The translations under genes were made by a program, and so were the position numbers. A stretch of 64,000 nucleotides of DNA from Agarophyton chilense (Eukaryota; Rhodophyta; Florideophyceae; Gracilariales; Gracilariaceae): the NCBI GenBank assembly GCA_030374765.1, contig JARGXX010000098.1, positions 558,001 to 622,000 of the forward strand, in the 5' to 3' direction. Numbering within the stretch: position 1 is the first letter of the stretch; the number at the start of each line of letters is the position of its first letter. Of the stretch, positions 1-64,000 are shown in pieces. The notes below the pieces were generated by a model, which saw nothing but the letters and a program-made list of their open reading frames with translations, searched no databases and had not been told where the DNA came from.

Positions 1-665
1 GCGAGTTTTCTCGATTTAGAACGCCGTGAAGATAACTTCTGTACCTTCGACTTCTTCGAATCTTTCTTGCGCGATCGCGCATCAGCAACGATGAGACCCA
101 CCTCTTGTTTTTCCGGATGCGGAATTTGCAACGATACATTCACCACAGTCTCCAATCGCTCTAAGCGAGGGTTTACACGTGAGAGGACATCCTCAACAGT
201 AACAGAAACCGGTATAGCTGGTAAGACCCCTGTGGCATGTCCTTGCTCTTCTAGCAATTTATTTAGATCTTCTCGGATTGTGCAAACCGTCTCGGTCATC
301 CGATTTGTGTCTAGATTTCGATTCTCCAGAGCCGTGTGCTCTCTTATTCATGTTTTTAATGAAGATTTTAACAAGTTCACCTGACCTTCCATCTCCTCCA
401 GATGGAACTTCTGCCTGGCAGATTCCGCATGGAGTTGCTGTAATTCAGCTCGCAAGGCTGGACCTTCCGTGATATCACGTTTAGATGAGGTAGTAGCCTC
501 GAGAGCGATCGTCGTCGGAACCTCCGCAGGTGCAACTGCGCTTCCTGTCAATTTCGACTTCTTCTTCGCCTGAAGACATAGGCGGTTGCTGGCCTCTGTA
601 GTGGTGGCTAAGAGCGGTGCCGCGGACTCACTTCTATCCGAATTCGGTCGGCTTCTTGTCTGCAT
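1..665 (-). pseudogene. Gag-like ORF of a Ty3/gypsy retroelement, partial, with an in-frame stop
   Basis: On the minus strand an ORF starts at 665 with MQTRSRP, a basic start typical of retrotransposon Gag, and contains a coiled-coil-like segment (LEEMEGQVNLLKSSL). It meets a TGA at about 348 and then continues in the same frame to the window edge with coding-like sequence (EDLNKLLEEQ, a basic SRKKDSKKSK tract). The LTR-like repeat at 1053-1820 lies just upstream in the same orientation, so this is the 5' part of a minus-strand element whose pol lies outside the window. Gag assignment rests on position and composition only; no zinc knuckle is visible. Confidence 0.45.
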
Positions 666-1052
666 GGCGGCAAATTATCACTGGCAACCCAGATAACAAA
701 TGCAGACGACGCAAACACAATTTCTCAATGAAAACAATATATATATGGCGACCGATACAAGAAATATCGACAACGATAGAAACTTCTAGCAAATAGAACC
801 AACAAACAGTGAACATTCACAACTAATATTCGGGTTAACCGACGAACGTGGCGAACTGTTAGATCCGGTTCCAAATGTTTTCTGAAAATGTAGACTCCGT
901 GATGACGGTTCAAGCTTCAGTTCACTGATCTCAGTACAACGCACGGAAATCCAACGAGAATCATTCGAACGTGTGAAACACGATATTTCCGGTCCAAGCG
1001 ACCAATACTCCACCCACAGGGGCACTTATTTCTAAGTCGGGAGACCAATTTA

Positions 1053-1820
1053 TGTGGCATTCCACTGAACACTGTAGAGGTCTCGGTGCAGTGAGTAGCC
1101 ACAGAAATAACCGCTAAGAGCGGGTGTCGCCTTGCGAGCGACGGTTCTTAGGTAAGAAGAGAGTGTGCGGAAAGCAACCAGGTGTGCCTGAACAATGGGG
1201 AAAATACATGTATTCACGAGGCGGATGTCCAGATGCGGCGGTACGTAATGCACACGAGATTGGCTCGACAACCCTTGTGACAATACAAATAACCAGGTGA
1301 CAGTTAACAAAACAACACACACACAGAAAGCTGTAGAAAAAGGCGGTAAACGCGCAACAGTAGAGGGTATCTTCGGAACAAGAGCTATAGCTCAGAACGG
1401 TTAAGAACTGATACTATAGGTGCCTCTTTGTGATAAACCACTTGAGGGTTTATGGGACTCACCAAGATGGTGTTTTGGTTCGTTGGTGGTTGTTGGTTGG
1501 CCTTCGCCGTCCTCACCTGGGCCTTGCACCCTTTAATGTGCCAAGAGGCAAAGCAGGTACTATACAGTAAGGCATACACGTGGCGTGCCACTACCTAATT
1601 ATCTAAAGAATACCAAATAAAATATTTTGTGATGGCACCCTATAGTGTACACTAAATACGGTACTTCCTAATTACATTTCTCCTGTCCAATCTTTCCATG
1701 GAGTAATTCTTCTCATAACTTCTCGTAATCGAGTATAGCCCAAGCAATAGCTTATGAATGCCGTATCGTGACTTCGTAGTATTTCGATCGGTCGAACTCA
1801 GGTGCATCCAGAATGCTACA
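1053..1820 (-). repeat. LTR-like repeat A, minus copy
   Basis: Read on the minus strand it begins TGTAGCATTCTGG at 1820 and ends ATGCCACA at 1053, i.e. TG...CA. It matches the plus-strand copy at 3269-4049 over its whole length with modest divergence. The next bases on the minus strand (TTGGTCTCCCGAC) are where a primer-binding site would be, followed by the Gag-like ORF, which makes it a 5' LTR. Confidence 0.65.
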
Positions 1821-2535
1821 GACAGAGCCAATTCGCAGACGACAAAGAAGGCCATAAAACTATGAAGCAATACGACGATCACATTTCCGCTATCTTCAGG
1901 ACGCTCCTTGACGTTTGTTAATCGCCGGTGGTGGCGCGCGATTTTCAGTGGAATGGTTCTCATTTTCCGTGCCCCTCATGTAATTTACATATGTTAGAGC
2001 ATTCTGCGAAAACATTTATATCTATTTGTAGTGGGTTTCATGTGTATTGAGCGTCTACATTGCAAAAAATCTGCAAGAAAGACAATCGTCTGAACTGATG
2101 AATGAAGTGGTCGACAGGATGGAGGGCAGAGAAACTGAAAAATGTAACAACTGGCCTCCAAAAACCAGATCAACTAGGCAATGGTTTGCAAAGTGCTGTA
2201 ATAGTATAGATTACTAATATGATGCTGCCAAATCATTCCAAATCAATTTTGTCTACCCTAAAAAGAAATATCAAGTAGAACTTGTTCAATTTGAGCTCCA
2301 ATGCGCAAACGTGCACAATGTCCTTTCCATGAACAGAAACAGAAAGACAGAGAGTTATAAAAAATTTGCTTAAGGCGATCGTAAGAAAAGACCTGAGATA
2401 TTTCAAGGATTCCCCGGGCGGAGCGAAGAAGAGAATGTGCTTTCCACGAACCACAGACCAGCGCCGGATTACATCAATAGACGACTGTAAATCTACCAGG
2501 CGATGATATTATATCAAAGTTTCTTGACTAACCGC
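1821..2535. other. Spacer without a supportable gene
   Basis: AT-rich sequence between LTR-like repeats A (minus) and B (minus). The small ORFs have no recognisable domain and no supporting context. I see nothing definable here. Confidence 0.5.
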
Positions 2536-3268
2536 TGCGGTACAATCTAAAGCGGTAACAGGGGAGTATAAGACCTGTCGGTTCTAGGGAGTGCACGATG
2601 GACTCGACCTAGGACGAGCAGATTGAGGATACCTGTAATATGTGGCAGCACCATCCACTGAAGGGTGCAACAGGAACGGCGGCCGTACTGAGACCACGGT
2701 GGTAGACGGTGATGCACCGCGCACGCGGGTCCATAAACCCGTAAGGACACTAGACTTGCTTTTATGGTCGACTGTAGAAACCAAAAGAGGTAAAAGTAGT
2801 CTAATAGGTGCTTAACTTTACAATAGTGACGGGAGTGGCCATGCTTGGTTAAGATATATACCTCACCAGCCACTCGAACTAAGGTGGTGCTCTTCGCCAC
2901 GTGGCCACAGAGAGGTGTACTTAAGGTGCGCCTCCCTATCTACTTAATCCTATCTATCTAATACTAAGCTAGCGAAAAGCTAACCTAATCGCTGACGAAT
3001 CTACTGTAGTACACGGCGCATGCCAGTAACGATCCAGATTCAACACGTGGCATCATTACCTCCTTGTTGTAGCTCTCTTTACTACAGACCCCCCTCTTAG
3101 CGACAGCCACGCCCCGTGGCTGTACCTTAGTGCGTTTGCCAGTGTGGTGCATTGCAGTACGGCAGCTGTTAGTGCGGGATGCAACATATCATTTTGTAAC
3201 GTCTCGTGGTGAGCCGAACGGTTTCGACCGCCATCGTGGCGTTTGAGGTTCACCTCCCGTGGTCGTTC
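2536..3268 (-). repeat. LTR-like repeat B, minus copy
   Basis: Reverse complement of the 13477-14206 copy. It shares the start GAACGACCACG, an internal block GATATATATCTTAAC-like, the TTTCTACAGTCGACCATAAA block and the end TTGTACCRCA. The TG end is missing because repeat A (plus) abuts it at 3269, so this copy is truncated by or junctioned to that LTR. Confidence 0.6.
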
Positions 3269-4049
3269 TGTAGCATTCTGGATGCACCTGAGTTCGACCG
3301 TTCGAAATACTATGAAGTCGCGATACGGCATTCAGAAGCTATTGCTTGGGCTTTACTCGATTACGAGAAGTTATGAGAAGAATTACTTCATGGAAATATT
3401 TGGACAGGAGAAATTCAATTAGGTACTGTATTTAGAGTACACTGTAAGGTGCCATCACCAAATATTTTATTTGGTGTTATTTAGATAATTGTGTAGTGGC
3501 ACGCCACGTGTATGCATTGCTGTACAGTACTCGCTTTACCTCTTGGCACATTAAAGGGCGCATGGCCCATGAGAGGACGGCGAAAGGCCAACCAACCAAC
3601 AACCAACCAACCTAAACACTATCTTGGTAAGTCCTAGAAATCCGAAAGTGGTTTACTACAAAGGGGCACCTATAGTATCAGTTCTTAACTCTTCTGAGCT
3701 ATAGCTCTTGTTCCGAGGATACCCTCTACTGTTGCGCGTTTAGCGCCCTTTTTCTACAGCTTTCTTTGAGTGTGCGTTGTTTTTTTTTGTTTTCTCTACT
3801 GTTACCTGGTTATTTGTGTTGTCAAAAGGGTTGTCGAGCCGATCTCGTGTGCATTTCGTACCGCCGCATCTGGACATCCGCCTCGTGAATACACGTATTA
3901 TCCCCGTTGTTCAGGCAAACCTGGTTGCTTTCCGCACACTCTCTTCTTACCTAAGAACCGTCGCTCGCAAGGCGACACCGGCTCTTCGCGGTTATTTCTG
4001 TAGATACCCGCCGCACCGAGACCTCTACAGTCTTCAGTGGAATACCACA
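3269..4049 (+). repeat. LTR-like repeat A, plus copy
   Basis: Begins TGTAGCATTCTGG and ends AATACCACA; homologous throughout to 1053-1820 in inverted orientation. It immediately precedes a plus-strand chromovirus remnant (4050-10430), so it is likely that element's 5' LTR. I found no matching plus-strand copy downstream; the repeat near the other end of the remnant (13477-14206) is a different family. Confidence 0.6.
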
Positions 4050-6100
4050 CGTTCGTCACTTGGGCGCCTCGTGCACCAGTTGGTGGTCTCCTCCCCCCCT
4101 GGAGAGGACTTGCACAACCCATCGTGGACAACCCGGAAGAACTTCTTAAGAAGCCGAGAACCACTCTGGTCGATACGGCAGGACGAAAGACAGAAAGTGT
4201 TTCGACAGAAGCTCGAAATATCAATGTGGTTGGACAACAGGATGAACCCCCTGGTTCCCGTCTAGATATCAATCCAATTACCCGTGTCGTGGTGGTGGGG
4301 CATATCAGGAAGTGACGGACAGCCTGCCGGTAATTATCATCAAATACTTCGAGAACGAGGTAAGAAGACAATTCGACCAATTGGTAACGCTATCTCTGCA
4401 GACTCACGCTGTTTGCCAACCCGAAATAGGGGCGAAAACAAACACCGTCAAGGTGAAGGCCCAAGCCCCCTTCCAGAAACCTCGTGGTATTTTTTGTTGT
4501 CTCCAAACCAACCTTCCGACTTCGAAAACTAGTGAGAAACTGGACGAAACAATTCGGAGAGGGGCAGACCCTCCGGCGATTGAGGGCCCGGAGTATTATA
4601 ACCTACCAAAAACTGTTGGTAGAGTTGCGCAGAGAACCATTGGCAAAGACTCTGGTGGTAAAAAAGAGTCGTCGAGCTCGAAAGAGAAGCGGCAGCGACG
4701 ACAATCTGGTAAGAAAAAGAAGCAAACCAAAAGGGCAAAGAGAAAGGGCACTGATTGGACCCTGACTCTCCGAGCTTGGAAACTAAATCCGGTTTGTCAA
4801 CGGATGAAAACCGAATAGGTTCACCGAAATGCAGGAAAGATTCCCGTCGTAAGAAAGGGAAAAATAACCGCAAGGTCAAGACCAAACGGTATAACTCCTT
4901 CGAGTCACATTCAGACAGCGATTTCGACCTACAGGTGATCGTTTCGTTGAACGACCTTTTCCCAAAGATGGTCGACTATCACACCTTTAGTTTGGAGAAC
5001 AAGAGTTCTTAGTATAAAGAGTCACCGGAAGCTTAGTTTCCAGATGGGGGATACCCGTCTTTCGGGAGATGGCCGCATCGCTGTCATTGACTTCCTTCAG
5101 GGGTTCAAGATAGCGTGTGACCAAAATAGGTTTTCGGAAGGTGCCGAAATATAATTATTCCAGGTGTACCTCAGAATTAAGGCCGCCGACATGTTATAAA
5201 GCCGGGCACAGGGCAATAATAAGGCTGTGGGTGATGAATAGACGGAAATGCTGACTACATAACCACACATGATGAACTTCCTTTTGAAAACCTATGCCAG
5301 CGATGAGATGATTCAAAAGGCCTAGTGTGAGATGCTCACGCACCGTCAATGAGCAGGACAAATCGAACTGGAACACACATCCTCGCTCTGGGCGACGGCG
5401 TCCCGATCCCGTAGCGATTTTACTACCAAGAGGTTAAAGTCAATGTATACGGATAACATTGACAAACCAATAGGGTCTCAGGTAAGGAATTACATTGGTA
5501 AAAACTGTAAGGTGGATTAGAACGCACTGACGCGTTATGCGCAGGGCCTAGGCAATACTCTACGAATGGGAAACATGACCGTGACCACCACACCGAACGG
5601 GACAAAGGATAAACCGAAACGGTCAGTCTTCGGCATTGAAGAAGCATGCACGACCGATGACGGATAAGCCGGGCCCACACCTCATGGGCCAGCGATTCAT
5701 TTGATCCACACCTTTCAGGTCGGGGAACATTAGTTTCCTAGCTCCAATTGGTCAAGTCTAGTATCTGGTGGGTCACCGCCCGAACCAACGCCGACTCCCC
5801 CACCTATAGTATCCGCCCCGCACCACCAGGTTTTTGCAATACCATATGAAAACCAAGTTTTTTGGCAGCCTTCATACAGGACTGCAACTTCATTAGAGAA
5901 TAAGGTCCAACCAAGACCAACCACAATGGAATGAAAAGACCCTGCAAGAGGAAACCTTCTCTGTTGCTTTAGTTTATCTCCCCACCATTTGGCTACGTGT
6001 ACCAGGGTGGCTCCCCAGATACAAACCATGCTCCTACAAGTGCGGCAGCAGAACCATCGGGAAGTCTTCGGTCCTCAACCCGCAGCGGCTCGCCCTGAAA
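4050..6100 (+). pseudogene. Degenerate Gag region of a plus-strand gypsy element
   Basis: Between the LTR-like repeat and the protease-like segment there are overlapping broken plus-strand reading frames at about 4312-4818, 4484-4765 and 4755-5012. They are lysine/arginine-rich (for example KKKQTKRAKRKG), as expected of a Gag or nucleocapsid tail. No zinc knuckle is visible and the frames are disrupted. The minus-strand ORFs in 5.2-6.5 kb look like antisense shadows. Assignment is mainly by position. Confidence 0.3.
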
Positions 6101-6206
6101 AGAACGAGAATGCGCGCTTTATGGCACCTTAACAGGGCAATTTGGTCAAAAACGGAACTCAGGGAGCTGAGCCCGTCCACGAGGTGGAAAGCGCCTACCG
6201 GTTGGA

Positions 6207-7028
6207 ATGAAGGCCACCACCAACCGGGCCGGCTCGGAAGGCCTTCCAATTCCATCTGCTTCATGTATGGATGAATACCCATCGATCACTGGAGAAGAAC
6301 TGATTAGAAATGACCCAGTCACTATATACTCCCTTAAACATAGTAACCATAAGAGAAATATCACTTGTGGGGTTACTACTAACCATTTGGTTCCATGGGT
6401 TACCGTCCTGGATACAGAAGCGGGACCCAATCTGGTGAATGCCAGGATATTACCATCAACGTTTCTGGACAAGAACCAGCCCTGCATACTGCAGAACCCA
6501 ATCGTGGATGCGATCAAGTGACGTATTTCAGTCCGTGGTTACCTTACCCTCATGGTCGAAGTTAAAAGCCTGAAGGTAAGAGTCCGCTTCATAGTGATCA
6601 ACCAATTGGGAACGGACTGTACTCTGCGGACATCGTTTATCGAACGTAACATCCGGGGTATTTTCCCCAGATCCCATACGGTATTCTTAAACGATGGACC
6701 ACGAATTTCAATTATCGGTACGCGCAGGGGACCCCAGAAACAGAACACCACGATGGAGAGTGCAAATCCTCCACCAGGTACAATATCCAATAAGGTTTGG
6801 TTAGCCCATAGGCTATCCATTTCACCTCCCCACTAAATGGTAGTACAAGTAACATTCTTACCATCAGGTATGGTATCCAGTCAGAACCATGCCAAGTTGG
6901 TGGACAAACACATGACCTTAATGGCAAATGGAATTGTCGAGATGATACCGAACAAACCGTTAAAGGTATACCTCAGCAACTTCAGCAACCAAATGGTAAA
7001 GCTCCCCAAAGTACCGTTATCGGCTTAG
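6207..7028 (+). pseudogene. Retropepsin-like protease region, broken
   Basis: One plus-strand frame runs through this stretch with stops near 6519, 6834 and 7026. It contains VPWVTVLDTEAGPNLV followed by VLPS-like sequence, which matches the gypsy retropepsin active site (usual core DTGAGPNL), here with Glu replacing the catalytic-loop Gly. A hydrophobic stretch (VRFIVINQLGTDCTL) follows at family-like spacing. It lies directly upstream of reverse transcriptase. The stops and active-site change make it non-functional. Confidence 0.55.
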
Positions 7029-7036
7029 AGCTCCCG

Positions 7037-8640
7037 GTGCCAGGCCACATCATCAAATTGAAACCATCATGGTCTCACGTGGACGTGAACGAAAGGGAGG
7101 GGGAGGCGATGGAGAATGAAAACCAGAAGGTAAAGGAAAACGCCGATAACAGGGAGAAGACCGACATCAACATGGAATTGGATGAGGTGAAAGACTACAG
7201 AGAGGAAGTAAACATAGGCCATAAAGGTGAAAGAAACCGAAATGGGATTCTCTCTCTACTGGATCCGTTTGAAACCATTTGTTCGGGATGGATGGGTGTG
7301 ATAGAAGCAACCCAGCACCGCATAGACTTGGCACCAAGCGCCAAGCCTATAAATCAGCAACTGTACCCGGCCGGTTCGAAAGCCCGTGAGGTAGAAGTAC
7401 AGGAAGTGCAGAGAATGCTCGGTGAAGGTGTGATTGAACCCACAAATATGTAATGGGCAAGCCTCGTGGTGCTTGTGCTACAACGGGGAGAATCCCAAAT
7501 GCGGTTCTGTATCGACTATCAGATGTTGAATGCCGTTATGGTGAGAGACTCTTATCCGATACCAAGAATGGATGAGTGCACAGCTTCGCTAGGGGTCGCA
7601 AATATATTCACCGCACTGTATGCCAACTGTGGCTGTTAGAAAATAGAGATACCTGAGAAAGACAGAGATAAGACCGCGCTCACAGGTCATGCTGGTCTCT
7701 ACCGATTCCGAAGGATGCCTTTTGGTTTACGTAATAATTAAGCAACGTTACAACGAGCCCTTGACATTATATTGTCGAAAGTCAGCTGAACAACCGTATT
7801 GGTGTTGATAGACGACGTGGTGATCTACTCCAGAACCGTGGAGGAGCACCACGAACATATTCGGACCGTACCGGATCTCCTGAGAAAGACGGGAGTAACT
7901 CTGAAGTTAAGGAAGTGTATGTTCTTCAACCAGAAGGTAGAGTGTCTAGGGCACACAATAAGTCCAGGAAAACTCCAAGTAGACAAACGAAACTTCGGAG
8001 CAGTACAAGAAGCGAAAATACCGTGAACCCAAACGGAAAAACGCTCCATCACAGGTTTGTGCAACGTCAACCGCAGATTTATCAAAGACTTTGCAATCAT
8101 AGAAGCCCCTCCAAACCGATGTCTCCAAAAATGAAAACCAGAAAGATCCGTATATGTAGAATACGTCAAACTGGACGCCTTCCATCTCTTGAAAGCGGCG
8201 CTGCATTCACCTCCTAAGTTGGCATTACCTAAGGCGGAGGAGCCGTACACATTGGATATGGATGCCTTGGGCACTCAAATTTGTTGCTGTCTAATACAGG
8301 AGCAGGACAATGAATCAAGGGCACCAATTGTTTACTGAAGCCGAGCGCTCACACGGACGGAACAAAAATACTCAGTCACGGGAAAAGATTGCCTTGCTGT
8401 GGTATAGAGCATAAGGATGCTGCAAATATATCTATATGGTGCCTGTTGTGCTGTATGAACGGGTCACGAAGCCTTAAGGTGGATATTAGGTCTGGCGGAC
8501 GCCTCCAGACGGCTAGCTCGATTGATACTTCTACTCTCGGAGTTTGGCTATAAATTCCAATACCGTCCTGTTGTAAAACATAACATCGCTGATGCGGTTT
8601 CCCGTTTAAATTTCGACTGACTGGACACTGAACCGGTAGA
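7037..8640 (+). pseudogene. Reverse transcriptase-RNase H of a gypsy element, broken
   Basis: A single plus-strand frame (frame of 7037, continuing at 7799) carries RT landmarks in order: EVQRMLGEGVIEPT, FCIDYQMLNAV...SYPIPRMDEC, GLYRFRRMPFGL, and LIDDVVIYS in place of the YxDD box, then HxxHIRTVPDLL and ECLGHTISPGK. RNase H-like sequence follows (LDMDALGTQI, SRALTRTEQKYSVTGKDCLAVV). Several in-frame stops and a frame change show it is dead. Residue order and spacing match Ty3/gypsy pol. Confidence 0.85.
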
Positions 8641-9079
8641 ATATGATATACCATTCTTAACGAATCAGCTGGAACAAACATATGGTAAGGACGAACGAGA
8701 AGGCCTATGGGATGATGAACAAGGATGGAGGGAAGAAACATTTGAAATAGAATGACCTGAAATGGAAAGAGCCATCGAAGAAGTGAAGACACTCCCTTAA
8801 CACAAGAGAAATTCTCGCAAGCGTAAACTACGGACACCCAGTGCAGGACAATGAACAACCAAATTGGCATCAAAGGATGGATCGCAGTTCGACCTACATC
8901 ATGAATGTTACCTAGGGCGTCGTTCTACTTTAACGAAGCACTCCAGAAGGTAGTACCAGAGTCTCTACGCCCAAAGGTATTGTATTTCGGGCATTGGAAA
9001 AGACTGGCAGGTCATCCAGAGCCACACGGTTATATTAAACTTTGATAAAACACTTCTAATGGCCCCACATGGCCCACGA

Positions 9080-10430
9080 TGTTGACATCTACGTGGCTCG
9101 CTGCGCCTTTTGTGTAACGGCCCGAGGTGGTTAACGGAAGCACAGGAAGTACCTGAAGCTTTTCCCTGCGGCTGAGCCTCTGAAATTTGTAGCTATCGAC
9201 CTTCTGGGCCCACTGCTAAAAACCTCAGAGGGTTACCGATTCGCTGTGGTCATCACCGACTGGTTTTTCAAACTCAAAAGGGCCACCTTGAAGAGCACAA
9301 GCAAAACGGTCGTTGCCAGAGCTTTCCTAAATAGTTGAGTACATCCGTACGGTGCCCCAATGTACCTACTCACCGCCAATGGTTCGAACTGAGCATCGAA
9401 GTTTTTTGAAGCAGTATTTACCATGCTTGGGTTGAAGCATTACCTTACCATGGCGTATCATCTGCAAACGAACGGCCAAGTGGAACTCTTCAACAAAACC
9501 TTCGTGGAAAGACTACGACACTATGTAGAAGAACACCTAACTAGACGGGCCGATTATGTACAGCCTTTAACATGTACCTATAACCTTTAGGTACACCGAT
9601 CTATGAAGACTACTTCCTTCTACCTTGTTCTCTCAGGTACAACTCATGGTACTGTACTTTAACCAGGACCCGAGAACTACCGAGCAGCTTGTACAATTAC
9701 CTCCACTCAGGTCAAGAAGGATATACTCGACAAGCTCAAGACAACCTTAAAGGAAGCAAATGCCGGATTGAAAGTATCCCAAACGAGGTATAAAGCTTAC
9801 TACAACCAAGCGGTGAGGGGAACCATCAAGGTGGAAACCGGACACTATATCTTCATTGGTAGCCCTTCCAGTGGGTCGAAACAGATGCCATCAGAGGAAG
9901 AAGACGATATTCGTATCGATGCTGATATCAAATCTAAGCAACTCCCGAAGTCCAGAGGACCATATGAGGTGATCTCAGGGAGTTAGCACACCGTTGCGGT
10001 TCGAATTGATGGACTCGAGAACACCGTATCGGTATACCGGGTCTCAATAGACCCTAGAAAAGGTGACACTAAAGCAGACCCAGCCGTTGATCCCGCACCT
10101 CCTGAAACGGAGTCGGGTTCACCCAGTGTCACGGGAATCGTTCAATTACAAGACCTGGAGAACCCTCCAGATCCTACGAAAATTCAAGGAGCCCAAGAGT
10201 AGGGCTCCGCATCTCAACTAGGCGAGCACCCTGAGGTCCCGGCCTCTGAATGCGCGATTGACACCATTGTAGGTCACAAAAGAATACCAGCTGGTCTTCG
10301 TTACTCCATACGGGGGTTTCGCTATGGCCCTGGAGATGACGCATGGGAACCTCCTCACCATGCACCACGCAACTTTGGATTACAGTACTGGTGCAGGCGT
10401 AACGAACTTCTATCAACCGATGGATAGAGA
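9080..10430 (+). pseudogene. Gypsy integrase plus chromodomain, broken
   Basis: Integrase core: FVAIDLLGPLLKTSEGYRF (first Asp), MYLLTANGSN (the second Asp of the usual TDNGSQF is lost), and TMAYHLQTNGQVELFNKTF (the Glu motif). At about 10,245-10,415 a chromodomain-like tail follows (AIDTIVGHKRI...LRYSIRGFRYGPGDDAWEPPHH...LQYWCRR), so the element is a chromovirus. Multiple in-frame stops are present. It is homologous to the better-preserved minus-strand copy at 62,065-64,000. The next ORF (10,535-13,024) is on the opposite strand, tail-to-tail. Confidence 0.85.
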
Positions 10431-10534
10431 CGTATACTGCTGTAGGTAGCTGAAGAGGAGGTGCAGAGACGTGAGCCGGGCGATTGGTCGGTGGTAAGAT
10501 AGAAAAACGGTGTACTCAAGAAGAGATATCAAGT

Positions 10535-13024
10535 TTAATATAAGCTAAGAAATCTACAAAGGCCCCTGCAGGAAGGGATCCACTCCAGGAGTGGTAGAAG
10601 ATCCTCTAGAAGGAAGGAACTAGTTCCAGGAAGGTTCGGAGTGTAAAACTGTGAGCCCGTATTAGACCAATGGGGAGCAGAACCCTGGCTCGAAGGCAAC
10701 AGCTGTAGACTGGAAGAGGTGCCCGAAAGGAAAGCAGGAGCAGGGAAGGGGTAAGAAACAGACATGGGAATCGTCACGTTACCCAAAGTGTAATTACTGG
10801 CGAAAGCTAACAAAGAACCAACTGTTGTGCCCATAATGGGATTGCTCCAAGTATCCGCTCGCTCCACAATGGTGATGAGATCCGTAACGTGATGCGTCAC
10901 CGCCTGGGACATCCCGGCCTGAAACCTATTACAAAAGGCCACCCCTTGGTTGAAAGCGGCAATATAGTCCGCGTGAAGAAGGATGAGCTGCTTTAAAAGC
11001 TCGAGAGCTTCTTGAAGAGAGCGCGGGCCAGGACGGTTGAGGCGAGAGAGGCAAACGCGCTGGATTCTCACGAGCGCACCACTAATAGAAGAAGCTGCAA
11101 CAGGCTCACCACCGCCAGTTGTGGTAGAATTAACCATGAAGGATTGCACAGGCACAGCAGAAAGAGCAGGAACCGAACAAAAAATACGGGGAACACGGAT
11201 AGCAGAAATACCAACGGAACCAGCGGATGCAGGGTTCGAAGGCACGGGAGTAACACCTTCCGGAGTTGTAACGCAATGACTGGTGGGTCAGCCTACTGGT
11301 CTCAACCTGAGGTAGCTTGGGAGAGCGGGTCCTAAGGTCCGCATCCTTGACGGTGGAACTACCAGAGTACTTGGTGCAACGGGCGGGCGTTCACTGTGTA
11401 GTCCAACATGTCGGAGATACGAAAACGATGGATTGAAGACCAATTGGTGGAACTAGTGTACCAAAAGGGGTAATTTAGAATTCTAACGGTGCCTACCCAA
11501 TTCTAAGGGAAAAGCGTCACTCAAGCCAAGTAAATATCAATGGCGAGGCGCTGAGATCTCCCTTGCACTGTAAGACTATTCTGTCACAATTAAATAAAAT
11601 AAAAAATTCTCTAAATATGTCCAGCAGAGGTCGGCCAGTCCACTTGGCGTCTGTAAGATACCTCAGGCCCTGGCGGATTAAAGGACTCAACCGTAATCAT
11701 TGATCTTTAACAGAAGTCTCCACCACATTGGTAAAAGGCTGAGGGGACCCACAAACGGGCTTCTTGCCTGGTAATGCCTGGTTCGCCTCACGACGGATGG
11801 CTAGCTTCTCGAAATCCCAAAACTTCCCAACATTTGTCATCCTTCCATGGATGCGACAGAGACACCTCCAGGTACGTTTCCAGCTCGGCAACGGTGTATA
11901 CAACGTTGTATTCCGTACCGAAGAGAATCTCCTCCACACTTATTTGGTATATAGTAACCACGGTGGAGTGAGGAATCCGAAAGATACGACCAACAGGTGA
12001 GAAACCGTAGTCGGTGATCCGAGGGCCGGAGTAACGGCTCGCCCAGGTAATACCGTCGTGGGAGACCTTAACAGCGAGAAGGGCCACCAGAACGGCCCAC
12101 TCCACCAGAGCCGCAGACCAAATGGTATGATAGTACCCCTCGCTTCGGTCGCAATGGTTCCCGAAGTAGGTCAGCACGGGAGGAGTCGGGACGGGTAATA
12201 TACCATTTATGGAGATTCTCAGTCGTTTGAGAAAAGAAATCCGTGCAATGAAAACCATGCATGGTAAGGACGAGACTACTCCAACAACGGATCCGGGCTT
12301 CGGTGGCAGCGTCCTCACCCCAACTGTCACGATCCAACCAAATAATGGTATCAAATGGTGTGTTAAACATCACCATCTCGGAGTCAAGCTTCATCCACTT
12401 TGTCGACGGACTGATACGGTGCAAAAGTCTCACCAGATTGCTGAAGTAGAAGAACTCGTCCGCACACCGCAGATACGGTAGGTCGCTTGAAATGGTGTTA
12501 GGGATGAAAAACCGAAACGGTGAATGCTTCTGACGCTTCTGAAAGCAAGGCTGTCTTCTGGGACGGGAACGATTTTCCCTGGACGGCATCGGTAGAGCTA
12601 TTGGAACGGCGTCAAGACGGTGACTGTCCCAAATATTTCATGAGGCATAACCAAGAAGGGTGGGATGCTGGTACTGCGAACCCAACCCAGCCGTGTTGAT
12701 CAGGTTTGGCCAAACAGTAGCTTCCAAGAGTATTGCGCTGAGCTCTTTCTGGAGAAAACCAAAAGGGTTAAGGGTTGAAGACGGTGTGCTGAACAAATAC
12801 AGATCGTAATGCCCCAACCCCGGAGCTTTAGCGAACTGGCCACGATCATGACCCCAAGAGCAAGAGAGGATAAGAGGCTTCAAGATACCACGTCTGCGGT
12901 TCGAACGGCGGGGAACCTTACAAGACATGGTGGTCAACAGGGATGGAGAGGCAGATCGGCGCGGTATCGCCTCGGCGCCAAGGTCTTTGTTCCCATCGAC
13001 AGAAGGCTCTCGCACCCGATGCAA
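10535..13024 (-). pseudogene. Antisense ORF of the chromovirus, broken and interrupted by a ~430-bp repeat
   Basis: Minus-strand pieces at 12,638-13,024, 12,068-12,589, 11,788-12,354 and 10,535-11,245 align in order with the plus-strand frame at 59,980-61,947. Examples: LPYLRCADEFFYFSNLVRLL versus MPYVRCEDEAYYQFRVNKLL; the stretch from CDRSEGYYHTIW to the block ending KCWEVLGF; and FNQGVAFCNRFQAGMSQAVTHHV versus VVQQGQNLKTAM...AMSQRVTADL. The reading frame is broken by stops and shifts and by the repeat at 11,274-11,702. Its function is unknown: it could be an antisense accessory ORF of the retroelement or a Gag-like gene. It converges on the chromodomain end of pol. Confidence 0.65.
11274..11702 (+). 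repeat. ~430-bp dispersed repeat C, copy 1
   Basis: Matches 59,016-59,443 in the same orientation over about 428 bp, including AGAGCGGGTCCTAAGGT, AGAGTACTTGGTGCAA, AAGGGAAAAGCGTCACTCAA and an AT-rich tail near 11,590-11,610. It is bounded by CAATGA at 11,274 and TCATTG at 11,697-11,702. It is inserted in the antisense ORF, in the opposite orientation to it. Confidence 0.65.
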
Positions 13025-13476
13025 GCCGTGACGGTTGTGTAATATGTGTTAAGAGGTGCTCGAATTCTCCGCGGACTGCGCGGGAAAGAACGGAAGGGGC
13101 CCTACCGACACGGAAACCCCGTGATCAGGTTTGACACACGGCGAGAGCCATCACCGTGTTCGGTTGACCTTTCTCCGGACATGCTACTTCCACCACGAAG
13201 TTTCGGGGAGTCCGCGTGCATTTAGAAGAAGTACAATCCAGCCGATACGGTACGAGAAGAGAAAGAAAAGGTGGAGGGAAGGAAGACGAATGGAAACGAT
13301 GAAACCAGAAATGTTCGGCGCAAAGAAGGAGAAGATGTGGAGTTTTCCCCGATGAGGTATGAAGTTCGCGCACTCTATGCGCACAAAGGAGAATGCAACA
13401 AAACCGATTCGTACACGAACTCCCGAGCAATCGGGGGAACTCTTAATGGAAGCGTAATTGCTAAGCCGTTACGAAC
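13025..13476. other. Remnant sequence with no identifiable gene
   Basis: This should correspond to the region 5' of the antisense ORF. Short ORFs on both strands show no domain. Nothing further can be assigned. Confidence 0.4.
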
Positions 13477-14206
13477 GACCACGAGGGATGAACCTCAAGC
13501 GCCATGATGGTTGTCAAAACCGTTCGGCTCATCGCGTGGCGTCACCAAACGGTATAGTGCATCCCTCACTGGCCGTTGTTGAACTGTAGTGCACCACACT
13601 GGCGAACGCACTAATGTACAGCCACGGGGCGTGGATTTAGCCAAGAGGGAGATCTATAGTATAGTGCGCAGCACCGATGAAGTAATCCTGCCTTGTGTTG
13701 GGCCTGGAGGGTTACCGGCATGCACTGTGTACTACAGTGGTTTAGTTATCACTCAGCTTAGCTTTTCGCTAATGTAGTACTAGTTAGATAGGATTAAGTA
13801 GATAGGGAGTCGCACCTAAAGTGCACCTCCCCGTGGTCACTTGGCGAGAAGCGCCACAGACTAGTCGGGTGACCGGTGAGATATATATCTTAACTGAGCG
13901 TAACCACAACGGTAGCTATTGTGAAGTCAAGCACCTACTGGACTTCTTCTACACCTTTTGGTTTCTACAGTCGACCATAAAGATAAGAGTAGTGTTCTTA
14001 CGGGTTTCCGGACCCGCGTGCGCTATGCATCACCGTCTACCAACGTGGTCTCAGTACAAATGCCGTTCCTGTTACACCCTTTAGAGGCTGGTGCTGTCAT
14101 ACCTTACAGATATTTTCAATCTCCTCCCCCAAGGTCGAGCCCATCGCGCGCTCTCTTGAACCGTCATGTCATACACGCCTTTGATACCGTTTTTGTTTGT
14201 ACCACA
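13477..14206 (+). repeat. LTR-like repeat B, plus copy
   Basis: Homologous in inverted orientation to 2536-3268; ends TTGTACCACA at 14,206. The true 5' boundary is uncertain because the minus copy is truncated. It could be the 3' LTR of an element ending here or a solo LTR. It does not match repeat A, so it is not simply the partner of 3269-4049. Confidence 0.55.
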
Positions 14207-15750
14207 TGAACGAGAGATTTAAATTTGCTGCAACTTTTACTTTCAATAAGATGACAAAAAAATATTTTCTATTGTAGTATTTACATGAGTCGGAAAACGT
14301 TGATAGAAAAGACTGGAATATTGCTATTAAAGTACCGCCCAGTGTTGCTTTGCCGCCATCGAAGGGACTGTTTATTATGAGTTGAAGTTTTTTGTGCTTT
14401 CAAAACATTTTGCTTCTGTTGTAGAAAACATTATAGTCTACAAGACCGTATTTGACAAGCAGATCTTTTTTTCAAATATACGATAAACTGTAGATACAAC
14501 CCTGTTGTACGACTAGTACAAGTCCAAATAGTTAGCATCTTCCAAAAGCCGTACTGTCACAAAAAGTATTACAGCAGGAGAAAACGCACTAGCAACCTCT
14601 AAATATTGTCTCTTTATACATTTAAGTGATACAAATAACACCTAATGCAGTAAAAAAAGTTGGGTTTTATTTAGCCAATACATAAATGTAAATATGAAGT
14701 CTAGTAGTCCAAAGATGTGTCTGCAATAATCACAGGGAGGCCGTAGACAGATATGGATTTATTCAATCAGCGACTGACTTTTTGTCGTGCACTTCAGAAC
14801 AGTGCACGCAATATAGAAAGCTACGTTGCGGGACCATTACTTGTGTTTTCCGCGAGGTGGCGGCTTTAGTAAACAAAAAAGCTGCAAGAGTTTGATAGTG
14901 CGTTCACGTTGACGATTATTCTGGCTGGGTGTCAAGCAGCTGACGAACTCTCAGTCATGCATGTGCAAACTCTCATGTTATGAATGTGATTGATTTTTAA
15001 CGCCCTTGTTTCGAAAACTGAGAGAACGTTTTTAATTCTGGAAAGCGGTAATTCACAAATCACAAACTCTCTTGTTACCATCTTCGTCAACTCGTCGAAC
15101 GGCCCTTATATTTTTGTCGAACACTGGGTGCATCTGAAAACGCCCACTTTCCCAGGATCCCAAGAAAAAATACCGACACGGAGGCAGGAGAAGCCTTTGA
15201 ACTTGCACAGGCTTCCCTGGAACCGTTCTCGAATTTTTCAGAGCCATGCTGATGGTGCGTAAAATGCTCAAGCTGGCCGCGCCTCTGCTTGGATGCAATA
15301 AACCTTTCCGTTAAATCCTGATTTCGGTGTTTCAGAATCCCAGAAGCGTTAGAAAAAGACTACGAATGTGGCATAACCTTGAGCGAACAAACATGACGAT
15401 TAAGGCAATCGATAATACACAAGAAAATGGTGAGAGCGATGAACACTCCTTCTACAAAAACAATTAAAGTAGCAGCGACAAAGGAATATTTCCTCCAAAA
15501 CCAGCATGTCGAAATCCGAATGCTTAAAAACAAAACGTTCCGAATACACCAAGTTCAAAACCGGCTGGAAACCGAAGAAAACATGAAACTACAGTGAGAA
15601 AGATGTAGATGTCCTCCTGGACCACGTCGAACACCACGAACCAACGGGTGCAAATCGTGGGCTCGAGTGTGTAAGGACTTTAACTCGTATGCGCGAAAAA
15701 AATAACAGACCCCAGCATCAGCAGGAGAGTGTGAAAAAAAGTTTGATGAA
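14207..15750. other. Gene-poor AT-rich spacer
   Basis: No ORF here has a recognisable domain. The only definable item is the 39-bp motif at 15,125-15,163, listed separately. Confidence 0.5.
15125..15163 (+). promoter_or_regulatory. 39-bp conserved motif, copy 1
   Basis: A 39-bp stretch from TGGGTGCATC to ATCCCAA with a core GAAAACGCCCACTTTCCCAG occurs here and, in inverted orientation, at 47,755-47,793 with 37 of 39 bases identical. The second copy sits about 180 bp upstream of the PAK1IP1-like start codon. It may be a shared promoter element or the end of a small dispersed repeat. Confidence 0.45.
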
Positions 15751-16236
15751 ATGATGTACGATAAGAAGAAGAGCGGAGATCCGATCTGTCCACCCCCGAT
15801 TCGCCGTGCGAAGCAAATTCAAGATCAGATACTCTCGAAGATGATTTCAGTTACCTATAATAGCAATTTGAATTCCGAACTCATGGTTCAATTCACAAAT
15901 GTAAATAACAATTCGAAATTGGACAAAGAGAACTGTAGCGCGGAAGCACAAGAAAACATATATGCCATTCGACCGTTGCAACGGAAAAAACGACCTCTCA
16001 CAAACCCACATGCTTCATTGTCAAAGCGCTTCGGAATTGAATTAGTGGAGAGCATAACAAAAATGACCACGTCTATTACCGACCTTGTGGATGCACAAAT
16101 ACAGAGAGAGAATCGAGAAGTCTCTGCACAAAATGATCTAGAACTACTGGTGTCCCAATTAATCGAGAAGGAAATTGAACGTGTGCTTGGATCCAAGAAG
16201 CAAGCTTGTGATCGTCGTGATGATGTCCAGCAGTAG
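15751..16236 (+). CDS. Hypothetical 161-aa protein
   Basis: ATG-initiated ORF, not recognised. The C-terminal half looks helical or coiled-coil (SITDLVDAQIQRENREVSAQNDLELLVSQLIEKEIERVL); a basic RKKRP patch precedes it. It could be the last exon of a larger gene, since coding-like sequence with broken frames lies upstream, or a transposon remnant. I cannot assign a role. Confidence 0.3.
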   Translation: MMYDKKKSGDPICPPPIRRAKQIQDQILSKMISVTYNSNLNSELMVQFTNVNNNSKLDKENCSAEAQENIYAIRPLQRKKRPLTNPHASLSKRFGIELVESITKMTTSITDLVDAQIQRENREVSAQNDLELLVSQLIEKEIERVLGSKKQACDRRDDVQQ

Positions 16237-17389
16237 TAGCACCTTGCAGAAATGTACGTACCACATCTGTACTCGGCATCGCCTCTACCCGATGCTGTTT
16301 TTTATTTGTTACGTATGTTACTTGTTCGTGAATGATATTCGTGTTGACCGATGCATTGTACTGATGTCCTCTCGCCATAGCTCCGACCCCCACCTCCCCA
16401 AATCCTTCTGCTTCATGTAAGCGTTATGCTGCCGTCCATTAAAAATAGAATTAAAATCATGAGTACGATACGATTTGAGCCCCGTTTCGCATCAGCGACA
16501 CACAAGCCAAAGAATCATATGAATACCGGCCTTCATTCTTTGCATATCTTCCTTCTCTAGGCAAATCTCTGAAGTTGGGTTAGCAGGTCTCTGTCTGTCA
16601 TACGGAACGCCGCCTCCGTCCGCCTGGTAATATTTACAGCTAGAATTTGATGCGAGGTGAAAGCCATCAGAGATCCATGCCTCTGTTTTGACTAACACTG
16701 AGATGAACTTATACTTTTGGGCTGAGTGCTGCATGCCCTCAACTGGAAATGGTTAATATGACAATAGGAGAATGTTCAGCCTTGCAAACGTGTACCGCGT
16801 GAGGCGTGTACAAACAGTGCATCCAAGCGGTACACCAAAACACTGCGTCTACCGTCACAAAACGATCCGCACGCTGGTCAGCGTCCGCCATCGTCCGCCG
16901 CATGGCGTTGGCCTCGCTTATCCTTGGAGCGAAAATATATGTGGAGACACACTCGATACAAACAAACAGACGCTTGAAAAACATCTGCTCGAAAAAGTTG
17001 TGATCTTAAACCAAAAACAGGCCATACATGATTATACTGAAACGATTTGTGATACGGTAAGACAGCTCATGATTTCCTTAACACTAGCGGTGGGATTGGA
17101 CCGAATTTGGATGATGTAACGTATGGTAGAGTTGTATTCACCTTTGGGTTTGAAGTTGGTTTGTCAGGAAAAGACTAGTTTAAGAACGATACTGATTCAA
17201 TCGCAGATGGTATTGATTAAGGAAGATTAAGAATGGTGACGTTAGCAAGAGGTTGCAAAATGATCTGGACACAAGAGCTTTGGGCGCTAGCACGAAGTTG
17301 CAACGTGATCTGGAGAGAAGGGCTTCGGATACGCACTGCAATCGTGCAATATTTGTACGTGTCACCAGGCGTTCCATATCTGTTGAAGC
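16237..17389. other. Spacer with one unsupported small ORF
   Basis: An ORF at 16,772-17,119 (115 aa) has no recognisable domain. Otherwise there is only a short imperfect duplication of GTTGCAA...GATCTGGA at about 17,250-17,315. I see no gene I can support. Confidence 0.35.
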
Positions 17390-18499
17390 ATGCACGATAA
17401 AATAGAACGACATGTGTTTGTAAACATGGCGCCAGGACAAGGAAAGATGGTGTGTGGTGACATGGCAAAAGAGGATTTAGCGGCCACTTCATCTCAGTTG
17501 TACCGTGCAATGATCCGCGTTGAAGGCGAGTTAGCGTCGGTTGTTGAGCAGGTGAGTAACGTTTCGATACAGAAAGTGAACGGAAGATATGGACATGTTT
17601 CACGTGGGACTGGGTTCATGTCGTAGTTCGATGATGCGGTTGGGGGTAGTGGAAAGGCCTCTTCTGCGATCAAACGCGACGCTATCACACCATCTACGGC
17701 TGTTGCTTCTCCGTTTCATGGTATAACAAGAGCGACGTTTATATCACGGCTCCGTGCGTCCGTCGCTTCTGTTTGTCGATTTTTGTTCCAAACCTACCAC
17801 CAGAATCGCTCCTAAGGGCTCTGAATGCGGATCGAATAGCCGTGGTTGGCGCATCTGCACGTTATCGCGTAAAAGAAGCAGGTAATGTACAACTCCGTGG
17901 CAGTCAGAGCGGACGGCTTCCGACACGGACTTGTAGGGATTATGGGTGCTGCGGGCACTGGCATACGGCCATTCACACGACGTGCGGCAGGGGTGCAACG
18001 CTGCGTGATGACGGACGGTTGCAGAAAGGGGAGTTTACGGCGACGCGGTGGCTGCCGTTGCGAATGCAACGAAGACGGAATTCGGACCGTTGCCGTTTGT
18101 AATTTCGCTCGTTTTCTGGGGTCACATACCGTTCGAATCGCGCCCGCCGTCATGTGGCACTGCGCCACAAAGCTCTCACACCTTCATCGTATGTGCGACT
18201 CTATACGTGTTGCCATCAAGAGGCGAAACACAACGCTGAAAACTGGTTTGGAGTTATGTTTGCTTTCTATGCTCCTCGCTGGACAAACTCGGTGTTTGAG
18301 GGTTATCTTCCCTTTCCTCCTAGCGTCGTGCAAACGGTATGGAGTCGAGTCGCTCCTCCGCCATGCCTTTAAATCAACGGTTCTCAGGCAGCTCGCCATG
18401 AGAGCTAGTTTCTTCACCGAGTATCATACCCAACTCAACGGAATAGTAACTGCTGTCAACAAGTCTGTCCCTCTGCTTGGATTAGAGAATTCTGCCTGA
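17390..18499 (+). pseudogene. Coding-like remnant of unknown family
   Basis: Several plus-strand frames look partly protein-like in succession: 17,390-17,760 (MAKEDLAATSSQLYRAM...), 17,773-17,880 (LPPESLLRALNADRIAVVGASARYRV), 18,048-18,239 (ATKTEFGPLPFVISLVFWGH) and 18,240-18,372 (NWFGVMFAFYAPRWTNSVFEG). No single frame is open throughout. This could be a decayed gene or a multi-exon gene whose splice sites I could not fix. No family is recognised. Confidence 0.25.
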
Positions 18500-19081
18500 T
18501 AGATTGGTGATCCCACAATCTGTATTAACGTTTCCTTTGGTTTCCAGGTGATGATGTATTTAAATCTTTCGTTTATCTATTTGGTGGATGTTTTTGCTGC
18601 ATCAATATTGTTGGAAGAAAATAGTCCGACCCTTTCTTTTCAATCTGCTACACTCTAGCAGACAACTCCCTCTCGTTGAATCTCGATTATTTCCATGCTC
18701 TGACCATTCGATGTTCTCGCTTTTTTTTAATTTCAGTCTTCTTGCACAGATTGCTACCCCTCACATCATGCATCTTGAAAACCCGAGACGGCCTTCAACT
18801 ATCAAATATCTCTTGCCTATTCTTCTCCTCCCGCCATTATTTGCACCTAGATTGAACCGTCCCCCCTCCAATCTTGCCAACTCCCATTGCCCCCGCTAGC
18901 TTCTCATTTTACAGTAACGTATCCCTCGACCCCAAATGCCTGAGAACGCCTGCTCACTATTATCGCATACGCTCGGATGTCGAACTGAAAATACGAACTT
19001 TCCCTGTTCACGACTGCAATTGATCCCCGTTCGTCTGGTCGAAGCTTTGGAGTATACGGTTTTCTGATTGGGAGTGTGCCT
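18500..19081. other. Flanking DNA left of the large transposon
   Basis: No gene or repeat identified. Sequence 19,082-19,085 (ACGT) directly abuts the transposon end and matches the 4 bp on its other side. Confidence 0.5.
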
Positions 19082-19085
19082 ACGT

Positions 19086-19105
19086 CAGTGTTCTCGGAAT
19101 GCTAG
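19086..19105 (+). repeat. Left terminal inverted repeat of the large transposon
   Basis: CAGTGTTCTCGGAATGCTAG, 19 of 20 bases matching the reverse complement of 37,025-37,044. Subterminal CTAG-containing motifs follow up to about 19,280. Confidence 0.8.
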
Positions 19106-19301
19106 TTCAGTGGTAAAAAAAGGACGAATTGAAATGACCGAAAAACCCCTGAATTTATCCAAATTTGGAGGTGTTTACTTCCGAAATTATTTTCATTCGT
19201 TCATTAGTGCTAGTTTGTATGGGAAGGAAAACTAGCACATATCTGCAGTTTTTCTAGTTTTGATGGAGGTAAAACTAGCGTGAATCTTTCTGTCGCCGCA
19301 G

Positions 19302-22016
19302 TTTAGGTCCATTGGTTTCGCCCCCTCCACCATCTTCGATCCCCACAAACGCTTCTCCGCAACCCTCTTCCAGAAAGACGCAATCCATGTCCTCAAACAA
19401 CAGCTCGCCCTCGCACACTTCAAGAACACCTTTTTCCACCCCATCTCCCAAACATCCGCCTCCGGCTCCCCCACCTTCGCACACCCCATGGCAGCCACCC
19501 TCGGCTCAAAAGTCGTCCCCGCACTCAAGACCGCCATCATGCAGTCCACAAAAGATAACATCGTCTGGCATCTCCCTCACTCCACCGGTATCGACTCCTT
19601 CATCGGCCTCGTCCAAATCTACTCCCACAAGTCCTCTACCTCTCTCAAATCTTCTTCCATCACCTCCTACCCCCTCCACATCACCCTTCTCAACTTCTCC
19701 AACTTCTTTCGCCGCAAATGCATCTCCGACAATCTCACACTCCTCGGCTATCTTCCCACCTCCTTCACCCCAATCAATCCTTCTCCAGATGCAGATATCA
19801 TCACTCATTCCTCCTCCATCCCTCGCCAAACAAAAATGGAACTCGTACAGCAGACCATCTCCTCCCTCCTTCAACCTCTCTTCTCTTCCGCCCTCCCCGG
19901 TTTCCCTTTCCGCGACGCAGGCGGCGTTCTTCGTCAATGCCACCCCATCATCGCCAGCTACTGCGCAGACGTTCCTGAGGCAAAGGATATTCTCGCCATC
20001 TTCCAAGGCACCCGCCCCCAGCACCCCTGCCACAGATGCTCTGTCCCTCGCTCACAACTCCACCAACACTCTCACGCCCATCCCCCTCGATCTCTTCCCC
20101 TCACCCTTGCAGCCCGCAACAAACAATTCACCCTCCTCAAGGACTCCGAAGCAGCTCTCCTCGCCCGCAAGCCAAGAGTCTCGCGCAACTTCAAGGAACA
20201 AGCTCTCCAAGCACTCCACTCCCTCTCCCTCGCAAAATACCCCTCCCTCTTCGAGTCTTACCCCCCTTTCAACATCACCCCCCTCCTCACCCCATACAAC
20301 ATCTTCCCCTTCGAACCCCTCCACAACTTCCACCTCGGCGTTTCCAAACTCATCAAGCTCGCCGCCATCGAACGTCTCAGATCAGAACACCTCTTCACCA
20401 CCATCAGCTCCACAAACTCCCGCCGTTCCTTCCACTCCGTCCGCACCTCCATCCTAAAGCACTCCAACTTCATCCTCACCGCCATCGAAAATCATTCCCC
20501 AGCTACCGGCCTCCACATCGACTTCTCTACTTCCGAAAGCGGGCAGTCCCTCAACGGCTTCTTCACAACTGACGGCGTCCGCCGCATGCTAGAAGCAAAA
20601 GACTACTGCGCCCTCGACATGGCCTTCCCCTTCATCGGCGCCTTCTTCGACCGCTGCTGTGACGAAGCCAATTCCGCTCCCATCACAACTGTCTTCTCCA
20701 AGTACACAGACCTCCTCCTCACCTCCATGTGCTACAACTCCGTCCCCGAATGGACCACTTCTCTTCTTGCCAAACTCGCCTCTCAAATCCATTCCTTCAA
20801 GCACAGAGCTGTCGATGTTCTCGGTCCATACCATACCTCCAACCTTGGCACCCTCAAATTCCACCTCCTCGATCACATCGTAGATGACATTAGACGCTTT
20901 GGGCGTCTCCACTTCAACGATGCAGGCATCTTCGAACAAGCCCATACCCTCTTCAAAGCACATTACTCCCGAACCTCCAAGCGCAGACCCACCGCGCACA
21001 ACGAAACCATCCGTGCCATCGAACGCTCCGATGCCGTCAACAATTGGATTTCTCTCTCCGCTGATCCTTCCGTCACCTCATCCTCCCATGCCCCTCCTCC
21101 TCCCTTCCAAGCCCGCAAACCAGGTTTCGTCCGTGATGGCAAGCACACTTCCTTTTCCGATCTCATCACCGCTCACAAATTCCTTCGAGCAAACCCCCAC
21201 TCAACAATCTCTTCCCTTCAGGACCTCTTCTCCCCAGACACTATCGCCATCATCTCACAGATTGGAACCCTCGCACTCCCCTCCTTCGTCACACTCACAC
21301 TCGAAACACTAGCTCTCAACCAGGACTCCCCCACTCTCCGCCAAACCCGTCTCACATTCGTCAATTCCGCATACGTCGTCGGCGGCTTCACCCCAACCCT
21401 AGACGACTACATCGCCGATCGAAACGAGCTCGCCGTCAAAGATCCCCCTCTCCCACTCATTCAACGTATCTTCGCTGCTCCCTCCTTCGGTGCCTCTCAA
21501 ACCCCAAAGTTCTCCCACATCCTCGTTGCCGGTTCCAGCTTCTCCAACCCCACTCCCACCGCCTGGGTCTGCAAGCTCAACTCTCTTCTTCGCTTCACCA
21601 CCCCTTCTTCCCCTCCCACTCATAACGAGTTCGCCTTCGTTCAGTTCCTCGAACTCGTTCCACCTCGGGATCAAGTCGATGTCTCTCTCAATTGCATCTG
21701 CCTCCGATGGGCAACAGTCGACGAACAAAACCACACCGCCCACCCCCTTCCTATCTCAAACACTTCCAACTCCGACAACGTCTCCCCCTGGTTCGGCCTC
21801 GTACCATCCTCTTCCATTCTCGGCCCCGTTCATGTACTTCGCCAAAACTACCCCGCACCCCCTTTCACCCCTCGATTGCAGTGGCGCTTCCATCGATTTT
21901 ACCTCAACAGATTCTACCGAGACCCAACTGCCAAGCCCTACTTCTCCAACACCACCACTGGTGGCACAACACCACCACTGGGTGGCACCCATAATAATAC
22001 CTCCCAAGGCACATGA
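19302..22016 (+). CDS. Plavaka/KDZ-like transposase
   Basis: Open from 19,302 to the TGA at 22,014-22,016. The first ATG in frame is at 19,488 (842 aa), but the ~60 codons before it look coding (DPHKRFSATLFQ, LALAHFKNTFFHP), so a short 5' exon joined at the CCGCAG acceptor ending 19,301 is likely; I could not fix its donor. Family landmarks: VQIYSHKSSTSL, YPLHITLLNFSNFFRRK...LLGYLPT, HPIIASYCADVPEAKDILAIF followed by PCHRC, FEPLHNFHLGVSKLIK, and KFHLLDHIVDDIRRFG...FEQAHTLFKAHYSRTSKR. This order matches transposases of Plavaka and related CACTA-type elements. Where relatives have an Asp in the first motif (YxDKT-like) this copy has His, so activity is doubtful if that Asp is catalytic. AATAAA at 22,020 follows the stop; the gene converges on the 910-aa gene. 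Confidence 0.75.
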   Translation, partial: FRSIGFAPSTIFDPHKRFSATLFQKDAIHVLKQQLALAHFKNTFFHPISQTSASGSPTFAHPMAATLGSKVVPALKTAIMQSTKDNIVWHLPHSTGIDSFIGLVQIYSHKSSTSLKSSSITSYPLHITLLNFSNFFRRKCISDNLTLLGYLPTSFTPINPSPDADIITHSSSIPRQTKMELVQQTISSLLQPLFSSALPGFPFRDAGGVLRQCHPIIASYCADVPEAKDILAIFQGTRPQHPCHRCSVPRSQLHQHSHAHPPRSLPLTLAARNKQFTLLKDSEAALLARKPRVSRNFKEQALQALHSLSLAKYPSLFESYPPFNITPLLTPYNIFPFEPLHNFHLGVSKLIKLAAIERLRSEHLFTTISSTNSRRSFHSVRTSILKHSNFILTAIENHSPATGLHIDFSTSESGQSLNGFFTTDGVRRMLEAKDYCALDMAFPFIGAFFDRCCDEANSAPITTVFSKYTDLLLTSMCYNSVPEWTTSLLAKLASQIHSFKHRAVDVLGPYHTSNLGTLKFHLLDHIVDDIRRFGRLHFNDAGIFEQAHTLFKAHYSRTSKRRPTAHNETIRAIERSDAVNNWISLSADPSVTSSSHAPPPPFQARKPGFVRDGKHTSFSDLITAHKFLRANPHSTISSLQDLFSPDTIAIISQIGTLALPSFVTLTLETLALNQDSPTLRQTRLTFVNSAYVVGGFTPTLDDYIADRNELAVKDPPLPLIQRIFAAPSFGASQTPKFSHILVAGSSFSNPTPTAWVCKLNSLLRFTTPSSPPTHNEFAFVQFLELVPPRDQVDVSLNCICLRWATVDEQNHTAHPLPISNTSNSDNVSPWFGLVPSSSILGPVHVLRQNYPAPPFTPRLQWRFHRFYLNRFYRDPTAKPYFSNTTTGGTTPPLGGTHNNTSQGT

Positions 22017-22103
22017 TCCAATAAAACAGTCACCGCTACTTTTCTTCCATAGCCGACCCCCATCTTGCTCCACCTCCTTACCCCCTTATGCCCCCGTACC
22101 TTA

Positions 22104-24836
22104 TCACTCTCCCACTCCTTGCCTACTCCCCAACGCTAAGCGCTTGAACCGTGGTTCTTCTGGTCCACATGACGCTATATAGCAATCTAACACCGCTCCA
22201 AGTCTTCTCGTGAGATTCTCCATGAAAAACTCCTCCTTTATCGCCAGATAGATTTTCTCTCTCGACGGTATCCATAGCCCAACCGTCGCGATTCTCCCCT
22301 TATTCCCACTCACATATCTACGATTCCCTCCACAGAATCCATCATTCTCAAACTCCTCAGCATACTCATCCTTCACCATGTTCCAGGCAACCCTCAATAT
22401 GTCCTCAACAGCCAGTGGCAGAAACCTCCCAAACAGCGTCGAGAACAAAAGTTGCCTTTGGCCTCCCCGCCCAACGTCTCTATCCATAGTGGTCACCACA
22501 CATCCAATCCATGCATCAAGTCGCGCAAGATGCATCACCGTCCCATCCACATACTGCCTTTCTCCATTTCTGTGACTCTCTACCGCGTAGCCCATAAACT
22601 CCTCCAACACTTTCAACGACACCTGATTTCGAAAATACATATCTGCCTCACCAAAGTCCTCCAAGTTCTCAGACACCTTCGATCCAGAATAAGTAATATC
22701 TTCAATCGCACTCGTTCTCCACGCACACAGCTTACCTCTCCCATCCTCCCCCGACCCCATCAACTTCTCCTGTGCCTCCTCAATCTGCTTCTTCAACTCC
22801 ACCCAAAGCTCCGTCCGTTCAGTCACCTTAGCTCGTTTCGCGATCAAATCATATCCAAGCATGGAAAACAGCTTATCACGCGCTGCTCGCTTCCGCACCC
22901 CAACCACATCGCTCAATGCTTGCTTCATTCTCTGTCTCAAGCACCGATCCGCACTTACATTTTCCACGCACTCCTCTCTCCTCCCCGCTTCCCTTATCGA
23001 CTCCCATTTCTCTCCCACTAACTCAGTCTCTACCACGTGCTTCAACAACAAATGGCTCCCGCCCTCTGTCGACGGCGTATACGGTCTCATCTCATATGCA
23101 ACCTCAATTGGACATCTCGGAACCATTTCCTTCTCTCCCACCATAAACATACTTTCCTCCCTACTCTCCCCAACGGCCTCACTTCTATTCTTCCAGCTTC
23201 GACCCACATTCTCGGTGTCGAAGCAAAGTTCCGATGCCTCCAGTTTTGCACAATGAAGAATCCTATCATACACACGACGTGCAAATCCATAAAAGCATTC
23301 CTGCACTGCAATGTCATACTTTCGTCGCCGCGTCACGCCTCCCTTCCCCCTCCCTTCCCCAGCGATTCTACTTTTCAAGGCCTCCCTCAAACTCTCAATC
23401 AGCACATTCTGCTGCTTCATTTCCTCCCTCGCCCGATCCAGCTCCGTTTGGGTCATTTTCAAACTCACCATCACACTGTAGCTGTCTTCCTTCATACGTC
23501 CCATTTGTCCCTTCAACACATTCATCTTCTCAATTATCATCGACCGCGGCAACAAACCTATGTCATCATCATTTGCTTCAGCTTCCACTATACGGACGGC
23601 GTTCTCCACGACATTTAAATTCGCATTCTCTCCGTTCTCATTATTCCTTGTGAATACAATGTTTCTCCTTACTCGCATACCTTCCGGCGTCCTTCGCTTT
23701 GCGTTCACCTCAAACCCTTCAACTCCCAAACCCACCCCTCTCCTCGGTGGCAAACGCTCGACATCTTCTCCCTGATGAGAAAGAACTGCTGCTCTTCCAT
23801 CGCCTTTCTCCCCTGAACCACGTGTTCTCCCTCCAGCAAACCCCCTTCTCCCCCCCTCACTCACATGCACTTCTCTGATTTCCCTTTCGTCTATCGCTCT
23901 TCTTCCTGTAACTCGAACACTCCCCATTCTTTCCCTTGCACGCTCTCTCCTTTCTTCCACGTAATCCAAGTTCGCCCCCTCCCATCTTTCCGCCTGTTCC
24001 CCCGCGGTAACTCCAACACTCTCTCCTTCTGTTCTCTCTCGAACGACTCTTGCGCCCGCGATTAGACCACTACTGGGTCCACCTATTCTACCCTCCCCAT
24101 CACGGCTACTCTCTATTCTCCCTTTCTGTATCTCATCATCACCGTCCTCTTCCCTCATACCCGTAAACGATGCCCCTGCTTCTTCAACGCCTCTGAGGCG
24201 GGATCCACGTTCTCCGATCATTCTCTCTCCCTCCTTACGCCCCTTCGTCCTCTCATTCGGAATCTCTTCACCTCCTTCAGGTGCAGAGCATGGATTTACC
24301 GGCTCCACATCAGCTGAAGACGTGAGTACAGCACTTAGAGTCCGCTCGGATGCATCCCCTCTCCTTGTCCTCCCTGGAGCTCTGCTCGCCGTCCCCCGCA
24401 ATCCACTTCTAGGTACACGCGTGCGGTTGCTTCGCACGCCATCCCGTTTTCCATCGCCGCTCCGCACCATCTCTCCCGTAGGCGACGTGATTTGCTCCGT
24501 ACGCGACGTGATTTGCTCCGCACTCTCCTCCGTCACCGTCTCCTTTGCGCGAACATCCTTTCCTTTGCCTCCACTCGCCTCTCCTTCCCCACCATCTTGC
24601 CTTGATCTACCTCTCAGGCGCACGCCTCCCTTCTCTCCACTCGCGCCCTGGAGCCTACGCCCCTTGTCCCTTCCGCCCTCCGCATCCCCTCCATGCCGCC
24701 GTGATTTTGTACCGCGCCCGCTAGTGTTCTCACTTCTCGATTTGCGCTTCGGAGCCATGGTTGAAGAGAGAGAGCGATCGTGGTATGGTCTTCCACGCGT
24801 TGCAATGCGATGGATGGGAGAGAAGCTTCGAAACAT
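22104..24836 (-). CDS. 910-aa coiled-coil protein of unknown function, transposon-encoded
   Basis: Continuous minus-strand ORF. The first ATG is at 24,836; the ATG at 24,758 (MAPKRKSRSEN, good context CAACCATGG) is the likelier start because it begins with a nuclear-localisation-like basic cluster. Residues to about 430 are Arg/Gly/Glu-rich and disordered. A coiled coil follows (MNVLKGQMGRMKEDSYSVMV through REALKSRI), then a globular C-terminal ~400 residues containing YDIAVQECFYGFARRVYDRIL and LWVELKKQIEEAQEKL. I do not recognise the fold. It sits between transposase and methyltransferase-SET and is transcribed in the same direction as the latter. A DNA-binding or accessory transposition role is a guess from context. 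The clean 2.7-kb frame suggests recent selection. Confidence 0.7.
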   Translation of the reverse strand: MFRSFSPIHRIATRGRPYHDRSLSSTMAPKRKSRSENTSGRGTKSRRHGGDAEGGRDKGRRLQGASGEKGGVRLRGRSRQDGGEGEASGGKGKDVRAKETVTEESAEQITSRTEQITSPTGEMVRSGDGKRDGVRSNRTRVPRSGLRGTASRAPGRTRRGDASERTLSAVLTSSADVEPVNPCSAPEGGEEIPNERTKGRKEGERMIGERGSRLRGVEEAGASFTGMREEDGDDEIQKGRIESSRDGEGRIGGPSSGLIAGARVVRERTEGESVGVTAGEQAERWEGANLDYVEERRERARERMGSVRVTGRRAIDEREIREVHVSEGGRRGFAGGRTRGSGEKGDGRAAVLSHQGEDVERLPPRRGVGLGVEGFEVNAKRRTPEGMRVRRNIVFTRNNENGENANLNVVENAVRIVEAEANDDDIGLLPRSMIIEKMNVLKGQMGRMKEDSYSVMVSLKMTQTELDRAREEMKQQNVLIESLREALKSRIAGEGRGKGGVTRRRKYDIAVQECFYGFARRVYDRILHCAKLEASELCFDTENVGRSWKNRSEAVGESREESMFMVGEKEMVPRCPIEVAYEMRPYTPSTEGGSHLLLKHVVETELVGEKWESIREAGRREECVENVSADRCLRQRMKQALSDVVGVRKRAARDKLFSMLGYDLIAKRAKVTERTELWVELKKQIEEAQEKLMGSGEDGRGKLCAWRTSAIEDITYSGSKVSENLEDFGEADMYFRNQVSLKVLEEFMGYAVESHRNGERQYVDGTVMHLARLDAWIGCVVTTMDRDVGRGGQRQLLFSTLFGRFLPLAVEDILRVAWNMVKDEYAEEFENDGFCGGNRRYVSGNKGRIATVGLWIPSREKIYLAIKEEFFMENLTRRLGAVLDCYIASCGPEEPRFKRLALGSRQGVGE

Positions 24837-25080
24837 TCTGCTTCCAAAAATATACCTCCACCCTTTTCGTGTTCTCAGAAAACCCCCAAACTTTTCAGAT
24901 ATTTTAAATATGCGCTCGAACGCACCAGATATTGGGAAAGTATTCTCCTTCGGTGTACATGACTTTCCTTTAGCATATGTACTACGTCACGCTTTGACGT
25001 TATATGTAGCGACAAACATAGTAAAAGCCCACAATATCTGGTACACTACAATGAAGTAAAGTAACAAAAGCGATGCACTT

Positions 25081-28000
25081 TTAATCGATTACTATGACTG
25101 GCGTGTTATTCATACTCCAGATATACTCTGTCCAATAATCCGCCAACAGCTCCTCTCCTATTTCTATATCTCGAATTGCTTGCACAGAAAGCAATCTATA
25201 ATCTCTCAACTGAAATGGGGTCCGCCCCGTCCCCGGAGTTCTGATGACCCGAACATTTGCAGTTCGGCGTCTCATTAACCCTTCTTCAACCGCATCCCTG
25301 TCCCTATCCCCTTCCACATACTTGGGGTCGTTAATTGTTCCCCCCAAGCAAAATGGAGCACGGACAATCCACACCGGAATAAGAGACACCCCACTAATTC
25401 TTCCTGGTAGCTTGTGAAACACTTCCCCTCGGACGCTTATCTCCATCGCGTACTGCCGAAAGCGATCAGCAGTCGCTTTCAATAGCCCCCCTCCGTATGC
25501 CTTATGAACTTCCTTCCGCTTTGAAAGATTATGGTACACCAAAGTCACGTAAAAGTAACAAACAGTCTCACCTTGTATCACCCGGCGTGTTGTGTACACA
25601 CCAACTCCAGCACTCGGGTGCCTTATCGTCGACTTTGCAATCCGACAACCACATACTGTCGCCTCCACTGCCAGAATAGCATTCCAATCCAACAGTGACA
25701 TCTTTCCTTGAAAACTTCTTGGCCACTCATACAGCGCCTGCCGTCGCCCAATCTCCGGTATATTCTTATCCTGCCATATGGAGGATAGAAAATCCACGAT
25801 ATGGGGTGGAAACATCTGATGCTCGGGAAACCCGGTAGGTGTTTTCCAGGACTTCGAACGCTTTATGACGACGTCCGGAAACAAGCATGTCACTCGAGTC
25901 ACAGCGTTCCGAACATCTTGCGTTATATGAATGTCCGTCTCGTTGTTCCGCATGCATGACGCAAATTTCACTGTAGCGACGCGCTTCGCATGAGCAAAGC
26001 ACTGCGGATCTGGCTCACACCCTAGAAACAGACGGTGCTTTTCCAGTTCCATGCATGCCATGGCCGTTGAAAATGTTCCGGCGAAGAGGTCCACCACTAT
26101 GTCTCCGGGCTAAGAAAACCTACTGATGAGCTCCTTCAGCAAAGCGCGTGACTTCTGTTCCGCCCGCACCTTCTGATACGTAACTGCTCCTTTGGCATTC
26201 TTCCTTCTCCATAGAAGTGTTTCACCATTCGACATGGGAGGCACTTGGTCAATCACGCTATGGTAACCCGGATATCGCGATGGTACATAGCTGAAGTTCT
26301 CATAGTTCACCATGCCATGTTGTTCGGCGTAGGACAACACGCTGCGAACTCCATGAATGGCGTACTCTGTTCCGGGAAACAGGGAGCACGAACTACGTCC
26401 GGGATTACGCATCGGATTGCCTTGAGAGCGAATGAAGTGCAGCTGGACCTTGTCCACGACAAACGACCTGCTCTTCTGTCCATTCTCATCCTTTGCACCA
26501 ATTCGACCCAACACTTCTTTCCATTCGTTCACCTGCTCAATCGCGCAGAATATAACGAAATGCCCTCCCGGACGCAGAAGTTTAGAGATGAGCTTCGCCG
26601 TCTTCACCATGTCTTGCCGGTTAAGAACGTCGTACCAGCTGTTTTTCCTGTTCTTCTTCGCACGTGTATTATACGGCGGGTCCGTGAGAACCAACTGCAC
26701 TTTCCCTATCGGAGAGACCCCATTGCTGCGCAATGTCTCGTCAATCTCCACCAGGTTCTCGAAAGTACAATTGTACATTCGACAGTGCTTATCCATCTCC
26801 GACTCGCACTTTTGGAGAGACATTATATCATCCAGAGAGGTAAGGTCGTGAGGCGGCAGAATATCCACCGACTCAGATTCGACCGACTTTGGTCCAGCTG
26901 TGGAAGAATGCTGACCAACACCCATGTTCTCTTCCTCATTCCCGGTCCCACCCTCCACTCCCTCTCCACCCTCCACCGCCGGAGCCTCCGAATCTTTCTC
27001 AGGGGGTACAACTTCTATCTCGTCTTCTTCCATAACCATAGTAGGTTCCGCCTTTGTCGCAGCCACCACTTCCACCTCCACACTCCCTCGCAGCTTTAGT
27101 GGCGATATGTATTCCGAGATGGTAGAGATAAGAGAGTTCGAGAAGCAGTCGAATCTCTCCGCAAACACTCTAGGCAAAGTGAATGTAAACGGTTTTAGAA
27201 CGTCCCATCTTTCCGGAGCTGATATAGAGTAAAGCTGCTCATTCACCACCACTTTGTGCAGGTCAGGGAGAAACTCTTTGGCCAACATACGAAGTGGAGT
27301 GTCAACGTACTCCGGCAGGTTCCACGCCCATGGGACGACATCCTCCTCCAATAAAGTACGGTTTCTACCAGGAAGGAGTCGTTGGGCCATTTCCTTGTGA
27401 GAGAACCCATCCCTTCTGTTTCCGATTGCCTGGAACTGCATATCAGAATATCGTAGATGGATAAAGGGCAAAACCATGAATTCCACGCCAGGGAATCCCA
27501 AATACTGGGCGAAGCTGTCCCACGCGTTATTGACGAGTTGCACACCAAAGCCCACACGCTGAGCTACTGATTTGTCATAAATCGCCACCTTCGAAAATGG
27601 CGTATCGTAGGTTCTGTCCCGCTTTCTTCGCTTACGGGAGACTCTTCTCTTCTCCATAGAGACCGACTGAATACAAATGAGGAACAGCAACCTCTGGAAC
27701 ATTGTCAGGAAGTCGGTCGCGAATGGAGCCCGGCTTTTGCTCGCCTTCTTTCGGGTTGTATCCAGACCTTTGAAGAACTCTGTCAAAGTGACATTCTTCG
27801 GGATGCCCTTCAACTCCACCGCCTCGTACGCGTTCCAAAAGTCCCTCACGCGCCTATCTGGGTCCCCATCCCTTATATCCAGCAACCTCGCCGAGAAATA
27901 ATTCTGACAGTTCGAGCCCCTCATTCCTACAACTCGGAGCTCATCTTCTGTGTAATTGGTGTGGTCGGGACCTAGGAGAGTATAAAAAAACTTCGCGGTC

Positions 28001-28212
28001 TCCGGTAGGATGTGGCGATTGGCAATTGCGAAATCGATGAATGCAGTGTGCCCCACTTTTCGCGGCTCATCTTCCTCCCGCCTCGTTAATGCGTAACGAT
28101 CACGCAAATCCAGACACGCCCTGATAACTTCATCCCCCGTACCAAACAGTTTACCCATTTCGAAGGTGTCTGCCCCAGGCGATGAAGAAGTTCTCGTGGG
28201 TTCTGGAGCCAT
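25081..28212 (-). CDS. Beta-class DNA amino-methyltransferase fused to a SET domain, with one in-frame TAG
   Basis: Start ATG at 28,212. The upstream 700 codons hold a novel N-terminal region, an acidic linker (~400-470), and methyltransferase motif IV TDPPYNTR at residues ~510-516, then LLRPGGHFVIFC. A TAG at 26,110-26,112 follows LLKELISRFS; the frame then continues PGDIVVDLFAGTFSTAMACMEL (SAM-binding motif I) and EPDPQCF. DPPY before FAGT is the beta-class order of N4-cytosine/N6-adenine methyltransferases. The last ~175 residues resemble SET: GVGVYTTRRVIQGE near the start and IRDIEIGEELLADYWTEY near the end, with INDPK and TANVRV where the usual NHS-pN motif lies. Expected role: nuclear DNA methylation plus lysine methylation. 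The TAG lies inside a conserved helix-motif I junction, so it may be a nonsense mutation or readthrough site. A 60-nt in-phase intron ending at TTTTCTTAG is also possible but would remove that conserved helix. Confidence 0.8.
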
Positions 28213-28385
28213 TTATGTACATGTTCAAACAACCTCACGGGCGGTCGTCACGAGAGCCTGAGTGAAAGAGAGCAGCGGGTGCGGGTGGGTGCGGGTGGGT
28301 ACGGAAAGATTGTGAGTACGGTTGAGGAGCTCGCACGGAAGACAGGTTGTTGCGGAACGACTTCGCAGCTATCCTGGTTGCATTC
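28213..28385. promoter_or_regulatory. Upstream region of the methyltransferase-SET gene
   Basis: 173 bp between the start codon and the palindrome edge, with a G-rich repeat GTGCGGGTGG at about 28,278-28,300. It must contain the minus-strand promoter; no clear TATA element is seen. Confidence 0.4.
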
Positions 28386-29267
28386 TGTCGGCCGTCAGAG
28401 CTGCGCTCCGACTTCATCGGGGGTCCCGATGAAGTCCCCACGCACCTCTGTCGGCCGACATAATACATATAATTTTGTAATTTTTAGGACGCCCAGGTGT
28501 ACACGGTGCATTCTGTCGGCCGACAGAGGTGCGCTCCGACTTCATCGGGGGTCCCGATGAAGTCCCCGCGCACCTCTGTCGGCCGACATAATACATATAA
28601 TTTTGTAATTCTTGGAACGCTCAGGTGTACACGGTGCACTCTGTCGGCCGACAGAGGTGCGCGGGGACTTCATCGGGACCCCCGATGAAGTCGGAGCGCA
28701 CCTCTGTCGGCCGACAGTCGACCAAAATCTCAGAAACGCATCATGCGTGATGTTATGGCGTATTTGTCGGCCGACAGGGGTTCCCTGCGACTTCATCGGT
28801 CCACCGATGAAGTCGCAGCACACCCCTGGCGGCCCACAAATGGCCCGAATGGTGTCCGTAAAACATGTTGGTGACTTGTCGGCCGACAAATACGCCATAA
28901 CATCACGCATGATGCGTTTATGAGATGTTGGTCGACTGTCGGCCGACAGAGGTGCGCTCCGACTTCATCGGGGGTCTCGATGAAGTCCCCGCGCACCTCT
29001 GTCGGCCGACAGAATGCACCGTGTACACCTGAGCGTTCCAAAAATTACAAAATTATATGTATTATGTCGGCCGACAGAGGTGCGCGGGGACTTCATCGGG
29101 ACCCTCGATGAAGTCGGAGCGCACCTCTGTCGGCCGACAGAGTGCACCGTGTACACCTGAGCGTTCCAAAAATTACAAAATTATATGTATTATGTCGGCC
29201 GACAGAGGTGCGCGGGGACTTCATCGGGACCCCCAATGAAGTCGGAGCGCACCTCTGTCGGCCGTCA
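28386..29267. repeat. 882-bp hierarchical palindrome with parS-like 12-bp palindromes
   Basis: Seven ~75-bp units lie at 28,386-28,460, 28,514-28,588, 28,642-28,716, 28,765-28,838, 28,937-29,011, 29,065-29,139 and 29,193-29,267. Each unit is itself an inverted repeat: TGTCGGCCGACA, then GAGGTGCGC, a core GACTTCATCGGG-CCCGATGAAGTC, then the mirror. Units 1-3 mirror units 7-5 exactly about a centre at 28,826.5 (paired coordinates all sum to 57,653), and the ~53-bp spacers are reverse complements too. The start of unit 4 pairs with a lone TGTCGGCCGACA at 28,877-28,888. There are 12 exact copies of the 12-mer and 3 variants. It lies between two divergent genes. Confidence 0.95.
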
Positions 29268-29360
29268 GGATATTTTTAATTTTTTAATTTTATTTTCTTG
29301 TATCGCCTACCGAGCCAATAGGCGTGTTTGTGATGGAAACAGACAAGGAGTTTCTTGAGT

Positions 29361-29411
29361 TTGAAACTAAGCGGACGTAGCTCAGGTTGAAACTAAGCGG
29401 ACGTAGTTCAC
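29361..29411 (+). repeat. Tandem 24-bp direct repeat upstream of the ParB-dioxygenase gene
   Basis: Two copies of TTGAAACTAAGCGGACGTAG followed by YTCA, back to back. They sit between the palindrome and the gene start and could be a promoter element or factor-binding site. Confidence 0.6.
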
Positions 29412-29557
29412 GCTGATTGCAACGAACTGCTCTCGGGAGTGTTCCGGATAGTCGCCACCAAAGGAGCTCGATCTAATACGTCTTAGTCTGTATACCATAA
29501 AAGGCTCAAAGCGCTCTGCGACCATTTGCAACCTCGACCGACTACGATCCGATTCAA

Positions 29558-32500
29558 ATGATGACTCGAGGCAAAGCGAAAGCGAGGGGTACTCCGCGGG
29601 GTACTCCACGCGCCACTCCGCGAAAAGCTACATCGGGAAACAATCTGGCTGGGGGGGATAGGGTGGCGTTGTTCCTGGCGGATGGGACAGGGAAGAAGAA
29701 GAGTACTATGGTTGGCACTGCGGAGTTGAGAGGTGTTGGGGGCAGTGGAGCGGCCGGAAGGCGCTTTGCAGAGCGATGCATGGCCATTCGTTGCGCGAGT
29801 CTGCGAAGCCGGGAGAGGACTTGGTGGCCATCTGGAGGACTGAAATTAAGGAGGGGATCAACTCCAAGTATCCGTACTCCTTCAAGGGAGCAGAGGAGCC
29901 GCCGGAGTTGCTGAAGGATATGGTGTCGGCAGGTATATACGCATGGGATACCTCGATGATGACACGCGTCTCCTCTGTGCTGACTCCAGGGCCTCCTCGG
30001 CCGGAGACTCCCAAAAGCGCGACCCCCTCGAAGGAGTCTGCTACGCCTTTGAGGGGGAAGAGGGCACAGCCAACAACAGTGCCGCCGGCCATGAAGCAAC
30101 CCGTCAAGCCGAAAAAGAGGGTGACGATAGTGGATGATTCTGATGAAGATGTTGTGGAGGTGGGGTCAGCGGTGAATGTACGCGGGGATTCGCACACCGG
30201 TCCCGAGTTGGAGTTGTTCGATGACGGCGATGCCGTTCCTTCGCAGGAAGTGGATAGGACTCTCGTGGAAAAGAAGATCTCTGTTTCAGACTATGACCAG
30301 TGCCGCTTGATTGTGGACATAGATGACATACAAATCCCCGAGAAGACTGTCAGAAGTGTGAATGCGGAACACAAGGCGGCGACGATGGCAAAGTGCAAAA
30401 CGTTTGGCTGGCTTGCGTCGGCAGGGTCGATTGCTGTTGCCATCGTCGGGGGAATGGAATTAGATTTCAGTGAAATTGTTCACAATGGGAGGGTAGTGGT
30501 GCCTGTCATACTCATTGACGGTCATCACCGCGTCTTGGTTCTGCGAGATCTGAAGAATGATCCCTCTGAAGGGAGAAAGTGGTTGGAAATTGTGCGGTCT
30601 CTTGATGTCGTTCTTTGGAGACGAAAGGACCGGAAGCCTTTATCGCTGAACGAAGTGCTCGGTCTTGGTAATGTACTCAATGAAATGAGTTCAAATGTGT
30701 TGAAGATGAGTTTCGCCGACAAGGTTCATTCGACAGTGTCCTTCATTTGCAACTTGATTGACGATAAGAGAACCAAGTTGGCTGACCTTACTCCGACACG
30801 GATAGCTGGGGCGCTGAAGACGAGCGAAGCTATAGGAATCTACAGCTTGCGCCACTTGAATCGCTATGCGACTCTTGGGTTGAAATTCGTCAGGAGCGAA
30901 GGTCTCCTGGAGTTCTTTGAGAACGTATGCAAGGAGGGTCCAGTGCTAACGCTTGCGCATGTGTCGAGTGACTTGTTGTTAGGACTCGAAGACGAAATAT
31001 TCCGTTTCGCAATCCGTTGTTTGCAGCTACATGTGAGGGTGAGGATGGGTTCTACGGGAAATATGGGACGTTTCCAGGAGACGCGAAAGCAGTTCTTTCA
31101 ATGCGCCATAGGAATGTTCCAACTATGCGAAAGGGCGGGAAAGGAGAAGGGTCTGACGGCGGGGAAGGTTCTAGACAGCACAATTGTGATGGGAAAGAAC
31201 GAGGTGTCTTTAAGGGAGTACCTTTGCATGCAAACGGCGAAGATGGAGCTCAGTGGTCCGAAGCGGTTGTGGCCGGGGTTGGTGTCGAAGAGGATGAAAA
31301 TCGCACAAAGGCGGATTGAAGGCGGTCTGAAAGTGAGTCTGGCGTCCCCAAGTGCGGAGAAGGATGTGGTGGAGGTGCAACCTTCTGTGAATGTTCCTTC
31401 GTCTAGTGCTGGGGAGTCTGTACCCCACCAGGAAACCGTGGTTCCCAGACGCATCACACGAACTAGAAAAGGTACTGAGCGCGGGCTGGATGCTGCGGGT
31501 GAGAGGGTGATGGAACCTAGACAGAGAAAGGGGAAGAGAAAGGCTGTGGTCATTAGTGATGATGAACGCGAGTATGAACAGCCTTTAAAGCGGAAGAGGA
31601 AGAGGAGAAAGACGGTGGGCACATCTGCGGCTCAAATACCGGCTGACGTGGTGGATGTGTTCAAGAAGATGAGCAGAAAAGAGCTGAAGCGCTTCTTGAA
31701 GGAACATGTACTCAATGCTTTCTCATCGAGTGAGGATGAACTGGATGATGACGGGGGGCAGGGTGCATTTGTAGGGGACGAAGAGGAGGAAGGTGTGCAA
31801 ATGCGTGGCTTCGAAGACAATAATCCGGAGGGTGTTCCGAAGGGGCTGAAGAGGGCGGGACCGTATGCGGGGGGGTCGGGTATGTCGTGGGTGTACTTGG
31901 TGAATGCACTTCCGAGCGAGTGGCCGGCGGGTGAAAATGGAGTGAAGCATCAGCACCTCTGGATGCAGATGATTTACCTACGGAACAAGCACAGGGCGGA
32001 GTGCTTGAGAGTAGAAGACTTGAAAAGTGTGCACCATGCGGTTTATTGGCGTGCTGCTCATAACAGGGACAAGGAACTGGGTTCCACGAAAGAACCGGTT
32101 CTTGGGGTGATTCTACCGACGAAGAACCACCCTGTGAATGAAGAGCAGGCGATATGGATGGCAGCAATGGAGAGGGATGACTTGGCCCGCGAGTACTTCG
32201 CGACTAAGAGAAGTGAACTGATGGAGAAAGGATTTTGTGTGCTGGAAGAGTTTGCCACGGACGAGGGGATGGCGGATGAGGCGAAGAAGAAGGGGGTAAA
32301 CTTCGATGGGGATGTGACTGGGACTTTGCTAGAGTTCTTCCAAACGGATTTCTTGAACCAGCCGGACTTGACGATTGAAGGGAATAGAAAGAAATGGGAC
32401 CCTATAATCATCGCTGGTGAGGAGAGAGACGCTGGAGATAGAATGAAGGGAGTTGGGCGGTACATTACGACGAAGGTGGGGATTGTGGATTCTGTGGAGG

Positions 32501-33243
32501 GGGACGAGAACAACGTTTTAATGGTGAGGAAAAGGGCATTGTTGGATGCAAGGTTTGGACAGATTGCGGCCGCTCTTCGGTTGTGCAACAACAGGTCGGG
32601 GAAGAAGAGGATGTATGCCCCTGAAACAGGGGGGCGAGTGCTGTGTACGGCGGAGGGCTGTCCAAGGCAGGTGTTACATACGGACTTTCGAGGACTGACC
32701 GATGCCGAGAAGAACGTCGGAGAGGTTCCAGGGGTCTTCATGATGGCGTCGGGAGCGAGTTCGTTTATGCTTTGGGTTTGTGAGAGGTCACATAACATGT
32801 ACGTGCCCGACGACAGGAGCTTGAAGCGGCTGTCTCGGACGATGGTAGTGAGGAAGTTCAGGATTCCGCCGTACTCCATTTTTATTGGAAGAGGAGATGT
32901 GTTTCATGCTGGAGCTGGATACGAGGATGCATTGGTTAAGGAAGTTTGCATGAGGTATCACATGTACTTGGTACCGGATGGGTACAAGCTACCGGACGCA
33001 GTGCACAGGAAACCAGCATTTCGGCCTAAGTTCGAAGAGGATGATTCCAACAAGGGTGATGATGAAGACGTTCAGGTAGATGAGGATGAGAAGTTGGATG
33101 AAGATTATAAAATGGAAGTTGTTGAAAGTGGGGAAGAGGAGTATGAAGAAGAGGATGATGAACCTGGGATGGGTCTCAACTCGGCTAACACAGATGGAGA
33201 CTATGAAGACGGCGGTATGATAATGGATGACGACGACGACTAG
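29558..33243 (+). CDS. ParB/sulfiredoxin-like plus 2-oxoglutarate/Fe(II) dioxygenase protein
   Basis: The main frame opens at 29,776 (1155 aa; stop 33,241-33,243; AATAAA at 33,267). A convincing N-terminus (MMTRGKAKARGTPRGTPRAT) lies in another frame from 29,558, so a small intron or a 1-nt shift near 29,700-29,830 is likely. Residues are numbered from 29,776. PVILIDGHHRVLVLRDL (~243-259) is the ParB/Srx signature. It is followed by a helical block (LADLTPTRIAGALKTSEAIG...LRHLNRY) resembling the ParB HTH. Basic NLS-like KRKRKRRK is mid-protein. The C-terminal part has H968-T-D970 (VLHTDFRGL), H1044 (GDVFHAGAGYED) and R1060 (MRYHMYLVP), the Fe(II) triad and 2OG arginine of a double-stranded beta-helix oxygenase. 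The tail is acidic. The subfamily (TET/JBP, AlkB or other) is not fixed. It diverges from the methyltransferase-SET gene across the palindrome. Confidence 0.8.
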
Positions 33244-33266
33244 ATAGTTTCTGTTACCTATTGAAC

Positions 33267-33272
33267 AATAAA
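33267..33272 (+). terminator. Polyadenylation signal AATAAA
   Basis: 24 nt downstream of the ParB-dioxygenase stop codon; canonical hexamer. Confidence 0.6.
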
Positions 33273-33324
33273 GAGTACAATTTGAGGTAATATGTGGAGT
33301 AGTCCCCTTTTCTTGTAATAGTGA

Positions 33325-34510
33325 TCAGTCGTCTTTCAGTAGAAACTCCTGAACAACTGGATTGAAACGCGTGAGAGTAGAACTTGCTTTCACTTTCTCA
33401 TAGAGAATGAAAACTGTCGAAGATATCAAGATTACGACATCCACTGTGTTACCAAGCAGTTTAGGAACACCAGGTCCCTCAATGCGAAAGGTGGAGAAGG
33501 TGGTTGAAGAGGGTGCAGCGAAAGTGCATGCCGACAGCCTCATACCGAGTAGTCGGAAGGTTACATCCGGAATGGATATGAATAAATCCTGTTGAAAAGA
33601 GTGGGAGAGGGCGCCAAGCACGAGGTTCATAAAGGAGGTTCTCCGTGGTTCCGGGGTCATTGTGAACTTTGTGTTAAGATAGGACTCTGGAAAGAAGGAT
33701 ATAGAAACAAGCTGGAGAAGATATGCCAAAGCGCCAACTGCGGCCCCTCATGTGGAGAAGGCGATACAATTTGTCTTCACGTCTAATGAAAGGGTACCGC
33801 TGACTGGAATGAAGCGGTGAACGAGGAAAAGTATGGCGTTGAGGGGGATGAGTAGAGTAAGGAGTAGAGCCCCGAATTCCAGAAAGGCTCGTTTCTTCCA
33901 GGTATATCGCTGGTTTGGATTGAACAGCGTAGTTTGTAGAGACCCGTATAACGCGTTTATACATTGTACGCCTCCTTCGATTATGAGAATGTGTACCAGG
34001 CTTTGGATAGAACACCTCAATAGCGTTATGAGAATGACCCGAAGGAGAGAGTTGAATCTGAATGGAAGCGTATATTGCAGAGCTGGGTCTATAACTCCGA
34101 AGAGTGTAGTTAGTGTGATTGTGAACGTTAAGGTCGATGTGAAGAGTTTTTGCTAACTGAACATCTTAGTAAAGGCGTTCCGGTTTGCTAGTCTTCCTTG
34201 TACGCTGCACATTGGTCACGATATGATACCGCTCTTTGAACAGTTGTTTCAGAGTATCTTGCTGCTGTAGGGAGTTGCGAGTGAGGAGCCTCCTGGTGGT
34301 CGTACAAATGTCACGAATCTCGTCCATGAGCTCGTCGGTGATATGATTCTGGAACCCTCTGCCTTCGTCCACATTCTGGATGGTTGGAAGTTTGATTTGA
34401 AGGACTTCGTCGATCGTGATAACCGTTAGTTGTGGAAGAATATCCACAGCTGCTGAGCATTGGACAGAAGAACCAGGGGGTAGGGAAAGACGTGCTTCGT
34501 AGCGCTGCAT
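33325..34510 (-). CDS. 355-aa multi-pass membrane protein, three exons
   Basis: I infer exons 34,510-34,211, 34,152-33,798 and 33,737-33,325, with introns 34,153-34,210 (58 nt, GTGCAG...GTTAG, branch-like TTTACTAAG) and 33,738-33,797 (60 nt, GTACCC...CCGCAG). All phases match: 300 + 355 + 413 nt gives 356 codons including the stop. Without splicing the frame hits TAG and TGA. Residues 1-100 are soluble (MQRYEARLSLPPG). Hydrophobic segments follow at about 104-125, 135-160, 190-213, 219-235 and 325-345, so it is probably membrane-embedded. No family is recognised. It converges with the ParB-dioxygenase gene inside the transposon. A membrane protein is unusual cargo for such an element; it may be a captured host gene. 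Confidence 0.6.
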
Positions 34511-34945
34511 GATTGAGAAGGAGAGGAGAGTGTTGTGTAGAAAGGTATTTGTGAGGGACTGGATACAGTATGTTGAGCGCAATGAAGTAGGGTAGTCATC
34601 GGTGGATATATATATGTAGTGATCAGAGTAGTTGTTAGGTTGTTGCCGTATCTCTGTCGCGGAGTATGAATAATTGTTATGAATGAAAACCTTTGATAGG
34701 CTGTAGGAGCGGTTATTGGGTACAGACTTAATTGCAAAGTTGGAAGATTTATGAAGAGTGGTTGTAGTGATGATTTGTGATGTACGAAGCAATTCTTAAT
34801 ATCGTTTCATATATTCTGACGTGGTGTCGTGCGGATAGCAGTCTTTATCGAGGCAGCGAAGGAGATGGACATATGCTTTAGAAAGGAGGACTTGTTTTTA
34901 TTGGAAGGGGTATATGAATGAAGTACTACCCATTGAGGAGGACGT

Positions 34946-35749
34946 TCAAGAAGTTCGTATGGAAAGGGGCGGGGTCACGGTTTCCAATGGATTTTTGGGC
35001 GTTAGAAACGTTGTAGAAGTAGACGTTCCGGAACTCAAAGTCTGAGAACGAGGTGGCGAACTGTGTAAGTGTTTTTCCGTGGGCCAGAAGTTTTGGAGTG
35101 TTTCTGTTGTATTGTAGGCGATTCCTGTTTCGGATGTGACGATGGCGAGGAGCTCCTTCATTATGGTTGAAACGACTGTGCGGTGTTGTACTGCAACTTC
35201 GTGCATTGTGATAAAGCCATAAGAGGAGCCGACGAGATTAAAAGCTGATATCCATACGATTTTTTCGTAGTAAGCTTTAGAGAAGGAGGCCTGGTCGACG
35301 ACATGACAAGTGAGGCCTGCGGTACTGAGGCGATTGGCGAGTACGGGAGCCCATTTGCCGGTGGCAGTTGTGAGACCATGGGGACTGAAGAGGGTGACAC
35401 CATCCTCGGGGGGTGCGTTAAGGGAGGGGACGGCGAGGAAGAGAACGGCTTTGGTGCAGTTTTGGAGCCCATAGGTTGAAAGAAGTGGGAGAATGTTTCC
35501 GTTCTGAAGGAAGACCAGATCCTCTCTGCGGGAGGAAGGGCAGAATTGAATGACGTCTTCGAGTGAATGATTTCTGCCGCAGAAGAGAATGGGGCCGTCG
35601 GAGATGTATTGCACGGAGATGAATTCTTGAGTTGAGAGAAAAGCATCTTGTGGGGTGCCGTTGTTGCGAAGCAAAGTGCCGATTCGGCCTCTGCCGACCA
35701 TAACGGCTGGGTCGGAGGTGCAAGGGATGGCAGTGAGAGAGTCGGTCAT
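34946..35749 (-). CDS. Ketopantoate reductase (ApbA/PanE)-like protein
   Basis: Single-exon ORF, ATG at 35,749 (context CAACATGAC), 267 aa. Residues ~18-26 (MVGRGRIGT) form a Rossmann-like GxGxIG. LVFLQNGN matches the QNG motif of the family. The C-terminal region KAYYEKIVWISAFNLVGSSYG followed by MKELLAIVTSETGIAY matches the helical ApbA_C domain (usual WxKlxxNaxxNal...E). It is shorter than typical ~300-aa reductases, and the first strand of the Rossmann fold is compact. An NADPH-dependent oxidoreductase role is inferred; the substrate is unknown. It sits within the transposon ends, same strand as the membrane protein, so it is cargo or a captured gene. Confidence 0.6.
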   Translation of the reverse strand: MTDSLTAIPCTSDPAVMVGRGRIGTLLRNNGTPQDAFLSTQEFISVQYISDGPILFCGRNHSLEDVIQFCPSSRREDLVFLQNGNILPLLSTYGLQNCTKAVLFLAVPSLNAPPEDGVTLFSPHGLTTATGKWAPVLANRLSTAGLTCHVVDQASFSKAYYEKIVWISAFNLVGSSYGFITMHEVAVQHRTVVSTIMKELLAIVTSETGIAYNTTETLQNFWPTEKHLHSSPPRSQTLSSGTSTSTTFLTPKNPLETVTPPLSIRTS

Positions 35750-36140
35750 GTTGATTGCGAAAGGTGTTTGGAGTGCGGTGTGCTTGGAATTGAAGAAGTG
35801 GTGTGGGTGGCGAGTGTGGAGATGTGATTAAATAGAGAAGGAGTATGTTTGTGGAGGAATGGGTGTTAGGGGTTTTTGGGAAGGAGGTTAGATTTATGAT
35901 ATTGAATGGTGTTTATTGTGTTAAAAGTGTAGGAGTGTGTGTTGTTATGGAAGTCATAACGGGAAAGAGGGCTTATGAGTAATCGGCGGTTTGTGTTACG
36001 AATGAGTGTGATTTATTATAAATGAGAAGGCTATGAAATTGGGAGTAGTGAGGGAGCGCTGAACATGATAGAAGGTGTAGGAATATGGATGGGAGTGTGT
36101 GAGTGAGCAATGAGTGGGGTGAAGGGCATCCGGAGCGTAG

Positions 36141-36792
36141 ATGCAGGGGTGTACGAAGGTACTGAAATTGGGCGAGCGCGCGCGAAAAGCGGGTCAAAAA
36201 AAGGAGATAAAAGGCCGGAGGTGGGCGAGAGCATTTTCGAGGGGGGGTGCTGTGTGGGAGGCTGCGGGTACTACTGGCCGCACTAAGGTGAGTGCGCTTG
36301 CGCTTGCGGTGGCTCTTGTCGATAGCTTTCGCGGGCGTTGGCGATGTCGAGCGGATCCCCATGGGGCTGGAGATGGGGAAGCTGTGGAGGGCGGATGAGG
36401 AATTGAAGAGGAGTGTGAAGGTGTTGGAAGTGCACATGGAAGGGGTGGGGGAGATTTGGGGTGCGCGGAAGGTGTTGAAGGAGGTGGGAGAGGAGAGGGG
36501 GAGAGCGAAAGGGTCGCCGGTGACGCTAGGGAGACGCGGGGAGCCGGCTGGGATGAAGAAGGGGAGAGAGGAATGGAAAGGGGGAGGAGTTGGAGAGAGT
36601 CGGCTGAAGAAGAGGAGGGTTGGTAAGGATGTGGAGAAGAAGGGTGGGAATGTGTGTGTGGTGTGGCAGCCGTGTGTGAGGAACTTGAGCAGTGGGGAGG
36701 TGGACGAGATTGAGAATGCGGTGGTGGACTTCTTCAACCTCAAATACCCTCCCGGTGGAACGCTGGAGCCTAGTAAGCAAAAGGGCCAGTAA
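36141..36792 (+). CDS. Small basic protein, two exons
   Basis: ATG at 36,141. Exon 1 36,141-36,287 ends TAAG before a strong donor GTGAGT. A 64-nt intron (36,288-36,351, ending GTCGAG) joins in phase to 36,352-36,792, giving 195 aa. The product is Lys/Arg/Gly-rich (KKRRVGKDVEKKGG) and ends with a more structured stretch (VVDFFNLKYPPGG). No family is recognised. It is the last gene before the right end of the transposon. The opposite-strand Ser/Pro-rich ORF is a shadow. Confidence 0.4.
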
Positions 36793-37024
36793 TGAGGTAG
36801 AAGGTACTGACGACTGCCTTGGTATGGATCTCCACCTAGAGCGGTCAAAAGTGACCAGTAAACTGACAATGCAGATTAAACTGCATTAAGTGGTCAAAAC
36901 ACTAAGATGCATGGAGTTCTTATTTCCAAAAAAATTCTTTTTCAGGTGCCGAACTAGCGCAATCTGCAAAATTCTTAGATTTTTTGGCTTTTTATTTACA
37001 AAACTAGCTATCTAGCACACTTAT
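36793..37024. promoter_or_regulatory. Right subterminal region of the transposon
   Basis: AT-rich DNA with ACTAGCGCAATCTGCA at 36,954 and further CTAGC motifs at about 37,003, 37,011 and 37,022. These resemble left-end motifs (ACTAGCACATATCTGCAG at 19,230) and are likely transposase-binding sites. Confidence 0.5.
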
Positions 37025-37044
37025 CTAGCATTCCGAGAACACAG
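37025..37044 (-). repeat. Right terminal inverted repeat of the large transposon
   Basis: CTAGCATTCCGAGAACACAG, the inverted partner of 19,086-19,105 with one mismatch, followed by ACGT. Confidence 0.8.
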
Positions 37045-37344
37045 ACGTATGAAAACAAGTCAATTATATCCGTAAATCACAGTTTTTGATGTGGATCCTG
37101 ACCGTCTGACTGATGATATTCCAGTTATCATCTTGCTTTACGATGACGATACCCTTCGTCAAGTGATTGAGTCTAGCGTCATCAACAAGTGTGAGAACTT
37201 CGCCAAGTTGATGGGCATGTAGTTCCGTTTCGCCCAAATGACATATATTAAATTGAAGAAAAACTGGCTTCTATCCGGACCTCGGTACAATGGAACGATG
37301 ACAATTTAGATGTTGACATTGGTCTGATATTTGAACAACGTCTC

Positions 37345-37776
37345 ATGACTGCAATGCGCCAAGAGCCGCACCTTCTCATAGCATGGATCGAATACTGCAG
37401 AAGGATGGGGGTGGGATACTTCTACGTATATGAGAATAACGCAGAACGACCTCTTAGTCTCAGAAGGTACGATGCTTTCTTGGAAGTAGCGCGATGGTCC
37501 TGGTATCGATCACAAATGCAAAATGGCGATGATTTCTTCAAAGCATCTGGCGCTCGCAGGAAGTGTGTTACGTTCCTTGGGGCCGATGAATATGATATAG
37601 TTGGTGATGTTCAACCTGGTGCCCTCATATACTACGTATTTCAGAAGGCTTCCATAGGAGAATATCAACAGATCTCTTTTCCCTTCCATGAATATGATCC
37701 ACAATGGGTACGTTTGACGCCCCAGAGGATATGTTCCGGAGCATTACATAACCAGAGAAAAGAAAGAGATTTTTAG
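37345..37776 (+). pseudogene. GT92-like glycosyltransferase fragment
   Basis: MTAMRQEPHLLIAWIEYCRR followed by MGVGYFYVYENN matches the start of family 92 (DUF23) glycosyltransferases (usual NEapyLxEWixyHxxxGVdhfyiYdN). GADEYDIVG then stands near where those enzymes have their acidic DxD-like motif. The frame ends abruptly and later coding-like sequence is in other frames with stops, so this is a decayed fragment. Upstream similarity is weak. Confidence is moderate for the family and high for the breakage. Confidence 0.45.
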
Positions 37777-38083
37777 GCGTGGCGAAGTGCTCATAGACAC
37801 TGATGATCAGTTGGTTTCGCTCGGTATGAATGAAGTGAATGCCTCAGCGAACTACACACTCCGTCCCTCTTGAAATTATACTAGGTAATATGAACCTTTG
37901 TCAATTATGCACAAATCTATGCCTGTACACTTTACACCCAAAAGTTGGGCAGAGTATTTTACAAATAATGCGCTTGGTGGTGCGAGTGCTCTGAAGACCA
38001 TGCCCGAAAAGCCAATGGACGTAAATCACATTGAACAGAAGTACATAAAAGCTATTGGAAAGTAGTTAATATTCATTCGAAAT

Positions 38084-38473
38084 ATGGGGCGTGACATGAT
38101 GAAGCATCCAGATGGCAAGGCTACAGCTCGTTTGCGGAAGCACACCAAAGATGAGCAACACGTCAGGAAGCAAATAATTGGGTGTCAACTACACTCAAAA
38201 CGTCAAGTAAGTGGGGCATGGGACCACAATAACCCGCTCGGAGTGCATATGGGCATGAACTTAGCTGGTATTTTACAATGCACGCCCCAAATAAGCAACA
38301 ATTCGGCTAAGCATCTTGTCGAGCAGCGTAATTGGATGCAATTTGATTGTATCCTACGTTTCTGGTGCGATAGTTCAAAAGGTGGCACGCCCCACTATGC
38401 AGTCGACCACGTTTGTAATGATCGGCAGGCAACCGTTTCGTCAATCGACGGAATGACCCTTTCAGCCCTCTAA
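38084..38473 (+). CDS. Hypothetical 129-aa ORF
   Basis: Open plus-strand frame (MGRDMMKHPDGKATARLRKH...) between the GT92-like remnant and the MULE. It contains His/Cys residues but no clear domain. It may be a remnant rather than a gene. Confidence 0.2.
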   Translation: MGRDMMKHPDGKATARLRKHTKDEQHVRKQIIGCQLHSKRQVSGAWDHNNPLGVHMGMNLAGILQCTPQISNNSAKHLVEQRNWMQFDCILRFWCDSSKGGTPHYAVDHVCNDRQATVSSIDGMTLSAL

Positions 38474-39696
38474 TCTCCCACTCCGCACTTTGTCGCTTGG
38501 ATATATTCGCTGCAGGCCAACGTCTATGGCCGCACAACCGGAAGCGCTTGGTATGGTTCCCATCTCGTTACGTTTTCGCGCTCTAACGACCTTACCATGT
38601 GTTATTCTCGTATTTTTCACGAAGGCACTATGCCGAAAATAGCGAAACCCGTAAGTGTGTTACAATCGTCAATCAACGACGGCCAATATAGTCTTGAGAT
38701 GTAAGCAAGCTTGCTGTTATGCCAAATTTCCGGAAAATTCACACAGGCGTGAATAATTTCTCTCTTGAAATTCCATACCAACAAATTCGTAGCCTCCTCG
38801 TTTTGCGCCATCTCGCTGTAGAACGCATTCTGCGTATCAAGATCTACGAAATCAGGGCAGAGAAGACGTGCACCGTCGCTGACTTAAAACATTCCACGGA
38901 GCGCGAAGTCATGAGGGCGACTGGTTTGCAGAAGATTGTAAAATTATTCCATTTCGCTTCGTGTTGGCCAGTCAATTCGGAACTCAAGATTATTCAAATC
39001 ACACACCATTGCTCACAGCACGTCTAAAGAGAAATTCAACCATTCGGATGACAAAGACGGTTTTATGCCAAATGTAAGACACAATGTGTAGTCGACGTCT
39101 CCGCTTTTCATGTACTAAAGCGCCGATTGTAATAGATCTTCAGAGTGGAGGAATGCTCTGTGCCCCCCTGCGGTAGCCGTCCTACGAAATGGAGAACCTT
39201 TCCAAATGTTTGGCCTTGTCATTTTAAACAATTTTAGCATCTTAGACAAAAACAGTGAACAAGGAAAGTTTGTCGCTAGCATAAACTCCTTTTTAAATCC
39301 CGCACAGTAAGAACTTTTGCCATGCAGTAGTGTAGAAGCGGGCTTTCAAGATACAGGAGCACAGAAATTTGCTCCTTGTGGTGCATCTTTTCGGACGCTG
39401 GGAACTTCGTTCGTGTCTTGTTGAGATAGATGAGTACTGAAACGGGAACCAGGAGACGGGCTTGAAGAATTACATATGTTGTCAAAGTGCTGCCAACATC
39501 TTCCATGTTGTGGCAAGGAGAGATTATGGCGAGCGAGGGTGGAGATAGTAGTTGGGTCTACCATATCCTATTAAAGAGTGATACTATCTGTTACTTACGT
39601 GCAAGTTACTAGAAAACACATCTGAGAATCTGGAGCGTGTACCGCATACCCCCCCGAGATTCCCAGATCTGGGGCAGGAGCAAGCCTTCCTGTCCT
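38474..39696. other. Spacer left of the MULE
   Basis: No supportable gene. Bases 39,697-39,705 (ACTTCCATT) are the left copy of the MULE target-site duplication. Confidence 0.5.
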
Positions 39697-39705
39697 ACTT
39701 CCATT

Positions 39706-40050
39706 GGCGAGAGCCGAAAACACATGGCGTGGTCGGCGTGTGGGCGGAGCCAGTGAGAGGGCTGGCCTCAACATCTGGTACCCACCAAAATGGTACCGTT
39801 AGCCTATCTCGCCTCTCCGACTATCGCAACGGTGGTCTCAACATCTATGAGGCCAACCACCAATTAGCCATAGACAAGTCAAACAACAGCAATATCACGT
39901 AAACATTCTCAGCTCCCGAGCACAATTTGACATTGGTTTCCGCGCCCAAATTCAAACCAGGGCTATCTCCTTCTCCCAGTTGCCGGTGGCGCTGCTTCAT
40001 TGAGATTGAGATACCCCTTCTGGTCGTTTCCTAACTGTCTCTCAAAATCG
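39706..40050 (+). repeat. Left terminal inverted repeat of the MULE
   Basis: About 345 bp, from GGCGAGAGCC to around GGTCGTTTCCTAACTGTCTC; matches the reverse complement of 47,392-47,735 with about 90% identity by eye. Confidence 0.85.
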
Positions 40051-40203
40051 CTCGAAATTGCTCCTCAACCGTTTCTGAATGAGCAGTGCTAACGAAAGTA
40101 AGCTTCTCGTCATTCACAAACAAAGAAGAACGTTTGGGAATTTAAACCACATATTTCTAACATTCTGGCACTTCTCAATGCAGGATATTTACTTTTCAAC
40201 AAA

Positions 40204-41160
40204 TTGCTTTCATATGATGAAGATGAAACAATTTCCAACATCTGTCGAAGGTTCTATATAAACCTGGAACGATTGGGAAAGCTCACGCTTACTGATGATT
40301 CATATCGATTCCAAATCGTCCATAATCACACCTATCCTATCGTTAGAGCTGAACAGCGCCAAGAAACTCCAATTCCTTTCGTCCACAGCTCTTTCAAAGG
40401 GGCACAGCTTTGTGCCGATTTAATTACGTCCGCTTTAATGGACATGAAGCAGCTTCAAGGCGTCGCCATTTGCCCTTGTGACACAGGCGTATCTTTGTCT
40501 TCTTATGCAAAGCGTGTTGACACTGCCCCATCACAGCGCCAGGAATACCTCAAAAATCTACGTAAGTCGTTCTTACAGAATGTTAGTGGCGATTCACAAG
40601 AAATCACACCATTCTGGTTCCGCTTAATTTAGACAATAAACATTGGGTTGTGCTCATTGGAAATACATTTATCGGGCTTCATACATTTCGCCGACGACAC
40701 CCTACGGTATATTTTGGAGAAAGTTTGAGGTGGTCGTGTCCGAAGGAAGTGATGGCTTTCTTCAAAGAGGCTTTCGAGTTGACTGTATTACATGGAAAGT
40801 TTTCCGCGAGGGTTTCGAAGAAGAATTATATGCTCGATCTTGAAGCATATAGGCAGCAAACGGACAGATTCAGTTGTAGTTGCTATGTGATTTCAATCGC
40901 AACCGAATTTGCTGAGATCACAGGGTTTGCTCCTAAAAAGACTTACAAATCTGAATGTAGCTCACAAATTCCAGAGTTTTATCGTTGGATGTCTATCAGG
41001 AGCTATGTGCTTCAAATATTTCTTGCCTCTCAGCACTATAATACGAGAAGTGTATCTGAAACTATGCTGTCCGAGTATCGCCTTCAACATAGAGAGGAGT
41101 AATTTCAACTTCGCGATAATTGTCTTTCTCGACTCAAGAAATTGCATCACCGGGTTTTGA
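40204..41160 (+). pseudogene. Ulp1-like (C48) cysteine protease remnant in the MULE
   Basis: The frame at 40,204-40,605 shifts by one into TILVPLNLDNKHWVVLIGNTFIGL, then continues to FSCSCYVISIATEFA. NxxHWVVLI is the catalytic His region of Ulp1/SENP proteases, and a C-x-C near the end corresponds to the active Cys. KI-type MULEs are known to carry such deSUMOylase-like genes. The frameshift near 40,605 shows this copy is broken unless an unseen intron restores it. Confidence 0.55.
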
Positions 41161-41705
41161 AAAGGTCAGACTTTAAAGTTGAGAGCCGGAAAACTGTTCT
41201 GAGTGGATTTAAGTCTGTCATCACTACGAGTTCTGTGATTCAGGAGAGAGCGAGTTTGGATCCATTAACGTGTAGTTTTTTAAGTGTGTCAGACAACACA
41301 GAGAGTTTCCCGGAATCTATCAAAGAAAAAGAAGAACTTCGCGAGGTTCTCGAATGTGAGCGGGTTTGTCCAAACGCTGAGATTGACCGAAAAATGGACC
41401 CCGACGATGACGGAGATAAAAACGATTTCGATAGCATTCCATTGCGGTCTCTGCATCTACCTAGTGGACGAAAGGTTCGTGAGCAAGTACGGGCAAAAGT
41501 TCGTTACTTGAATGACAACATGTCTCCTTTCCCTCCTCGAAAGTCGAAACGCAAAATAACTTTCGAAGATAACTACGGTATTTTACGATCGATTCTTTGT
41601 GACGTATTGGAAAGTGTGTTTTCTAAGAATGACTCTAGTGGATTAGAGCGTGTGGAGAGCGATCTAGATGACAGTATTGTGTCTATTCTCAAAGATAAGG
41701 CATGA
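41142..41705 (+). CDS. Hypothetical 187-aa ORF in the MULE
   Basis: Charged, mostly disordered (DPDDDGDKNDFDS, RKSKRKITFEDNYG). It may be the C-terminal part of the protease-like protein after a frame change. No domain recognised. Confidence 0.35.
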   Translation: MHHRVLKRSDFKVESRKTVLSGFKSVITTSSVIQERASLDPLTCSFLSVSDNTESFPESIKEKEELREVLECERVCPNAEIDRKMDPDDDGDKNDFDSIPLRSLHLPSGRKVREQVRAKVRYLNDNMSPFPPRKSKRKITFEDNYGILRSILCDVLESVFSKNDSSGLERVESDLDDSIVSILKDKA

Positions 41706-42193
41706 TACAAGGGTGGACATCTAATTGGAGAGGTCCAAGATGTGTTAGAGCTTTTCACCACTACAGCGCACACAAAAGGATTTATGTATGGGCTTCATTA
41801 CTTCAGATATGTCGTGAAGAGAGCCAAAAGGGTGGTCGCATCATCAACGCAAGATTCAGATGTCTTCAGCACAGGAACCATGTACAAAGTTCTACTGTCA
41901 TGGTTTCTTTAAAGAGTATTACATCAAAATGGACCGTTGATGTTAATCTCAAGCATTCACACCACGCCACGGAGTTCCCCGAGATCACTTTGGTCCAGAG
42001 ATACGAGGCTGTGAAGCATACGATGACAAGCAGATTTCAGACTTGGAGACACAAGGAAAGCGGAAAGGGGCAGTGTTATTGGGATTCTCTTCACCAAAAG
42101 TGCTTCCCCGAAAAGACTGTGGGCTTATAAATATAAAACAACACTGACCCTGCAGTTGATGTCTTTAAAGATGGGGTTTTTGGAAGAAACGGA

Positions 42194-45100
42194 TTGTTTA
42201 GGCCGATTGACATGGTTCATACCGCAATTACAAGCGCAAAGTCATGTGGGACGAAGAGTATGAAAAGTATTCTACGAAAGCCACCGAGATTATTACACCG
42301 TCCAGTACAAGATGTGTTAGTTCGTGTTGGCTCTGAATATAATGTCGCAAACGTCGTTCATGGCATGGGGTACGACGTCAGTGACGTCAACTGCGCTGAT
42401 ATTGACAACCCCATATTGACGAAATCGCGGTCAGAGGGCAAACAGGAAACATCCTGAACGGTGAAGACCCCTGTGTTACAGTTCAATTATTTGGAACGTG
42501 ATACCCTCAATTCGGCTTTATCTAGAATTGAATGTAACAAGGAGGGGATGGAAACACATTCAGAGCTTGTAGGAACTGGTAACTCATACCTCGTACAGCA
42601 TTTCCTTTACCTCTATGAGGACGAGGATGTGCCCTTGGAGCTCCTACACGTCTCGGGCATGGAAGAAACCAGAGCGGTTCTGTCAAGAGACGGTACTGGA
42701 GAGAAAGCTGGGAGCGAGAAGTCCCCTGCTGAGGACCAAGAGTCCAACGATTTTGAGGGAAATGGAGATGTCGCCGAGGACGAGATGCAGGTGGACGACT
42801 GTTTCAAGGCAGCTACCATCTCTTACTTCAGAAGCCTTCCCGTTAATGCTCCAGTTCGTGATGTAGTCCGGGAAGTGCGGTATATTGCAGAAAGAATGGG
42901 ATACAATCTACGATGTAAGACTTCTATCTTTGTAGTCAAGAAGGACGTTCAGCTGGAATCTGGGGTTGTAGGTGACAGCCGTGTCCTACAGAAATGTATA
43001 TTGAAATGCAGGATGTATGAAGAGAAGAATCTCTGTGGATTTTCTCTGACAATCAAAACATTGATGCCAGAGAAGGAAGCAGAGGGGAGGTCGTACGTTG
43101 CTGACTTCCGAGAAGCGAAGCACAATCACTCACCTTCACCTAACAAAGCTGGGATCAGACATTTACCCCCCAAGATGCGTAAAGAAGCGCTTCGTATGAC
43201 AAACTATTTGCACATGTCACTTCCAGATACCGTAAGATATCTGGAGGCCAAATACAATATAGTTATTAATCCAATATCTGTCCAGCAGATGATTGGGTAT
43301 GGACGCTACAAAAGCAATCCAAAGGACTTGGAATGCTCAAAGTTGTTCGAGAACTTGGTCCAATTACATGAAGAAGACCTCGAGAATAAGTTCTCTTTTA
43401 GTTGCGACTCGGAAGGTAGAATGACGGCGGCCTGTTGGGCGATTAAGGAATGGATCGAAGACTATAACGCATTCGGTGTTGTTCCTGGTATCCCTTTGGA
43501 TTGTAAATCTGTTGCCAACCGCTGTGGGTTTCCTATTTTCACGATCAACGGGAGAGCTAATGGCGATTTCACCTTAACCTTCTTTCTGGGGTTCATCAGC
43601 GGCGAGACAGAAGCTGACTTTGTAGATATTCTAACGCGGTTTAAGGCAATGATACCTATCTCCTCTGCACTAATATGCATGGACCAGAGTGCTGCCTGTA
43701 TCGCCGCGACCGAAAAAGTCTTCGAGAAGTCTTTTATTGTACTGGATGAATGGCACGTTAACCAGAACCAACTGAAAATTGTAGTTGCTTGGTGGGGCTA
43801 CATCGGAAGAGGTACTTGGTGCGACGCTATATCCAAGGATTTGTTCAATTTGAGAAGGTCCAAAACGCTCCTCCTCTTCACCGAACGGCGTGCTGATTTC
43901 GTATCAAAGTACTTTATCGGGTTCACGAATAAGCTCCCAGTTTGGTTTACATACATATACATGAGTAGACCACAACGAATCGTGGCTTGTTTCCGCAGTA
44001 TTGCCGTCCCGAAGTTGTTCCTTTTTAAAGGAACGCGATATACAGAGACGTCTAATTCCGGGTATCGGGCGTATGTTCTAGCCAAAAAAGTTCCATTCAG
44101 CGTCATTCCAAAGCATCTAAAAATGTTGACACGAAGACGAACACAGGCTCGTAATGAGTCTAGAATACGTTAGATGACGGCACTTAGCTCACGGTATCGT
44201 TCTCTTCTCGATTAACGCTTGCCATTTCCTCCCGAAATTCTTGATGAGCTCATTTCAGAGTATACCAGCTACGCTCTCACGAAGTTCAAAGAGAATAGCC
44301 TAGATGCGATGCATCAAACAATTACGGTGTCCGACGTGCCTACTTGTCCGCAATGGAAGATGTGCACTGGCCTGAACTTCAATTGAACGACGGGGCTACA
44401 ATTAGGTCTGTTGCTTGTTTCGAACTCACTTGGAGTGTTCATCTTATTCGTAAGCTGGAAACCCCCGAATTTCCCCGACCATCTACGCCTTTGAAAGTGC
44501 TCTTCGCACGGAAAGAAACAGTTGACGATGATGGGGGATAGAGCCAGCTGGTTGCCAGATGTGACTGTTGGAAGATGGAGTCCATGGGTTTCCCGTGCAG
44601 GCACATGATGAGATGTGCGTTTGCGTGTATTGAATATATTCTCATTGTACCTGATCTTAGAGAAGTTCTTGATGACTACATTGAGATCGAAAAATTCTTT
44701 GATCCCTACTGGAAGTCAAGCCCAAAGCTTTCTTTTGACAGTGTATGCGAGCTTCGAAAGAAAGGCGGAGTTTTTGATATGGAGGCGCTGAAAGAGAAGC
44801 TTCAAAACGCTGAGGCAGGTCCACGAACCTCGATAATAGAACTTGATGCTTTCATTCACAAGGCGGCTGAAAAAAAGTACGAACCTATCTCAAATGGGCC
44901 AATGGGAAAGCGTTGTACGATAAACTCCAACGCTTAGCATCCGGATTTGGGCCTCTAGCTTTAGAAGGAGTCGAAGATCTTCTTACAAAAGCCGTTCAAC
45001 GGCTTGTTGATTTGAAAATTCCAAACTCTGCTCTTCTTGAAGATGTCGAGATCACTGGAGGGCAGAAGAGCAATGAAAGAGATCAACAAATCAACTGGTA

Positions 45101-45392
45101 CGACAAATACACTCTTGAGTTCATGCCGATTATTAGACCACCAAATCGGGCATTAGTGAAGTCAACAAAGCAAAAGCGGAGTTTCACTGAAAAGTTTATT
45201 GCAAAGAAAGCCCGAATTCGTCATGAATCCGAGTCTAAAGTTCACTCTTTTCCTCAAAACACCTCTCAGATTACTCCAGTACAGAAAATTACCAATTCGC
45301 AGTCTTTTCCGTACATTCCGCATTCATCCCTGGACTCTCTGACAAGTACAATGGACAAAAAGCAAAGAAGGCCATCAAAGAAGCGCAAATGA
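42194..45392 (+). pseudogene. MULE transposase with SWIM zinc finger, broken
   Basis: The frame from 42,194 (with a TGA at ~42,455) to 44,173 contains a WRKY/FAR1-like Cys/His region (KCILKCRMYE...EAKHNHSP) and the MULE DDE core: NGRANGDFTLTFFLGF, GETEADFVDILTRF, ALICMDQSAACIAATEKVF and LDEWHVNQN. A second frame from 44,344, with a TAG before SQLVARCDC, carries the SWIM finger C-x-C...GFPCRHMM at about 44,560-44,605. A third frame from 44,913 gives the C-terminal tail ending in KKQRRPSKKRK. The order and length match full MULE transposases; the stops and shifts show it is inactive. Confidence 0.85.
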
Positions 45393-45689
45393 AAGCATTG
45401 CGCATTGTAGAAACCATCCACTATCACAAACATGTAGATTAAACATGGAAACCATTGAGAGTACTTCGCTAGTTGACCTCCATACTTCAGCAGAGTACTT
45501 TAACGCGTGAGAAAGGTCGTAAAGCATATTCTTGTTCTTCAGAGATCCCTTCAAAAGCTCCCCAGCCATGAGAAGGGAGATGCGGGCATGGAGATTCGAA
45601 GTGACCTTAACGTACGCGCGCGTTGTTTCACTGGAGCTCCGTGGAATGAGAAGCGCATCGAGCTGAGTCATTTCCTAGGGAATAACGTG

Positions 45690-45800
45690 AAGAGCCAAAA
45701 ACACACGGCCTGGTCGGCAGTGCTCATCGAGAGACGGTTGGGGAGCGACCAGAAGGGGTATCACAATGAAGTGGAGCCAGCAACTGGGTGAAGAAGATAG
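45690..45800. repeat. Rearranged internal fragments of the MULE terminal repeat
   Basis: GCCAAAAACACACGGCCTGG resembles the terminal-repeat end in direct orientation. The following GGGGTATCACAATGAAGTGG to AGAAGATAG resembles its inner part in inverted orientation. This looks like a chimeric internal copy. Confidence 0.5.
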
Positions 45801-45867
45801 TGGTCGAGAACAGTCAACAAAACTGGTGCGGACGCTAGGTCTTGGCTTGTCGGCATGGGGGCGCCAC

Positions 45868-45929
45868 ATTGATGGTCGAGGAAAAAATAATCTCCAGCAT
45901 TGATGGTCGAGGAAAAAATAATCTCCAGC
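45868..45929 (+). repeat. 31-bp tandem duplication
   Basis: ATTGATGGTCGAGGAAAAAA followed by TAATCTCCAGC occurs twice back to back, identical copies. Confidence 0.8.
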
Positions 45930-46377
45930 ATTGATGATGTAGGTGGGGACGGATATGTGCTTGAGCGCGTGGTAGGAGTCTATCTGCTCAGGCAGGATAT
46001 GGAGGTGGAGGCATAAACAAATGGTTAGTCGAGTTGTGAGGGATAAAAATGCACCTGTGATGACGAACAATGACGAAAGAAAGCGTACATACCTGAAGAT
46101 AGTTTTCAAAGTGTTAGCGGAAACCAAACACTGGCGAAATCAAGAGATCATCGATGAGTCCTATGCGATTGGCGCGGAGCACTTGTTGCGTGTCGACGGG
46201 GTGCGGGTTAAGTCCATTCTAAAGAGCATTCTCAAACATTTCTGTCATGGTTGCCACAAGCCTAGAGCTGTACAGAGCGCCGCAAAAGCCGCTGTCAATT
46301 TTGTTCTGAAAGAAGGCCGGGTCGAACAGGATGCAGGCGGCTGCTGCAGACCCAACTCAGTATTGAATGGTGTCTCG

Positions 46378-46519
46378 GTGTTTGTGATTTGCCAATAACT
46401 AAGAGACGATGTTTGCGCCAAACCGAAAGCTGGCGAAATAACCTTGTGGTGTTTTTGATTTGCCAATAACTAAGAGACGATGTTTGCGCCAAACCGAAAG
46501 CTGACGGAATAACTTTGTG
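46378..46519 (+). repeat. 71-bp tandem duplication
   Basis: Unit containing TTTGCCAATAACTAAGAGAC and GCGCCAAACCGAAAGCTG, repeated with period 71 and few differences. Confidence 0.75.
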
Positions 46520-46683
46520 GTGTTTGTTACGAGTAAGCGATGGCAACCTGACGAATTGCAAGCAAGAGCGTCTCTAAAACTTCAGTGAAGCCAGTGTGAT
46601 AGAGGCTTGACGTGTTCGGCGGAGCCTCGTGCTCAGTGCAGGTACCAAAATTCAACGCAAAGACCTTTAAAGATCCGCGCTAT

Positions 46684-47345
46684 AGCGCGGCGACGAGGCG
46701 GCGCGTGACAATACCGACCGATATAGAATCGTGCCCGTGCAGCACGACGGCGACGGGCTCCTCGTGTGGCGCGCTCAACGACTCCACTCGAGTAGCGTCC
46801 AAGTCCGATGGAAGTAGGCAGACATTGTCGGGCGACGGTGGCACACGCTCGTGGAGTGTGAGCTATTGCGGCAAAGGCTCGTGAAACGCAAACGAAACAC
46901 CGCCTGCCACGTCCACATTCAACATGGCCACGCCATCTGCGGTGCGCAGATGAAGTCGTTCGAGTAATGCACGACCGGCGTCGGAGGGTACAAATGCGCT
47001 AGCTTTGTCTTGTCTGTACGTGCGCGTTGTCAACCGAAACCGGCGGAAACTCTCGCGGCGTGAAGACTCGCAGAAGAACTTGAGCCCTGATTCTCCTTCT
47101 AATTCTCCCGCGGCATGCGCCGCCGCCGTCTTTTTCGCCTCACCCGCTTTCTTTTCTTGCGCATCGTCGTAGCTCAGACAAATGGCGCACCCGGGCGATT
47201 TGCCCATCATGTACCGTAAAAATGAACCGCGACGATTCACAAGAAGATTGGTGGTGTGGCTATGGCGACTACGGTGGCGACGGCGGTGGGACGACACGCG
47301 GACGACATATCGACGAAGAAATTTCTCGCGCGCAGGCTCGTTTTA
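46684..47345 (-). pseudogene. GC-rich ORF carried inside the MULE, unknown family
   Basis: The minus-strand frame runs from about 47,345 (no ATG at the start; first Met is downstream) to a TAG at 46,863-46,865 and then continues in the same frame to about 46,684 (LTLHERVPPSPDN...VTRRLVAAL). Composition is clearly GC-richer than the rest of the MULE. Visible features are a basic His/Arg-rich N-terminus, GCAICLSYDDAQEKK and RTADGVAMLNVDVAGG. No domain recognised. Captured host sequence, as in Pack-MULEs, is the likely origin. Confidence 0.4.
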
Positions 47346-47391
47346 AGCGAACCGCAAATTGATCTTTGCAAAGCTTTGAACCAAATGGAAG

Positions 47392-47735
47392 AGCTGTAAG
47401 AGATAGTTCGGGAACGACCACAAGGGGTATCTCAATCACAATCAAGCGGATCCACCGGCAACTGGGAGAAGAAGATAGCCCTGGTTTGAATTTGGGCACG
47501 GAAACCAATGTCAAATTGTGCTCAGGAGCTGACATTGTTTACGTGATATCGCTGTGGTGTGACTTGTCTGTGGCTAATTGGTGGTTGGCCTCATGGATGT
47601 TGAGGCCACCATTGCGATAGGCGGAGAGGCGAGATAGGCTAACGGTACCATTTTGGTGGGTACCAGATGTTGAGGCCAGCCCTCTCACTGGCTCCGCCCA
47701 CACGCCGACCACGCCGTGTGTTTTCGGCTCTCGCC
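47392..47735 (-). repeat. Right terminal inverted repeat of the MULE
   Basis: Reverse complement of 39,706-40,050; ends GGCTCTCGCC, followed by the target-site duplication ACTTCCATT at 47,736-47,744. Confidence 0.85.
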
Positions 47736-47754
47736 ACTTCCATTGGTCAACCGT

Positions 47755-47793
47755 TTGGGATTCTGGGAAAGTGGGCGTTTTCGGATGCACCCA
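47755..47793 (-). promoter_or_regulatory. 39-bp conserved motif, copy 2, upstream of the PAK1IP1-like gene
   Basis: Inverted copy of the 15,125-15,163 motif, 37 of 39 identical. It lies between the MULE insertion and the PAK1IP1-like start codon, so the MULE landed just upstream of a possible promoter element. Confidence 0.45.
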
Positions 47794-47974
47794 CTGTATC
47801 GTCGAAGGCTGTGACTTTCCTTGTGAAAGTTAAAATTATTTTTTGAAGTTCGATAGGGAACGTTTTTTCTATAAGGCAATTATTGCACCATAGCGTGCCT
47901 GCATTGATCGGGCGGCTTTGGCTTCCTTTTAACCATTGGCGGACTTTGTTGTTCGGAAGACATGGGCGATAGAC

Positions 47975-49093
47975 ATGTTGCACTCCTCGGTCTCCCCACC
48001 TTCTTCGCGGATCGTCCTGGGAGGTTATGACGGATCTTTGGCAGGCCTTTCTCTCGAGTCTGACGAGACGAGCGCCCTTACGCTCTCCTTGAAGTTTGCC
48101 TACAGCCCGCATGTAAGTGCTGTTCGTTCCCTGGCACTCAACTCATCTCTACTGGCCTCAGGAGGTGTAGACGAAACCATTCGAATATATGATCTTGGAA
48201 AAGCAGTTGAGGTCGGTACGCTTCTTCACCATGATGGTACAGTTAACTCGTTGGAATTTGTCAGGGATTCTCGACGAAACGTGCTATTCTCTTGTTCGGA
48301 CGATACTTCCATATGCATCTGGCGTTGCTCCGACTGGACGTGTTTAAAGCAGCTTCGCGCGCACAACGCTCCTGTTGTAGATATGGCTGTGCATCAATCC
48401 GCTCGAGTAGCTTTGAGTGTGTCAAAAGACCGCACTTTGTGCATGTGGAACTTGGCAAAAGGAAAAGTAGCTTTTTCATGCAAGACAAAAGTTGCTGTTC
48501 CCACTTCTGTGCGATGGGCCCCTAACGGAGAAGCATATTCTCTCACCAGTGGCAAGCAGCTGACCTTGTTCAGCGTTGGGGGTAAATCAACTTCTGTTCT
48601 CAATCACGATTGTTCTGTGCTGTGCGACCAGTTCATTGACAACAATACGATTGCAACTGGCGGTGAAGAAAAAGTAGTGAGAATATGGGACATACGAGAG
48701 GTCAAGAACAGTGCCATCGTGTTGAATCATGAAAAACGCATAAGAAGCTTGGCTGTTGTTGGTGGGTTGCTAATCTCCGCGGACTCTGGTGGTGCTTTGA
48801 AAATCTGGGATATTAGAATGAAGGGGAAGCCGCGAATCGAGACAGCTATAGCTGATGGTCACCTGCGCCTCACCTGCATGACAGCTAGCAACGTATCAGA
48901 TCCAAACAAGTCGGAAGACGAAGAGAAAGAAAAAGCGGCAAATGAAACGAATGAAACAGGAAGCAGGCCGAAGGCTAAGACCGCTGATAAGGGAGATGGG
49001 AAGCACATGCTAGAAAGCTCTTCAAAGCCCTCGGAGACTGCCTCGCAACGAAAACGAAAGAAGCGAAGACTGGTAAAAGAGATTCAGAAGTAA
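47975..49093 (+). CDS. PAK1IP1: PAK1IP1/MAK11-like WD40 ribosome-biogenesis protein
   Basis: 372 aa from ATG 47,975 (the frame is open further 5' but without an ATG). WD40 repeats are visible: VRSLALNSSLLASGGVDETIRIYDL, VNSLEFV...DTSICIWRCSDW, VDMAVHQSARVALSVSKDRTLCMWNL, NTIATGGEEKVVRIWDIREV, and LLISADSGGALKIWDIR. LTCMTASN is the family's characteristic segment after the last blade. The C-terminal ~70 residues are Lys-rich, ending RKRKKRRLVKEIQK, a nucleolar-targeting tail as in PAK1IP1/Mak11. Role from family knowledge: nucleolar 60S-subunit (5S/rpL7Aa-stage) assembly. Intronless. Its 5' region lies only ~240 bp from the MULE end. Confidence 0.88.
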   Translation: MLHSSVSPPSSRIVLGGYDGSLAGLSLESDETSALTLSLKFAYSPHVSAVRSLALNSSLLASGGVDETIRIYDLGKAVEVGTLLHHDGTVNSLEFVRDSRRNVLFSCSDDTSICIWRCSDWTCLKQLRAHNAPVVDMAVHQSARVALSVSKDRTLCMWNLAKGKVAFSCKTKVAVPTSVRWAPNGEAYSLTSGKQLTLFSVGGKSTSVLNHDCSVLCDQFIDNNTIATGGEEKVVRIWDIREVKNSAIVLNHEKRIRSLAVVGGLLISADSGGALKIWDIRMKGKPRIETAIADGHLRLTCMTASNVSDPNKSEDEEKEKAANETNETGSRPKAKTADKGDGKHMLESSSKPSETASQRKRKKRRLVKEIQK

Positions 49094-49304
49094 CTAAAGA
49101 TTTGTTCCATCACAACTCACACAATCTCATGCCGAACACTGTCTGTGCGACTCCCAACAGCCTCTTGGTTTTGCACTCTAAGAAATGCTCGAGATGTCGC
49201 ATATCAGTAACAACCGAACACTTTGTAGCTAATATATTGACCCAATGACTTTATAAAACATCCCAAGCGGTCTACAATGCTAAGAATACTTATATGTGAC
49301 GTGC

Positions 49305-51044
49305 CTAAAACTTTACCGCAACCTTGGCTTTTCCTATGGCAGTGGCGTGTCGCCCCTGTTTCGTCTGTTCCACACCGAATGCCTTCTTTAACTCGCTCTT
49401 TAAAGCGCGTCTTTCTCTAGAGATCTCCTTTGCCGCAGCTTTTCGCGCTTTTTTCTCGTCTTTGCTTTCCCCTCGAGTGCGCCTTGAGACACCTGCAACA
49501 GAGCGCCTTGTGCCATAATCTACAGCGGGAGCAGACGTCACAGGCCGCTCAGCATGGCTGAGTTCCAAAGGAGCTTGAATTCGCGGATCTAGTCGGATTA
49601 TCGGTGCCCGCTGTGTTGAGCTCCTAGGGTAACGACTAGGGGCGTCTATGACGCTTGGATGGTTCTCCAAGTTAGTGTAAGTGGATAAAATCGTCTCGCA
49701 GTCCCATTTCTCTTCTTCTTTGTACATCTCGTCAAAATGAACATCTAGGTCTGGATCGTTTTCGACGCCTTCGACATCCAGACTGTTGAGTTTCGCTATG
49801 AATTCTTGTTCCTCAAGCTCTGCTTTTCGAAGTGCTTCTCTGGCTTTGTCCAACCCATCAAAAGCTTCGAACGTCTCATTCGGGGTGGCACGAGCATAGG
49901 AACCAAGCAAATGTTCTATTCCACTGTCAAACTCTGCGGCGGCATATTGCTCAAACTCTTTCTCCCTCTCGTCCGGCCGTTCAGCTCCAGATGCTGCATT
50001 CTGAGGTTGTAGTTTGTGATATTTTTGCTCGGTTTTATTCACAACACCATCGCAATTAAGGGTAGCCATTCCGTCTATAAGATCACTTTCCCGTTTCTCT
50101 TCAAATTGTTCAAAATCGAAGGGGTGTCCATCGTTTCTCTGCTTGTTTGCTTGCTCTATCAGTTCTTCCTCAATTTCGTCGTATTCTTCATCAGTGGAAT
50201 CCATTTGAAACCCGTTCATGAACTTCTCAAATTGTTCGTCAAGATCTCGAAGTTTTCGGTATGGCTCGCGAATGTTTTTCCATAAGGCATCGTCGTCGGC
50301 TTCATGTTGGTTTTCTCCTTCGGAAGGCGCATTCGCTAGCGCTATGAAATCATCTTCTAGCAGGCCAGACTGTGTGTCGGAGTTTGAATCAGCGAAAAAC
50401 GTACCTTCCACTGCATCAGGCCCAAGGTCGAGGGGGTCTGACGCAGTTGAATCAAGTTCGCCATCGGAATCAAGAAATGCGATGACTTCATCCAGATCCG
50501 GGTGGTGCTTTCTATCGCGCTTAATTTCTTCCATGGCATGGATTCGGTTTTGTACATCTTCCAATTTTAACCACATACTGTCTACTCTCGGTGGGCTCTC
50601 TGGTTGCTTCAATTGCTGATTGTTTGCATCCGAATTATTTCTCAGGCGCGGCTCATTGTTCTTTTCGGAGAATGTGCTGGCTTTTGGGCGCCTTCTGGAT
50701 GACGAAACAGCGTCCGGATCTGGAAGACCTGTAATTGCATCCATAAACACGCCACCACCACCACCAATAGGTCGAAAGTGCCGGGAGTAGTCGTACCCAT
50801 CCTCCGGAAATCCATATTCGCCAAGCTCGTATTCCGTTCGGCTATACTCACCCTCCCGTGGTATACGGACTGCTGCATCCGCCTCGACTTCACCTTGTCT
50901 CTCAAAAATCTTTTGCTGCTCAGTTGAATCAGAGGATAACGGGATAAACACTTGATTCGAGGGATTAGTTTCAGTGGGGGCGTTGACGAGCTGAAATGTC
51001 TTCGCACGAGACCTATCGATGAAATTTCTCTTCCTACGCGGCAT
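49305..51044 (-). CDS. LTV1: LTV1-like 40S ribosomal subunit biogenesis factor
   Basis: 579 aa, ATG at 51,044. The N-terminus MPRRKRNFIDRSRAKTFQLV matches the LTV1 signature (K-F-I-x-K..A..F-x-L-V), followed by VFIPLS. The acidic middle contains YDYSRHFRPIGGGGG (LTV1 'YDY.qHLr' motif) and WLKLEDVQNRIHAM. The C-terminus has ETILSTYTNLENHPSVI, matching the conserved LTV1 'ETIlSTysnl.NHP..I' motif, then a basic KKARKAAAKEISRERRALKS helix. It is somewhat longer than the yeast and human proteins (~465-475 aa) because of acidic linkers. Family role: chaperones Rps3/Rps10 placement and late pre-40S maturation and export. Intronless; divergent from the mL50-like gene, ~520 bp apart. Confidence 0.92.
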   Translation of the reverse strand: MPRRKRNFIDRSRAKTFQLVNAPTETNPSNQVFIPLSSDSTEQQKIFERQGEVEADAAVRIPREGEYSRTEYELGEYGFPEDGYDYSRHFRPIGGGGGVFMDAITGLPDPDAVSSSRRRPKASTFSEKNNEPRLRNNSDANNQQLKQPESPPRVDSMWLKLEDVQNRIHAMEEIKRDRKHHPDLDEVIAFLDSDGELDSTASDPLDLGPDAVEGTFFADSNSDTQSGLLEDDFIALANAPSEGENQHEADDDALWKNIREPYRKLRDLDEQFEKFMNGFQMDSTDEEYDEIEEELIEQANKQRNDGHPFDFEQFEEKRESDLIDGMATLNCDGVVNKTEQKYHKLQPQNAASGAERPDEREKEFEQYAAAEFDSGIEHLLGSYARATPNETFEAFDGLDKAREALRKAELEEQEFIAKLNSLDVEGVENDPDLDVHFDEMYKEEEKWDCETILSTYTNLENHPSVIDAPSRYPRSSTQRAPIIRLDPRIQAPLELSHAERPVTSAPAVDYGTRRSVAGVSRRTRGESKDEKKARKAAAKEISRERRALKSELKKAFGVEQTKQGRHATAIGKAKVAVKF

Positions 51045-51561
51045 CTTTGGTGTCGAAGCGAGAGGATTTTTCCTCTTCGTGCCAGATAGGATTGGAGATG
51101 TGATGGAGAACTGGAGAAAGCTGCTTCAAAGTGACGATTGCGATGTGTTCTAAAGAGTTGGGAAGACGCCTTAAGCAAGAACGAAGGAATGTATAAATAC
51201 TACACAGTCTGCAACTGCGAATTTCAATATAATCGTCGTCGGCAACCTGCCCCGCTCATTCTAGACAAAAGAGAAAACTGCAACAAATTAGATCAGGCAC
51301 GGAGTAATTACTTCACGGACTGGAAGGGCTCAAATTGCATTTTGTGGTGTCGTACTACGAATTTCGTAGAACGGAGATAGTCTCGTTCGCATCACTTGTC
51401 TTCGGACTGACTAACCCTTCGCGTCGTTATTTGGCGACTAATGTTAACATACGACGGGTAAGTCGGCACACCGAAGATCACCCACCCACAAGAACGTCTG
51501 AGTCACACTCGGGAGTATTCATTTGCGGGGATTTAAATTGTGGTACAAGAGTGCGTCGAAA

Positions 51562-52083
51562 ATGATAAGAATCTCTCAGTGCTTGCGTTTACGCGCCATT
51601 GAGCATAACATGATGTCTCAGATCACCTTGAGGCATCGCAGAGCGCACAGTACGGCGCAAGATCTTATTCTAGAAGATGAGGTTCAAGATATTCTAAATA
51701 AGTCATCGCTCAACACCAATGAATGCATATCAGATAATGAACTTAAGCTGGCTATTCTGAAACACTATTCAAAAAAGTATCGCATACCCGTTGCGAGCAA
51801 TGCGTACGCCCGAATGAAAACCGTTGATGAAATCGCCAATTGGTACTCGTACCAACTGCGTCCGATCAAGACACCGTCTCATGGACATCAAATTTTGCTC
51901 AACACCGTTGCAAGGGACACTGATCAAGAGCAGTTGGATGACTGTCTAGACCTGATACACGAAAGGAAAAATGAAATGCTCTCTCACCTCCCGAGTAATC
52001 TTCGCCTTGACGAGAAAGCTTTCAGAACGCCACAATTTTCCCTGAAACAGAAGCGTGTTAGGAATAGGAATTCACGGACATGA
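51562..52083 (+). CDS. MRPL50: Mitochondrial large-subunit ribosomal protein mL50-like
   Basis: 173 aa from the first ATG in frame (51,562). The basic, Asp/Glu-poor start MIRISQCLRLRAIEHN is mitochondrial-presequence-like. The conserved core is ISDNELKLAILKHYSKKYRI followed by PVASNAYARMKTVDEIANWYS, resembling mL50 (L-x-x-K-f-x-L...GhxVPNsxLxxMxtvxDVxxFY). A charged C-terminal extension follows. The assignment rests on one motif plus presequence and size; an unrelated mitochondrial acyl-carrier-like fold is the alternative. Single exon, divergent from LTV1. Confidence 0.6.
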   Translation: MIRISQCLRLRAIEHNMMSQITLRHRRAHSTAQDLILEDEVQDILNKSSLNTNECISDNELKLAILKHYSKKYRIPVASNAYARMKTVDEIANWYSYQLRPIKTPSHGHQILLNTVARDTDQEQLDDCLDLIHERKNEMLSHLPSNLRLDEKAFRTPQFSLKQKRVRNRNSRT

Positions 52084-52696
52084 ACGACCCCACGCCTAAC
52101 TCACGAATGCGGATGTTAATCACTGCATTGTAGATATTTCGTATCCTCTGATTGGGGAGCACGGGCTCTAAAGGATGGGTTTGTATCAACTTAATGTGCC
52201 TTAAAAAGCAAAACTATCCAAGATGCGATTCAGTAACCCACTGATAAAGACAATAGAAAACGAAGGTTGTGAGTGGTGTAAGATGCCTGCGAATACTGTT
52301 GCCGTTGCAAGTGTATCTTGTTTGTTTCAATCCTAGCGTGGCGTCCTCATGTGCGAATACGTTCCTTCGAAGAGCCTCCTCATTCCCTTCCACAATGTAT
52401 CGCTTTCTCCTGCGCTTTGTTCATGGAATTAGCAAGAAAATATGGCTTCCTGACACCACGAGCAGATGGAGTGACCTGCTTGGAAGCCAAATTGATCTCT
52501 CAAGACACGTTGAAAATGAGCGGTGTCGTAGGATAGTTGAAGCCGTCATCGCCAATGTGATGCCACGTGAAGCTCATGAAAAACGCCGTGTCTATAGCGG
52601 CATACTAGTGGGCATTGAACTTGTAATTGCGGTGTCCCATATAGGGTGAGGATAATACCTGACCAAGTGTGCTTCTTCCTTCCCTTTGGTGCTTAA
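52084..52696. other. Intergenic region with unsupported short ORFs
   Basis: Plus-strand frames at 52,318-52,536 (ALFMELARKYGFLTPRADGV...) and 52,269-52,649 overlap. One could be an exon of a small unrecognised gene, but no domain or clean splice sites were found. Confidence 0.35.
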
Positions 52697-53809
52697 TCAC
52701 TCACAAATCTTCCGAAATGATAGCTTGGTGAGTGGATACCACTCGCCGTTGACAGATACTCCGTCAATATCCCAGTAAATCTCTTTCCAAGATAGCTCTT
52801 GAACATTTGCCAAATTCTCTCTGCACAGAGGACACCGGGACTTACCACGAACGCCCAATTCGGCGAGCATTTCTTGCAGAAATACGTTGTCCTTAACGCG
52901 CCCAAAGCGCACAAGATTTTGACGATTTGTAACTCGACAGATTTCGAATCGATGCAAGTCATTCTCTACATACAAAACTTCGCGCTTGAGTCTATTGAAT
53001 GGGTTGCGTGCATCGTCAAAGAGGGATGTAACATCGATGATGCTGTATGTCTGGGATGGTTCGTTGAGCATATCAAAGCAAATCGAAGTGGCTGATCTTC
53101 GAGGTACAGACTTGGTACCCTTGGACACATTTAGACGAGGCGCCAGAACTATACCCGGTAAAAAAGCAGGGGAGTGCTCTGGACTATGGGGAGTGATGAA
53201 GTACTTACGGTTGGCGTCGACTGCTTGAACCGACAAAACTGAAATGCGCGCACCGTTGTAGGCGGATCCCCAAGCTCTGGAACACATGGCGTATCGTTCG
53301 GTGGACTGGAAAGGCGGAGAGCTTCTGAATACATGCGGCCGCAGCTTGAGTTTGACAGTGAGGTATTCAAAGGGTGGATTTGTGTGCATGGTGACATATC
53401 CTGTGTGGATAAGAACGGCGACAAGGTCCGAGTCGTCTGTATACACGTCAGTCCCCCACAGAAAACGGTTGCGAACAGCAGTGGAGGGTTGGGTGAAATG
53501 ATCAGATGGAATGTGCACTGAAACAATGCGCTCACTGCGGGCTTTGAGGAGCTTTTCGACATCAAGGAAGCGATTTGGGGCGTATATGAAATGCGGGGTT
53601 GCCTGCAAGGACATGGATGGAGGACGCGAGGAGGGAGAAGCTTCATGATGTCTCGTACGTTTTAAAGGACGAGAAGTACGATTGTCGTGGTGGCGCCTAG
53701 TGTGTGAAGGGAGAGGGAGAATGTGTTCCATGAAATGCCGGCGCATTACTTGTGCTCCGTCGACAGCGGCGGAGTCTCTGCGCGCAGAAGACGGTCTAGC
53801 GCGTTTCAT
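52697..53809 (-). CDS. Rxt3-domain protein (histone deacetylase complex subunit family)
   Basis: 370 aa, ATG at 53,809. After a basic, disordered N-terminus (~1-70), residues ~85-210 contain RNRFLWGTDVYTDDSDLVAVLIHTGY, the hallmark of the Rxt3 domain, followed by LTVKLKLRP and the SRAWGSAYNGARISVLSV segment that closes the domain. The C-terminal ~150 residues are less conserved and include a CPLC pair. In fungi Rxt3 is a subunit of the Rpd3L deacetylase complex; a chromatin-repression role is inferred. Intronless. It converges with the mL50-like gene. Confidence 0.75.
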   Translation of the reverse strand: MKRARPSSARRDSAAVDGAQVMRRHFMEHILPLPSHTRRHHDNRTSRPLKRTRHHEASPSSRPPSMSLQATPHFIYAPNRFLDVEKLLKARSERIVSVHIPSDHFTQPSTAVRNRFLWGTDVYTDDSDLVAVLIHTGYVTMHTNPPFEYLTVKLKLRPHVFRSSPPFQSTERYAMCSRAWGSAYNGARISVLSVQAVDANRKYFITPHSPEHSPAFLPGIVLAPRLNVSKGTKSVPRRSATSICFDMLNEPSQTYSIIDVTSLFDDARNPFNRLKREVLYVENDLHRFEICRVTNRQNLVRFGRVKDNVFLQEMLAELGVRGKSRCPLCRENLANVQELSWKEIYWDIDGVSVNGEWYPLTKLSFRKICE

Positions 53810-54737
53810 AGAGGGCGTGCTGAAGGGCGGTGAAGTGGGTTTGACAAGAGGCGGCCAACGAAGACTGCTAGAAGGGCGGAGTGAAGGTTAGTAGCTGTGT
53901 TAAGGTCAGAGGGTGATTAGGATAGTGCTAACAGGTACACCGAAGGTAGAAAGCAATCGTTTGCAACGCTTACGGCTGTTCCTGCAGTGGTGGGGGAGAT
54001 GCTGCACGGCCCGGCTCTGACCGCTAGATGGCGACGATTTGATTGGTCGCCTCGAATTGGGCGCCGCTGATTGGACGCTCTATCACTGCACCACCACCAA
54101 CAGTGTTGTTGTCTGTTCGGCACGGCGGCACGTGATGGCGCCGCTAGAAAAGCTGCCATCTGCGCTCTCGGTTTGCCGACGTCACCATTGCGCACTTGTT
54201 GTGCCAGCGTGCTCCTTCGAGTTCCATGTAAGCCACTGTAATTCTCCTCAGCCCCACCGCCAATCAAGCGTACTCCGTTGCTGCATGGCCGACAGCGACC
54301 TCACGTGACTGCAGCTCAGGAGTCATGATGCAACGGCTGACTTCAGTTGCTGTATCAGTAGTGCTCCTCCAATGATGTACTGACCGTCTGACTAGCTAGC
54401 TTCTACTAGCTTTGTAGGAGCGTTAGCAATTGCTACCCCTTACCACCAGAGGTGTCTGTGCGACGTCCTCCTCCGCTCCGTGTAGCCATTCTCTTGCGGA
54501 CCCGGTTCAGAGCAGCCCGTACGTATTTGCAGCACTTCGCTCACGGGTCTCATTTATCAATAACATCTTTGTTCCCTTCTCGTGGGCATTTGAGCGCGAG
54601 GCTGCTACTCATGTAAACCTGTACCGAACTGGCGCACACCATTTCTCAACGCTAAAACGTGATGTCCAACTCACACGACTCTCCACCCTTGGTCCGTACC
54701 CGAATTGTATCACCCTATGCTACAAGCCTCAACACAC
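53810..54737. other. Intergenic region between Rxt3-like and UBXN7-like genes
   Basis: Contains the promoter of the Rxt3-like gene and the 3' end of the UBX gene. At 54,382-54,394 TGACCGTCTGACT is shared with 37,099 just outside the large transposon, followed by CTAGCTAG; this is probably coincidental. No gene seen. Confidence 0.45.
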
Positions 54738-56186
54738 TCATTGTTTCAATCCAACAATAAGCGCAGCCCGCCGCGGCAGATCCTCCAGCCGCGCTTGCAT
54801 ATTTTCAAAAGTCACCTTAGGGAAAGGCTGTACAATCTCAAAACTCCCTTCAACCAATCCCTCGGCCTCAACTTCAACATAATCGTATAGGTCACCAATC
54901 GTATCTGTTTCATAAAACCGTCGCTGCAATCGCTTCCCGTCTGGCAATCGAAACAGAATTTCGTGTACGCCCTCCTTCACGCTTTCTGCGGGTGCTTCCG
55001 GAATGCGTTTTCTCTTCTGTTCGCGTCGCTCTTCCATTTTCTCAAGACGCAACGCTTCTTCCCGTTCCTCTTTCTGTTTCCGCAACGCCTCGCTCAACTG
55101 ACTCTGTTCTCTAGCACGATCCAAAGCCAACGACTCTTCAAACGCGCTGTCTTGTTGTGCACGAAGCGAACGATTTCGATTCAAAGCTGGGTTTGTCGCT
55201 GAGAGAAGACGACTTGCGTGCCGTTCTGCGTCCTGTGTGACATGTCCGTTGGCCTCAGACGAACCGTTAACTTGAGGATGATCCTCCATGCTCGCCGCGA
55301 TTGCTGCTGCCATCATATCCTCCTCAACATTCCCTCCCTCCCTTCGCGTCGGTGCGTCAGACGATGATGCCCGCACCAGGCCCTCCATCGACGACCGCGT
55401 AGTGGAAGGTCTTCTGCTAGGTGCTCCCCGCACAGCCGAATCATCTTCAAGAGAGTTTCGTCCAACAAAATCTACTAAATCGCTTAAAAGTTGTTGCTTT
55501 GATATGGGTTCCCCATCGCCGCCCCACACTCGTACGCGCTCGCCCGAGCGCGGATCGACCACAGAAACATGGGGAAGCTCATGGTATGGGTAGAAACGCT
55601 TGTATTGATTCCCATCCATCGTACGTTCGTCGCGTTGAACAAACAGAAAGTGCGACGAAATGAGCTGTTGTAAAGCAGGATCCGACCAAACGTCACGGTT
55701 CATTGTGTGGCATGCAAACACATCGGAACGTTGGATGTTCACCAAGAGCCACAGCTTTCGAGTATTGGCCTGGTGAAGCGCCTCTTCGAAAGCGCCCGAG
55801 AAGATGATATTGGTGGGGGGTCGAAAAAGTTCAGAAAGTCTATCCGAACGAAAAGTACCTTCTGAAGACGCAAAGGGGTCTGGGATATGCGGATTTCGTG
55901 GTGGCGGAGGCACGGCGGGGAGAAGTCGGTCGACAACCTGCGGTACTGGAGATCGCACTGGAGGGGGTGGAGGCGTAGGTGGCCGTGGGGGTGTCGAGGG
56001 TTGTGGGGAAGATTCCTCAGGGCTCTGAGTGTGGGGGGGAAGACCACCGGCTTCTTGAATGGCGAAAAATGATGAAATGGCGGCGTCCATGTCAAGCCCG
56101 TTGTCGTGGAGAAGCTGCGAGGCTAGAGAGGCGTCGGCGTTTGTTACGCCACAAAACTGGGCGACCAGATGTGCCGGGATTTCCAT
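54738..56186 (-). CDS. UBXN7: UBXN7/Ubx5-type UBA-UAS-UIM-UBX p97 adaptor
   Basis: 482 aa, ATG at 56,186. Domains in order: UBA-like helix bundle ~1-45 (VTNADASLASQLLHDNGLDM, AISSFF); Pro-rich linker; UAS thioredoxin-like domain ~121-243 (FRPPTNIIFSGAFEEA, KLWLLVNIQ...VFACHTMNRDVWSD, FYPYHELPHVSVVDPRSG); UIM-like ~288-302 (EEDMMAAAIAASMED); Arg/Glu-rich coiled coil ~340-400; UBX ~400-480 (EILFRLPDGKRLQRRF, DLYDYVE). This is the exact architecture and length of human UBXN7 (489 aa) and yeast Ubx5. Family role: recruits p97/Cdc48 to ubiquitinated and cullin-RING substrates. Intronless. Confidence 0.9.
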   Translation of the reverse strand: MEIPAHLVAQFCGVTNADASLASQLLHDNGLDMDAAISSFFAIQEAGGLPPHTQSPEESSPQPSTPPRPPTPPPPPVRSPVPQVVDRLLPAVPPPPRNPHIPDPFASSEGTFRSDRLSELFRPPTNIIFSGAFEEALHQANTRKLWLLVNIQRSDVFACHTMNRDVWSDPALQQLISSHFLFVQRDERTMDGNQYKRFYPYHELPHVSVVDPRSGERVRVWGGDGEPISKQQLLSDLVDFVGRNSLEDDSAVRGAPSRRPSTTRSSMEGLVRASSSDAPTRREGGNVEEDMMAAAIAASMEDHPQVNGSSEANGHVTQDAERHASRLLSATNPALNRNRSLRAQQDSAFEESLALDRAREQSQLSEALRKQKEEREEALRLEKMEERREQKRKRIPEAPAESVKEGVHEILFRLPDGKRLQRRFYETDTIGDLYDYVEVEAEGLVEGSFEIVQPFPKVTFENMQARLEDLPRRAALIVGLKQ

Positions 56187-58300
56187 GTCGGGGGAAGATG
56201 GGAGGATAGAAGGAGAAACAGGGACGCCCGTTGGGTGTAGGGAAAAGGGGAGGCTGAGGGAGCGCTTAGGTGTAGATGTGGAAAAGTGCTATTCGGACGC
56301 AGTTGCTTATCGAGTGATATGAGGACTGACTGGCACGCCGCCCTGGCTGGCAGCGAGCTTTTGGCCATCTATGCACGCGTGGAAGGGCGAGGAGGCCGTA
56401 CACGGCGCACGTTTACAGCTGTACACCAATGTGAAATGCCACACTACAGGAGGCTGGGAAAAGAGCCGATCACAAAACTTTTGATTTCGACCGCTTTCCT
56501 CCTTTAGGGCCGTTCTACGGGTTGACGCAACTGATGACAGGAATTTTTTTGCCAGTTGTTGATTTTCGCTTATGAAAAACAAAAGCGTTCTCTGAGCTTG
56601 GGAACAAACCTGTTGTTAACCATGCACATGCACCATTCGAAAGTGCATTCTCAAATCAACGCACGTCATGCATGACCGTCGAGCAAACAAAACTGTCAAA
56701 CTCTTGGAGCTCGCCTGCTTAAAAAAACATTTACCGCGCAAAGACCAAACTCAATGGCTTCGCATAGTAGCTTCGAATATTCTCCATACGGCTCTCCAAT
56801 TTGTAATTGCAACGCCATCATTCCCTAGATCGAAATTTATTTATCCCAGATTTGCTTTCGACTATCGCCAGCACATGTCCATAATTTCTAACGAAGAGTT
56901 TATTCGAACATACCCATTCACAAAAGCACATATTCTATTATTTCCTTCTGTTTTATATTTTACAGTCAAACGAAGCCAAAAATAAGGCTTTGCAGTTTCT
57001 CAGGCGGTCCCAGCGGCCGTGATGCTTTTTTAAAAATGAGCTTTTTAGCTGGAAAAAGATACATACACTTATACTGGACTTAAAAGATAACAATTTCTAC
57101 GGTTTGCCGTGTATTTGAAAAGAGTTTACATTCTTTGAACATAATGTTTTGGGTAAAATATTTCCAACTACATAGGATTAGTTTCAGGCACGTACAAACA
57201 GATTTAGAACCTCACGAAAAAGTCAATTTGACTGTATTTTAGCCGTTTGTTCTCAATGGCATAGATATAGAGGTACGGGAACCATTTTTAGAGGAAATTA
57301 CAGGTTCTTGTAAGTACTCCAGCAGATAAGATGTTTTGCAAATGACGTTCAAGCTACAGTTGAGGCATACTACAAGTTTTATTTTATTTCCGCAAAGCAC
57401 CCCGTTGTACTCACCATTCGACTGTTCTAGCAGCTACTGAACTTTAAGAGTTGTTGTGCAGTGCGGTTTACCCGCCTTGGGCTACTGCTTTCGTAGATAA
57501 TGCATAATCAAATGAGGAACGGATGTTAACGCCGTACTCAGGAAACAAATTAACTCTAAAGCAGCACTCTTTCAACTATTATCATTCTGCTTGCAGAATA
57601 TGCGCCGTGCAGGCATTTTGTATTCTTTTATGTCGCTTTGGCACATTTTGGTCAGCGATATGGTTTTTAATTGCGAAATGGACACTCAATAATATTGTTG
57701 CAGCAGAGTTGCACAACTTCATTATTGAAAATGCATATCACTCATTGTTTGATATGATGCGCATTCATTAAGAGAATAATTTCCAAAGCACTCCTGTAGT
57801 ACACTTTTGAGACATGGTACATACCAGAAGACACAACAAACGGTCAAGAAAAAGTGAAGAGAGGGCATGGTAAAACCAGAGATACCCTCGCTGACCAGCT
57901 GCAGAGGCTAGGTTGCGCACTCGAGAGACACTGCCAGAAAATGTAACTTTGATATATCTTGTTACAATTTACGAACTCTATCAACCTGATTAAGGATTTG
58001 CGGGGAGTACTCTACTTCTATCGATCCATCACATAGTACCACTAACTCCGGACAATACAGTTACGCGATAAACGAATTCTTTGTCCTCACTACCACTGTG
58101 CCTAAAGATGAGGTGCTAATGTCATTACTGAAACAGGAAATACCAATGAGGGGGCGAAAAAGAGTTTTTGTGGTGGTAAGTTTCCGACTCCTGCGTACTT
58201 TTCATTTGGTTTGAGCCGTGCTGACGACGAGTACAGAACTAAAACTGCGTCTGTGGTGGTTTAGACTGGTGCAAGCTCTGAACAGAGTTCGATGAAATGT
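56187..58300. other. Gene-poor region
   Basis: AT-rich from about 56,500. No ORF with a recognisable domain on either strand; the ORFs at 56,668-56,985 and 57,523-57,771 are short and unsupported. The first ~150 bp are the UBXN7-like promoter. Confidence 0.5.
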
Positions 58301-59015
58301 TTTATACGAAAGATACGACTTGATGTTGTGGGGTCTTTTTGCAAGATGATTTTTCATATCTAGTGCAATATAGTAGCGGAACCGTGCATATGAGAGGGAA
58401 TGGCGTGCCGGAGAGACCGCGGTGTAAACTGTTCACGGCCACCTGCCCACTTGGGGCTGCAGCCATCCCGAACGGAGATGCCGGGGTTGGACACGTGAAC
58501 GATGAGACGGAAAGGAACACTCTCACTGCGGAACGGATGACGTAACAACGGCACGTGTACACGTGAATGAATACTGGTGCAGCCTCAGTAACTGTTTTAT
58601 AATATTTGTTAGACTAGGGCAGGCTTCGCAGTAGGGCCTGAGCCTCGGGGCCTCTACGTACCCGAGCTCGGCCGCCACCCTTGGCAGTAAGAAGCACCCC
58701 TATTCTTTCGCCTTCGTCGTCTGCGCAGATCGGCTGCTATTCCGAACGGTTCCACTACAGGTTTCCAAGCCATGCCTTACCTCCGCACGTTCATGACTGT
58801 GCCTAGTGGTAGCGACCAAGTATTCTACCTACATCCATCCGGTTCTTTCATTCGTACGCGTTGTACACTCACATATGACTCTAAACCGCTTGTTACAATC
58901 CTGGTTTTAAGAACTGTCTCACATATGGTAAAGAAGGTTTCCAAATCTACAAACCTCTCGTAAATAATCCTTATTGCTGTAGAATTTGAATGCAGCCTTC
59001 ATTATTTGTGTACGG
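58301..59015. other. Possible decayed repeat flank
   Basis: GC-richer patch at about 58,400-58,780 with short ORFs on both strands. It could be an LTR remnant of the adjacent retroelement, but I could not match it to repeats A or B. No gene supported. Confidence 0.3.
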
Positions 59016-59443
59016 CAATGATAGGTTAAGTCAGCGCACCGGTCTGGACCGGTTGTAGCGTGGTAGAGCGGGTCCTAAGGTTCGAATCCTTAACGGCTGC
59101 ACTCCCAGAGTACTTGGTGCAATGGGCTGGCGTTTAATGCGTATTCCTACAGGTTGGAGCTACGTAAACGATGGCTTGAAGACCAAAGGGTAAAACTAAT
59201 ATACCAAAGGGGGCTATTTAGTATCCTAACAGTGCCTACCGTACTCTAAGGGAAAAGCGTCACTCAAGCCAAAGAAATCGTACTGGCGAGACGCTTAGAT
59301 CTCCCTGGAACTATAGTGTTAATCTATAACACTAATTAAATTAAATTAATAATCTACATGAGTCCACCTGAGGTCGACCCGTACACGTGTCACCCGCAAG
59401 ATCTTCAGGGCCCTGCGGCTTACATGGCTCAACCATTATCATC
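59016..59443 (+). repeat. ~430-bp dispersed repeat C, copy 2, with tRNA-like promoter boxes
   Basis: Matches 11,274-11,702. It contains A-box-like TAGCGTGGTAGAGCG (59,056-59,070) and a perfect B-box GGTTCGAATCC (59,079-59,089), too close together for a full tRNA, then a unique body and an AT-rich (ATTAA)n-like tail at about 59,330-59,350. It resembles a tRNA-derived SINE, although homology continues ~90 bp beyond the tail. Confidence 0.6.
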
Positions 59444-59979
59444 GCTCCTTCATATATCTCCCTCCTTAGGATTCGACCGTCACGGCGAAGTCCAGATGGT
59501 TTCATAACTGCTTCAGGGGACGCGTGCACCTCATTTCTCTCGGTACCATTGGGTGCGGCAGTACGTCGCGCCGTCGCCGCCTGCGGGAATGCGGGGATGC
59601 GTGAGCTGACCATTGGCGCCGAATGGCAATTAATTTTCCTAAGGATTGAAACTGTCGCGCGCCGTGAGCGCTGAACATAGGTGCATCGTCGGCGTATTCC
59701 TCGCATCGCGTTGCCGAGACGGTCCATTGAGTTCTTCCTTCGTCTCCTTTCTTCCCTTGGCGACCCTCCACGCTTCGTCTACCGTGGTTCATGCCTGTCA
59801 GTCCGTTCGGGACAACTCCGTTACTCCGTCTTTTCCTCTTGGTACCCTTTTATTGGTTGCGCGCGATGCCGAAATCACCTTATAAGCCCGCCGGATACGC
59901 CGTACTTCCTTCGGACTATGTCGCCTTCACCGGCTCTCCCATCTATTAACCGGCGGACTACCCTGGGACCAGCGGTACC
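59444..59979. other. Leader region upstream of the antisense-type ORF
   Basis: No supported gene. Short overlapping ORFs on both strands; probably 5' untranslated or remnant sequence of the retroelement. Confidence 0.35.
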
Positions 59980-61947
59980 ATGACCTCAAATAACCCAGCG
60001 GGGAGCTCCTCGGGATACCAAGTGGCATACGAGCGTCCGGGGGACCGCTATGACCATACCATCGGAAGAAACCCGCAGGCAGTGCGTCATGCCGTTCTGC
60101 CGTCATCAGTGGAAGAATACCAAAGGTTTTGCCAAATGTATCTCGACGCCCGAAGGTTTGCCAAGATACCCAACTTCCAGAGGGGCAGCAAGAACGCGCG
60201 CAGCGTCTCGTGGTATAACCGATGGTTGCATTGTCTTTTGGATCCGCGTTCGGTGATGAGATGTCGCACACTCGTCCAAGCGAACATGCCGTACGTCCGC
60301 TGCGAGGATGAGGCCTATTACCAGTTCAGAGTGAACAAACTCCTTTCGGACCTATACACGGACTTTATCTCACCTCATGTGCGCTTTCCTCCGGCTGGTC
60401 ACAACCTCTTGGCGCTTATGTCCTTCCGGCCACCGTAGGACCACTTACTCTGGATGTCCAACCGGGTCTATTAGAACGAGATGCACGAGCCCGATGGTCG
60501 CCTGCGTCAATCCTTGGAGTTCTTTTTTTGTTGGCACCAAGTGGAGTTCCACGAAATGAGCGCCGATAAACGCCTTCCGTTGTACCTTTCCCTACCCCAT
60601 GAGGATGAGAACGAATGGGCCGTGTATTGGCGTGTCTCACCGCCCCTTCTGGTTCCCACGCCGTGTGTGGTGGTGTACCACTCGTCCCAACTCATGGGCG
60701 CTGACCATGACCGAAGGTCCTGGCTGTTCTGGCAGGTGCTCTTCGTCGAGTTCGGCGTGATGTCCCTTATGGCCTTTCTGGATACCGCGAAATACGGAAT
60801 CCGGGGTAATGTCCATTCGGAGGATTGAAGGGTGTGGTATGATGAGAACATACCCGGTCCTCGAGGTCGCCTAATCCCGCTCCCAGACATCATGATCCGT
60901 TTCCTAAGGAACCTGGGCATACAAAACATCTTCCGTGGGACTCAGTTCGACGTCGAGGAGACCGAGGCCCTTTTGGATCATGTCCTCCAGGTGGAGTGGG
61001 CCAAGACTCCCGGGTTTCTTTGGTATGAATGGGATACCGACTCATTCACGCCGATTCCGCTGCATCCGCAGGGTCGGGACGACGCCCGTGCCTATCCCGC
61101 CAAGCCCTTGAGGAATCAACCATAGGACATTCCGAGGCGTCATGTGCCCGACTATTATCCGAAGGCCATGGGTTTCGATCCTCTTTGCTTCGAGCCTGAT
61201 GTGGAAGCTGCGCCGTTAGTTCCTCCTGGCATGTCCGACAGAGAATCCTTTGGTGAAGATCCCTTCGTCTTACCCGTGGAGGGCGTTCATCCTCCGGTTG
61301 AGTCCGCCGTTGTATTGCCGACCAGTTCTCTTCCTTCAGCTCCTCCAGGCGCTGCTCCTCAGGATGAGCTCTCGTATGAACCGCCCGTCACCCAAGTGAA
61401 TATTCCTCCTGGCGAGGTTACCGTCGAAACCGAAAGTCCTGTAGGCGAGTCACTTGCTCAGACGTCCACAGGGGGCGTTGAAATCGCTCCGTTCTCTCCG
61501 TTGGTCTACTTTCCTGCTTCGGTCACGGCTGCCGCCGCGGACCTCCGCCATGTCTGCCGTACCGTTGGTATCACAGCCTCGATGTACATTGCGACAGTCC
61601 TGAGGGAAGCATGCGCCTGAGCGCGTCACTCGGCTCGCCACGCCGCAGTTGTCCAACAGGGTCAGAACTTGAAGACTGCCATGGTCAATATCCTGCAGCA
61701 GAATGCGCAGGCGATGTCCCAAAGGGTTACTGCCGACTTGAATGCCTGATATGGTCTCAATTTGAGTGACCGGGATATTTCCGATGGTGACAATAGCTCC
61801 TCAGGAGAATCCCCGCGGAAGAAGCGTTCTCGGCTTGCTGGGGCCGGTTCGGGTGGTCCAGTTTACTCCTCGGGTGACCCTAAACCCGGTTTCGCTCCTT
61901 CACGTTTCAATGAGGTCGACAGAGTTACTCCTGCGCCGCCCTACTGA
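59980..61947 (+). pseudogene. Antisense-type ORF of a chromovirus, ~655 codons with six in-frame stops
   Basis: A single frame runs from ATG 59,980 (MTSNNPAGSSSGYQ) to 61,947, interrupted by stops at about 60,436, 60,472, 60,826, 61,123, 61,618 and 61,748. All pieces stay in the same frame, so it decayed only by substitutions. The N-terminal half is aromatic-rich (SWYNRWLHCLLDP, FFCWHQVEFHEM, SWLFWQVLFVEF). The middle is Pro/acidic, followed by a helical segment (LKTAMVNILQQNAQAMSQRV) and a basic patch (PRKKRSRLAGAG). It matches the minus-strand 10,535-13,024 ORF. Here too it lies tail-to-tail with pol, ~120 bp apart. Function unknown. Confidence 0.7.
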
Positions 61948-62064
61948 GTCCTGTTGGTGTTTAAAGCGCTTTCGCGAAGCTTGAGGTCATACCGAGGGCT
62001 GTTAGGCCTCTGTTAGTTGTCAAATAAATTTATGTTTGTGCTTTCCCAAGGTCGTTCTTCTATC

Positions 62065-64000
62065 TCAAATGTGCGTGCCCAGGAACGGCGTCCCATGTTG
62101 AGAGTGTCTCGGGTCTTCCTCAGATGTCTCTGAAGGACTGACTTTGTTCCCTGATGCGGGAGCTACGACGAACCGTCGTGCTCCGGCGAGCCGTCGTGTC
62201 GGGAGGCGTTTTGGGAGGCGTTTTGGGATTATTCGGGCCATTGGTTGGATTATTTGGACAAATGGTTGCCCCCTCCTGAAGGCCGCGCTCCCAGTGGCTG
62301 ATTCTGCGCCAATTGGTTGCCCCCTCCTGAAGGCCGCACTCCGAGTGGTTGATTCTGCGCCAATAGCGGGCGATAAATTTAGCCGGAACGGTTTGAGGCT
62401 CTTGCCAAGTATTTTCCTTACGTGTGTAGCCGAACCGACGGACGCGATAGTGCATAGTTCCATCTTCTCCCATACCGGCGGAGATGATGCGCTCAATCAC
62501 ATATTCCGGTTGGTGTTCATCCTCCGGAAGGAGAGTGTGGTTCAGAGGGGCGAATCAATCGGAGTCGGTTGGGAGCGATGGTCATAGTAGTTGGCCTTGA
62601 TCACCGTGTCCTTGGGGCTAGTCGAGTCCTCGGGAACTGCCTTAGGGGGTGTGGAGTCTTGAGTGTCGACCTGAGGTCGTGGTGCTTCCGTTGGGCCGGG
62701 GGGCTGGGACGTTCGTGGTCTGGAGGAACTGGGAGCTCGTGTCACGCGGTCAACAGACACAGTGTCCTGTAGGCCGTCAATGAGCAAAGTTATGGTGTGA
62801 TCATTGGCCTTAAGGACTTTGTATGATCCTGTACAGCGGGGTATGAGCTTCTGCGTAGTGTCCTCTAGTTCCTCACTGTCCTTCGGTAGCCGGTCCAGGT
62901 AAACCAGATCTCCTTTCCAAAAGGTCGATGTGTTCCAAACGGATTTGTCGAAATTGCACTTGTAGCGCCGTTGGGCTTTGGGTAGTACAGTTCTGGCCGA
63001 TTGGAGAATGCGGTCAATGCGTCGGCGCGAGTAGCGCTTCACCCGGGTCGGAGTCATTCCTTCGCTTATGTCCTGGGGTAAGATCGATTCCTGAAGGTCA
63101 ACAGCTATCGGCGGCGGCACTCTCGTTAGCGTTAAGTCGAAAGGCTTTGTCCCTGTGGAAGCGTGCACCTGCGTGTTGTAGGCATGAACCAGTGGCTCAA
63201 CGTATTCGTCACAGTCCAATTGGTGCTCCGAAACGTAGTGCGCCAATCGGTCCAGAAGGGTGCGTTTGAAGCGTTCGGTTTGGCCATTGGTTTGCGGGTG
63301 GTACGCCATAGTGGTCACATTTTTGATACCTAAGGGAGCACATACATGCGAGAAGAATTTGGATACAAACTGGCTGCCGTTATCCGTAAGGAGGTAGAGT
63401 GGCATGCAATATGGATATACCCAGTGGGACAAGAAGGCCGTGGCGACATCCGTGGCCGTTGTCTTTCCTAGGGGTAGGGCTCGGGTAAGTTCGGTAAACC
63501 TATCGGTTATAACCAAGATAAACCGTTTCCCATGGGACGACTTAGGCAAAGGCCCAAGTATATCCATTGCGACAAATTCCATTGGACTTGCGGCGGGGAA
63601 GAGCTTCAGTTTGGCCTGATGGTTGGCGCGAGACCCTCGGATCTGTGCGCACGACGCACAGTTCCGTACGGTTTGCCATAGGTCCTGCGCCATTAGTGGC
63701 CATTAGAAGAGCCTCCTTAGGGTCGCCCTGCAGGATGGCCAGCCAAACGGGGAAAATGGGCGAAGTATAGGAATCGCGCCCTTAGCGAAGTTGGTATTAC
63801 CCGTTGGAGTGCGGCATCCAGCGGTGAGCGGCGACATAGTAGTCCAAATCGGTCATAGTCGAATAGGCATCCTGGGATTTCTACAAATTGGGCTGTTTCA
63901 TTGCAGTACTCGTCTTCGACCTGCGCCTGTAGGAGTTCTTTAATAGTTATAGGGAGGAATTCTTTTTCCTCCGGGGCTACCGTGTTATCCTGAGGTGGTG
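62065..64000 (-). pseudogene. Chromovirus pol: integrase and chromodomain, partial, frameshifted
   Basis: The minus strand enters at 64,000 with pre-integrase sequence (KELLQAQVEDEYCN, HFPRLAGHPAG, the HHCC zinc region), then a frame change near 63,700. An intact 383-codon stretch (63,693-62,542) follows with CASCAQIRGSR, MDILGPLPKS (Asp), LLTDNGSQF (Asp) and YHPQTNGQTERFKRTL (Glu). After a 1-nt shift at about 62,545 comes the chromodomain: EYVIERIISAG...YRVRRFGYTRKENTW then FIARYWRR. The DDE triad is complete. The shifts make this copy defective. The RT lies beyond the window. Confidence 0.88.

Follow-up and report, generated by a model that had tools for sequence, protein, structure and literature searches.

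A recently active Plavaka transposon of Agarophyton chilense with a putative chromatin-management module

The window, a 64,000-nucleotide stretch of the genome of the red alga Agarophyton chilense (contig JARGXX010000098.1, positions 558,001 to 622,000), contains a whole copy of a transposon of the Plavaka lineage, 17,965 bp long (19083..37047, forward strand). It is bounded by 23-bp terminal inverted repeats (TIRs) that match at 22 of 23 positions (19083..19105, forward strand, and 37025..37047, reverse strand), and flanked by the target site duplication (TSD) TA at 19081..19082 and 37048..37049. The initial annotation had placed such repeats around the genes described below at 19086-37044, within 3 bp of the limits found here. 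The outermost 250 bp on either side (19083..19332 and 36798..37047) hold five subterminal CTAG repeats each, compared to 1.5 per kb over the whole element. An Rfam scan of the window gave no match. Ten sister copies were read, seven large and three short, the window copy not counted; nine have both ends, and in C69 one end is cut off by the start of the contig. All nine carry the termini CGTCAG..CAGACG, and eight show an exact 2-bp TSD, the ninth, C68, having TG/TA.

The transposase gene (19488..22016, forward strand) is N-terminally truncated in the window copy and encodes 842 aa, compared to 1087 aa in the copies C117, C10 and C2. Position 19305..19306 marks the absence of approximately 845 bp, including the start of this gene, relative to C117, C10, C2, C105a, C105b and C69. 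The Plavaka transposase domain (PF18759) was matched with an E-value of 1.4e-22 in C117, which is over the cut-off, and 1.4e-19 in the window copy. The enzyme had been called Plavaka/KDZ-like, and the Plavaka part of this label stands, whereas the KDZ part was rejected, since Pfam, searched up to E 5 with the C117 transposase, gave Plavaka and no other family. According to the accessible text of Kojima 2025 (PMC12730594), Plavaka has been moved from KDZ to the EnSpm/CACTA side, and its TSD is expected to be 2 bp (PlavakaA) or 2-3 bp (PlavakaB); an exact 2-bp TSD was found in 9 of the 10 both-ended copies read, the window included. The sublineage termini listed there for PlavakaA and PlavakaB are TGT..ACA or CATCA..TGATG, whereas all 10 both-ended copies have 5'-CGTC..GACG-3'. 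A TGT..ACA pair starts 6 bp inside the element ends. The pN/pS of the transposase was 0.67 (p 0.04, among 8-9 copies).

On the reverse strand, a DNA methyltransferase-SET gene (25081..28212) is interrupted in the window copy by an in-frame TAG at 26110-26112. In sister copies an N6_N4 methyltransferase and a SET domain share a single 1043-aa frame, which bears out the earlier description of a DPPY/FAGT methyltransferase joined to SET. Projected from C117 residues 505-742, the methyltransferase domain lies at 25987..26700 (reverse strand; DPPYN within 26668-26685, DLFAGTFS at 26068-26091), and the SET domain, projected from residues 869-1027, at 25132..25608 (reverse strand). With Pfam, the C117 protein matched PF01555 at 3.4e-18, over the cut-off and with the DPPY and FxGT motifs, and SET at 8.2e-5, barely over the cut-off (23.4 versus 22.4 bits). 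Among 45 aligned methyltransferase-SET sequences, DPP is invariant, and the SET residues G869, G871, N961 and Y1026 are present in at least 90%. A profile of these sequences, compared with solved structures, gave the N6-adenine enzymes DpnA (1.8e-15), CcrM (1.2e-8) and MboIIA (4.4e-8) as best matches, with an N4-cytosine enzyme behind them (0.012). The predicted identity of the protein is well supported, and by sequence it is nearest to N6-adenine enzymes. The fusion is a family in its own right, SET being carried by 105 of 120 relatives, including a Chondrus crispus protein. Relatives were seen in Chondrus and Pyropia, which agrees with a red algal host, as does an 18S signature; light-harvesting genes mark the host as an alga and led us to reject a fungal one. 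Used as a single query against viral contigs, the protein found no relatives, and as an alignment it gave six weak methyltransferase matches (21-36% identity). PADLOC output held methyltransferase rows and one mads_2 row among the best 25 of 34.

The gene on the other side of the array described below (29558..33243, forward strand) encodes 1228 aa in C117, C10 and C105b; in the window copy its first part is out of frame and it is open from 29776. Its product had been annotated as a ParB-like 2OG/Fe(II) dioxygenase. The motifs for this are present, namely IDGHHR at 30514..30531 (forward strand), which we take to be ParB-like, and HxD, distal H and R at 32674..32967 (forward strand), presumably those of a 2OG oxygenase. 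HxD occurs in all four proteins aligned, and the distal H and R in the three that extend that far. The putative labels ParB-like and 2OG oxygenase-like are based on motifs only: neither region matched a ParB or 2OG profile, and Pfam gave no match up to E 5, TET/JBP included. In PE-type TET/JBP oxygenases HxE replaces HxD, according to the accessible text of PMC12730594, whereas the element protein has HTD. Two structure predictions were unusable (mean pLDDT 39.6 and 34.1), and a fold search with the first, poor model returned mostly helical V-ATPase rows. As judged from a pN/pS of 0.58 (p 0.0004, among 8-9 copies), the gene is under constraint. For each of the two accessory proteins one relative (P0005 and P0009) was listed with four contigs, the longest 20,528 bp, a hint of a second host. 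Equal contig sizes were rejected as proof of linkage, being weak evidence; one equal pair (3,599 bp) could not accommodate both genes.

Between these two divergent genes lies a 0.93-kb array of nested palindromes (28366..29291), with 12 exact copies of TGTCGGCCGACA within 28449-29204, so the shared palindrome that had been proposed for this position is indeed there. In the genome TGTCGGCCGACA occurs 487 times, versus 5 for a control. A 910-aa frame on the reverse strand (22104..24836) has no Pfam match above cut-off and is full length in the window copy only, among 8 copies, and is therefore probably not one conserved gene. A 267-aa frame lies at 34946..35749 (reverse strand), and its C117 counterpart weakly resembles the C-terminal half of ketopantoate reductase; four right-end frames pooled gave a pN/pS of about 1.0 (among 8-9 copies). 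Unlike C117 and C10, in which the three large genes are intact, the window copy is degenerate.

The transposon has recently been active: C117 and C10 show 0.17% divergence, and the transposase, methyltransferase-SET and ParB-like/2OG frames are intact in both. Its left 1 kb, its right 0.86 kb and the two accessory genes each have at least 40 matches in the genome (96-100% identity), the methyltransferase-SET gene having 70 candidates at first look, and a genome-wide count gave 178 exact element ends versus 0 for a control. These numbers bear on whether a transposon has simply landed around unrelated genes, a reading for which the existence of short TIR-bounded copies (3.0-5.9 kb) is the one point remaining. 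Such copies exist, yet the accessory genes do not sit at unrelated fixed loci: among the matches listed, those to the methyltransferase-SET gene were chained to another element part in 33 of 40 cases (7 stood alone there) and those to the ParB-like/2OG gene in 35 of 40 (5 alone), all in one constant order. Sister copies repeat this order, from the transposase end through the methyltransferase-SET gene and the palindrome array to the ParB-like/2OG gene. With ends and gene order recurring across many copies, a chance nest is refuted and hardly conceivable, and the proposal of a single element is confirmed.

On contigs C1 and C2, for which the listing is complete, each of the six palindrome clusters has an element match no more than 4 kb away, and seven of the eight left-end-only matches listed on C1-C3 have a cluster within 4 kb. 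The array is kept in all three fully read short derivatives, from which the accessory genes are absent. Because these derivatives are related, nC79 and nC99 sharing the same array-to-right-end junction, this retention does not represent three independent events. As gene-less short derivatives mostly keep the array, it is a candidate cis-acting site, and the data suggest such a role. A comparison of palindrome-core conservation gave raw rates favouring the flank, but it counted spurious half-units and was flawed.

Large palindromes are known breakpoints, and the array might merely generate derivatives, its retention being mechanical and the captured genes of no help to the element. The identical junction of nC79 and nC99 fits this, as do a 3.7-kb copy with exact ends and zero exact palindromes, and the pN/pS of the methyltransferase-SET gene, which is not significantly below 1 (0.77, p 0.15, among 8-9 copies). 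However, exact palindromes still number 3, 5 and 9 in three short copies from contigs C2 and C3, both accessory genes are intact in the two youngest copies, the ParB-like/2OG gene is constrained, and methyltransferase-SET relatives with 27-49% identity keep the catalytic motifs. Taken together, we consider it unlikely that the genes are mere passengers.

Our preferred reading, to which we give an even chance, is that of a recently active cut-and-paste Plavaka transposon with its own chromatin-management module, the net effect of which would most likely be anti-silencing. The ParB-like/2OG protein may bind the array, which would be the base of action for both accessory proteins, recruiting them and serving as promoter. 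The methyltransferase part would write N6-methyladenine and the SET part a histone mark over the element, and the oxygenase would remove or alter the methyl mark, so that element genes and ends stay accessible. Gene-less short derivatives would be mobilised in trans, and that they mostly retain the array is what is expected if it acts in cis. Against this reading, C-to-T singletons were only modestly raised at CpG (99/2000) over CHH (188/5815; odds ratio 1.56, p 0.0007), and so modest an excess gives no clear sign of a strong CpG silencing that the element would need to evade.

The same enzymes could also restrain the element: through methylation and a repressive histone mark, the methyltransferase-SET protein would silence the element's own copies and so keep their number down, and the oxygenase would undo this for a period of activity. 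The arrangement of writer and presumed eraser genes divergently around one array would suit this, and the SET part of the 45-sequence profile also matches EZH2 (2.9e-4) and SETD8 (1.9e-3). Yet its better match is KMT2C (1.2e-5), which we take to be an activating-mark enzyme, and the near-identical copies and 178 exact ends speak of wide and recent spread, thus self-restraint seems a rather poor prospect. Another option is that the methyltransferase and then the 2OG enzyme modify a base in phage-like succession, the unusual product protecting the element DNA. The two genes are kept together in many copies, and phage base-modification pathways of this kind are noted in the accessible text of Kojima 2025 (PMC12730594, section 4.2). 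However, searches of viral contigs, of phages and of prokaryote genomes gave no relatives of the ParB-like/2OG protein, and Pfam recognised no further base-modification enzyme in the scanned frames (two right-end frames left out), which makes base hypermodification improbable.

Beyond the preferred anti-silencing module, we tentatively propose, as a possibility on the weaker side, a putative self-contained epigenetic switch of a type not yet reported. In it, the ParB-like oxygenase would read a parS-like array in the shared promoter, and the writer of DNA-adenine and histone marks would act on that very element. A single transposon would in this way both write and edit the marks of its copies, and those of derivatives with the array, genome-wide. 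The initial interpretation as a whole is partly supported. If the module works as proposed, the transposon brings along a DNA-mark writer, a histone-mark writer, a probable eraser and a mapped candidate cis-acting site. Since one small genome holds young copies that are intact, others that are broken, and derivatives with the array but no genes, chromatin control by selfish DNA would then be open to direct test. A working module would also be a sign that a mobile element of red algae methylates adenine.

Among known systems, TNPA of CACTA/Spm is encoded by its element, binds to 12-bp sites present in repeats and works against methylation; those sites are subterminal and no oxygenase is involved, whereas the array here is internal. 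In 2025, Petroll et al. reportedly described giant Plavaka transposons of red algae, in Bostrychia moritziana, which have the Plavaka transposase, large size, accessory genes and red algal host in common with the present element. Petroll et al. 2025 is cited in PMC12477816, the accessible text of which also describes Sola1-1 of Ectocarpus, with a ParB-like and N6A/N4C methyltransferase domain protein suggested to mark its own element. A methyltransferase and a ParB-like part (putative here) are found in the accessory proteins of both transposons, but in Sola1-1 these form one protein beside a Sola-1 transposase, whereas our element has the methyltransferase joined to SET, and the ParB-like part in one protein with an oxygenase-like part. 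Fungal TET+ Plavaka and KDZ transposons, with a 2- or 3-bp TSD, encode a 2OG oxygenase whose presumed substrate is methylated DNA (Kojima 2025, PMC12730594, accessible text). They resemble our element in being DNA transposons that carry such an oxygenase, a putative one here, but have PlavakaB termini and TET/JBP enzymes, those of the PE type having HxE, whereas the present element has HxD, other termini and writers too. The accessible text of the same paper describes SET genes inside oomycete HarbingerS and MuDR elements, another likeness, although these belong to other superfamilies and no joined DNA methyltransferase is mentioned there. Amoebidium has Plavaka-flanked giant repeats of up to 50 kb with tyrosine recombinases as cargo, comparable to our element in that a Plavaka transposase is accompanied by a long cluster of accessory genes with few introns, but the accessible text of PMC11244446 does not mention a methyltransferase-SET gene such as the one carried here. 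The N4CMT of bdelloid rotifers, an amino-methyltransferase of bacterial type that functions in a eukaryote, is a host gene acting on N4-cytosine (PMC8885841, accessible text), whereas the present enzyme is transposon-borne and nearest to N6-adenine enzymes. The initial annotation had regarded the combination as undescribed, and in the literature searched, which did not include the Bostrychia paper and supplementary files, we found no published element joining methyltransferase-SET, ParB-like/2OG protein and palindrome array. Algal transposon proteins with ParB-like and methyltransferase parts (PMC12477816, accessible text) and, reportedly, giant red-algal Plavaka elements are, however, already on record, and the present element is a variant of these, with a mechanism that we infer.

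The transposon copy at window positions 19083-37047 is one unit, as read from its ends and flanks. The ends form an inverted repeat matching at 22 of 23 bp, CGTC(A/T)GTGTTCTCGGAATGCTAG, with a TA on either flank, and subterminal CTAG motifs occur at 5 per 250 bp at each end versus 1.5 per kb element-wide. For comparison, 10 other copies (7 large and 3 short) were picked from the match lists of the host genome (79.76 Mb in 135 contigs, including the window). Both ends were present in 9 of these, all starting with CGTCAG and finishing with CAGACG, while the tenth, C69, was truncated at its contig start. An exact 2-bp duplication flanked 8 of the 9 two-ended copies (TA, TA, TA, CA, AT, TG, TG, and AA), and the flanks of the large copy C68 were unequal (TG/TA). 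The exact 20-bp ends were found 178 times in the genome, and the reversed control 0 times.

The genome was probed with the left end, the right end, the fused DNA methyltransferase-SET gene (MTase-SET), and the ParB-like/2OG-Fe(II) oxygenase-like gene (ParB/2OG, labeled by motif only), with at least 40 scored matches each and 307, 129, 70, and 69 first-look candidates, respectively. Among the matches listed, 8 chained loci carried all four pieces, 12 carried MTase-SET, ParB/2OG, and the right end, and 22 carried two pieces, the order being constant in every chained locus, so that the initial annotation, which had proposed a single element comprising ends and genes, was borne out by full copies elsewhere. 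Unchained pieces among the same matches were 31 left ends, 7 MTase-SET, 5 ParB/2OG, and 5 right ends. Of the first 100 exact ends, 60 paired into 30 stretches bounded by terminal inverted repeats, of which, among the gene matches listed, 11 contained both accessory genes, 6 only one, and 13 neither. One stretch with both (C12:334864-374563, 39.7 kb) is probably a copy carrying a nested insertion. At C77:805346-812375, two MTase-SET copies lie on opposite strands within ~7 kb, and within C79:833600-853400 about 10 kb separate a short derivative from the right end of an oppositely oriented second copy. The window copy lacks about 845 bp at window position 19305, as do C68 and the three short derivatives that were read, a common gap suggestive of recombination or shared descent linking full copies and derivatives.

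All three large genes are broken in the window copy and intact in the best copies, C117 and C10, which encode a Plavaka transposase (1087 aa), MTase-SET (1043 aa), and a ParB/2OG-like protein (1228 aa). Among the 8 large copies, window included, frames were intact in 3, 4, and 3, respectively; with one extra locus per gene, MTase-SET was intact in 5/9 and ParB/2OG in 3/9. Since divergence is low (0.17% between C117 and C10, array excluded, and at most 2.4% between any two of the 8), the sequences indicate that the transposition burst is recent. With stop changes scored as nonsynonymous, and excluding rows of more than half gaps as well as the three short derivatives, pN/pS among copies was 0.58 for ParB/2OG (p 0.0004), 0.67 for the transposase (p 0.04), 0.77 for MTase-SET (p 0.15), 0.76 for a 910-aa frame (p 0.26), and 1.00 for four right-end frames pooled. 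This variation probably consists in large part of neutral changes acquired after insertion, by which constraint would be masked. One right-end frame (window 34946-35749, minus strand; 274 aa in 4/8 copies, pN/pS 0.92) has a C117 counterpart resembling ketopantoate reductase over that enzyme's C-terminal half (NCBIfam PRK06249 8.6e-4, ApbA_C 0.044, both under cut-off).

In the C117 MTase-SET protein both domains scored above the Pfam cut-offs, SET by a narrow margin. A database search gave 120 relatives, 55 of which have both Pfam domains precomputed (by row count of the database table). A SET profile from our own alignment matched 105/120, and 61 of the 76 relatives outside that alignment. Since SET is found in most relatives, the fusion is, judged by sequence, a family extending beyond this element and not a one-off. 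One relative, from Chondrus crispus, bears the annotation adenine-specific DNA methyltransferase, and a Pyropia yezoensis relative is without SET. Against solved structures, N6-adenine enzymes ranked top with the profile, and with a single-sequence query the N4-cytosine enzyme PvuII appeared at 0.0033, below the N6-adenine enzymes. The longest listed contig is 17,553 bp for two different relatives, P0081 and P0093, possibly reflecting two such methyltransferase genes on one contig.

The divergent genes around a shared palindrome described initially were confirmed: the stretch between the start codons of MTase-SET and ParB/2OG contains an array whose 128-bp units each include a hairpin-forming palindrome (folding of one unit, -44.9 kcal/mol, z -9.2) and together form a larger inverted repeat. 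A 26-bp tandem duplicate (window 29358-29409) lies outside the array, directly upstream of ParB/2OG. The window contains 12 instances of the 12-bp core TGTCGGCCGACA, always inside the array; exact matches number 1 to 12 in each of the 8 large copies, and 487 genome-wide versus 5 for the reversed control. On C1 and C2, for which all cores are listed, each of the 6 core clusters has an element match no more than 4 kb away; two more, on C3, had no nearby element match among the matches listed. The array is kept in three derivatives (4.6, 8.9, and 11.0 kb) from which both accessory genes and the greater part of the interior are missing, and among the matches listed on C1-C3, 7 of 8 left-end-only matches have array sequence within 4 kb, the sole exception being a 3.7-kb element without the exact core. 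Common descent and palindrome-driven deletion could each account for this retention, which nevertheless points to the array as a candidate cis-acting site.

The host genome contains 9 light-harvesting matches above cut-off, which speaks against a fungal host, and its 18S includes a stretch that we take to be typical of red algae. The host frames adjoining the element are uninterrupted, in keeping with this; those at window 47936-56186 encode a WD40 protein and LTV1-like, Rxt3-like, and UBX/thioredoxin-like proteins. Downstream of the element lies a MULE-like transposase frame (42461-44173, plus strand; 3.9e-4, under cut-off), and a retroelement integrase frame is located at 62542-63693 (minus strand; rve 4.8e-10).

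Giant Plavaka elements of red algae were reportedly described in a 2025 study, and in the other literature searched no description was found of MTase-SET, ParB/2OG, and a palindrome array together. PMC12477816 cites the same 2025 study for EnSpm elements of giant size that carry accessory genes in red algae. Transposition by the Plavaka enzyme is well supported here, and the accessory genes may constitute a chromatin-management module working through the array. Such a module would act like the Ectocarpus Sola1-1 protein, for which self-marking is suggested in PMC12477816, and like the fungal TET+ elements presented in PMC12730594.
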